This document shows positions 1 through 64,000 of a DNA stretch of 64,000 bases, in pieces. Source of the DNA: Chondrosia reniformis (lineage: Eukaryota > Porifera > Demospongiae > Chondrillida > Chondrillidae); assembly GCA_947172415.1 (NCBI GenBank), contig OX359191.1, forward strand, positions 930,001-994,000, written 5' to 3'. The number at the start of each line of letters is the position of its first letter. Within the stretch, counting starts at the first letter, position 1. Under the pieces are notes generated by a model. It saw only the letters and a program-made list of their open reading frames with translations, had not been told where the DNA came from and made no database searches. The position numbers were made by a program, and so were the translations under genes.

Positions 1-20
1 CCTTACATGATTTAGAAAAA

Positions 21-134
21 CTAAGTCCTTTCTCTTCTTCTCTTTCTAGCCTTTCTCCTCTCTTCTCTAGGTCTCCTAATCTCTTCAAACAGTTCTCGTG
101 ACTGACGTTCTCTTCTCTCTGTATCGCCTAACAT
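21..134 (-). other. Possible Arg/Glu-rich coding fragment
   Basis: The minus strand is open for 37 codons, rich in Arg and Glu, ending in TAG at 21-23. A splice-acceptor-like TTAG lies just inside the putative ATG, so this could be a terminal exon of a gene rather than a small ORF. No upstream exon could be confirmed in 135-956, and low-complexity purine-rich DNA gives such frames easily. Treat as unproven. Confidence 0.15.
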
Positions 135-956
135 TCACACGCAAAGAATTAAATATTAGAAACACCAACCACACACGAATTTAGTCGATCAAAAATCCTC
201 TCAAATGCAAATCCTATAAGCTACGCATTAGGTTTAATGAAAGTATGCTACTCAACACCTCTGTAAGCCGGGCTTCGCTTCTCCTTGATTATTGTGTCCC
301 TTAAAAACATAATAGTCTATCTATACATATCCGAGACAACTAGAGTATTCGAGTCAACGTAAACTTAGATCTACAGTCTGTGTACTACGTGTACGCCAGT
401 ATATATATACTTGTACGTAACTCTTCCATACACTTACCTCAATAGGATTATATTCAATATCTTCAACTCGCTACACAAAGAATATCTCGGAATAGAGAAG
501 CGTATAAGATCCCTTTGAAAAACCCCTTGCATCTATTTTTAGTATATATAATTACGATGAGTAATTTAAGGGAAAGACCCTTGTCTACAGTAAACGACCC
601 TTTGTAATATTTGAAGGGCATACATACATATATAATTAAATGAGATATGGAGTGTATATATTTCTGTATGTAGAGGACACTGTCCTAACTTCAGCATAGT
701 GCCACGTATGCATATACGTAAGTAAAAATAACAAGAAGTGAACTAAAAACATGTGTGATCCCCAGGCCTGTACATATTGGCTGAATCACATCAGATACAT
801 ACATATGTCCGTTCAATTTGACAGTTGAGACTTGTGAAAATTTCATTCATTCAAGTGGTACAAATATGCTGCTCATAAGCAAAGAATAAATGGATTCTTA
901 TTGATTAGATGCAAGTTATATTTGGTGAAAAGTTTATCATTTCTTCATAGCTAGTA
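135..956. other. Intergenic, no gene seen
   Basis: AT-rich sequence with TATATA and TACGTA runs, downstream of the cathepsin D-like gene. A short minus-strand stretch at about 250-285 could be read as a small charged exon, but it has no support. Nothing else is recognisable. Confidence 0.5.
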
Positions 957-4581
<3,625 letters not shown>

Positions 4582-4758
4582 CTTGTCAAGCAGGAGTTCA
4601 AATGCACGCCAATGATCGTAGTGGGATAGAAACGTGTCCGCTGGTCATATGATTGCGAGAGGTTAGCCATTTGATTGGCTTACGTGAGGATCACATGCAA
4701 AGAGTGGCGACGGCCATTTTACTTGATATATCGGGGCCGGCCGAATACGTGGCAAAAG
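4582..4758. promoter_or_regulatory. Shared bidirectional promoter CTSD/ARL1
   Basis: Only 177 bp separate the two divergent start codons. The stretch holds an inverted CCAAT box (GATTGGC, around 4672-4678) and a YY1-like GCCATTTT (around 4712-4719), and shows no TATA box at a normal distance from the ARL1 start. That one promoter serves both genes is an inference from the spacing. Confidence 0.6.
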
Positions 4759-7323
<2,565 letters not shown>

Positions 7324-8033
7324 CATGAAAAATCTTATACCTTTTTCCTGTATCTGATATACATGCATATTGAGGAAATATACAAATAGAGTAAGCACTA
7401 CTTTACTGGACTTGTAAGTCTTAGGGCTTGACTTTCAGTACCAATTTTATGACATTTGGCAAGTTTTAAAACTGGGATGTATGTTCTAATTTTACCATTA
7501 AATTTAATACAGTATAGTAGTAGTATATACTCTATATTGTTTTTGTCCATCATCCCTAAACTAAATTGTTGAAGTTTCATCAGCACTTGATCAAGATTCT
7601 CGTCTTGTTTGATATCTCCCCCATGGCCCTGCTTGTATATGCAGCCATGTTTCAATATACTTTAATTGGATGTACTATTCTGTGGCAATGTCATATGTAT
7701 AGATACCACTTGATCTGCCACCCTCATACCATTGACCCCCCCAAATTTTGAAAAATTTCCTTTTGCCCCCTCTGGCCCCAAGTTCTGCATACAGCCCTGG
7801 ATCTGCTCCATGTATTTGATGTAGGGTTCTCTGTATCTCCCTGTAGGTTGGTCAATAATCTCCCTGGGAGCAGTGGAAGTAAATAAATGACAGCTAGACA
7901 CTAACAAACTTTGGCTCTGTTTCTCAATACATTCATCTACCATAATATATTCCATAAGCGTCATCACCACTGTTATAATAATGCCCACTTTTTAACTTTA
8001 ATGGATGACATTGATATATGTCAATTGAATACA
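7324..8033. other. Intergenic, no gene seen
   Basis: Region between ARL1 and POLD1 including the ARL1 3' UTR. Short frames on both strands have no coding character. A run of C-rich sequence near 7737-7790 resembles dispersed non-coding repeat. Confidence 0.5.
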
Positions 8034-8172
8034 TAGTCCGGCTTGCTAGACCGTCTCTACACCGGCACTTTTGGTCGCTTGTTCTCGTTCCCAGTGCACT
8101 TCCGCCGCCATTTTAATGTGAAACAAAATGGTGGACAGATGGGAACGAGACTAGGTCTAGCAAGCCAGGCTA
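8034..8172. mobile_element. Fold-back (MITE-like) palindromic element
   Basis: A 139-bp imperfect palindrome. The ends pair as TAGTCCGGCTTGCTAGACC and the complement of GGTCTAGCAAGCCAGGCTA, 17 of 19 bases matching. Inner arms also pair: GTTCTCGTTCCCA with TGGGAACGAGA, and CCGCCATTTT with AAAATGGTGG. The centre is TAATGTGAAAC. This is the shape of a non-autonomous fold-back DNA transposon. No target-site duplication is certain. It sits 46 bp upstream of the POLD1 ATG and carries two YY1-like cores, so it may be part of the promoter. Confidence 0.75.
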
Positions 8173-8217
8173 CTAAGCTAATTGTCACGTGACATTGGCG
8201 GGAAGCTGCGCTCAAAA
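8173..8217 (+). promoter_or_regulatory. POLD1 proximal promoter/leader with E-box and E2F-type site
   Basis: CACGTG at 8186-8191 is a perfect E-box. TTGGCGGGAA at 8195-8204 matches the E2F consensus, and the same bases include an inverted CCAAT core. E2F control of replication genes is well established, so this is the site expected for S-phase expression. Confidence 0.65.
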
Positions 8218-11200
8218 ATGGACAAGGCAGCAAAGAGACCCAACCAATCTATTACTGCGGACCAGATTCCTCAGTCTAAAAGGTCCAAGAATGAACAGGA
8301 TGTCAGCGAAAGTACTTTTGCCGCCCAGCTAGCCAAGATGCCAGATCTCTGCGAAGAGGACATGGACACTGACACCATTGCCGGCTCGCAGGAATCGCGC
8401 TGGAGACGAAAACCAGTCTCTCTCATCAAACCAACCGAGGACGTCCTCATATTTCAGCAGATGGATTTGGATCACTACTTGGGGCAGCACATTGCGGGGA
8501 TGCCAGGAGCTACAGAAGGGAAAGTCCCCATTATACGAATGTTTGGTGTGACAGATGAAGGTAATAGCGTTCTGGCCCATATTCACGGATTTCTTCCCTA
8601 TTTTCATGTACCAGCCCCTGAGGCCAACTTCACTGATGAAAATTGCGTCACCTTTCGGGACCAATTGAATGCAGCTATAGCAGCAGACAGTAGGGGAAAC
8701 CAGGGTGTTGCGCAGCCAGTGCTGGGAGTGGAAGTTGAGCAGAAAAGCTCAATGTACGGGTTCCACTTTAACAGACTGTATTCATTTTTAAAGATTACGT
8801 TGGCTGTTCCCAAGCTACTAGCTCCTGCTAAGCGTCTCCTTGAACAAGGTATCACTGTTGCACCTTTTGGCTTTAGAGGTTTCCAAGTCTATGAGAGTAA
8901 CATAGACTTTGAGATTCGCTTCATGGTCGACAGTGATGTGGTGGGCTGTAATTGGATTGAGTGCCCTCCTGGTAAATACCACTTGCGCAAGCCCTCCTAT
9001 GACAGTGATCTCCTCAGCTCTCCTGCCAAACCCATTTCATCTTGTCAGATAGAGTTTGACATATCCTGGGAGGAGATTATTAGCCACGCCCCCGAGGGGG
9101 AGTGGCAGAAAATTGCTCCATTGAGAATACTCAGTTTTGATATTGAATGCTCAGGTCGTAAGGGGATTTTCCCCGAGCCAGATAAGGATGCTGTCATTCA
9201 GATCGCCAACATGGTCACAGTTCAAGGAGAAAAGGATCCGTTCATTAGGAATATCTTCACCTTGAACACCTGTGCCCCAGTGGTAGGCAGCCATGTTATC
9301 ACTAACAAGACCGAACAGGACCTACTAATGGTGAGCCATATAACAAAAGTACATACATATGTATGCAAATATACCGGTGGAGAGTATAATGTAATTTGGC
9401 AAATTTTGTTGTTAAAATTTCTCATTAAAATATTTACTCATTCATTCTTTTTTTGCAAATCAAGAAATGTGGTTGGTTCATATCACAAAAATATTTCAAC
9501 ATGAAAATTTCCACACACAAAAATTTCCCCAAATTACAGTAGTTTGTGCAAATTTTCTTATGTATGAATATTGTCATAATACGTAGCTTAAATATCATGT
9601 ACAGAGCTACACACTGGAGGGGTCACTTCAATATGGCATATGGATTCATTAACCCCTAGCATTCTCAACTGGGAATGTGGAATAGCTATAGTCAATATTC
9701 TCTAGCTAATAGTTGAGTTATGTTTTTTGGACGATGGAACAGCCAGCAAAGTCACTTCTTTAAACAATATTTTGCATTGAACTGTTAAGGACTTTACTGG
9801 TGTGTGATACACGCACGTATGGAGCTAAAGACATTTTTCATGCTTTCTAGTTAAGCTCTGAAACAACCGGATATCCATTTCAGTTTAGATGTTAAATAAT
9901 GGATATTCAGAAATTGTATCCAATAAGGCCACCAAACTACCAGCATATATAACTATGTGTGTGTGTTATGTAGTCCATACTCGTTCAGTTGTATGAAGAA
10001 AACTGTATCAATGCCATTTTGTTACAGGGTTGGTGTCGTTTTGTCAATGAGGTAGACCCAGACATCATCACTGGATACAATATTCAGAATTTTGACATTC
10101 CCTACCTCCTCAACAGAGCAGCCTGCAGTAGTATCGACCTAAAGCCCTTCCCCTATCTGGGCCGGATACCCTCCAATAAGACCACCATGAGGGACTCCAC
10201 CTTTGAGTCCAAGGCCTATGGGAAGAGGGTCAACAAACTGATCAGTATTGATGGCCGAGTGCAGTTTGACTTGCTGCAAGTGAGCATTGAATAATTGTTC
10301 ATGAAAAGAACCAATAATTTGGCTTGTTAAACCATCCCTTAGTTCCTTCCTGTTTCTCTTCTCACAGTAGTTCCTTCCTGTTTCTCCTCTCACAGTAGTT
10401 ACTTCCTGTTTATCTCACAGTAGTTACTTCCTGTTTATCTCACAGTAGTTACTTCCTGTTTCTCTTCTCACAGTAGTTACTTCCTGTTTCTCTTCTCCAC
10501 TGTTGCTCACAGATACTACACAGAGACACAAAACTGAGATCATATTCACTCAATTCTGTCAGCTTTCATTTCTTGGGCGAGCAGAAGGAAGATGTACAAC
10601 ATGCAATCATAACTGAACTTCAAGTACGTATATACTATACCCCAAGTTACATTCCAAACATTGTCCATCTAAATCATCAATCAATCAAGTTACATTTCCA
10701 AACATTGTCCATCTAAATTATCAATCAATCAAGTTACATTTCCAAACATTGTCCATCTAAATCATCAATCAATCAAGTTACATTTCCAAACATTGTCCAT
10801 CTAAATTATCAATCAATCAAGTTACATTTCCAAACATTGTCCATCTAAATCATCAATCAATCAAATTACACAGCTTTTGAATGTGTAAACGTTATTAGAA
10901 TGGAAACGAGCACACTCGAAGGAGATTGGCTGTGTATTGTATGAAGGATGCTATTCTTCCGCTGCGTCTCCTTGACAAGCTGATGTGCCTGATCAACTAC
11001 ATGGAGATGGCAAGGGTGACGGGGGTTCCCCTTCCCTACCTGTTGTCACGGGGACAGCAGATCAAAGTGGTGTCTCAGCTACTCAGAGCAGTGAGTACAG
11101 AATTGTGTACTGATGTGCCTAAACTTAGTTTTATATATACGTATGGGCACAATCTCCCCTTTCTACAGAGGGATGACATTGTTATCATGTGACTGTCATG

Positions 11201-14200
11201 TGACTTTCCACTATAGAGTGTAGACAGATGACCTATATATTTTTGTTTTACCAATACTTTACATTTATTCACATAGACCTGTCATTGTTATTCATACAGT
11301 CTGTATAATCATATTAGTGAATGACTTAATGATTATTGTGATAGTAAAAAGCACTGCTATGTCTTCATGTGGTAGGCTAAATTAAAGAACCTATTGATGC
11401 CTGTCAAGAAGATTGAAGGTGCAGAAGAGACCTACACCGGAGCAACAGTCATTGAACCACTCAGAGGGTACACTTGACATTTTACATTTACTTCTTATAC
11501 ATATATTGAGACTGAATGTACCTTCATATGTATGTATGTACCTGAATGTGTACCTATGTATATACGTATGTATACGTATATCTATTTATATATGTACTGT
11601 ATGTATGTCCTGTGCAGATACTATAATGAGCCAGTAGCAACCTTGGATTTCTCCTCTTTGTACCCTTCAATCATGCAAGCACACAACCTTTGCTACACAA
11701 CTTTAATCACTTTTGCAGATTCTGGGAAGTTAGTTGGAAAATCACTCCATGCATTATCCCTTTGACCTGCATACAATAATATATTGCCAATTGAATACTC
11801 AATGTACATAGGCTGGCCTCTGATGAGTTTATAAAGACTCCCTCGGGAAGCTTGTTTGTGAAGAAGAGTGTTCGAAAGGGACTCCTTCCGGATATCCTGG
11901 AGGGACTGTTATCAGCAAGAAAGAAGTAATTGGCTCGTTCACATTTACAGTATGTCAGAGGAACAAGCACGTTCACATTACTGTTGTTTTATTTGTTGAA
12001 GGGCTAAAGCTGATATGAAAGTGGAGACAGATCCGTTCAGGAAGAAGGTTCTGGATGGCAGACAACTTGCACTCAAGATCAGTGCCAATTCTGTGTATGG
12101 ATTTACTGGTGCTACAGTGGGGAAACTCCCTTGTATTGAGATATCAGAGGTACAATGGGGAAACCCCCCTGTTGTGAGAGACATGGGGAAATCCCTGCCT
12201 TTAGTATGTAATACTTTCATTTGTAATAGAGTGTGACAGCCTTTGGTCGAATGATGATTGAGAAGTCACGTGAAATAGTTGAGGAACAATACAGTATTCA
12301 GTCAGGTCACCAATGTGATGCTAAAGTATGTAATGTCCCTATATACATACCCAAAACTATACATACATATGTATGTATTGTGTAATGTTACTTGTACTCT
12401 ATATGGCTTATATGTTGAAGGTCATTTATGGAGATACAGATTCTGTGATGGTGAAATTTGGAGTGAAAACAGTTAGCGAGAGCATTGAACTTGGAAGAAA
12501 GGCAGCAGAAATGATTTCAGCAAAATTTCCTTCCCCGATCAAGTTGGAGTTTGAAAAGGTACCCTTCTTCCTATGTTTCAGTATTAGCACTGTAGTCCTG
12601 TTTAATCTTCATTTGAATTCCTTACATGACCACTACTTAACCGTGACGTACTCGTTGTCCTGTGTACAGGTGTATTTCCCATACTTATTGATCAACAAGA
12701 AGCGTTACGCTGGCCTCTACTACACCAAACCGGATGTTCATGATAAAATGGATTGTAAAGGTATTGAAACAGTGAGTCTATACCTGTGACCTTTCATATA
12801 TATAAGGATATGTAAGGGTCCCACTGACAAGTGTGCTCTTTCTCCAGTGGAAGGTCAGATATGTAGTCACTACATATCTGACTAAGTGCAGTATACGTTA
12901 CTTAAAGAGTGCTTTACATGATCTATGACACAAGTTTGCCTCTTGCTTTATCAGCAACAAGACCCTCGCACCTTTTCACATAAGGTTTTGTTAGATTACT
13001 TTATGGAAATTACTGAATGTTTATTATGAGCCGTAAAGCCTGCTATATAGGACTATCTGCCCATGCTATGTAATGAATGGCTTTCATTTATACAGCACCT
13101 TATTCTCACCTCTCAGGTGCGTCGTGACAACTGTCCCCTTGTTGCTAATCTGATTAATACTTGCTTACAGAAGATACTAATTGACAGGTACATGCATAAT
13201 TTAGCTAACCAGTGTTGTCATGGCAACATCTCCCTTCCACTACTGTCCTTGCTAGGAGTCCCGAGGCAGCTGTGGAGTGGGCCAAAAACACTATATCGGA
13301 CCTCCTGTGTAACAGAATAGACATATCACAGCTTGTCATCACCAAGGAGCTCACTAGAATGGGGAAGGATTATGAGAAGGGGCCCAAACTGGCTCACGTT
13401 GAGCTGGCAGAAAGGTACATGAAGTAGTTCTCTTTTGAAATGTGTTTTTATGTACACTGTGATGTTGTACGTATGTTGTAGGATGCGTAAACGTGATCCG
13501 GGATCAGCTCCACAGCTTGGTGACAGGGTACCTTATGTAATAGTGGGCGGAACTAAGGGAGCTGCAGCCTATACTAAATCTGAAGCAAGTTTACTTAAAT
13601 TTTAAACTTAAAAAACTAAATACAAACTTTATTCTTAATAATACATGCAAATCTGCAAAGACACTTATAATATAATGCAGATCTACGTAGATGCATGGGG
13701 TAATATGTACAGACAAATGTATTATAGAACTGTGATGATGAAGATGAGATGCAAGGACTTCTGATTTACTTTCTTGAAAGTCATCACCAGTAGAGGTTTA
13801 TTGAGTGTTTTCTCTTCTCTGTAGGACCCCATATTTGTGCTGGACAACAATGTGCCCATTGACACTTCCTATTACCTTGACAACCAGCTCTCCAAACCGC
13901 TGATGAGAATCTTTGAACCCATTTTAGGAGACAGTAAAGCGAAGTCAGAAATACTAAGTAGGAATAATCTCTGGACATGCAATCACTAGTTTGTGGGAAT
14001 TATGTGACTTGTAATAACAATGTATGCATGGCCCAGTGGAGAAGAAGAGAAGGAAAAGGAGAAAACTCTCTATCCTCATCCAAAGCTCTCACTAGGTTTA
14101 GTTCCCTATAGGCCTTTACTCTAAAGTAGATGTAGCATGTAAGAAAAATGGTGTATGTACGTAAGTATTAGTATAGTCAACTGTATATTGACCTTTTCTG

Positions 14201-15056
14201 AATTCACACAAGCTCTGTTTCTGAAATTTGAAATTGATTCATTTCTTTTCATTAGAGGGTAAACACACTCTCTCAAAGACAGTGGTTCACTCTTCAGTTG
14301 GAGGTCTTGCTGGATTCACCAAGAAGAAGGCAACTTGTATTGGATGTAGGGCATTGCTCAGTAATGGAGGTACGCGTTGTTAATTTAACGTTTATTTGAC
14401 GTTAATTTAACGTTTGTTTCATGTGTATGTACTTAATAACTCATTTAATATTTGAGTTTTCTGTATTCAGAGGCTTCTGTCTGTAAGCACTGTAAAGCAA
14501 GGGAATCTGAAATATACCAGAAAGAGGTACATGAGTATTATAAGATCCTGTAGGTATATGGTTGAGGTGTACATATATGGGGATAAGGGGAAGCATGTGT
14601 ACATTTAGAATAGACCAAACAGTGTTTTCCTGGATGTAGATTGCTTAGTAAAACCCTTGGATATTTGGACGTGAGGATACAGTATTCAAACCATTACATG
14701 TTTACTATATGTATTGCTTGTACAAATATGAACCATTCTACCACATTCCATCTACCCAAATCTCTCTCTCGTTCTAGATGAGTCACCTTTCTACATTAGA
14801 AGAGAAGTTCTCCAGATTGTGGACACAGTGTCAGAGATGTCAGGGCAGCCTACATGAAGAGGTCATTTGTACAAAGTGAGGAGGTCTCCTGTTAATAAAT
14901 GTGACAATTTGAAAGTGTTATTCTTCACTTTATTGACGTTTGTATTTGTTATGCAGTCGAGATTGTGTAATATTTTACATGAGAAAGAAGGTCCAACAGG
15001 AGCTGAAGGAACAGGACAAGATGATAAAGAGATTTGGTGTCACTGATGAATGGTGA
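8218..15056 (+). CDS. POLD1: DNA polymerase delta catalytic subunit, complete, 19 exons
   Basis: Family B replicative polymerase with 3'-5' proofreading, 1,100 aa (human 1,107). Exons: 8218-9330, 10028-10279, 10513-10623, 10899-11090, 11376-11467, 11618-11728, 11812-11925, 12002-12149, 12230-12325, 12421-12558, 12670-12771, 13117-13187, 13256-13414, 13482-13584, 13825-13957, 14256-14369, 14471-14526, 14778-14875, 14957-15056. Exo I SFDIEC has Asp308/Glu310, Exo II is [12 protein letters not shown] and Exo III is YCMKDA. Motif A DFSSLYPS starts at Asp597, motif B is [10 protein letters not shown] and motif C YGDTDS has Asp748/Asp750. The C-terminus has CysA (Cys1006, 1009, 1021, 1024) and the iron-sulphur CysB (Cys1053, 1056, 1066, 1071). 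Phases agree throughout. The intron after 13584 begins GCAAGT, a GC-AG intron. ATG 8218 is preferred because no ATG lies upstream in frame near it. Confidence 0.98.
10341..10512 (+). repeat. Tandem repeat of acceptor-like units in POLD1 intron 2
   Basis: Units of 25-28 bp, built as pyrimidine tract + CACAG + TAGTTAC, are repeated about five times just before the true acceptor at 10511-10512. CACAG cores lie at 10363, 10391, 10416, 10441 and 10469. Each looks like a usable 3' splice site. Confidence 0.9.
10643..10868. repeat. 44-bp tandem repeat in POLD1 intron 3
   Basis: About five copies of a 44-bp unit containing TTTCCAAACATTGTCCATCT. Copies alternate between AAATCATCAAT and AAATTATCAAT, so the true period is probably an 88-bp dimer. 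Confidence 0.9.
14072..14150 (+). repeat. Dispersed repeat family, copy in POLD1 intron
   Basis: Contains the core TATCCTCATCCAAAGCTCT followed by ACTAGGTTTAGTTCCCTA. Related cores occur at 33670-33760 (+), 22570-22640 (-), 27950-28000 (-) and more distantly at 1955-2030 (+). This is probably an old MITE or SINE-like family; ends are not defined. Confidence 0.6.
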
Positions 15057-16417
15057 CACTGTTTCCATTTAATATATACATTTACTTTACTGTACTAGCT
15101 ACACTTTGTTTACTATATATTCTATTTTATATACCATAATTCTCTGTAAAAGTTCGGACATATAATTACTCGGACGTGTGTTTATTTAGTAACATTATTA
15201 TTAGTGGACAACAAATAGATGAAGAATTTTCTCTGTACCCCTTGAAATGTCACCCAGAAATAATGGAGTTTGCCGCAGCGCGATTATCGAAAAGTCTGAT
15301 TTCATCACTTCGATATTCGGTCTCGACCCCCAGACCATTCAGCTATTTTACTGTAAAATGGCTGTTAAGATTCTCTCTGCAGTTAGTATATTAAAGCAGA
15401 GTCTACAGAAACATACATTCGTCTTGAACAAGCTTACGCCATGATATAGAAGAACTGACTATTAATAGTGTAGCATGCATCTTGGGCCAGAGGCGCTAAT
15501 TTTATTGTTACCCCAAAAATAGAAGGCCCATATATGGAAGCAAAAAGCTTTGATTTCCCAATCAGGTAAGGTATTGACGAGGTCGTGCCGAGTGTCGCAG
15601 TTGGAGCCATTTAGGAGCGAAGTTACCGACCTGCTAAAGGAGAGAAGGGCTGAGCTCGTATATGTTGTGAGTTACATGAACGTTTCTATGTAGACTTCTC
15701 TCGTTCGATACCTAGGTAGCGTTCCGTTTCTACAAATATTGAAAGATAGATGTTGCATTTTTTCAGATTATATTTTTGCTAGATAAAGTAGCCTGACGGA
15801 TAACGAATTGAAAATAAAAACTTTAACTATTTCAGCGTATGTACAACTTCAATGGTAACCTTTAGGCATATCACCCAAATGTATTTGATTATTCTATTTC
15901 GCGTGGCCTTCCAATAGAAATAGATGTTCGCTTTCTCTTTTGCCTGTATTTTAGGTAATGGCTCCTTATATGTAGATAGAAGAATAAGGATTTCTTCTAA
16001 CTGCGAAAGATATATGCAGATAATATCGCAAATTCCGTTGAGGCCATCGTCACATAAGTTGTATTAGTTTATTTATGGCTAAGTAAGATGTATATTAAGA
16101 GTTTATAGTAAAGATTGTATAAGTAGATGAACATTTATTAGAGGGTAATACGTCAACAAACAATATATCTATATAAGTGTATATTGTAGAGGCTGACTGT
16201 GGAATATTGTATATAATCAAAAATGTTAAAATTAGCTATATTATGACAACCAATGCAATCTAGATAATTTTTCATAAAAGTGAATATTATCTTTTAATAT
16301 AGTATTATTTATGTCGTTGCTAAATATTTAATTTTTGGATAGTGGCTATCTCAGTAAATTATTTATTTGTAGGTAAATAATAGAAGAGGATTCTTTATTA
16401 ATTTTAAGTAGCTGAAA
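15057..16417. other. Intergenic/5' region of the myosin gene
   Basis: Mostly AT-rich. A stretch at about 15480-15670 is clearly richer in GC. CCAATCAG followed by GTAAGG at 15565 reads as a strong splice donor, so this may be a 5' UTR exon of the myosin gene spliced to an acceptor close to 16418. Frames at 15176-15444 have no family resemblance I recognise. Confidence 0.4.
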
Positions 16418-19400
16418 ATGACGCAGTTTGATGGAGTGGGTAAGCCAGACTTTATTCTGCTGGATGACATTTCCGAAGACTCATTCATGAAGAACCTCCA
16501 GGAGAGATTTGAGAATGCCAGAATCTATACCTACATCGGGGAGACAGTGGTCTCCATCAATCCATACAGGGAACTGGACATCTATAACGACAAGACTGTG
16601 GAAGAGTATCGCAATAGAGAGATCTTTGAGCGTCCACCCCACGTCTTTGCTCTAGCTGATGCAGCCTTCCAGGACATGAAGTGGAGGCAGAAGAATGCTT
16701 GTATAGTCATATCAGGTCTGTGGGTCTGTGTTGCAAGACTATGTCTCACACGAGCTCTCTCAAGTACCCCAAATATGTCACATGCTTAATGTACTCTCTC
16801 ACTAAGCAGTGCCCCGGTACTATATATGTTACATGTATGTACTTAGTGAAGTTGCATACATGAATGATTATCTCTTTACAGTCCAAATTGTCTCATGTGT
16901 ATAGCTTCAAAGTGACATAGAGTGGAAGTAATTGTGTAATGGTGGTGTCTATGAACTAGTTAATTATACTTCTTTGTGATTGTGATGATGTAGTTTTGTT
17001 TTAAATGATTTTTTGTGTAAATGACATTATTATTGTGAATTACTTACAGTATGTACTAACAAATATGTCATTTAATACAATAGCCCTTATATGTTCAGGT
17101 TTACAATATTGTAAGTATATACATATCCTTTTGTTGCTTTTCTGATGTAACTTAATATGGAACTGGAACTGATTTATATGGAAGCTGTTGTTACCTAGGA
17201 GACCACTTAATGATATTCATGGCTAATGATAATTGGAAGTGCCCTAAAATGGTAGCAGCTAGTCCCAGATGTGTAAAATTAGTTTATTAATACAATTCCT
17301 TCACCTGTAGTTGGATAATTAATAGTATTAGGATGATATTGTTGTAATTGTTACATAAACTTAATTCTTCAGTGTTATATACACTAATTTCATGTTATCT
17401 TCTCATCCCGTATCTCACAGTTGACAAAGACCCTCGGGTCGAAATGTCCTTAGACAGATTATTATCTTTCTAACAAAGCTGTGGTATTGCTCATATAAGT
17501 GTTGTTCATTGACTTATGTTGTCTTGTACTCTCTGTACATTTCCATATACATACATACCCACATTGTATACTGTAGTAGAGAGACTATACTAGTGTGCTA
17601 AGGGACACTTGTTGCTAGCTAACTTACATGAATCTAATATATTCACAAGTGTATATATTAGTTCTAGCATCTTTGTACAGAACATACCATAGAATGGGTT
17701 TTAATTGCAATGGGCAATTAAATGCGAATTGCAAGTTTTGATTCCAATTGCACTTTTTGGAATCGCAAAGTAATCGTTGCACTTTGGAAGTGGCGGGAAT
17801 GAGTCTCCTATGTTATCTAAAATGTCCGCTTCCAACAACAGAAGAAACTGTCTTCGATCTCATGTTATTGAAGAAGTGAACAAATTGGAATCTAATTTTG
17901 AATTTGAATACAAAACGCAATTATTGAACTCACAATTGGTCCTGGAAGTAAATTACGCAATTATTTAACCCCGCAATTATAACCCATCCTATGGTATATA
18001 CATTAATAGGATGGCATCTACTTGAAAATTCTTTACATAGTTTCCGACCAGTAAATAGATTGGGAACAGATGCTGTGATTGTTAGTGCTGACCTCTCATC
18101 ATATGACCCGTTATCCATTGTAACACCTCTACCTATGTATCTACAGTCAGACTTGGGCAATGCTATTGTGTGCATTCCAAAGTATGTGGGTGTGTCCAAA
18201 GAGGAGGTCCTGTTATACAATACGGCACCATCCTCCCACCAGCTACATATGGGTTTGTACCTATTCCTTTCAGAGTACTACCTTATCTTCTCTATCCACA
18301 ATAGGGTACACTCCCATAGAATTACCTTCAATCACCTACCATTAGGTAGTCCTCTGTACCAGTCAGTGGAATAAGATAGGGATTCCTTTGCCATACAAGT
18401 CGTACAGACACATTGCATTGCTAGTTTGTAAGTCTTCAATTTTAGGAAGCCTCCCCAACATTACCTTATTAGGGAAGGTTGGTGCAGTGAAGTGTTCACT
18501 TAGAAAAGTAATTTTAGTACAGTGCATAGTTTGAGATAAACACTTACAAGTGTTAATTTACTATGGATTTGCAACACTTTGTAGATGATTAACAGCTACT
18601 TTCTCCAACTGAGCACTTTTCAACTTTTGGAATGCTCTGCATTATTTTCTTTGTCTTTTGTTGCTCTTCCCTGCCCCCTCATCTTTCTACCACAGTCACA
18701 CCTGAGGCCACACCCACTCCCGTTGACCACGCCCACTGATCACACACCCTTTCCAATACCATGCTCTTATGACTCAGTCCTCTCTCACTCACCCTCTACC
18801 TGTTGTAGGTGAATCTGGTGCTGGCAAGACTGAAGCCTCTAAGATTATCATGAAGTACATTTCCAAGGTGACTGCCCATCACGCTCAGTACGAGGTGGAG
18901 AGAGTGAAGAACCTGCTTCTGGAGTCCAACCCCATCCTTGAGGCCTTTGGCAACGCCAGGACCAACAGGAATGACAACTCCAGTAGATTTGTAAGTATTC
19001 ATACACTTCTAGATGTGATCAGTTCATTTAGGCTGGATTCTACAGAGGAAGATTTGCAACCTCCCCCAAAGTTCAAATACATAGATTGTGTGATGATAGT
19101 AGAAATCACAACCTCCCCCAAAGTTCAAATAGAGGAGTAGTAGAAGTAGAAGTCTATAGTGTTAACGTATACATTATAAGGTTGATATTCCCAAAGTACT
19201 CTCTACTGACAGGCCATTAATCATATGATCATGGCATGGACAGCTTATAGTAGTTTGATTGCAGAATAAGAAAACCTCAAACTGATCCTTTAAGGAACTC
19301 TTATAACAATTGGGATCCATATATGTGCATTTCTTTAAATATGACTGTACAAGTATAGTATTATGAAAACTATTCTTATTTGGGATATTGTTAATTTGTA

Positions 19401-22400
19401 CAGTTAACTGCAGTATGTTCCATATTTATTTTATTAAAGTTAGACAAGTTAGTTTTAAATTCATTTTCACTTGTCTGATCTCTTTCCTAATCAAGAAAGC
19501 TTAAATTTTCAACCTGTTTATTCCTATTTGAGTTTTAAATAGAATTAAATATACACTTGACATACTGTAAGTGAATAGTTTCAATTTAACGTCTGCAGAA
19601 AAGCTCAAAGCTCAAAGAAGGAAAAGCTAAATCACTAGGTTCTCTATAATACCTTTTCTAGTACGTACATCCGACTCATTAATACTGCCCCTCCAAATAA
19701 TGCTATTGCCATTGAGAGCATTAAGATATGGATTGCTAGCCTAATTAAAAACTAATTATTTATTGTCCTAAATTACAACGTAAGTGTAAAGATGAAGCTT
19801 TGCATTACTTACGTAATTTTTGTTTATATTAAAGAAATTACACTTAGAGGTCACGCTTAATGCTTTAATACTTTATACACAAATACGTATAGGGCAAATA
19901 TATGGACATTAATTTTGACTTTAAAGCGGATCCCCTGGGAGGTCACATCAAGACGTACCTCTTGGAGAAGGCAAGAGTGATCAGCCAACAGGAGGGAGAG
20001 AGGAGCTTCCACATCTTCTATCAAGTGAGCATGACTTGCATGTGACCTGAGCATGGATATTGCTCAACTTTAGAATAGTACATGTAAAGAGAAGGTTATA
20101 TGAGTATGGACGATAGCTTTCATGGTGTCAGACAGCGTATTGCACATACTCGAGGCTGTTGGTTACCTAATGTTCAGCAATCCAGTTCTGTCCTTTAAGT
20201 TGTTTTTCTGGGTCACATCTGAAGACACATTAAGTTACTAAAACCTTTAATGCTTAAAGGCAGTGGCTTCCTCTAGAGAAGGCCAACTCAAAGTAGTAGC
20301 ATTGAAGCACTGAAGCCAATAAATGTTCAAACAAATAAATGTGTCTTTAAAAGGTGGCAAACAGGTAAATTTAGCCAGAAATACATATTTTAAACATTTT
20401 TTAGAAGGCCTGAGATAAAAATGACTCTCTCTCATGTATTTCTGATCAAATTAATAAATCAGTTTGTTCCTAATGTAGCGTCTTCTTCATGGTATGTGTT
20501 ATCTGCTTGCTTCCTCAGGTGCTAGGAGGGTTGGACGATCAGACATTGGCCTCACTACAGCTGCAGAGAAACCCAGCTCAGTACAGGTACTTGAAGGGAG
20601 GTGGAGAGGCCAGTGTCATCACACGACACGATAAGGCACTGTTTGATAAAGTCAGATATGCAATGAAGGTCAGCACCAGCCAATGGGAATAGGACAAACT
20701 AGTTTGTGTAGCTTTGTGAGTGTGGATAATTTCCTTCAAAGTCATCTAAGCTACGTAGTATGGTGAACCTTCTTCTGATTGTTAATTCATGATCTGATTT
20801 ATGACCTAACCGACTATTTGTTATTTGTCCTGTACTTCACAGTATGTACCTATTTCTTCACCTTTCTCTTTCCATCAAGTCCCATCTAACCACCTTTCTC
20901 TTTCATCAAGCCTTTTTTTCCATTCCTGTGCAGTCGATGAAGTTTTCCCCAGATGAGCAGACAGCTATTTGGAAGATTATAGCCGCCATAATGCATCTGG
21001 GAAATGTGGACCTGGTGGCCAACCATGACGGAGAGACATCGTCTGTCGCCAACATGACTCAACTGGAACCCATAGCTAACCTCTTAGGTACTGTATCCAT
21101 ATTTCTGTATGGGAGGGGGGGGTAGGATGAGCTGAGAAGTACCAGTATGATATAGTGCAGTAGTTGAGCAGGCTTACTTATTTAGCTTAGTAGCTTAGTG
21201 GTACCATGAGCTATAGCAGTTATTAGGTGGCACTGCTGATTGACTGGTATTATACGTAGGTAATTATTATATATTTATATATTTATATTACGTAGGTATA
21301 TATCTGTCATGATATATATACAAGTATTATATATATGTATATGTGTATGTACGTATGTGTAGGTACTAAGGCACAGTTGATAGCAGAAGGACTTACCAAA
21401 AGGACCTTGGCTACGAGAGGGGAGGTACTGGTGGCCAATCTGAAAGCATCACTGGCCACTTATACGAGAGATGCTATGGCAAAGGTGCAGTCTATAGCTA
21501 AATTATGCAATCAGTACATGTGACTAGATTATGCAATCAGTACATGTGACTAGATTATGCAATCAGTACATGTGACTAGATTATGCAATCAGCATATTTG
21601 AACATATGTAGCTGTAGTACTGGATCTTCTCAAGTTGAACAGCAGATTTAGTATGTAGTATTATAGTATGTATGTTATATACGTATATACGTATATATCA
21701 GTATTATAGTGTCATGATGCATACATCATTCAACATGTCTGCATACATATAGGCCATTCAATATGTCTGATAATATGTATGTACGTTGTATAGGCCATTC
21801 TGCATATTATGTACGTTACATAGGCTATGTATCAGAGGCTGTTTGATTGGGTTGTGAGAAAGGTTAATGACTCAGTGGAAATGGAGGATTCCGGTGTGGA
21901 GAGTATTGTCATCGGTGTACTAGATATTTATGGCTTTGAGATCTTCAAGTTAAACAGCTTTGAGCAGTTCTGCATAAACTACTGCAATGAGAAGCTGCAG
22001 CAGCTCTTCATTAAACTGGTTCTGAAGAGAGAACAGGTACGTACAAATGTATACAGAAAGTATCTGTTCAGCTGACATCATGTGATACGGGGTCATCAAA
22101 TAGAATTCTAGCGTCAAGTATGTACTTGATCCGCTAGGCCTTTTACGGTAAAATAGACGTACGTACGTACGTAGGAAATGGTGTTTTAGATTACAGTAGA
22201 GCTACATATATAATCTAGTACGTATGTATGTAGTCACAGTAGCTTAGTGAACCCAATAACCAGTATTAGTATGTACAGCCATTAGAAACATTTTGTTCTC
22301 TAAGCATGTCAGCATTCTGCTATTTAAGGATTAGGGTTAGGACGTAACCTCTGAAAGTGAATTATTGCACTCATTTTCATCTCCTTGCCAATCCCTAATC

Positions 22401-25400
22401 TAGGGACTAAAAATAATAAAAGTGTTTGTACAGTACGTGTGTGTAGTATCTTCATGCATGCGTAGTTGAAAACACCATTTTCCTAATGTAATGGTTGACA
22501 TCATTAAGGAAAGTAAAGGAAGAGGAATAGTTAGAATAGACTATTTTCCTAGATCTGCGTACATACAGTATATACGTACGTATTACACTATAGAGCTTTG
22601 GATGAGGATACAGTTTCATAGCAGCTTCTTCTAACAAAGCTGTGTAGCAATAGTTCACCATAGTACTAAACAATAATTTCTTTCTTTCTCAATTACTATC
22701 ATAATAGGTTGTATACAAAAATGTTGGATTTTGGTACTGGTCCTTTTAATATATCACATTGTGTTGGCTTTATGCTGCGTTAGAAGGACACCATTAAGCA
22801 ATGATAACATAGATTCGTACATATGGACATACGAACAGAATTTCTTAGTATGTTTACATAAAAACTGATTAACAATTGTTCACTTTGTCATATTTGTAGG
22901 AGGAGTACGAGAGGGAGGGAATAGAGTGGGTCCATATAGACTACTTCAACAATGAGACAATCTGTAAGCTAATTGACGGGAGTCCGCAGGGAATATTCAA
23001 CATTATGGATGAGGAGTGTCTGAGACCTGGAGAGGATAATGATGAGGTGGGTGTGGTCATGGCAACGGGGGCGTGGTCCAGGATCAAGGAGGTGTAGTCA
23101 AAGGCCATGGGGGTGTGGTCATAGATCATTCACAATTGTGGGGGTGTGGTCAAGGATTATTGGTATAATCGATGATTGAGGGGGGCGTGGTCATGTCTGT
23201 GTATATGTTGATTAGATTCAATGGCACTAATGCTCATCTTCCTCCTCCTGTGCAGCGCATCCTCATTCACATGGACAAGGTGCACATTAAGCATGATCAC
23301 TACTCCTCAAATGCCAAAGGAGTGAAGGACCTGAGAAGAGGGGAGGAGTTCAGAGTGAGTTCTGTAGTGTTCATCTTCATCAGTTGTCAGGAGCATACAG
23401 CCTGGGAGTATGTTTCTTATTTAATATTGCGTACATAACATACAAGTATTCAATTTAATAGGACTTTGGTCCTCCAGCCAAAGTTAGACTTGCGTAGGTC
23501 ACTTGGTTGATTGGCATAATACTTTCCAGTAATTTTTTTTTGCTTATCATCTTAGCCTTTGCACAGGCCAAGTGCAATTAACTCTCATTGTTCAAGTATT
23601 CACAGTATATGATGTGGTATATACATACATACATAATATATGTACAGTGTGTGATAATGCTAATGTGACAGTATGTATACTCTACATAACAAGATCAAGG
23701 AAGATTAGGGGAAAGGGGAAGTTATCTACGTACATACAGGTGTGAGTGCTCCCACCAGTTAATGGGACACGTCTTGATGCATACAGCATTTGTGAGGGGC
23801 CAACATGTAAAAACATGTACATATACATGTTTTCTAATGCAGTAGTAATGGTTTCATGTCTCTTGGCACAGATATTGCACTATGCTGGAGATGTGACATA
23901 TTCGGTGCTGAACTTCATGGACAAGAACAAAGATACCTTCTTCCAGGACTTGAAGAGGTTGCTATTTGGATGCAAACTGAAGCTTCTTCAAGAAATGTGG
24001 CCCGAGGTACTATTGGTATAGATATGTACATCCAAGTATACGTACGTACATGCACATTATATACAATATAAAAATGAACGGATACATATAAAAATCAAGA
24101 GAAAATGAACAGAAACTTGTAGAAATTATTACAAAATCAATAAATATTGTATGTATATATAAAATCTATTACAAAAGGAAATGAGAACCTTCGTATAGAA
24201 ATCATGCAAACAGAAGACAGTAGAAAATAATGGTATGCTTTAGAGGTACTAAATGAATAAATATCAGTTTAATACCATAAGATGTTGTGGTTACAGCCCA
24301 GTGCACTAGAGTTGTTAACTACTGTGTTAAATAACTAGTTGGAGTAGGAATGCTATTTGAGAAGTGTAGTTGAATTAACATGAAAAGGTAGTTAATAGAA
24401 CATAACCCATTCAAAGGCTATGATTGCAATATGAATTTAGTGTAAAATTTCTAGTAATTATTCATATTTTTGGATTAATATGAATGTATGTAAGTGGTTA
24501 TGGAGGGCTGTTTTCAAGTTTTCCTTCTACGTACCTCACCTCTTCAGTGTATCAATGCATGGATTATTGATTACTGTTTTGTTACACGCATATGTAGGGT
24601 GCTAATCCAATTGGAGAAGTTACTAAGCGACCAATCACAGCTGGTACTGCCTTTAAGAACTCAATGATAGAGCTTGTCAACCAGTTGGAAGAGAAGGTAC
24701 AAATCCCTCCCTGCCACCTTCACCTCCCTGCCACCTCCACCTCCCTGCCACCTCCACCTCCCTCTACCTTCACCTCTCTGCCACCTTTACCTCCCTCTAC
24801 CTTCACCTCCCTCTACCTTCACCTCTCTACCACCTCCACCTCCCTCTACCTTCACCTCCCTGCCACCTCCACCTCCCTGCCACCTCCACCTCCCTGCCAC
24901 CTCCACCTCCCTGCCACCTCCACCTCCCTGCCACCTCCACCTCCCTGCCACCTCCACCTCCCTGCCACCTTCACCTCCCTGCCACCTCCACCTCCCTGCC
25001 ACCTCCACCTCCCTCTACCTTCACCTCTCTGCCACCTCCACCTCCCTCTACCTTCACCTCTCTGCCACCTCCACCTCCATCTACCTTCACCTCTCTGCCA
25101 CCTTTACCTCCCTCCCTCCCTACTACCTTAGGAGCCACATTACGTTCGTTGCATCAAGCCAAACAACTTCAAGAGATCATCTGAGTTTGATCGTGACCTC
25201 TGCCTTCATCAGGTACTGTAGCTTCAAGTCGTATACGTATGTTAATATGGCCTATGACTGAGTGTGTGACAAGTATCTTATTTCAGTGCATATGTATACA
25301 AGTTGTCTGTGTGTGTGTTAATGTCATTCTTTTTATGTATATAGGTTAGATATCTGGGCTTGATTGAAAATGTCCGCGTGAGAAGGGCTGGCTATGCGTA

Positions 25401-28400
25401 CAGACAGAAGTATGAGCTGTTCATGCACAGGTACAAGTTCATCTGCCCCTCCTGCTGGCCCTGCCCAAAGAATGGACCCAAGGAGGGTACGAAGGAGCTG
25501 ATGCAATACTACAATCTCATGGTAGGCCAAAATGGTGATCAATGCTGTTTTACGTAAACGGTTTCACTGTTCAACTCTTCTTTAGAAAGTGGTAACTTTT
25601 GGCAAGACCAAGATATTTATCCAGAACCCACGGACTCTGTTTAAGATGGAGAGAGAAAGAGACCGACATTTGCCCAAAGTGGTAGGTCTGGCTGCCCGTG
25701 TCTAGTGCATATATACAATACGGCTTTTAGTACCTGTAACCGTATGTGCGTACGTACATGGACCACTACGTTTACTCACCATATTATATATTTATTTATA
25801 TGTCCGTACGTGACACTCAGCAGTGAAGGCTGTACCGTAACTATAAATATTTATGGTTGATATTCAAATAATTTAAATAAGTTGTTTGTGCAAGAATGTG
25901 GATCTGTCAGTGGCAGTTGCCCCTTATACGTACTTATATGTACATACATACAGTACCAGTATATATACGTACGTATAATACGTATATATACCAATATATA
26001 TTACGTACATATATATGCAGTACGTATCTGACATGTCTGACGTGGTTGGTATGCCATAGGTGTTGATCCTCCAAAAGTGGTGGAGAGGTGTACGTGTGAG
26101 GCTCTGGTTGAAGAGGACTAAAGCCGTCACCTTGATTGCTCTCACCTTTAGGTAAGTCTAGATGTGTTCGTTTGTGTATAAAAAGGTGGGTACTTCAAGA
26201 TCTGAAGCTGATCTTAAAACTTTGATGTCTTTATCATTCATCTACTGTAAAGTGAAATCCAGAGTTGAGTGATGAAGATTTCATCCGTTCAGTTTCTAAT
26301 GATGTAACATACGTAATAGAAGCTGCACCTTACATCATATACGTACGTATGTAGTTCTGTATATTAAACAGTACAAGACTTTAGTCACACTGCTGCAGGC
26401 TTGAAAAAGCATTGAAATCCACAACCTCTGCATAGAGAGTAGTAGTTTATACAGATCATATAAGGTAGAACACATGGCCTACCAATTACCTTTTCACACC
26501 ATAGTAAAAATGATGCATATATCTACTTACGTGTATATAACTTTATGAGCCTTGCCTATCATTAACTGGGTAGTACTTCCTAGGTGAGCAATGTATGTAA
26601 AATATTTTAGATTCCACTTACCTATTTGAGCATTTGAACATGTAATTAAGGTCCTAAAAGGTTGTTAAAAGGTGTTTCTTTCTGAGCATGTAATTAAGGT
26701 CCTAAAAGGTTGTTAAAAGGTGTTTCTTTCTGAGCATGTAATTAAGGTCCTAAAAGGTTGTTAAAAGGTGTTTCTTTCCACAGGAATTACAAGACCAAGC
26801 GTTGGTTTCGTAGAGTGGTCAGTGCATTCAGTAATGTGAGGAACCAAATGGACTATGGAAAGTCCATTGCATGGCCAAATCCGCCACCAGTTTTGAGGGT
26901 AGGTTGAATCTATAAGTGTACCTTGAAACCTTTCACTATTTTATTTAAGAGTATCACAAGGGGGAGGGGGTGATATTATAGTGACATATTTGAGAGGGCA
27001 ACGTACGTAGTTTAATTACTAAAAATGGGTCATTTGATTTTCTTCAAGGGGACAACTTATTTTTAAGGGGCAAAAATACCCCTGCCCCCCTCCCCCCTAA
27101 AAGAAAACCTTCAGAAATGTCACATACATACATCACTCCTTGCTCTGAAATATGTGAATGTATATCTACTACCAGTGGTCAGAGTTTACTGATTAATTTG
27201 TGCTTATATGTACAAATGTGCCTCTCCAGAAAGGAATGCAGTACTGCCAGCAAATATACAATAATTGGAAAGCAAGGATGATTGTTAACGATATCCCAAT
27301 TGAGAAAATGGTGGAACTGAGATTAAAGTGCATTATTTGCGATAAAGTGAGCGGCAAAAAGGTTGGGTGGGGCTATGAGAAGGAATGGCTAGGGAACGCC
27401 CTTCAAGAAAGGCCCAATCCTTCACAATCTCAGTTTGCAGCTGCTGTAAGCATATTCATAGATCAAGTACTCTCTGAGATACATACTGTCAGCTACATAT
27501 GTGTACATGTATGTAGTTGGGAGACCTTCAGACTCTGAACAGAGACAACAAGTGCTACTACTCTGGTACTGTGGAGAAGCTAAATAGAAGCCTAAAGACA
27601 GACAGAAGAATCTATGTAGTAACAGACTCCAGGTTCTACAGGATGGATGAGCGATTTACAATGAAGAAGAAGCGTCCAGTGGAGTTCAGTGGAGTGACTG
27701 GTATCTCCATGTCTAGTGGCAGAGATCAAGGAGTAGTCATTCATTGTGCCGTAAGCAGCTGAGCATTCTTCTTGAATTAGGTGTATATGTACGTACCTAA
27801 TGTATTTACATGTATTTACAGCCATATCCATACGTACGTATATGCGTCTTTATACATACGTATGTACTTGCGTACATAAATAATCTATACAATACCATTC
27901 TCCTAAGACATCAATTTGAGGCTATACTTAGAGTAGACTGTTTCCTAGACTACGTATTGCTAAGGGAAAACCCCTAGAGCTTTGGGTGAGGATGCAACTT
28001 CATAAAAGTTTTCATCCTTTTTCTACTCGGTCAGGTATATTTTCTGTAGCTTTCCTGTACAATATGATTGCTGTATTATAAGTAATTAGGGTTGCCATTT
28101 GGTTAGATGTCATCCTTCTCTTATAGTGTGAAATAGTTATAGTTTACATGGTTTCTGGCTGATGTCTAAAATATTTTCATATAAACCTACGTATATTGGA
28201 GATATACACTCTCTTTAAAAGCACGACATTTTCAACTATTAGTCCTGGGTTAATGAAATAGGGTGTACACATTTGGTTAAGCTATACTTGCTGATTAATA
28301 GGTTTTATTAAATTGTTGAGATAGTTGTCCAGTACTTATAACTCTATCCCACCAACCCACTCTGAATTTGGAACATAGGTGAAATTCTCAGCCACTTATC

Positions 28401-29484
28401 TGGAGATTTACCTTCTGATCTGACAGATTTATTGATTAGTTAATAGATACTTGGCTCCTATATTTGTTCAACTTTTAGTGATTTACTATGCCTCAACGTA
28501 AACAGCTTCATTCTTGAGAAAGATAGCCTAGACTTTGAGATTTAAAAGCAAACGTAAAGCAGTAACTATTAAGTGATTCTACCTTTAAATTATCCAAATC
28601 TCACGAACCTACATATACGTATACCTGTGTATACCCATAAGAAAGTACATATATTTGTGTATACCATATACATACCTATGTATGTATGTAATAAGTATTG
28701 TTCATTCAACATGGCCTTGTCCAACTTTTCTTTAACTTCAATTCATGTTGTATGCTTTATTTTGTATCCACTGACCAATCACTTTACCACTTATTAATAT
28801 GCAGCCAGAGTATGGTGGTGATTGTGTGTGTTATGTAACTGACAACCGACCAGCGGCAGAACTGGCAGCAGCTTTGTGTTTTGCTTGCAAGAGGAGGACA
28901 GGGAAACTCATTCCAATAACAATTTCGGATAACATTGACTACAGGTACATACGTACGTACGTACATATGTTTAAATTGGTGGTACTTTAGCATGCACCAC
29001 TTATGTAGCTGTTACATAAAAGTGGTATTCATTAACTTTAATCTATCTATCTATCTATCTATCTATGCTACACTTACGTATGTAGTGGTTTTATAAAGCG
29101 CTACTTAGTTGAATGATGGTAGAAGATGTGTTGTGTAATGGTATAGCTGTTATGTATATAGACAATGTGTAACAGTAGCCCTGATCGTGATCACACTACT
29201 CAGGATGGGTTTCACAGAGGATATCCCTAAATACTTTTCATACCTAATAAGGATTCTATTGTGTGATAAATTTATGTTCTAGACAGATATGCCACACATA
29301 TCCAGTCCTGTCACCTTAGTAACAATGTCATCAAGGTCTCTTCTCTTACATTTCAATTTCATAAAACAGTGATTCATAATTCTGTAGAATATCTGGCAAG
29401 GCAAAGGGCTTATCATTCAGACAGGGGCCAACTGGTTTTCAGAAGGTAGATGGCTCCAGAGCAGTTCTCCAATGGAGTGAATAG
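16418..29484 (+). CDS. MYO1D: Short-tailed class I myosin, MYO1D-like, complete, 20 exons
   Basis: Single-headed actin motor that binds membranes, 992 aa. Exons: 16418-16715, 18809-18990, 19893-20024, 20519-20668, 20934-21087, 21363-21484, 21824-22036, 22900-23046, 23256-23354, 23872-24006, 24598-24696, 25132-25212, 25345-25521, 25586-25681, 26060-26151, 26784-26898, 27230-27445, 27517-27750, 28805-28944, 29388-29484. All phases agree. P-loop GESGAGKT is at 100-107, switch [10 protein letters not shown] at 152-160 and switch II DIYGFE at 380-385. The relay and converter are typical: YAGDVTYSV and [14 protein letters not shown]. Two IQ motifs lie at about 696-745, followed by a basic TH1 tail (765-992) with a PH-like core. 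There is no SH3 or proline-rich TH2, so it is a short-tailed class I myosin. The N-terminus matches MYO1D/MYO1G better than MYO1A/B. Class assignment rests on reading by eye. Confidence 0.93.
16716..18808 (+). other. Large first intron of the myosin gene
   Basis: 2.1-kb intron splitting the codon for the first P-loop glycine. It is the longest intron in the gene and a likely place for regulatory sequence. Open frames at 17777-17968 and 17991-18374 have no recognisable domain. A CCACACCC/GACCACGCCC cluster lies at 18708-18740. Confidence 0.5.
21504..21595. repeat. 26-bp tandem repeat in myosin intron
   Basis: ATTATGCAATCAGTACATG units, 26-bp period, about 3.5 copies directly after the exon ending at 21484. 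Confidence 0.85.
22500..22640 (-). repeat. Dispersed repeat family, inverted copy
   Basis: On the minus strand it reads GTATCCTCATCCAAAGCTCT, the core of the family seen at 14072 and 33668. It lies inside a myosin intron. Ends are not defined. Confidence 0.5.
23050..23200. repeat. Degenerate GGGGGYGTGGTC repeat in myosin intron
   Basis: GGGYGTGGTC (complement GACCACRCCC) occurs five to six times at irregular 20-50 bp spacing after the exon ending at 23046. The same word in the opposite strand is seen at 18708-18740. Confidence 0.7.
24707..25125. repeat. 17-bp CT-rich minisatellite filling a myosin intron
   Basis: CCTGCCACCTCCACCTC is repeated about 25 times with CTCTACCTTCACCTCC variants, filling almost all of the intron 24697-25131. 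The frame of the preceding exon stays open through the array and ends at the TAG of the splice acceptor itself. Confidence 0.95.
26636..26779. repeat. Three 48-bp repeats abutting a splice acceptor
   Basis: Three nearly identical 48-bp units with TGTAATTAAGGTCCTAAAAG at 26641, 26689 and 26737. Each unit ends in a pyrimidine tract (TTTCTTTC); the last feeds the CACAG acceptor at 26779-26783. Confidence 0.9.
26950..27105. repeat. G/C-run inverted repeat in myosin intron
   Basis: AAGGGGGAGGGGG near 26959 is mirrored by CCCCCCTCCCCCCT near 27085-27100, about 120 bp apart. It could be a small fold-back element; the G runs could also form a quadruplex. Confidence 0.5.
27895..28020 (-). repeat. Dispersed repeat family, inverted diverged copy
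   Basis: On the minus strand it reads GCATCCTCACCCAAAGCTCT then a TTCCCTTA segment, matching the family core seen at 14072 and 33668 with several changes. Confidence 0.45.
29041..29066. repeat. (ATCT)n microsatellite
   Basis: Six and a half perfect ATCT units in the last intron of the myosin gene. Confidence 0.95.
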
Positions 29485-30015
29485 TGTGTATGTATCCATC
29501 TCTAACTCTATTGTATATTATCCAATATAAGTTTTGAAAATGCCTTTATTGTGAACCTTTACATGCTGTAATTAAACTTTCTTTAGTGAATTTATTATTG
29601 TAGTATATTTATAGAGTATACGTATTTATTAATTTTATTATCAAAAGTATTAGCTTATCAGGTAAAATTGGTGAATCCCTCCTGGAAACTCAGTATGGAG
29701 TTATAGCATTCCCTATACTGTATTATGATATACAGTATTGTGGTATCCTCAGCTGGTATTCCTCACCTAAATATGAATGATTCAATTGCTTCAGCCAATA
29801 CGCATGTGACAGCTGTCATTTACATATATGTACGTATATATTTAATCCAGAGGTATTATTGAGCAACAGCAACATAAATTATTGATAATAGAACGTTTCA
29901 ACCCGTAGGTCTTCATCAGCAAAACAGTTTTCAGTCATGTTTGCTGATGAAGACCTACCAAGGCAAAAAAGGGACCATTATGCAGTTTTTTTAATTGGTA
30001 GGAATTGTTTGAGAT
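29485..30015. other. Intergenic between convergent genes, with inverted repeat
   Basis: 3' flanks of the myosin gene (+) and the first MABP-like gene (-). It contains a perfect 19-bp inverted repeat, GTAGGTCTTCATCAGCAAA at 29905-29923 and its complement at 29940-29958, with a 16-bp spacer. No gene is seen. Confidence 0.6.
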
Positions 30016-30459
30016 TTAGTTTAATGATTCCAGTTGATAACAGAGGTAAATATGGTCAGGACCAGATCCTTCATTGCAATTTTGTCCAATTCGAAGCATT
30101 TTTGGATTCCTTGGATACACATGAGGGGAGAACCCTGATACTGCTTGGATTGATTTGACAGCTGGGCAACCTGCTTGCCTTGTATAACAGATATAGATGA
30201 ACTTTGAACCCTTGCCATCATTTATATCTGCCTCCAGTTTGGTCCAGCCTCTCTGTATGTTGAAGTTTGGTTCTTCTCCAGCAAACACATTTATTCCAGT
30301 TATAGCCTCAGATTTGTTTTCCGTCTCCTTGTAAATCAGGAATACTGACTTTCCTTCTGATCCTGCGTTAAGGTCTGCATGGACCCTCTTATAACCATAA
30401 GGCAGGTCTGGTTCTATAGCATCTGTCACCACTATTTGAATGTCCGAGATATACGACAT
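30016..30459 (-). CDS. MABP-like beta-prism protein, intronless
   Basis: 147 aa, no signal peptide or membrane segment. Three internal repeats are visible. Each has a variant of [K/R]xxxDLNxGxxGxxIYLxY: YKRVHADLNAGSEGKSVFLIY at 23-43, WTKLEADIND...FIYICY in the middle and MLRIGQNCNEG...HIYLCY near the end. This three-fold pattern is the mark of the MABP (MVB12-associated beta-prism) domain, known from ESCRT-I MVB12 and DENN proteins and predicted to bind acidic membranes. The domain fills the whole protein here, so the biological role is unknown. The ATG at 30459 is preceded by TGTAGGC, which could be the acceptor of a 5' UTR intron. A diverged paralogue lies 1.2 kb upstream on the same strand. 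Confidence 0.75.
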   Translation of the reverse strand: MSYISDIQIVVTDAIEPDLPYGYKRVHADLNAGSEGKSVFLIYKETENKSEAITGINVFAGEEPNFNIQRGWTKLEADINDGKGSKFIYICYTRQAGCPAVKSIQAVSGFSPHVYPRNPKMLRIGQNCNEGSGPDHIYLCYQLESLN

Positions 30460-31623
30460 GCCTACATTTTAAATATACGTGTGTGTATGATAAATGTAGC
30501 AATTGGAAAGGCAAAATATTCTAGATATTCATATTTTTACTATTTTATTATAGTGCCTTTGTACAGTGTTTGTGTACTGTAACAGTAATTATATGTAATG
30601 AGAACTACAGGTACAACTACATATGTACATATATACCAAACCTTGATCGATGGTACAAAACTATACTATACCATCACTGGAATAATATACTATATACAAT
30701 ACTGTACTTCAGTCATTTGACTGGTTTGGTATGATACATATAGAGAGAGATAGAGAAGTACTTCAGCTACATATGTAGTCTATATATGTTCTGAAAACTA
30801 TAGTACTGATCACTGAAAAGCTGATCTACATAATAGAATTATAACTTATAACAACTTACCAGTCCACTGAAACTCTGTAAATTGCTTTTTTAAAATAGAT
30901 CTGTTTCGCCTTTCTTTAAAGAGTTATAGACTGTAGTATATATATATATACTGTATTTCAAAATTCTTGGATTATATATACAACTGTAGTTCTAAGGTTA
31001 ACTTCTACTTTATATATATAAAGCATGTCACACCTCGTAAATATCCACTGTAGTTTATTATGTTATTATACTGATGGCCACAGGATATATATCAATTATG
31101 ATCTTAATATGGCTAGGAATTTAGTGCCGTCATTGTTTGACTTCATTTTATACATTACTGGCATAGTTTCTGTAACAGCTAGATATACATCATTTCAACA
31201 TTAGGTTCCAAGTACGTACATACAAATTTTTCTATTATTGTGTGAAATGCAGGATGTTGCATATACTGTATGTACATTTTTATGTCCAGAAACAGTCTAT
31301 AGTTCATCCAACAAGCTAAGCCTATGAAAACCTACTTACCTAAGTATACTTACTGCATGTGTCATAAAATTGATTTCAGTTTAGTATATAAATATAACAT
31401 GTTCTAAACTTTTATGTTTTTATCCATATTCATATGAATGTGTGTAAGAATTTTCAAACACTATGCTATGTTTTTATAACCATACAAATTAACATTGTGT
31501 GTGTAGCATATATACGTATATACTATAAGCAGAAGTGAGTAAGCTACATTAAAGTTCCGTACACAGTTTTATGAAAATATTTGAAGGTGTACGTTGTATA
31601 GATTTATGGTCCCAACTGTTATA
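30460..31623. other. Intergenic between the two MABP-like genes
   Basis: AT-rich, with no coding frame. Its middle part is duplicated at 34206-34754. The segment near 30705-30740 resembles 32548-32590 upstream of the second MABP-like gene, as expected if gene and 5' flank were duplicated together. Confidence 0.6.
30783..31333 (+). repeat. Segmental duplication, copy 1
   Basis: About 550 bp that match 34206-34754 closely, with small indels. Shared runs include CTGAAAACTATAGTACTGAT and TTTAAAGAGTTATAGACTG. It covers the 5' flank of the first MABP-like gene. Confidence 0.85.
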
Positions 31624-32187
31624 TTATTGATCATCAACATCCCCAATATCCACAATATCCTCAATAAGAGGTTTCTTGCTAACCAATGTATAGAAGATGT
31701 AAATGTAATCTCCTCCAGTTCCATGGTTACACTCCTGATTCAAACGTATCCAATTAATAGTAGCACCACTTGGATCAGTGCTTGGAGGATAAACATATCT
31801 GTTGCTTCCCTTAACAACTGTCAGGTCTCCGATGGCAAGGTCTTCCCTGGTCACTGTAGTATACACAAGATAGCTGTAATAACCCAGTGCACCTGAATTC
31901 AAATCAACATCATTGGTAAGACGTTTGAATGAAGAAGGTGTGCCCGGATTGCAGCCACACAGGATTTCCAAACCCGTTATTGCATTATCTGGTGTGCTAG
32001 TTTTCTTGTAAAACAGATAAATGTAATCCCCTGTCACTTTGGTGCCAGCATTCAGATTAACATTAACCTTTACCCACATATCTGGGTCGTCAGTTGGAAA
32101 ATTGACATCATTAGGGTTCTTGCTAGTGATGATTCGTATCTCTTGGATAAAAGGATATCTACGGTTCACACTGGATATTGAATCCAT
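31624..32187 (-). CDS. MABP-like beta-prism protein, intronless, paralogue
   Basis: 187 aa, no signal peptide. Three repeats are again visible: WVKVNVNLNAGTKVTGDYIYL, then KRLTNDVDLNSG...YSYLVY, then WIRLNQECNHG...YIYIFY. The residues NLNAG/DLNSG/ECNHG and the aromatic IYLFY strands match the first protein. The N-terminus is about 20 residues longer and an acidic tail (DIVDIGDVDD) follows the domain. It shares strand and lack of introns with its neighbour, so the two most likely arose by tandem duplication and diverged widely. The ATG at 32187 is the first in frame. The domain call is by pattern only; function is not known. Confidence 0.7.
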   Translation of the reverse strand: MDSISSVNRRYPFIQEIRIITSKNPNDVNFPTDDPDMWVKVNVNLNAGTKVTGDYIYLFYKKTSTPDNAITGLEILCGCNPGTPSSFKRLTNDVDLNSGALGYYSYLVYTTVTREDLAIGDLTVVKGSNRYVYPPSTDPSGATINWIRLNQECNHGTGGDYIYIFYTLVSKKPLIEDIVDIGDVDDQ

Positions 32188-32821
32188 ATATATCTTTTCA
32201 CTCAGTCTCTTTATTTCTTATACATAGGTGAAGAATAGAAATATATTTTCAGTTTCTGTTTTTATGTAAATTTATTTATACAGTTATAATTGTCATGCAA
32301 ATAATGTATACTGTACTATAGAGTTATTCTTTGATCATGCCATGACATATTTGCATGTGTTAGCATTGTGTCTTTATATACATACATAATTCAAGATTTT
32401 GTCATAAAAGCTGTTTTGTATATGTAATTTTCCCTGAATTCCCAATTAACACAAATGTTATTGTAAATGAACAATGGAATTAAATTATAACTACTGAATT
32501 TACAAATGCCAACTAATATTATGACAGTAATGGTGAATTTTCCTATAAACTATACTGGACTTCAGTCACTTGGCTAGCTGGTGTAATGACCTATTTAATG
32601 TATATAATATATCTCTCACCATATAAGCTCAGGTGGTTGTATTTATAGTGCTACAACTCTATCAAAGGCAGACAAATATATGTGATACTATGTATATATC
32701 AGTATATAAATACATCTATTATATATGAAGTATACAAACCATTCAAATTTGCAATTGGCCTCTATATATACCAAGGCAACAAATTGAAAGAGAACATTAT
32801 TAGGTATTGTATATATATACA
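32188..32821. other. Intergenic, AT-rich
   Basis: No gene. A stretch near 32605-32665 (TCTCTCACCATA ... GTGCTACAACTCTATCAAA) weakly resembles the 170-bp satellite monomer and might be an old isolated copy. Confidence 0.4.
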
Positions 32822-32823
32822 TA

Positions 32824-33360
32824 CAGTGAAAACTGGTTAACACGAAGTCGCTTTACACGAAATATTGCTTAACACAAACAATTCGCCGAGACCAGGTTAT
32901 TTACCATACTAAATATACCGTTTTACGCGAAAAGTGCCTGTTAACGCGAAGGCATTAACACATGTAATTTGTCAAGATGGCAGTCGCGAAGAAGCAACGA
33001 AGCTACTCGATAGATTTCAAGATAAAAATTTTCGAAGAGATTGACGCCAAAAGGCTCTCTAAGTCGGAAATTTGTAAAAAGTACGATATTCCCAATTCGA
33101 CACTGTCTACGTTCTTGAAGAACAGGACTAAAGTCGAGGTAGAAAACTCCAGCGCCAACGGGAGTAGGAAACGTCTTCGCGAAGCAGCCTACTCTGATAT
33201 CGACGAAGCGTTTATATAGCGTGAAGCGTGTTTACATGCATATATATATACACTTTTTGGATCATTACATTACATGTATGGAGATCTGATAACAAGAAAT
33301 ACTGTTAACAAGAAATGATTTGGCTAGCACCGTGAATTTCTCGTTAACCAGTTTTCACTG
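32824..33360 (+). mobile_element. Short pogo/Tigger-type DNA transposon
   Basis: 537 bp bounded by perfect 18-bp terminal inverted repeats, CAGTGAAAACTGGTTAAC and its complement, inside a TA target duplication (32822-32823 and 33361-33362). CAGTG ends and TA targets are typical of pogo/Tigger elements. Subterminal TTAACACGAA-like words are repeated at the left end and resemble transposase-binding sites. The element encodes only the N-terminal DNA-binding domain; the DDE catalytic domain is missing, so it cannot move by itself. Confidence 0.9.
32977..33219 (+). CDS. CENP-B/Tigger N-terminal DNA-binding domain, 80 aa
   Basis: Intact 80-codon ORF from ATG 32977 to TAG 33217, inside the pogo-type element. 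It begins MAVAKKQRSYSIDFKIKIF and contains the pogo/CENP-B helix-turn-helix (SKSEICKKYDIPNSTLSTFL, about residues 28-47). It ends just after SDIDEAF, where full Tigger transposases continue with LKWF. The frame has no lesions. It is either the leftover 5' end of an internally deleted transposase or a short DNA-binding protein. A full-length transposase would be over 400 aa. Confidence 0.8.
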   Translation: MAVAKKQRSYSIDFKIKIFEEIDAKRLSKSEICKKYDIPNSTLSTFLKNRTKVEVENSSANGSRKRLREAAYSDIDEAFI

Positions 33361-34205
33361 TATATAGAAGATATTTTTCTGTAACAGTCAGGTAGTTTCC
33401 ATAGTGGCAAGGTGTATATACTGTATGTATGTAGCTATATACGTAGGTGCTGAAGGAATTAACTTTAGGATCAAATAGCCATTATATGCTCTTTCTCTGA
33501 GAAGTTAACTTTACACATGTAGTCTGTCAGTATGTACGATGATCATGTTCATCCAGGATGCAGGACTCACAAGAAGAAGAAGAAGAAGAAGAAGAAGACG
33601 CTGAAGGTCACTGATGAAGATTGGAATTCCCAGAAACAACCCAATGGAGTTGAATTAAGAATAAAGTGAACTCTTGTATCCTCATCCAAAGATCTAACTA
33701 GGTTTAGTTCCCTAATGGGCCTTTTTCTGTATTACATACATGGGTGTAGCATGTAGAAATGATTTGTTAGATTATTCATGTACGTACCTATATCCCTGCA
33801 TAACTTCATGTCCATATACTGTGTTATATAAGATTGATTTATGTATTTATGTATATAATTATTTAACATGTTCTGATATGTTCCTTGAATAAGCTTCATA
33901 GCCACAGCTTTCATTGGAATAGGTGGTGTTTTAGATAAATTATATATTTTAACTTTGTGCAGAAATGCAAATATTATGAGAAGGTTGTGTAATACTGATT
34001 GGGTGGTGTTTTGAGGGCTATCATGTTTTAGTATATATTTAATATGTTTGTATATTGTAATAGACTTATGGTATGCATCACGGATATGTGCAGTAGTTGT
34101 TATACTGCATGTTGATATGCCTAATGCATTTCAATATGATTTAGTGCATTTGATCATGGACATATACATACATATACGTACAAGAATAAAAATAGCAGCT
34201 GTATG
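33361..34205. other. Intergenic with repeats
   Basis: Holds a GAA/AAG microsatellite at about 33570-33597 and a dispersed repeat copy. No coding frame is credible. Confidence 0.5.
33668..33760 (+). repeat. Dispersed repeat family copy
   Basis: GTATCCTCATCCAAAGATCT then ACTAGGTTTAGTTCCCTA, very close to the copy at 14072; the likeness continues to GTGTAGCATGTA. Confidence 0.65.
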
Positions 34206-34754
34206 TATATATTATGTTCTGAAAACTATAGTACTGATCACTGAAAGCTGATCTATTTAGAATTATAACTTACCAGTCCACTGAAACTCTGTAAATTGCT
34301 TTTTTTAAAATAGATCTGTTTCGCCTTTCTTTAAAGAGTTATAGACTGTAGTATATACTGTATTTCAAAATTCTTGGATTATATATACAACTGTAGTTCT
34401 AAGGTTAACTTCTACTTTATATATATAAAGCATGTCACACCTCATAAATATCCACTGCAGTTTATTATGTTATTATACTGATGGCCACAGGATATATATC
34501 AAAGATCATGATCTTAATATGGCTAGGAATTTAGTGCCGTCATTGTTCATTTTATACATTACTGGCATATTTTCTGAAATAGATATACATCCTATCATTA
34601 GGTTCCAAGTACGTACATACAAATTATGGATGATCTATTATTGTGTGAAATGCAGGATGTTTCATAACACTGCATTGATATGGCATATATACTGTAGGTA
34701 CATTTTTATGTCCAGAAACAGTCTATAGTTCATCCAACAAGTCTATGAAAACCC
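34206..34754 (+). repeat. Segmental duplication, copy 2
   Basis: Second copy of 30783-31333, same orientation, with several indels. No MABP-like coding sequence accompanies it here. Confidence 0.85.
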
Positions 34755-34798
34755 TGCTAGGAGATTGTATTTGTAATAGTTATATTCATGTAATGCAG

Positions 34799-35776
34799 TC
34801 AGATATTTAACCAATGAGGAGAAGCATCAGCAAGGCATCTTGTACTAGTTCTAACTGTAGAACTGGATGGAACTGTTGGTAGTATAGTTGGTCTATCTAG
34901 ATCTGCAGCTGGAGTGAGAGAAGTTGATTGAAGTTGACAATGTTCATCGATCATCACTGCTGGCATCATCATTTTCATGGGTACTCCAAAACCTTTCCTA
35001 TATAATATTTAGCATGCATGTATAGAATTGGATGCATATTTTGTCTTTTTCATGGATTATATTGCAAACCTCATCCTCCTTTTGAGCCAAATGTATATGG
35101 TGCCATCTGCTTTTCCAGCTACATCCACTTGTATGTGGCAGATACAGAAGCCCTTGTCAGAGACCTGGAACCACCACCAGTGGGGACAAGAAATTCAAAT
35201 GGAAAGTCTGGCTGTCCTCCCATAGAACTTTTAAAAACTGATCTAACTTCATCCATCAAATCAGCCTCAGTCCAGTTTGATTCCATATGAATTTTACCAA
35301 TTAAACCATATTGGGAAAGAATGCCATGCCTTTTTCGAGGAATAGCAATCTGTCCACCATGGCTGCTACCATCAATATCCAGATAGCTTTTTGGCAGACA
35401 GACAATAGTGCGGTCTCATGTTGTTATTTTGGCCACCTTCAGCCTTGGACCACCAGCAGCACTTCTCCTAGACCTGTTTCTTCCCAGGATAGAAGTTAAG
35501 GGAAGGCTACAGCATATAAATATTATGGAAGTATATAACTTCTTGCTCATTGTGTCATGAAATCTATAGTAAATTCAATGGGATGAGATTATATAAAATG
35601 TATGTATCTGTTTACCTTCTTCGAGTAGGTCCGGTCTATATAGAATTGTCTGACTGGCTGGTCCTAGCTGTAGCAGGGCCACTGCTACCGCTGGTAGGTG
35701 TTTGCTGCTGCTGGATTTGTGCCAATAAGGTAGCAGCAAGCGCATTGATGGTGGTTTGTTCGGGGATATCTGCCAT
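34799..35776 (-). pseudogene. Broken three-exon gene of an unnamed metazoan family
   Basis: Reading exons 35776-35616, 35479-35070 and 34997-34799 on the minus strand gives splice sites and phases that fit each other. The frame has three lesions: TAG near the end of exon 1, TGA in exon 2 before DRTIVCLPKSYLDIDG, and a one-base shift after SATYKW. The protein would start MADIPEQTTINALAATLLAQ, carry a Gln/Ser/Thr-rich linker, then a compact domain with IPRKRHGILSQYGLIGKIH and DFPFEFLVPTGGGSRSL, then a Ser/Thr-rich tail. I recall similar stretches in uncharacterised multi-copy genes of cnidarians and sponges, but I cannot name the family. Recent inactivation or assembly error would both explain the preserved structure. 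Confidence 0.6.
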
Positions 35777-36434
35777 ATAGGTGCGTTCTACTACTATGAT
35801 ACTCCTTGTAAGACACACCAAGTGTTAACTTATGATATCGACAATGATATCAGCTCAAACTTGGTGTCAGCATTCACAGACATGTATGAAACATTTCAAT
35901 GAGAATTTGAAATTTTCATTAATCTTTACATTTGCCCTATCTCTCACCATACATTAATTTGGTATATCAGTATATTAATGTACATTTGGTGCTCTAACTC
36001 TGTGAAATGTAAAGATATGAAGCTCAAACTTGATGGCTACATTCACTGACATGTATGAAACATTTCTAATGAGAATTTGAAATTTTCATAAATCTTTACA
36101 TTTGCCCTATCTCTCACCATACATTAATTTGGTATATCAGTATAATAATGAACATTTGGTGCTCTAACTCTGTCAAATGGAAAGATACGATGATCAAACC
36201 TGGTGTCAACATTCACTGACATGTATGAAACATTTCCAATGAAATTTGAAAATTTCAAAAATCTTTACATTAATTTGCCCTATCTCTCACCATACATTAA
36301 TTTGGTATATCAGTATATTCATGTACATTTGGTGCTCTAGCTCTGTCAAATGGAAAGATATGAAGCTCAAACTTGGTGGCTACATTCACTGACATGTATG
36401 AAACATTTCCAATGAGAATTTGAAATTTTCATTA

Positions 36435-36496
36435 ATCTTTACATTTGCCCTATCTCTCACCATACGTATGGTGAAAGATAGGGCAAATATGAGTGA
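36435..36496. repeat. Palindrome at satellite strand switch (A to B)
   Basis: Centred on CATACGTATG (36461-36470), with roughly 30-bp arms holding two mismatches. Similar switch points lie near 43896, 46765 and 63346 (CCATTCGTATGG), and shortened ones (CTCGTATGATG) near 49449, 51833 and 53335. Confidence 0.85.
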
Positions 36497-36997
36497 ACAT
36501 CAAAATTTGTAAAACTCTTTGGATATGCTTTAAGGATGTCTGTGAATGCTGACAAAAAGTTTCAGCTTCACATCTTTCCAATTGACAGAGTTATTGCAGT
36601 AAATGTACATTAGATTCTTGTATACAAATTTAATGTATGGTGAGAGATAGGGCAAATATGAGTGAACATCAAAATTTGTAAAACTCTTTGGATATGCTTT
36701 AAGGATAGCTGTGAATGCTGACAGCAAGTTTCAGCTTCACATCTTTCCAATTGACAGAGTTATTGCACTAAATGTACATTAGATTCTTTCATACAAATTT
36801 AATGTATGGTGAGAGATAGGGCAAATATGAGTGAACATCAAAATTTGTAAAACTCTTTGGATATGCTTTAAGGATGTCTGTGAATGCTAATACCAAGTTT
36901 CAGCTTCGCATCTTTCCAATTGACAGAGTTATTACACTAAATGTACATTAGATTCTTGTATAGAAATTTAATGTACGGGAGTTTCGTAATAATATAA

Positions 36998-37081
36998 ATG
37001 GCCGACCTAGAGAAGGGAATATTGAAAATACGGTACTTTTATACCTATATCTTAATAGCGAGAACGCTTTTAAGATTTTAA
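36998..37081 (+). other. Small ORF in element E (27 aa)
   Basis: Starts MADLEKGILKI, with a hydrophobic C-terminal half, and is preceded by TATAAATGG. It is identical in the second and third copies and present in the visible part of the fourth. Whether it is translated is unknown. Confidence 0.2.
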
Positions 37082-37147
37082 AACACATGGATATTCACTC
37101 TGTAATACTTGATTGTTTTGAAGTAGTATCTGTCCATATTATAATAT

Positions 37148-37516
37148 ATGGATGTCGCTAAAGTGAAAAATCGCCAATCCGGCAATCGACTGCTAACGAA
37201 ACTCGGAAGGAAAAAAATTGGACCATACCGAACGCTACCATCCACGACGCTCAGAGGCCGGGATCGGTGGTAACGCTCTGCCGAGTTGAGCTTTGGGTGT
37301 CACTTGCGTGAGAAGAACCAGTTCTTCTCGATATGGCCGACTCATATGAATCCTAAGATATCAGATGCCAATCCCACATTACGTGGAACCCCCCCGAAAT
37401 CCGGATTATTGGTGAGCACGTCTCTATGGCACCAACCGATTAGGAGACAGCTTCAGAGTCTAAGCGCTACCAACCTCTATGGGAACCGCAACCACCATAG
37501 AGATGTGTCCAGGTAG
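37148..37516 (+). other. Open frame with one internal stop in element E
   Basis: ATG 37148 opens 41 codons (MDVAKVKNRQSGNRLLTKLG..., strongly basic) to TAA at 37271. The same frame then stays open for another 81 codons to TAG at 37514. The second part includes SFGCHLREKNQFFSIWPTH. The TAA is present in all three full copies. It could be a relic exon, two exons, or chance. No family recognised. Confidence 0.25.
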
Positions 37517-40500
37517 GCCTACTATTATAAGGTTTTATCTTCTATTTAAATAAAGTAATTGCCTATGAAAACGCTTGTGGTTGGCGCATCTTCAATACTT
37601 TAGAATAGGGTATTTTTCGATCTGCAGTAACTCGGGTATCCTTTTTTGAAAGTTTACAAAACGAGCATGATATACTGTATAGCTATATGTGCATACAGCC
37701 AAGAAGTTTCAGCTTCAAATCTTTCCAATTGACAGAGTTATTGCACTAAATGTACATTAGATTCTTGTATACAAATTTAATGTATAGTGAGAGATATATA
37801 GGGCAAATATGAGTGAACATCAAAATTTGCAAAACTCTTTGGATATGCTTTAAGGATGTCTGTGAATGCTAACACCAAGTTTCAGCTTCAAATCTCTCCA
37901 ATTGACAGAGTTATTGCACTAAATGTACATTAGATTCTTGTATACAAATTTAATGTATAGTGAGAGATATATAGGGCAAATATGAGTGAACATCAAAATT
38001 TGTAAAACTCTTTGGTTATGCTTTAAGGATGTCTGTGAATGCTGACAAGAAGTTTCAGCTTCACATCTTTCCAATTGACAGAGTTACAGCACTAAATGTA
38101 CATTAGATTCTTGTATACAAATTTAATGTATGGTGAGAGATAGGACAAATATGAGTGAACATCAAAATTTGCAAAACTCTTTGGATATGCTTTAAGGATG
38201 TCTGTGAATGCTGACAAGAAGTTTCAGCTTCACATCTTTCCAATTTACAGAGTTAATGCACTAAATGTACATTAGATTCTTGTATACAAATTTAATGTAC
38301 GTATGGTGAGAGATAGGGCAAATATGAGTGAACATCAAAATTTGAAAAACTCTTTGGATATGCTTTAAGGATAGCTGTGAATGCTGACAAGAAGTTTCAG
38401 CTTCACATCTTTCCAATTGACAGAGTTATTACACTAAATGTACATTAGATTCTTGTATACAAATTTAATGTATGTACATTAATTTGGTATACCAGTATAA
38501 TAATGAACATTTGGTGCTCTAACTCTGTCAAATGGAAAGATACGATGCTCAAACTTGGTGGCTACATTCACTGACATGTATGAAACATTTCCAATGAGAA
38601 TTCGAAACTTTCAAAAATCTTTACATTTGCCCTATCTCTCACCACACATTAATTTGGTATACCAGTATAATAATGAACATTTGGTGCTCTAACTCTGTCA
38701 AATGGAAAGATATGAAGCTCAAACTTGGAGTCAGCATTCATGGACATGTATGAAACATTTCCAATGAGAATTCGAAACTTTCAAAAATCTTTCCATTTGC
38801 CCTATCTCTCACCATACATTAATTTGGTATACCAGTATATTAATGTACATTTGGTGCTCTAACTCTGTCAAATGGAAAGATATGAAGCTCAAACTTGGTG
38901 GCTACATTCACTGACATGTATGAAACATTTCCAATGAGAATTTGAAATTTTCATAAATCTTTACATTTGCCCTATCTCTCACCATACATTAATTTGGTAT
39001 ATCAGTATATTAATGTACATTTGGTGCAAGCTCAAACTTGATGGCTACATTCACTGACATGCATGAAACATTTCCAATGAGAATTTGAAATTTTCATAAA
39101 TCTTTACATTTGCTCTATCTCTCACCATACATTAATTTGGTATATTAGTATATTAATGTACATTTGGTGCTCTAACTCTGTCAAATGGAAAGATGTGATG
39201 CTCAAACTTGGTGGCTACATTCACTGACATGCATGAAACATTTCCAATGAGAATTTGAAATTTTCATAAATCTTTACATTTGCCCTATCTCTCACCATAC
39301 ATTAATTTGGTATATCAGTATATTAATGTACATTTGGTGCTCTAACTCTGTCAAATGGAAAGATGTGATGCTCAAACTTGGTGTCAACATTCACAGACAT
39401 GTATGAAACATTTCCAATGAGAATTCGAAACTTTCAAAAATCTTTACATTTGCCCTATCTCTCACCATACATTAATTTGGTATATCAGTATATTAATGTA
39501 CATTTGGTGCTCTAACTCTGTCAAATGGAAAGATGTGATGCTCAAACTTGGTGGCTACATTCACTGACATGCATGAAACATTTCCAATGAGAATTTGAAA
39601 TTTTCATAAATCTTTACATTTGCCCTATCTCTCAGCATACATTAATTTGGTATATCAGTATATTAATGTACATTTGGTGCTCTAACTCTGTCAATTGTAA
39701 AGGTATGAAGCTCAAACTTGGAGTCAGCATTCATGGACATGTATGAAACATTTCCAATGAGAATTCGAAACTTTTATAAATCTTTACATTTGCCCTATCT
39801 CTCACCATACATTAATTTGGTATATCAATATATTAATGTACATTTGGTGCTCTAACTCTGTCAAATGAAAAGATATGAAGCTCAAACTTGGTGGCTACAT
39901 TCACTGACATGTATGAAACATTTCCAATGAAAATTTAAAATTTTCATTAATCTTTACATTTGCCCTATCTCTCACCATACATTAATTTGGTATATCAGTA
40001 TATTAATGTACATTTGGTGCTCTAACTCTGCCAAATGGAAAGATATGAAGTTCAAACTTGGTGGCTACATTCACTGACATGTATGAAACATTTCCAATGA
40101 GAATTTGAAATTTTCATAAATCTTTACATTTGCCCTATCTCTCACCATACATCAATTTGGTACATCAGTATATTAATGTACATTTGGTGCTCTAACTCTG
40201 TCAAATGTAAAGGTATGAAGCTCAAACTTGGAGTCAGCATTCATGGACATGTATGAAACATTTCCAATGAGAATTCGAAACTTTCAAAAATCTTTACATT
40301 TGCCCTATCTCTCACCATACATTAATTTGGTATATCAGTATATTAATGTACATTTGGTGCTCTAACTCTGTCAAATGGAAAGATATGAAGCTCAAACTTG
40401 GTGGCTACATTCACTGACATGTATGAAACATTTCCAATGAGAATTTGAAAATTTCATAAATCTTTACATTTGCCCTATCTCTCACCATACATTAATTTGG

Positions 40501-43500
40501 TATATCAGTATATTAATGTACATTTGGTGCTCTAACTCTGTCAAATGGAAAGATGTGATGCTCAAACTTGGTGTCAGCATTCACTGACATGTATGAAACA
40601 TTTCCAATGAGAATTCGAAACTTTCAAAAATCTTTACATTTGCCCTATCTCTCACCATACATTAATTTGGTATATCAGTATATTAATGTACATTTGGTGC
40701 TCTAACTCTGTCAAATGGAAAGATGTGATGCTCAAACTTGGTGGCTACATTCACTGACATGCATGAAACATTTCCAATGAGAATTTGAAATTTTCATAAA
40801 TCTTTACATTTGCCCTATCTCTCACCATACATTAATTTGGTATATCAGTATATTAATGTACATTTGGTGCTCTAACTCTGTCAAATGTAAAGGTATGAAG
40901 CTCAAACTTGGAGTCAGCATTCATGGACATATATGAAACATTTCCAATGAGAATTCGAAACTTTTATAAATCTTTACATTTGCCCTATCTCTCACCATAC
41001 ATTAATTTGGTATATCAGTATATTAATGTACATTTGGTGCTCTAACTCTGTCAAATGAAAAGATATGAAGCTCAAACTTGGTGGCTACATTCACTGACAT
41101 GTATGAAACATTTCCAATGAAAATTTAAAATTTTCATAAATCTTTACATTTGCCCTATCTCTCACCATACATTAATTTGGTATATCAGTATATTAATGTA
41201 CATTTGGTGCTCTAACTCTGCCAAATGGAAAGATATGAAGTTCAAACTTGGTGGCTACATTCACTGACATGTATGAAACATTTCCAATGAGAATTTGAAA
41301 TTTTCATAAATCTTTACATTTGCCCTATCTCTCACCATACATCAATTTGGTACATCAGTATGTTAATGTACATTTGGTGCTCTAACTCTGTCAAATGTAA
41401 AGGTATGAAGCTCAAACTTGGAGTCAGCATTCATGGACATGTATGAAACATTTCCAATGAGAATTCGAAACTTTCAAAAATCTTTACATTTGCCCTATCT
41501 CTCACCATACATTAATTTGGTATATCAGTATATTAATGTACATTTGGTGCTCTAACTCTGTCAAATGGAAAGATATGAAGCTCAAACTTGGTGGCTACAT
41601 TCACTGACATGTATGAAACATTTCCAATGAGAATTTGAAATTTTCATAAATCTTTACATTTGCCCTATCTCTCACCATACATTAATTTGGTATATCAGTA
41701 TATTAATGTACATTTGGTGCTCTAACTCTGTCAAATGTAAAGGTATGAAGCTCAAACTTGGAGTCAGCATTCATGGACATGTAGGAAACATTTCCAATGA
41801 GAATTCGAAACTTTCAAAAATCTTTACATTTGCCCTATCTCTCACCAAACATTAATTTGGTATATCAGTATATTAATGTTCATTTGGTGCTCTAACTCTG
41901 TCAAATGGAAAGATATGAAGTTCAAACTTGGTGGCTACATTCACTGACATGTATGAAACATTTCCAAAGAGAATTTGAAATTTTCATAAATCTTTACATT
42001 TGCCCTATCTCTCACCACACATTAATTTGGTACATCAGTATATTAATGTACATTTGGTGCTCTAACTCTGTCAAATGTAAAGGTATGAAGCTCAAACTTG
42101 GAGTCAGCATTCATGGACATGTATGAAACATTTCCAATGAGAATTCGAAACTTTCAAAAATCTTTACATTTGCCCTATCTCTCACCATACATTAATTTGG
42201 TATATCAGTATATTAATGTACATTTGATGCTCTAACTCTGTCAAATGGAAAGATATGAAGCTCAAACTTGGTGGCTACATTCACTGACATGTATGAAACA
42301 TTTCCAATGAGAATTTGAAATTTTCATAAATCTTTACATTTGCCCTATCTCTCACCATACATTAATTTGGTATATCAGTATATTAATGTACATTTGGTGC
42401 TCTAACTCTGTCAAATGTAAAGGTATGAAGCTCAAACTTGGAGTCAGCATTCATGGACATGTATGAAACATTTCCAATGAGAATTCGAAACTTTCAAAAA
42501 TCTTTACATTTGCCCTATCTCTCACCATACATTAATTTGGTATATCAGTATATTAATGTACATTTGGTGCTCTAACTCTGTCAAATGGAAAGATATGAAG
42601 CTCAAACTTGGTGGCTACATTCACTGACATGTATGAAACATTTCCAATGAGACTTTGAAATTTTCATAAATCTTTACATTTGCCCTATCTCTCAGCATAC
42701 ATTAATTTGGTATATCAGTATATTAATGTACATTTGGTGCTCTAACTCTGTCAAATGTAAAGGTATGAAGCTCAAACTTGGTGCCAGCATTCACAGACAT
42801 GTACGAAACATTTCCAATGAGAATTGGAAACTTTCAAAAATCTTTACATTTGCCCTATCTCTCACCATACATTAATTTGGTATTCCAGTATATTAATGTA
42901 CATTTGGTGCTCTAACTCTGTCAAATGGAAAGATATGAAGCTCAAACTTGCTGGCTACATTCACTGCCATGTATGAAACATTTCCAATGAGAATTTGAAA
43001 TTTTCATTAATCTTTACATTTGCCCTATCTCTCACCATACATTAATTTGGTATATCAGTATATTAATGTACATTTGGTGCTCTAACTCTGTCAAATGTAA
43101 AGGTATGAAGCTCAAACTTGGAGTCAGCATTCATGGACATGTATAAAACATTTCCAATGAGAATTCGAAACTTTCAAAAATCTTTACATTTGCCCTATCT
43201 CTCACCATACATTAATTTGGTATATCAGTATATTAATGTACATTTGGTGCTCTAATTCTGTCAAATGGAAAGGTATGAAGCTCAAACTTGCTGTCAGCAT
43301 TCACAGACATGTATGAAACATTTCCAATGAGAATTTGAAATTTTCATAAATCTTTACATTTGCCCTATATCTCACCAAACATTAATTTGGTATTCTAGTA
43401 TATTAATGTACATTTGGTGCTCTAACTCTGTCAAATGGAAAGATATGAAGCTTAAACTTGGTGGCTACATTCACTGACATGTATGAAACATTTCCAATGA

Positions 43501-44410
43501 GAATTTGAAATTTTCATAAATCTTTACATTTGCCCTATCTCTCACCATACATTAATTTGGTATTCTAGTATATTAATGTACATTTGGTGCTCTAACTCTG
43601 TCAAATGTAAAGGTATGAAGCTCAAACTTGGAGTCAGCATTCATGGACATGTATGAAACATTTCCAATGAAAATTTGAAATTTTCATTAATCTTTACATT
43701 TGCCCTATCTCTCACCATACATTAATTTGGTATATCAGTATATTAATGTACATTTGGTGCTCTAACTCTGTGAAATGTAAAGGTATGAGGCTCAAACTTG
43801 GTGTCAGCATTCAAAGACATGTATGAAACATTTCCAATGAGAATTCAAAACTTTCAAAATTCTTCACATTAATATTTGCCCTATCACTCACCATTCGTAT
43901 GGTGAAAGATAGAGCAAATATGAGTGAACATCAAAATTTGTAAAACTCTTTGGATATGCTTTAAGGATGTCTGTGAATGCTAACACCAAGTTTCAGCTTC
44001 ACATCTTTTCAATTGACAGAGTTATTGCACTAAATGTACATTAGATTCATGTATACAAATTTAATGTATGGTGAGAGATAGGGCAAATATGAGTGAACAT
44101 CAAAATTTGTAAAACTCTTTGGATATGCTTTAAGGATAGCTGTGAATGCTGACAGCAAGTTTCAGCTTCACATCTTTCCAATTGACAGAGTTATTGCAGT
44201 AAATGTACATTAGATTCATGTATACAAATTTAATGTACGTATTGTGAGAGATAGGGCAAATATGAGTGAACATCAAAATTTGTAAAACTCTTTGGATATG
44301 CTTTAAGGATGTCTGTGAATGCTAACACCAAGTTTCAGCTTCGCATCTTTCCAATTGACAGAGTTATTACACTTATTGTACATTAGATTCTTGTATAGAA
44401 ATTTAATGTA

Positions 44411-45135
44411 CGGGAGTTTCGTAATAATATAAATGGCCGACCTAGAGAAGGGAATATTGAAAATACGGTACTTTTATACCTATATCTTAATAGCGAGAAC
44501 GCTTTTAAGATTTTAAAACACATGGATATTCACTCTGTAATACTTGATTGTTTTGAAGTAGTATCTGTCCATATTATAATATATGGATGTCGCTAAAGTG
44601 AAAAATCGCCAATCCGGCAATCGACTGCTAACGAAACTCCGAAGGAAAAAAATTGGACCATACCGAACGCTACCATCCACGACGCTCAGAGGCCGGGATC
44701 GGTGGTAACGCTCTGCCGAGTTGAGCTTTGGGTGTCACTTGCGTGAGAAGAACCAGTTCTTCTCGATATGGCCGACTCATATGAATCCTAAGATATCAGA
44801 TGCCAATCCCACATTACGTGGAACCCCCCCGAAATCCGGATTATTGGTGAGCACGTCTCTATGGCACCAACCGATTAGGAGACAGCTTCAGAGTCTAAGC
44901 GCTACCAACCTCTATGGGAACCGCAACCACCATAGAGATGTGTCCAGGTAGGCCTACTATTATAAGGTTTTATCTTCTATTTAAATAAAGTAATTGCCTA
45001 TGAAAACGCTTGTGGTTGGCGCATCTTCAATACTTTAGAATAGGGTATTTTTCGATCTGCAGTAACTCGGGTATCCTTTTTTGAAAGTTTACAAAACGAG
45101 CAGGATATACTGTATAGCTATATGTGCATACAGCC
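44411..45135 (+). repeat. Element E, copy 2
   Basis: Same length and ends as copy 1. I noticed two substitutions relative to it: CTCCGAAGG for CTCGGAAGG (Gly to Arg in the MDVAK frame) and GAGCAGGAT for GAGCATGAT. The satellite on its right side differs slightly from that beside copies 1 and 3. Confidence 0.9.
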
Positions 45136-47278
45136 AAGAAGTTTCAGCTTCAAATCTTTCCAATTGACAGAGTTATTGCACTAAATGTACATTAGATTCT
45201 TGTATACAAATTTAATGTACGTATTGTGAGATATATAGGGCAAATATGAGTGAACATCAAAATTTGCAAAACTCTTTGGATATGCTTTAAGGATGTCTGT
45301 GAATGCTAACACCAAGTTTCAGCTTCAAATCTCTCCAATTGACAGAGTTATTGCACTAAATGTACATTAGATTCTTGTATAAAAATTTAATCTATAGTGA
45401 GAGATATATAGGGCAAATATGAGTGAACATCAAAATTTGTAAAACTCTTTGGATATGCTTTAAGGATGTCTGTGATTGCTGACAAGAAGTTTCAGCTTCA
45501 CATCTTTCCAATTGACAGAGTTACAGCACTAAATGTACATTAGATTCTTGTATACAAATTTAATGTATTGTGAGAGATAGGGCAAATATGAGTGAACATC
45601 AAAATTTGCAAAACTCTTTGGATATGCTTTATGCATGTCTGTGAATGCTGTCAAGAAGTTTCAGCTTCACATCTTCCCAATTTACAGAGTTATTGCACTA
45701 AATGTACATTAGATTCTTGTATACAAATTTAATGTACGTATGGTGAGAGATAGGGCAAATATGAGTGAACATCAAAATTTGAAAAACTCTTTGGATATGC
45801 TTTAAGGATAGCTGTGAATGCTGACAAGAAGTTTCAGCTTCACATCTTTCCAATTGACAGAGTTATTACACTGAATGTACATTAGATTCTTATATACAAA
45901 TTAAATGTATGTACATTAATTTGGTATACTGGTATATTAATGTACATTTGGTGCTCTAACTCTGTCAAATGGAAAGATATGAAGCACAAACTTGGTTGTT
46001 ATATTCACTGACATGTATGAAACATTTCCAATGAGAATTTGAAATTTTCATAAATCTTTACATTTGCCCTATCTCTCACTATACATTAATTTGGTATATC
46101 AGTATATTAATGTACATTTGGTGCTCTAACTCTGTCAAATGTAAAGGTATGAAGCTCAAACTTGGTGTCAGCATTCAAAGACTTGTATGAAACATTTCCA
46201 ATGAGAATTTGAAATTTTCATAAATCTTTACATTTGCCCTATCTCTCACCATACATTAATTTGGTATATCAGTATATTAATGTACATTTGGTGCTCTAAC
46301 TCTGTCAAATGTAAAGGTATGAAGCTCAAACTTGGTGTCAGCATTCAAACACATGTATGAAACATTTCCAATGAAAATTTAAAATTTTCATAAATCTTTA
46401 CATTTGCCCTATCTCTCAGCATACATTAATTTGGTATATCAGTATATTAATGTACATTTGGTGCTCTAACTCTGTCAAATGGAAAGATATGAAGCTCAAA
46501 CTTGGTGGCTACATTCACTGACATGTATGAAACATTTCCAATGAGAATTTGAAATTTTCATAAATCTTTACATTTGCCCTATCTCTCACCATACATTAAT
46601 TTGGTATATCAGTATATTAATGTACATTTGGTGCTCTAACTCTGTCAAATGTAAAGGTATGAAGCTCAAACTTGGTGTCAGCATTCAAAGACATGTATGA
46701 AACATTTCCAATGAGAATTCAAAACTTTCAAAAATCTTCACATTTGCCCTATCTCTCACCATTCGTATGGTGAAAGATAGAGCAAATATGAGTGAACATC
46801 AAAATTTGCAAAACTCTTTGGATATGCTTTAAGGATGTCTGTGAATGCTAACACCAAGTTTCAGCTTCAAATCTCTCCAATTGACAGAGTTATTGCACTA
46901 AATGTACATTAGATTCATGTATACAAATTTAATGTATGGTGAGAGATAGGGCAAATATGAGTGAACATCAAAATTTGCAAAACTCTTTGGATATGCTTTA
47001 AGGATAGCTGTGAATGCTGACAGCAAGTTTCAGCTTCACATCTTTCCAATTGACAGAGTTATTGCAGTAAATGTACATTAGATTCTTGTATACAAATTTA
47101 ATGTACGTATTGTGAGAGATAGGGCAAATATGAGTGAACATTAAAATTTGTAAAACTCTTTGGATATGCTTTAAAGATGTCTGTGAATGCTAATACCAAG
47201 TTTCAGCTTCACATCTTTCCAATTGACAGAGTTATTACACTAAATGTACATTAGATTCTTGTATAGAAATTTAATGTA

Positions 47279-48003
47279 CGGGAGTTTCGTAATAATATAA
47301 ATGGCCGACCTAGAGAAGGGAATATTGAAAATACGGTACTTTTATACCTATATCTTAATAGCGAGAACGCTTTTAAGATTTTAAAACACATGGATATTCA
47401 CTCTGTAATACTTGATTGTTTTGAAGTAGTATCTGTCCATATTATAATATATGGATGTCGCTAAAGTGAAAAATCGCCAATCCGGCAATCGACTGCTAAC
47501 GAAACTCGGAAGGAAAAAAATTGGACCATACCGAACGCTACCATCCACGACGCTCAGAGGCCGGGATCGGTGGTAACGCTCTGCCGAGTTGAGCTTTGGG
47601 TGTCACTTGCGTGAGAAGAACCAGTTCTTCTCGATATGGCCGACTCATATGAATCCTAAGATATCAGATGCCAATCCCACATTACGTGGAACCCCCCCGA
47701 AATCCGGATTATTGGTGAGCACGTCTCTATGGCACCAACCGATTAGGAGACAGCTTCAGAGTCTAAGCGCTACCAACCTCTATGGGAACCGCAACCACCA
47801 TAGAGATGTGTCCAGGTAGGCCTACTATTATAAGGTTTTATCTTCTATTTAAATAAAGTAATTGCCTATGAAAACGCTTGTGGTTGGCGCATCTTCAATA
47901 CTTTAGAATAGGGTATTTTTCGATCTGCAGTAACTCGGGTATCCTTTTTTGAAAGTTTACAAAACGAGCATGATATACTGTATAGCTATATGTGCATACA
48001 GCC
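47279..48003 (+). repeat. Element E, copy 3
   Basis: Same length and ends as copy 1, and I found no difference from it by eye. The flanking B monomers on the right are also nearly the same as those of copy 1. Confidence 0.9.
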
Positions 48004-51000
48004 AAGAAGTTTCAGCTTCAAATCTTTCCAATTGACAGAGTTATTGCACTAAATGTACATTAGATTCTTGTATACAAATTTAATGTATAGTGAGAGATAT
48101 ATAGGGCAAATATGAGTGAACATCAAAATTTGCAAAACTCTTTGGATATGCTTTAAGGATGTCTGTGAATGCTAACACCAAGTTTCAGCTTCAAATCTCT
48201 CCAATTGACAGAGTTATTGCACTAAATGTACATTAGATTCTTGTATACAAATTTAATGTATAGTGAGAGATATATAGGGCAAATATGAGTGAACATCAAA
48301 ATTTGTAAAACTCTTTGGTTATGCTTTAAGGATGTCTGTGAATGCTGACAAGAAGTTTCAGCTTCACATCTTTCCAATTGACAGAGTTACAGCACTAAAT
48401 GTACATTAGATTCTTGTATACAAATTTAATGTATGGTGAGAGATAGGACAAATATGAGTGAACATCAAAATTTGCAAAACTCTTTGGATATGCTTTAAGG
48501 ATGTCTGTGAATGCTGACAAGAAGTTTCAGCTTCACATCTTTCCAATTGACAGAGTTATTACACTGAATGTACATTAGATTCTTGTATACAAATTTAATG
48601 TACATACATTAATTTGGTATACTGGTATATTAATGTACATTTGGTGCTCTAACTCTGTCAAATGGAAAGATATGAAGCACAAACTTGGTTGTTATATTCA
48701 CTGACATGTATGAAACATTTCCAATGAGAATTCGAAACTTTCATAAATCTTTACATTTGCCCTATCTCTCACCACACATTAATTTGGTATACCAGTGTAA
48801 TAATGAACATTTGGTGCTCTAACTCTGTCAAATGTAAAGATATGAAGCTCAAACTTGGAATCAGCATTCATGGACATGTATGAAACATTTCCAATTAGAA
48901 TTCGAAACTTTCAAAAATCTTTACATTTGCCCTATCTCTCACCACACATTAATTTGTTATATCAGTATATTAATGTACATTTGGTGCTCTAACTCTGTCA
49001 AATGTAAAGGTATGAAGCTCAAACTTGGTGTCAGCATTCAAAAACATGTATGAAACATTTCCAATGAGAATTTGAAATTTTCATAAATCTTTACATTTGC
49101 CCTATCTCTCACCATACATTAATTTGGTATATCAGTATATTAATGTACATTTGGTGCTCTAACTCTGTCAAATGGAAAGATATGAAGCTCAAACTTGGTG
49201 GCTACATTCACTGACATGTATGAAACATTTCCAATGAGAATTTTAAATTTTCATATATCTTTACATTTGCCCTATCTCTCACCATACATTAATTTGGTAT
49301 ATCAGTATATTAATGTACATTTGGTGCTCTAACTCTGTCAAATGTAAAGGTATGAAGCTCAAACTTGGTGTCAGCATTCAAAGGCATGTATGAAACATTT
49401 CCAATGAGAATTCGAAACTTTCAAAAATCTTTACATTTGCCCTATCTCGTATGATGAAAGATAGAGCAAATATGAGTGAACATCAAAATTTGCAAAACTC
49501 TTTGGATATGCTTTAAGGATGTCTGTGAATGCTAACACCAAGTTTCAGCTTCACATCTTTCCAATTGACAGAGTTATTGCAGTAAATGTACATTAGATTC
49601 ATGTATACAAATTTAATGTATGGTGAGAGATAGGGCAAATATGAGTGAACATCAAAATTTGCAAAACTCTTTGGATATGCTTTAAGGATAGCTGTGAATG
49701 CTGACAGCAAGTTTCAGCTTCACATCTTTCCAATTGACAGAGTTATTGCAGTAAATGTACATTAGATTCTTGTATACAAATTTAATGTACGTATTGTGAG
49801 AGATAGGGCAAATATGAGTGAACATCAAAATTTGTAAAACTCTTTGGATATGCTTTAAGGATGTCTGTGAATGCTAACACCAAGTTTCAGCTTCAAATCT
49901 CTCCAATTGACAGAGTTATTGCACTAAATGTACATTAGATTCTTGTATACAAATTTAATGTATAGTGAGAGATATATAGGGCAAATATGAGTGAACATCA
50001 AAATTTGTAAAACTCTTTGGTTATGCTTTAAGGATGTCTGTGAATGCTGACAAGAAGTTTCAGCTTCACATCTTTCCAATTGACAGAGTTACAGCACTAA
50101 ATGTACATTAGATTCTTGTATACAAATTTAATGTATGGTGAGAGATAGGACAAATATGAGTGAACATCAAAATTTGCAAAACTCTTTGGATATGCTTTAA
50201 GGATGTCTGTGAATGCTGACAAGAAGTTTCAGCTTCACATCTTTCCAATTGACAGAGTTATTACACTGAATGTACATTAGATTCTTGTATACAAATTTAA
50301 TGTACATACATTAATTTGGTATACTGGTATATTAATGTACATTTGGTGCTCTAACTCTGTCAAATGGAAAGATATGAAGCACAAACTTGGTTGTTATATT
50401 CACTGACATGTATGAAACATTTCCAATGAGAATTTGAAATTTTCATAAATCTTTACATTTGCCCTATCTCTCACCATACATTAATTTGGTATACCAGTAT
50501 AATAATGAACATTTGGTGCTCTTACTCTGTCAAATGGAAAGATACGATGCTCAAACTTGGTGTCAACATTCACAGACATGTATGAAACATTGCCAATGAG
50601 AATTGGAAACTTTCAAAAATCTTTACATTTGCCCTATCTCTCACCATACATTAATTTGGTATTCCAGTATAATAATGAACATTTGGTGCTCTTACTCTGT
50701 CAAATGGAAAGATACGATGCTCAAACTTGGTGTCAACATTCACAGACATGTATGAAACATTTCCAATGAGAATTTGAAACTTTCAAAAATCTTTACATTT
50801 GCCCTATCTCTCACCATACATTAATTTGGTATATCAGTATAATAATGAACATTTGGTGCTCTAACTCTGTCAAATGGAAAGATACGATGCTCAAACTTGG
50901 TGTCAACATTCACAGACATGTATGAAACATTTCCAATGAGAATTCGAAACTTTCATAAATCTTTACATTTGCCCTATCTCTCACCACACATTAATTTGGT

Positions 51001-51832
51001 ATACCAGTGTAATAATGAACATTTGGTGCTCTAACTCTGTCAAATGAAAAGATATGAAGCTCAAACTTGGTGGCTACATTCACAGACATGTATGAAACAT
51101 TTCCAATGAGAATTCGAAACTTTCATAAATCTTTACATTTGCCCTATCTCTCACCACACATTAATTTGGTATACCAGTGTAATAATGAACATTTGGTGCT
51201 CTAACTCTGTCAAATGTAAAGATATGAAGCTCAAACTTGGAATCAGCATTCATGGACATGTATGAAACATTTCCAATGAGAATTCGAAACTTTCAAAAAT
51301 CTTTACATTTGCCCTATCTCTCACCACACATTAATTTGTTATATCAGTATATTAATGTACATTTGGTGCTCTAACTCTGTCAAATGTAAAGGTATGAAGC
51401 TCAAACTTGGTGTCAGCATTCAAAAACATGTATGAAACATTTCCAATGAGAATTTGAAATTTTCATAAATCTTTACATTTGCCCTATCTCTCACCATACA
51501 TTAATTTGGTATATCAGTATATTAATGTACATTTGGTGCTCTAACTCTGTCAAATGGAAAGATATGAAGCTCAAACTTGGTGGCTACATTCACTGACATG
51601 TATGAAACATTTCCAATGAGAATTTTAAATTTTCATATATCTTTACATTTGCCCTATCTCTCACCATACATTAATTTGGTATATCAGTATATTAATGTAC
51701 ATTTGGTGCTCTAACTCTGTCAAATGTAAAGGTATGAAGCTCAAACTTGGTGTCAGCATTCAAAGACATGTATGAAACATTTCCAATGAGAATTGGAAAC
51801 TTTCAAAAATCTTCACATTTGCCCTATCTCGT

Positions 51833-54400
51833 ATGATGAAAGATAGAGCAAATATGAGTGAACATCAAAATTTGCAAAACTCTTTGGATATGCTTTAAGG
51901 ATGTCTGTGAATGCTAACACCAAGTTTCAGCTTCACATCTTTCCAATTGACAGAGTTATTGCAGTAAATGTACATTAGATTCATGTATACAAATTTAATG
52001 TATGGTGAGAGATAGGGCAAATATGAGTGAACATCAAAATTTGTAAAACTCTTTGGATATGCTTTAAGGATAGCTGTGAATGCTGACAGCAAGTTTCAGC
52101 TTCACATCTTTCCAATTGACAGAGTTATTGCAGTAAATGTACATTAGATTCTTGTATACAAATTTAATGTACGTATTGTGAGAGATAGGGCAAATATGAG
52201 TGAACATCAAAATTTGTAAAACTCTTTGGATATGCTTTAAGGATGTCTGTGAATGCTAATACCAAGTTTCAGCTTCACATCTTTCCAATTGACAGAGTTA
52301 CAGCACTAAATGTACATTAGATTCTTGTATACAAATTTAATGTATGGTGAGAGATAGGACAAATATGAGTGAACATCAAAATTTGCAAAACTCTTTGGAT
52401 ATGCTTTAAGGATGTCTCTGAATGCTGACAAGAAGTTTCAGCTTCACATCTTTCCAATTGACACAGTTATTACACTGAATGTACATTAGATTCTTGTATA
52501 CAAATTTAATGTACATACATTAATTTGGTATACTGGTATATTAATGTACATTTGGTGCTCTAACTCTGTCAAATGGAAAGATATGAAGCACAAACTTGGT
52601 TGTTATATTCACTGACATGTATGAAACATTTCCAATGAGAATTTGAAACTTTCAAAAATCTTTACATTTGCCCTATCTCTCACCATACATTACTTCGGTA
52701 TATCAGTATATTAATGTACATTTGGTGCAAGCTCAAACTTGGTGGCTACATTCACTGACATGTATGAAACATTTCCAATGAGAATTTGAAATTTTCATAA
52801 ATCTTTACATTTGCCCTATCTCTCACCATACATTAATTTTGTATTCCAGTATATGAATGTACATTTGGTGCTCTAATTCTGTCAACTGTAAAGGTATGAA
52901 GCTCAAACTTGGTGTCAGCATTCAAAGACATGTATGAAACATTTCCAATGAGAATTCGAAACTTTCAAAAATCTTTACATTTGCCCTATCTCTCACCATA
53001 CATTAATTTGGTATATCAGTATATTAATGTACATTTGGTGCTCTAACTCTGTCAAATGGAAAGATATGAAGCTCAAACTTGGTGGCTACATTCACTGACA
53101 TGTATGAAACATTTCCAATGAGAATTTTAAATTTTCATATATCTTTACATTTGCCCTATCTCTCACCATACATTAATTTGGTATATCAGTATATTAATGT
53201 ACATTTGGTGCTCTAACTCTGTCAAATGTAAAGGTATGAAGCTCAAACTTGGTGTCAGCATTCAAAGACATGTATGAAACATTTCCAATGAGAATTGGAA
53301 ACTTTCAAAAATCTTCACATTTGCCCTATCTCGTATGATGAAAGATAGAGCAAATATGAGTGAACATCAAAATTTGCAAAACTCTTTGGATATGCTTTAA
53401 GGATGTCTGTGAATGCTAACACCAAGTTTCAGCTTCACATCTTTCCAATTGACAGAGTTATTGCAGTAAATGTACATTAGATTCATGTATACAAATTTAA
53501 TGTATGGTGAGAGATAGGGCAAATATGAGTGAACATCAAAATTTGTAAAACTCTTTGGATATGCTTTAAGGATAGCTGTGAATGCTGACAGCAAGTTTCA
53601 GCTTCACATCTTTCCAATTGACAGAGTTATTGCAGTAAATGTACATTAGATTCTTGTATACAAATTTAATGTACGTATTGTGAGAGATAGGGCAAATATG
53701 AGTGAACATCAAAATTTGTAAAACTCTTTGGATATGCTTTAAGGATGTCTGTGAATGCTAATACCAAGTTTCAGCTTCACATCTTTCCAATTGACAGAGT
53801 TACAGCACTAAATGTACATTAGATTCTTGTATACAAATTTAATGTATGGTGAGAGATAGGACAAATATGAGTGAACATCAAAATTTGCAAAACTCTTTGG
53901 ATATGCTTTAAGGATGTCTCTGAATGCTGACAAGAAGTTTCAGCTTCACATCTTTCCAATTGACACAGTTATTACACTGAATGTACATTAGATTCTTGTA
54001 TACAAATTTAATGTACATACATTAATTTGGTATACTGGTATATTAATGTACATTTGGTGCTCTAACTCTGTCAAATGGAAAGATATGAAGCACAAACTTG
54101 GTTGTTATATTCACTGACATGTATGAAACATTTCCAATGAGAATTTGAAACTTTCAAAAATCTTTACATTTGCCCTATCTCTCACCATACATTACTTCGG
54201 TATATCAGTATATTAATGTACATTTGGTGCAAGCTCAAACTTGGTGGCTACATTCACTGACATGTATGAAACATTTCCAATGAGAATTTGAAATTTTCAT
54301 AAATCTTTACATTTGCCCTATCTCTCACCATACATTAATTTTGTATTCCAGTATATGAATGTACATTTGGTGCTCTAATTCTGTCAACTGTAAAGGTATG
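51833..54400 (+). repeat. 1,502-bp higher-order repeat (B block plus A block)
   Basis: The segment starting at the A-to-B switch near 51833 recurs from 53335 with the same order of variant monomers, including an odd monomer lacking TCTAACTCTGTCAAATGGAAAGATA. The match holds for at least 1.05 kb. Confidence 0.85.
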
Positions 54401-56380
54401 AAGCTCAAACTTGGTGTCAGCATTCAAAAACATGTATGAAACATTTCCAATGAGAATTTGAAATTTTCATAAATCTTTACATTTGCCCTATCTCTCACCA
54501 TACATTAATTTGGTATATCAGTATATTAATGTACATTTGGTGCTCTAACTCTGTCAAATGGAAAGATATGTAGCTCAAACTTGGTGGCTACATTCACTGA
54601 CATGTATGAAACATTTCCAATGAGAATTTAAAATTTTCATAAATCTTTACATTTGCCCTATCTCTCACCATACATTAATTTGGTATATCAGTATAATAAT
54701 GAACATTTGGTGCTCTAACTCTGTCAAATGTAAAGGTATGAAGCTCAAACTTGGAGTCAGCATTCATGGACATGTATGAAACATTTCCAATGAGAATTCG
54801 AAACTTTCAAAAATCTTTACATTTGCCCTATCTCTCACCATACATTAATTTGGTATATCAGTATATTAATGTACATTTGGTGCTCTAACTCTGTCAAATG
54901 TAAAGCTATGAAGCTCAAACTTTGTGTCAGCATTCAAAAACATGTATGAAACATTTCCAATGAGAATTCGAAACTTTCAAAAATCTTTACATTTGCCCTA
55001 TCTCTCACCATACATTAATTTTGTATTCCAGTATATGAATGTACATTTGGTGCTCTAATTCTGTCAACTGTAAAGGTATGAAGCTCAAACTTGGTGTCAG
55101 CATTCAAAAACATGTATGAAACATTTCCAATGAGAATTTGAAATTTTCATAAATCTTTACATTTGCCCTATCTCTCACCATACATTAATTGGGTATACCA
55201 GTATATTAATGTACATTTGGTGCTCTAACTCTGTCAAATGGAAAGATATGTAGCTCAAACTTGGTGGCTACATTCACTGACATGTATGAAACATTTCCAA
55301 TGAGAATTTAAAATTTTCATAAATCTTTACATTTGCCCTATCTCTCAGCATACATTAATTTGGTATATCAGTATAATAATGAACATTTGGTGCTCTAACT
55401 CTGTCAAATGTAAAGGTATGAAGCTCAAACTTGGAGTCAGCATTCATGGACATGTATGAAACATTTCCAATGAGAATTCGAAACTTTCAAAAATCTTTAC
55501 ATTTGCCCTATCTCTCACCATACATTAATTTGGTATATCAGTATATTAATGTACATTTGGTGCTCTAACTCTGTCAAATGTAAAGCTATGAAGCTCAAAC
55601 TTTGTGTCAGCATTCAAAAACATGTATGAAACATTTCCAATGAGAATTCGAAACTTTCAAAAATCTTTACATTTGCCCTATCTCTCACCATACATTAATT
55701 TTGTATTCCAGTATATGAATGTACATTTGGTGCTCTAATTCTGTCAACTGTAAAGGTATGAAGCTCAAACTTGGTGTCAGCATTCAAAAACATGTATGAA
55801 ACATTTCCAATGAGAATTTGAAATTTTCATAAATCTTTACATTTGCCCTATCTCTCACCATACATTAATTTGGTATACCAGTATATTAATGTACATTTGG
55901 TGCTCTAACTCTGTCAAATGGAAAGATATGTAGCCCAAACTTGGTGGCTACATTCACTGACATGTATGAAACATTTCCAATGAGAATTTAAAATTTTCAT
56001 AAATCTTTACATTTGTCCTATCTCTCAGCATACATTAATTTGGTATATCAATATAATAATGAACATTTGGTGCTCTAACTCTGTCAAATGTAAAGGTATG
56101 AAGCTCAAACTTGGAGTCAGCATTCATGGACATGTATGAAACATTTCCAATGAGAATTCAAAACTTTCAAAAATCTTTACATTTGCCCTATCTCTCACCA
56201 TACATTAATTTGGTATATCAGTATATTAATGTACATTTGGTGCTCTAATTCTGTCAAATGGAAAGGTATGAAGCTCAAACTTGCTGTCAGCATTCACAGA
56301 CATGTATGAAACATTTCCAATGAGAATTTGAAATTTTCATAAATCTTTACATTTGCCCTATCTCTCACCATACATTAATT
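54341..56380 (+). repeat. 680-bp four-monomer higher-order repeat, three copies
   Basis: The diagnostic TTGTATTCCAGTATATGAAT occurs at 54341, 55021 and 55701, exactly 680 bp apart. Monomers two to four repeat in the same order, except the last monomer of the third copy. Confidence 0.85.
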
Positions 56381-59300
56381 TGGTATTCTAGTATATTAAT
56401 GTACATTTGGTGCTCTAACTCTGTCAAATGGAAAGATATGAAGCTCAAACTTGGTGGCTACATTCACTGACATGTATGAAACATTTCCAATGAGAATTCG
56501 AAATTTTCATAAATCTTTACATTTGCCCTATCTCTCACCATACATTAATTTGGTATATCAGTATATTAATGTACATTTGGTGCTCTAACTCTGTCAAATG
56601 TAAAGGTATGAAGCTCAAACTTGGAGTCAGCATTCAAAGACTTGTATGAAACATTTCCAATGAAAATTTGAAATTTTCATTAATCTTTACATTTGCCCTA
56701 TCTCTCACCATACATTAATTTGGTATATCAGTATATTAATGTACATTTGGTGCTCTAACTCTGTCAAATGTAAAGGTATGAAGCTCAAACTTGGAGTCAG
56801 CATTCATGAACATGTATGAAACATTTCCAATGAAAATTTGAAATTTTCATTAATCTTTACATTTGCCCTATCTCTCACCATACATTAATTTGGTATATCA
56901 GTATATTAATGTACATTTGGTGCTCTAACTCTGTCAAATGTAAAGGTATGAAGCTCAAATTTGGTGGCTACATTCACTGACATGTATGAAACATTTCCAA
57001 TGAGAATTTGAAATTTTCATAAATCTTTACATTTGCCCTATCTCTCACCATACATTAATTTGGTATATCAGTATAATAATGAACATTTGGTGATCTAACT
57101 CTGTCAAATGGAAAGATACGATGCTCAAACTTGGTGGCTACGTTCACTGACATTTATGAAACATTTCAATGAGAATTTGAAATTTTCATAAATCTTTACA
57201 TTTGCCCTATCTCTCACCATACATTAATTTGGTATATCAGTATAATAATGTACATTTGGTGCTCTAACTCTGTCAAATGTAAAGGTATGAAGCTCAAACT
57301 TGGTGTCAGCATTCAAAGACATGTATGAAACATTTCCAATGAGAATTCAAAACTTTCAAAAATCTTTACATTTGCCCTATCTCTCACCATACATTAATTT
57401 GGTATATCAGTATATTAATGTACATTTGGTGCTCTAACTCTGTCAGATGGAAAGATATGAAGCTCAAACTTGGTGGCTACATTCACTGACATGTATGAAA
57501 CATTTCCAATGAGAATTTGAAATTTTCATAAATCTTTACATTTGCCCTATCTCTCACCATACATTAATTTGGTATATCAGTATATTAATGTACATTTGGT
57601 GCTCTAACTCTGTCAAATGTAAAGGTATGAAGCTCAAACTTGGAGTCAGCATTCATGAACATGTATGAAACATTTCCAATGAAAATGTGAAATTTTCATT
57701 AATCTTTACATTTGCCCTATCTCTCACCATACATTAATTTGGTATATCAGTATATTAATGTACATTTGGTGCTCTAACTCTGTCAAATGTATACGTAAAG
57801 GTATGAAGCTCAAATTTGGTGGCTACATTCACTGACATGTATGAAACATTTCCAATGAGAATTTGAAATTTTCATAAATCTTTACATTTGCCCTATCTCT
57901 CACCATACATTAATTTGGTATATCAGTATAATAATGAACATTTGGTGATATAACTCTGTCAAATGGAAAGATACGATGCTCAAACTTGGTGGCTACGTTC
58001 ACTGACATTTATAAAACATTTCAATGAGAATTTGAAATTTTCATAAATCTTTACATTTGCCTTATCTCTCACCATACATTAATTTGGTATATCAGTATAA
58101 TAATGTACATTTGGTGCTCTAACTCTGTCAAATGTAAAGGTATGAAGCTCAAACTTGGTGTCAGCATTCAAAGACATGTATGAAACATTTCCAATGAGAA
58201 TTCAAAACTTTCAAAAATCTTTACATTTGCCCTATCTCTCACCATACATTAATTTTGCATACCGGTTTTTAATGTACATTTTTGCTCTAACTCTGTCAAA
58301 TGAAAAGATATGAAGCTCAAACTTGGTGGCTACATTCACTGACATGTATGAAACATTTCCAATGAGTATTTGAAATTTTCATAAATCTTTACATTTGCCC
58401 TATCTCTCACCATACATTAATTTGGTATTCTAGTATATTAATGTACATTTGGTGCTCTAACTCTGTCAAATGGAAAGATATGAAGCTCAAACTTGGTGGC
58501 TACATTCACTGACATGTATGAAACATTTCCAATAAGATTTCGAAATTTTCATAAATCTTTACATTTGCCCTATCTCTCACCATACATTAATTTGGTATAT
58601 CAGTATATTAATGTACATTTGGTGCTCTAACTCTGTCAAATGTAAAGGTATGAAGCTCAAACTTGGAGTCAGCATTCAAAGACTTGTATGAAACATTTCC
58701 AATGAAAATTTGAAATTTTCATTAATCTTTACATTTGCCCTATCTCTCACCATACATTAATTTGGTATATCAGTATATTAATGTACATTTGGTGCTCTAA
58801 CTCTGTCAAATGTAAAGGTATGAAGCTCAAACTTGGAGTCAGCATTCATGAACATGTATGAAACATTTCCAATGAAAATTTGAAATTTTCATTAATCTTT
58901 ACATTTGCCCTATCTCTCACCATACATTAATTTGGTATATCAGTATATTAATGTACATTTGGTGCTCTAACTCTGTCAAATGTAAAGGTATGAAGCTCAA
59001 ATTTGGTGGCTACATTCACTGACATGTATGAAACATTTCCAATGAGAATTTGAAATTTTCATAAATCTTTACATTTGCCCTATCTCTCACCATACATTAA
59101 TTTGGTATATCAGTATAATAATGAACATTTGGTGATCTAACTCTGTCAAATGGAAAGATACGATGCTCAAACTTGGTGGCTACGTTCACTGACATTTATG
59201 AAACATTTCAATGAGAATTTGAAATTTTCATAAATCTTTACATTTGCCCTATCTCTCACCATACATTAATTTGGTATATCAGTATAATAATGTACATTTG

Positions 59301-60464
59301 GTGCTCTAACTCTGTCAAATGTAAAGGTATGAAGCTCAAACTTGGTGTCAGCATTCAAAGACATGTATGAAACATTTCCAATGAGAATTCAAAACTTTCA
59401 AAAATCTTTACATTTGCCCTATCTCTCACCATACATTAATTTGGTATATCAGTATATTAATGTACATTTGGTGCTCTAACTCTGTCAGATGGAAAGATAT
59501 GAAGCTCAAACTTGGTGGCTACATTCACTGACATGTATGAAACATTTCCAATGAGAATTTGAAATTTTCATAAATCTTTACATTTGCCCTATCTCTCACC
59601 ATACATTAATTTGGTATATCAGTATATTAATGTACATTTGGTGCTCTAACTCTGTCAAATGTAAAGGTATGAAGCTCAAACTTGGAGTCAGCATTCATGA
59701 ACATGTATGAAACATTTCCAATGAAAATGTGAAATTTTCATTAATCTTTACATTTGCCCTATCTCTCACCATACATTAATTTGGTATATCAGTATATTAA
59801 TGTACATTTGGTGCTCTAACTCTGTCAAATGTATACGTAAAGGTATGAAGCTCAAATTTGGTGGCTACATTCACTGACATGTATGAAACATTTCCAATGA
59901 GAATTTGAAATTTTCATAAATCTTTACATTTGCCCTATCTCTCACCATACATTAATTTGGTATATCAGTATAATAATGAACATTTGGTGATATAACTCTG
60001 TCAAATGGAAAGATACGATGCTCAAACTTGGTGGCTACGTTCACTGACATTTATGAAACATTTCAATGAGAATTTGAAATTTTCATAAATCTTTACATTT
60101 GCCTTATCTCTCACCATACATTAATTTGGTATATCAGTATAATAATGTACATTTGGTGCTCTAACTCTGTCAAATGTAAAGGTATGAAGCTCAAACTTGG
60201 TGTCAGCATTCAAAGACATGTATGAAACATTTCCAATGAGAATTCAAAACTTTCAAAAATCTTTACATTTGCCCTATCTCTCACCATACATTAATTTTGC
60301 ATACCGGTTTTTAATGTACATTTTTGCTCTAACTCTGTCAAATGAAAAGATATGAAGCTCAAACTTGGTGGCTACATTCACTGACATGTATGAAACATTT
60401 CCAATGAGTATTTGAAATTTTCATAAATCTTTACATTTGCCCTATCTCTCACCATACATTAATT
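56381..60464 (+). repeat. 2,042-bp twelve-monomer higher-order repeat, two copies
   Basis: Rare landmarks recur 2,042 bp apart: TGGTATTCTA at 56381 and 58423, GTATACGTAA at 57789 and 59831, ACCGGTTTTT at 58261 and 60303. Very few differences lie between the copies, so the duplication is recent. Confidence 0.9.
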
Positions 60465-63400
60465 TGGTATATAAGTATAATATTGAACATTTGGTGCTCT
60501 AACTCTGTCAAATGGAAAGATATGAAGTTCAAACTTGGAGTCAGCATTCATGGACATGTATGAAACATTTCCAATGAGAATTCAAAACTTTCAAAAATCT
60601 TTACATTTGCCCTATCTCTCACCATACATTAATTTGGTATATCAGTATATTAATGTACATTTGGTACTCTAACTCTGTCAAATGGAAAGATATGAAGCTC
60701 AAACTTGGTGGCTACATTCACTGACATGTATGAAACATTTCCAATGATAATTTGAAATTTTCATAAATCTTTACATTTGCCCTATCTCTCACCATACATT
60801 AATTTGGTATATCAGTATATTAATGTACATTTGGTGCTCTAACTCTGTCAAATGTAAAGGTATGAAGCTCAAACTTGGAGTCAGCATTCATGAACATGTA
60901 TGAAACATTTCCAATGAAAATTTGAAATTTTCATTAATCTTTACATTTGCCCTATATCTCACCATACATTAATTTGGTATATCAGTATATTAATGTACAT
61001 TTGGTGCTCTAACTCTGTCAAATGTAAAGGTATGAAGCTCAAATTTGGTGGCTACATTCACTGACATGTATGAAACATTTCCAATGAGAATTTGAAATTT
61101 TCATAAATCTTTACATTTGCCCTATCTCTCACCATACATTAATTTGGTATATCAGTATAATAATGTACATTTGGTGCTCTAACTCTGTCAAATGTAAAGG
61201 TATGAAGCTCAAACTTGGTGTCAGCATTCAAAGACATGTATGAAACATTTCCAATGAGAATTCAAAACTTTCAAAAATCTTTACATTTGCCCTATCTCTC
61301 ACCATACATTAATTTGGTATATAAGTATAATATTGAACATTTGGTGCTCTAACTCTGTCAAATGGAAAGATATGAAGCTCAAACTTGGTGGCTACATTCA
61401 CTGACATGTATGAAATATTTCCAATGAGAATTTGAAATTTTCATAAATCTTTACATTTGCCCTATCTCTCACCATACATTAATTTGGTATATAAGTATAA
61501 TATTGAACATTTGGTGCTCTAACTCTGTCAAATGGAAAGATATGAAGTTCAAACTTGGAGTCAGCATTCATGGATATGTATGAAACATTTCCAATGAGAA
61601 TTCGAAACTTTCAAAAATCTTTACATTTGCCCTATCTCTCACCATACATTAATTTGGTATATCAGTATATTAATGTACATTTGGTGCTCTAATTCTGTCA
61701 AATGTAAAGGTATGAAGCTCAAACTTGCTGTCAGCATTCATGGATATGTATGAAACATTTCCAATGAGAATTCGAAACTTTCAAAAATCTTTACATTTGC
61801 CCTATCTCTCACCATACATTAATTTGGTATATCAGTATATTAATGTACATTTGGTGCTCTAATTCTGTCAAATGTAAAGGTATGAAGCTCAAACTTGCTG
61901 TCAGCATTCACAGACATGTATGAAACATTTCCAATGAGAATTTGAAATTTTCATAAATCTTTACATTTGCCCTATCTCTCACCATACATTAATTTGGTAT
62001 ATCAGTATATTAATGTACATTTGGTGCTCTAACTCTGTCAAATGGAAAGATATGAAGCTCAAACTTGGTGGCTACATTCACTGACATGTATGAAACATTT
62101 CCAATGATAATTTGAAATTTTCATAAATCTTTACATTTGCCCTATCTCTCACCATACATTAATTTGGTATATCAGTATATTAATGTACATTTGGTGCTCT
62201 AACTCTGTCAAATGTAAAGGTATGAAGCTCAAACTTGGTGGCTACATTCACTGACATGTATGAAACATTTCCAATGAGAATTCGAAATTTTCATAAATCT
62301 TTACATTTGCCCTATCTCTCACCATACATTAATTTGGTATATCAGTATAATAATGAACATTTGGTGATCTAACTCTGTCAAATGGAAAGATACGATGCTC
62401 AAACTTGGTGGCTACGTTCACTGACATTTATGAAACATTTCAATGAGAATTTGAAATTTTCATAAATCTTTACATTTGCCCTATCTCTCACCATACATTA
62501 ATTTGGTATATAAGTATAATATTGAACATTTGGTGCTCTAACTCTGTCAAATGGAAAGATATGAAGTTCAAACTTGGAGTCAGCATTCATGGACATGTAT
62601 GAAACATTTCCAATGAGAATTCGAAACTTTCAAAAATCTTTACATTTGCCCTATCTCTCACCATACATTAATTTGGTATATCAGTATATTAATGTACATT
62701 TGGTGCTCTAACTCTGTCAAATGGAAAGATATGAAGCTCAAACTTGGTGGCTACATTCACTGACATGTATGAAACATTTCCAATGAGAATTTTAAATTTT
62801 CATAAATCTTTACATTTGCCCTATCTCTCACCATACATTAATTTGGTATATTAGTATATTAATGTACATTTGGTGCTCTAACTCTGTCAAATGTAAAGGT
62901 ATGAGGCTCAAACTTGGTGTCAGCATTCAAAGACATGTATGAAACATTTCCAATGAGAATTCGAAACTTTCAAAAATCTTTACATTTGCCCTATCTCTCA
63001 CCATACATTAATTTGGTATATCAGTATATTAATGTACATTTGGTGCTCTAACTCTGTCAAATGGAAAGATATGAAGCTCAAACTTGGTGGCTACATTCAC
63101 TGACATGTATGAAACATTTCCAATGAGAATTTGAAATTTTCATAAATCTTTACATTTGCCCTATCTCTCACCATACATTAATTTGGTATTCTAGTATATT
63201 AATGTACATTTGGTGCTCTAACTCTGTCAAATGTAAAGGTATGAGGCTCAAACTTGGTGTCAGCATTCAAAGACATGTATGAAACATTTCCAATGAGAAT
63301 TCGAAACTTTCAAAAATCTTCACATTTGCCCTATCTCTCACCATTCGTATGGTTAAAGATAGAGCAAATATGAGTGAACATCAAACTTTGTAAAACTCTT

Positions 63401-63856
63401 TGGATATGCTTTAAGGATAGCTGTGAATGCTGACAGCAAGTTTCAGCTTCACATCTTTCCAATTGACAGAGTTATTGCAGTAAATGTATATTAGATTCTT
63501 GTATACAAATTTAATGTATGGTGAGAGATAGGGCAAATATGAGTGAACATCAAAATTTGTAAAACTCTTTGGATATGCTTTAAGGATAGCTGTGAATGCT
63601 GACAGCAAGTTTCAGCTTCACATCTTTCCAATTGACAGAGTTATTGCACTAAATGTACATTAGATTCATGTATACAAATTTAATGTATGGTGAGAGATAG
63701 GGCAAATATGAGTGAACATCAAAATTTGTAAAACTCTTTGGATATGCTTTAAGGATAGCTGTGAATGCTGACAGCAAGTTTCAGCTTCACATCTTTCCAA
63801 TTGACAGAGTTATTGCACTAAATGTACATTAGATTCATGTATAGAAATTTAATGTA

Positions 63857-64000
63857 CGGGAGTTTCGTAATAATATAAATGGCCGACCTAGAGAAGGGAA
63901 TATTGAAAATACGGTACTTTTATACCTATATCTTAATAGCGAGAACGCTTTTAAGATTTTAAAACACATGGATATTCACTCTGTAATACTTGATTGTTTT
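63857..64000 (+). repeat. Element E, copy 4, cut by window end
   Basis: First 144 bp of the 725-bp element, matching copy 1 through the small ORF. It again follows three B monomers in an inverted block. Confidence 0.85.

What the first reader, a model, noticed from the sequence alone, without database searches (positions are those of the whole stretch)
36976..48003. A 725-bp non-satellite element kept nearly identical inside a diverged satellite array
Three full copies (36976, 44411, 47279) have exactly the same length and differ at about two noticed positions, while satellite monomers around them differ much more. The element is GC-richer, always lies inside inverted (B) blocks in the same orientation, and always replaces the same ~97 bp of a monomer. 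It has no TIRs, target duplications or known domain. Either it spreads with its flanking monomers by unequal exchange or conversion, or it is under constraint.
Basis: partly seen in the sequence, partly recalled or inferred. Interest (0 to 1): 0.85.

Follow-up and report, generated by a model that had tools for sequence, protein, structure and literature searches.

The report
Hidden RNA gene inside sponge satellite
The odd block in this repeat array carries what looks like a roughly 313-nucleotide RNA gene of unknown family with a small-nuclear-RNA type promoter, present in hundreds of nearly identical copies across a sponge genome while the DNA around it has drifted; its expression has not been shown.

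Summary
In detail: three 725-bp copies (copies 1 and 3 identical, copy 2 differing at two positions) lie in a 170-bp satellite array, and a fourth runs off the window end. Inside the window, near-identity is partly plain local duplication. Genome-wide it is not: a 34-mer from the element occurs at 871 places, seen on at least 11 chromosomes, in a genome whose size matches the sponge Chondrosia reniformis. Conservation is confined to a sub-block. In 30 copies the 313-bp core plus 59 bp of promoter have 0 variable columns of 372, the rest of the element 29 of 353; adjacent satellite differs by 4-6%. Across diverged array families the core differs by 1%, its upstream spacer by 24%, its downstream flank by 8-22%. 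The core fits a gene on the MINUS strand: a proximal sequence element like those of this genome's U1 genes, a TATA-like box, a start about 59 nt downstream and a T7 stop. The RNA folds into three domains; Rfam gives no match. Best reading: an undescribed, probably Pol III-transcribed RNA gene riding in a dispersed satellite repeat, kept uniform by constraint plus homogenisation. Expression, polymerase and function are not shown.

The parts
36976..37700 (+). 725-bp element, copy 1
37211..37523 (-). predicted 313-nt RNA gene in copy 1 (minus strand), from the conserved-block start to the end of the T7 run
   Evidence: 0 variable columns of 313 in 30 copies; coordinates; conservation edges
37565..37583 (-). 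proximal sequence element (CAACCACAAGCGTTTTCAT), U1-type, copy 1
   Evidence: matrix from this genome's seven U1 genes: score 21.2 against a maximum of 13.7 in 123,218 background positions of the window
37543..37552 (-). TATA-like box (TATTTAAATA), copy 1, at about the spacing of TTTATAA after the PSE in four of seven U1 genes
37211..37217 (-). T7 run, putative Pol III terminator, copy 1
   Evidence: pairwise difference 1% before it and 18% in the next 25 bases (8% without the array-edge copy)
44411..45135 (+). 725-bp element, copy 2 (two differences)
44646..44958 (-). predicted RNA gene, copy 2
45000..45018 (-). PSE, copy 2
44978..44987 (-). TATA-like box, copy 2
47279..48003 (+). 725-bp element, copy 3 (identical to copy 1)
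47514..47826 (-). predicted RNA gene, copy 3
47868..47886 (-). PSE, copy 3
47846..47855 (-). TATA-like box, copy 3
63857..64000 (+). first 144 bp of a fourth element, cut by the window end (its RNA gene lies outside)
35852..63853 (.). host satellite array: alternating blocks of 170-bp A monomers and inverted, diverged 169-173-bp B monomers

Best explanation
The element is the gene-bearing segment of a dispersed satellite higher-order repeat. On the minus strand it encodes a structured RNA of about 313 nt with a snRNA-type external promoter (PSE and TATA-like box) and an oligo-T stop, most likely transcribed by RNA polymerase III. Array copies multiply locally by unequal exchange together with their flanking monomers (supported by shared flanks). 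Arrays have been seeded at many sites by DNA-level duplication, since promoter and non-transcribed flanks travel with the gene (supported by the copies examined). The transcribed part stays nearly identical because of purifying selection on the RNA combined with concerted evolution, as for 5S rRNA genes (inferred). Expression, the polymerase used and what the RNA does are inferred or unknown.
For: Conservation block: over nine copies from diverged arrays the gene differs by 1.0% per pair, the PSE by 7.5%, the spacer between PSE and start by 24%, and the 50 bases after the T run by 18-22% (0.7%, 7.9%, 24% and 8-12% without the array-edge copy). In 30 copies gene plus promoter have 0 of 372 variable columns against 29 of 353 in the rest of the element. 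Promoter: the minus strand carries the PSE shared by all seven U1 genes found in this genome, where it lies 56-57 nt before the first base; here it lies 59 nt before the conserved block. It scores 21 or more in each of L001-L038. T6 or T7 closes all 12 aligned genes. The minus-strand fold has 107 pairs in three domains spanning the transcript; 7 of 7 substitutions outside the array-edge copy are unpaired or pair-keeping on that strand (chance 0.047; one of the seven lies at a deletion junction), while 3 of 7 break the plus-strand fold. 871 places genome-wide, 0 for the reversed control pattern.
Against: No transcript data. The 3' edge is softer than the 5' edge: without the array-edge copy the first 25 bases after the T run differ by only 8%, so the block does not end abruptly there. 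The T run was a condition for choosing rows (L035, split by an insertion, failed it). Folding energy is not exceptional and is, if anything, more unusual on the other strand (z -1.4 and -1.7 on the RNA strand, -1.9 on the plus strand). No compensatory double change was found, so covariation proves nothing. The PSE motif is not exclusive: in the 80 kb of L031-L038 it also scores 23.0 at a hammerhead locus (L036), 24.1 at an uncharacterised place (L038) and 13-15 at four others. Neither U6 match has a PSE of this type at score 12 or more, so the choice of Pol III rests mainly on the T run. Single copies are broken (L035 insertion, L036 start-region deletion), so not every copy is needed.
Confidence: 0.77

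Rival explanations
1. Plain segmental duplication: the element is inert filler copied with its flanking monomers, and is uniform only because the copies are young.
For: Inside the window the close pairs share about 500-545 bp of near-identical satellite.
Against: In 30 genome-wide copies the core does not vary while adjacent satellite and the element's own ends do; in diverged array families the core differs by 1% and its neighbours by 8-24%.
Confidence: 0.08
2. Selfish RNA: the transcript serves the repeat, not the host, for example by RNA- or cDNA-templated conversion that rewrites the transcribed part of each copy.
For: Homogeneity stops at the predicted start, with a 24% different spacer directly beside it, and falls after the T run; the copy number is high.
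Against: No conversion tract or reverse transcriptase link was looked for; purifying selection predicts the same edges.
Confidence: 0.15
3. The RNA is a known host RNA (RNase P, RNase MRP, 7SK, SRP or telomerase RNA) too diverged for Rfam, massively amplified.
For: Size, PSE and T run fit that class (class features recalled).
Against: No Rfam match even at E up to 10 for one gene copy; no six-base stretch of the CCCTAA repeat in either strand of one copy. The direct test, finding the ordinary gene elsewhere in the genome, was asked for MRP only and never answered.
Confidence: 0.1
4. A non-autonomous transposable element (MITE, SINE or Helitron-like) lodged in a satellite.
For: Hundreds of dispersed copies.
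Against: No terminal inverted repeats or target duplications at the shared junction (by eye); no A/B box and no tRNA in the window copy; promoter and flanks are co-inherited and all eight isolated sites fetched lie in satellite. Helitron ends were not searched for.
Confidence: 0.06

Closest known systems
5S rRNA gene families (tandem and dispersed; general pattern recalled)
   Same: Multicopy RNA gene with near-identical coding part and diverging spacers; Pol III-like T stop.
   Different: Different RNA; external PSE promoter instead of internal boxes; the 47 scored 5S genes of this genome all lie on C14.
PSE/TATA (type 3) Pol III genes: U6, 7SK, RNase P and MRP RNA (class recalled)
   Same: External promoter order PSE, TATA-like box, start; T-run end; about 300 nt, like 7SK, P and MRP.
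   Different: Hundreds of copies inside satellite arrays; no Rfam match.
snaR and RNU2 arrays of primates (recalled, not searched)
   Same: Small-RNA genes inside tandem repeats with concerted evolution.
   Different: Those are at one or a few loci; here many sites per chromosome, with a 170-bp satellite as carrier.
Metazoan hammerhead retrozymes (PMC7229834; start of abstract in a listing and three passages seen)
   Same: Small structured RNAs from high-copy genomic repeats.
   Different: No hammerhead core or Rfam ribozyme in the element.

Membership tests
snRNA-type (PSE-driven) RNA gene | PSE of the species' own type upstream of the start | tested here: met
   score 21.2 against background maximum 13.7 in the window; 21 or more in each of L001-L038
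snRNA-type (PSE-driven) RNA gene | TATA-like box at fixed distance for Pol III | tested here: inconclusive
   TATTTAAATA near the right spacing, but four of seven U1 genes also carry TTTATAA there, so it does not discriminate
snRNA-type (PSE-driven) RNA gene | Oligo-T termination at the 3' end | tested here: met
   T6-T7 in all 12 rows of A1; rows were chosen with a T run, L035 being the one left out
snRNA-type (PSE-driven) RNA gene | A discrete transcript is made | not testable with these tools
   no RNA data held
5S rRNA | match to RF00001 | tested here: not met
   no match in the element; 47 scored 5S genes all on C14
U1 snRNA | match to RF00003 | tested here: not met
   no match in the window or element; seven U1 genes found at other places
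tRNA-derived SINE | internal A and B boxes or tRNA-like head | tested here: not met
   (window copy)
Hammerhead retrozyme | hammerhead core | tested here: not met
RNase P / MRP / SRP / 7SK RNA | match to the Rfam family | tested here: not met
   no match at E up to 10 for the gene in L033
RNase P / MRP / SRP / 7SK RNA | ordinary gene present elsewhere in the genome | not tested
   the RF00030 search did not complete (first, last); RF00009, RF00017 and RF00100 were never sent
Satellite higher-order repeat | tandem monomers with an ordered larger unit | tested here: met

The most novel reading that the evidence does not exclude
A new family of ~313-nt snRNA-like RNA in sponges, encoded by hundreds of promoter-bearing genes carried by a satellite on most chromosomes, whose transcribed part alone is kept uniform genome-wide, possibly through an RNA-guided or RNA-templated process, with a role in the chromatin or spread of the satellite that carries it.
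Probability: 0.28. Interest if true: 0.9.

Novelty: new variant of a known kind. Interest (0 to 1): 0.7.

Why it matters
It turns an unexplained satellite insert into a testable RNA gene. If transcribed, a satellite in an early-branching animal carries its own snRNA-type genes in hundreds of copies, giving a natural system to separate selection from homogenisation: one transcribed block and its untranscribed flanks, replicated hundreds of times. It would also add a probably new, perhaps abundant structured RNA to animals.

Tried and rejected
Plus-strand RNA: its fold is broken by 3 of 7 substitutions and no PSE is found on that strand (best plus score 2.4). Protein coding: longest stop-to-stop frame 80 aa; the three longest frames give Pfam best E 0.11, below cut-off. 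Pol II-type 3' signal: a stretch shared downstream of four of the seven U1 genes is not seen after the element (by eye). Known RNA. 5S. Telomerase template for TTAGGG: none; chromosome tips were asked for but not answered, so the species' telomere repeat is unchecked. Outside copies: an exact 22-mer gave 0 places in genome contigs and 0 in viral contigs, which are not animal collections. First guess at the organism was Ciona, dropped when the sizes fitted Chondrosia. Literature: sponge with satellite DNA, centromer and Porifera gave 0 papers; satellite DNA with proximal sequence element, RNA polymerase III and tandem gave 0; U2 snRNA gene with satellite DNA, snRNA and embedded gave 0,240 papers held two of four terms and Chondrosia did not occur in the six listed. 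Searches were seen as listings only, apart from PMC7229834. In the genome note PMC12181767 (abstract and passages seen) 'satellite' and 'centromer' occur 0 times in the main text.

That figure rested on about seven columns; one search gives 18-22% over 50 bases, and 8-12% without the array-edge copy. The identical flank of copies 1 and 3 is 545 bp, not about 590. I lowered the main confidence from 0.80 to 0.77 and the novel case from 0.30 to 0.28 for the softer 3' edge, and raised plain duplication from 0.07 to 0.08.

Rows left out: L035 (gene split by an insertion) and the stub L032c (no gene) were not used. One search's 39 rows include win1, which is the same place as L002, so 38 places. Selection biases: L001-L030 are 30 of the 40 scored of 946 candidates, chosen by likeness to the query; L031-L038 are 8 of the 20 regions first asked for, chosen from 100 listed places that match a 34-mer inside the gene exactly, so conservation of that 34-mer is built in. 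The list shows 100 of 871 places; I do not know how many of the rest are exact.
Full report
Where it is. The window is contig C3:930001-994000 of a 117,379,552-base genome with 15 contigs.

Observation. Three 725-bp copies are present as described: copies 1 and 3 are identical and copy 2 differs from each at two positions; a fourth leaves the window at its end. The array is made of A monomers and inverted, diverged B monomers in alternating blocks, and each of the four elements follows three B monomers. Within the window, copies 1 and 3 share 545 bp of identical right flank and copies 2 and 3 about 500 bp of 96-100% left flank. Local unequal exchange therefore explains much of the local identity.

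Genome-wide copies. A similarity search scored 40 of 946 candidates; all 40 match over nearly the whole element at 96-100%. A 34-mer from inside the core, with up to 3 mismatches, occurs at 871 places (439 and 432 on the two strands) against 0 for the reversed control; the 100 places listed all have 0 mismatches. Places named lie on 11 contigs (C1-C8, C11, C12, C14). The 53 places listed on C1 form 26 groups when linked at 10 kb and 18 at 30 kb, so this is not one site per chromosome.

Conservation is limited to a sub-block. Among L001-L030 the RNA gene (element 236-548) has 0 of 313 variable columns and the 59 bp upstream 0 of 59, against 18 of 235 and 11 of 118 in the two ends of the element; mean pairwise differences are 0, 0, 1.8% and 1.2%, and 4.5% and 5.6% in the adjacent 170 bp of satellite on the two sides (substitutions only; Fisher p = 5e-10 for 0 of 372 against 29 of 353). 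Eight isolated sites on C1 and C2 (L031-L038) lie in related but diverged satellites (pieces at about 71-93% to the window monomers). With nine copies from the window and these sites, 25-base steps from 37226 to 37500 agree at 0.925-1.000, the steps at the two edges at 0.86-0.88, and steps further out at 0.38-0.79 with gaps counted as differences. A fresh alignment of the nine (gaps set aside) gives: PSE 7.5%, spacer to the start 24%, gene 1.0%, the next two 25-base steps after the T run 18% and 22%, then 23% and 30%. One of the nine, L032:2412-2727, sits at an array edge with unrelated DNA after its T run; without it the gene is at 0.7% and the steps after the T run are at 8%, 12%, 11% and 24%. 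So the 5' edge is sharp and the 3' edge is a real but softer drop. The selection biases of these sets are stated under Tried and rejected.

The gene. I searched this genome for U6, U1 and 5S genes. All seven U1 genes found share AACCACAA followed by a T-rich stretch, starting 56-57 nt before their first base. A weight matrix from those seven scores 21.2 at one place on the element's minus strand, 2.4 at best on the plus strand, and at most 13.7 in 123,218 other positions of the window. It scores 21 or more in each of L001-L038. The motif lies 59 nt before the first conserved base (37582 to 37523), with a TATA-like box about where four of seven U1 genes have TTTATAA. The block ends in T6-T7 in all 12 aligned rows. 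Promoter-like, start and stop signals thus fit the conserved block, on one strand. The motif is not exclusive: in L031-L038 it also scores 23.0 near a hammerhead ribozyme, 24.1 at an uncharacterised place and 13-15 at four more. The better U6 gene has TTTATAA at -30 but no PSE of this type at score 12 or more, so polymerase III is inferred mainly from the T run.

The RNA. The transcript folds into three domains with 107 pairs. The energy is not exceptional (z -1.7 for L033; -1.4 for the window copy and -1.9 for its opposite strand). Of seven distinct substitutions outside the array-edge copy, all are unpaired or keep a pair on the minus strand (chance 0.047), while three break pairs on the plus strand; one of the seven lies at the junction of the L036 deletion and may be an alignment effect. 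The edge copy has four pair-breaking changes. There is no compensatory change, so the structure is plausible, not proven. Rfam finds nothing at gathering scores in the window, in L031-L038 apart from the hammerhead, or in 12 of L001-L030; two sub-threshold hits near the element lie outside the gene (ssnA, PCA3_2); the gene alone gives none at E up to 10. No A or B box, hammerhead core or TTAGGG template was found in the window copy, and no tRNA.

How it most likely works. Supported by the sequence: DNA-level multiplication, because promoter, flanks and satellite travel with the gene; local exchange; unequal conservation that fits a predicted start and stop; some broken copies (a 4.3-kb insertion in L035, a 13-bp deletion at the start region in L036). 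Inferred: transcription, use of Pol III, and purifying selection with homogenisation. A more daring alternative is that the RNA itself guides homogenisation, which would explain why the spacer directly beside the start drifts; selection alone explains it as well.

Limits. The genome server stopped answering from then on, so the searches for ordinary MRP, P, 7SK and SRP genes, the exact-copy count, an unbiased set of copies and the telomere check were not done. No other sponge could be searched, and no RNA data were available.

Noticed in passing
L036 (G000:C1:6565301-6575300), 2279-2550: A type I hammerhead ribozyme (Rfam 34.6 bits, 2350-2394) lies downstream of another U1-type PSE (score 23.0) with TTTATTA about 27 nt after it, and is followed by a T5 run: it may be a separate PSE-driven ribozyme gene close to the satellite array.
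   Followed up: partly
L035 (G000:C1:9233801-9243800), 5102-9447: A 4.3-kb insertion splits one copy of the RNA gene; it has inverted ends of about 24 bp and a 12-bp duplication of target sequence, and no stop-to-stop frame of 120 aa or more: probably a non-autonomous DNA transposon.
   Followed up: partly
L038 (G000:C2:96301-106300), about 2786-2804, minus strand: A further strong PSE-like site (score 24.1) with no identified gene behind it.
   Followed up: no
L031 3996-4162: A degenerate, internally deleted piece of the element in the opposite orientation to the intact copy of the same locus.
   Followed up: no
window 51831-54834: A tandem duplication of 1502 bp inside the array (1488 of 1502 positions identical); its B blocks, like the one at 49449-50301, carry no element.
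   Followed up: partly
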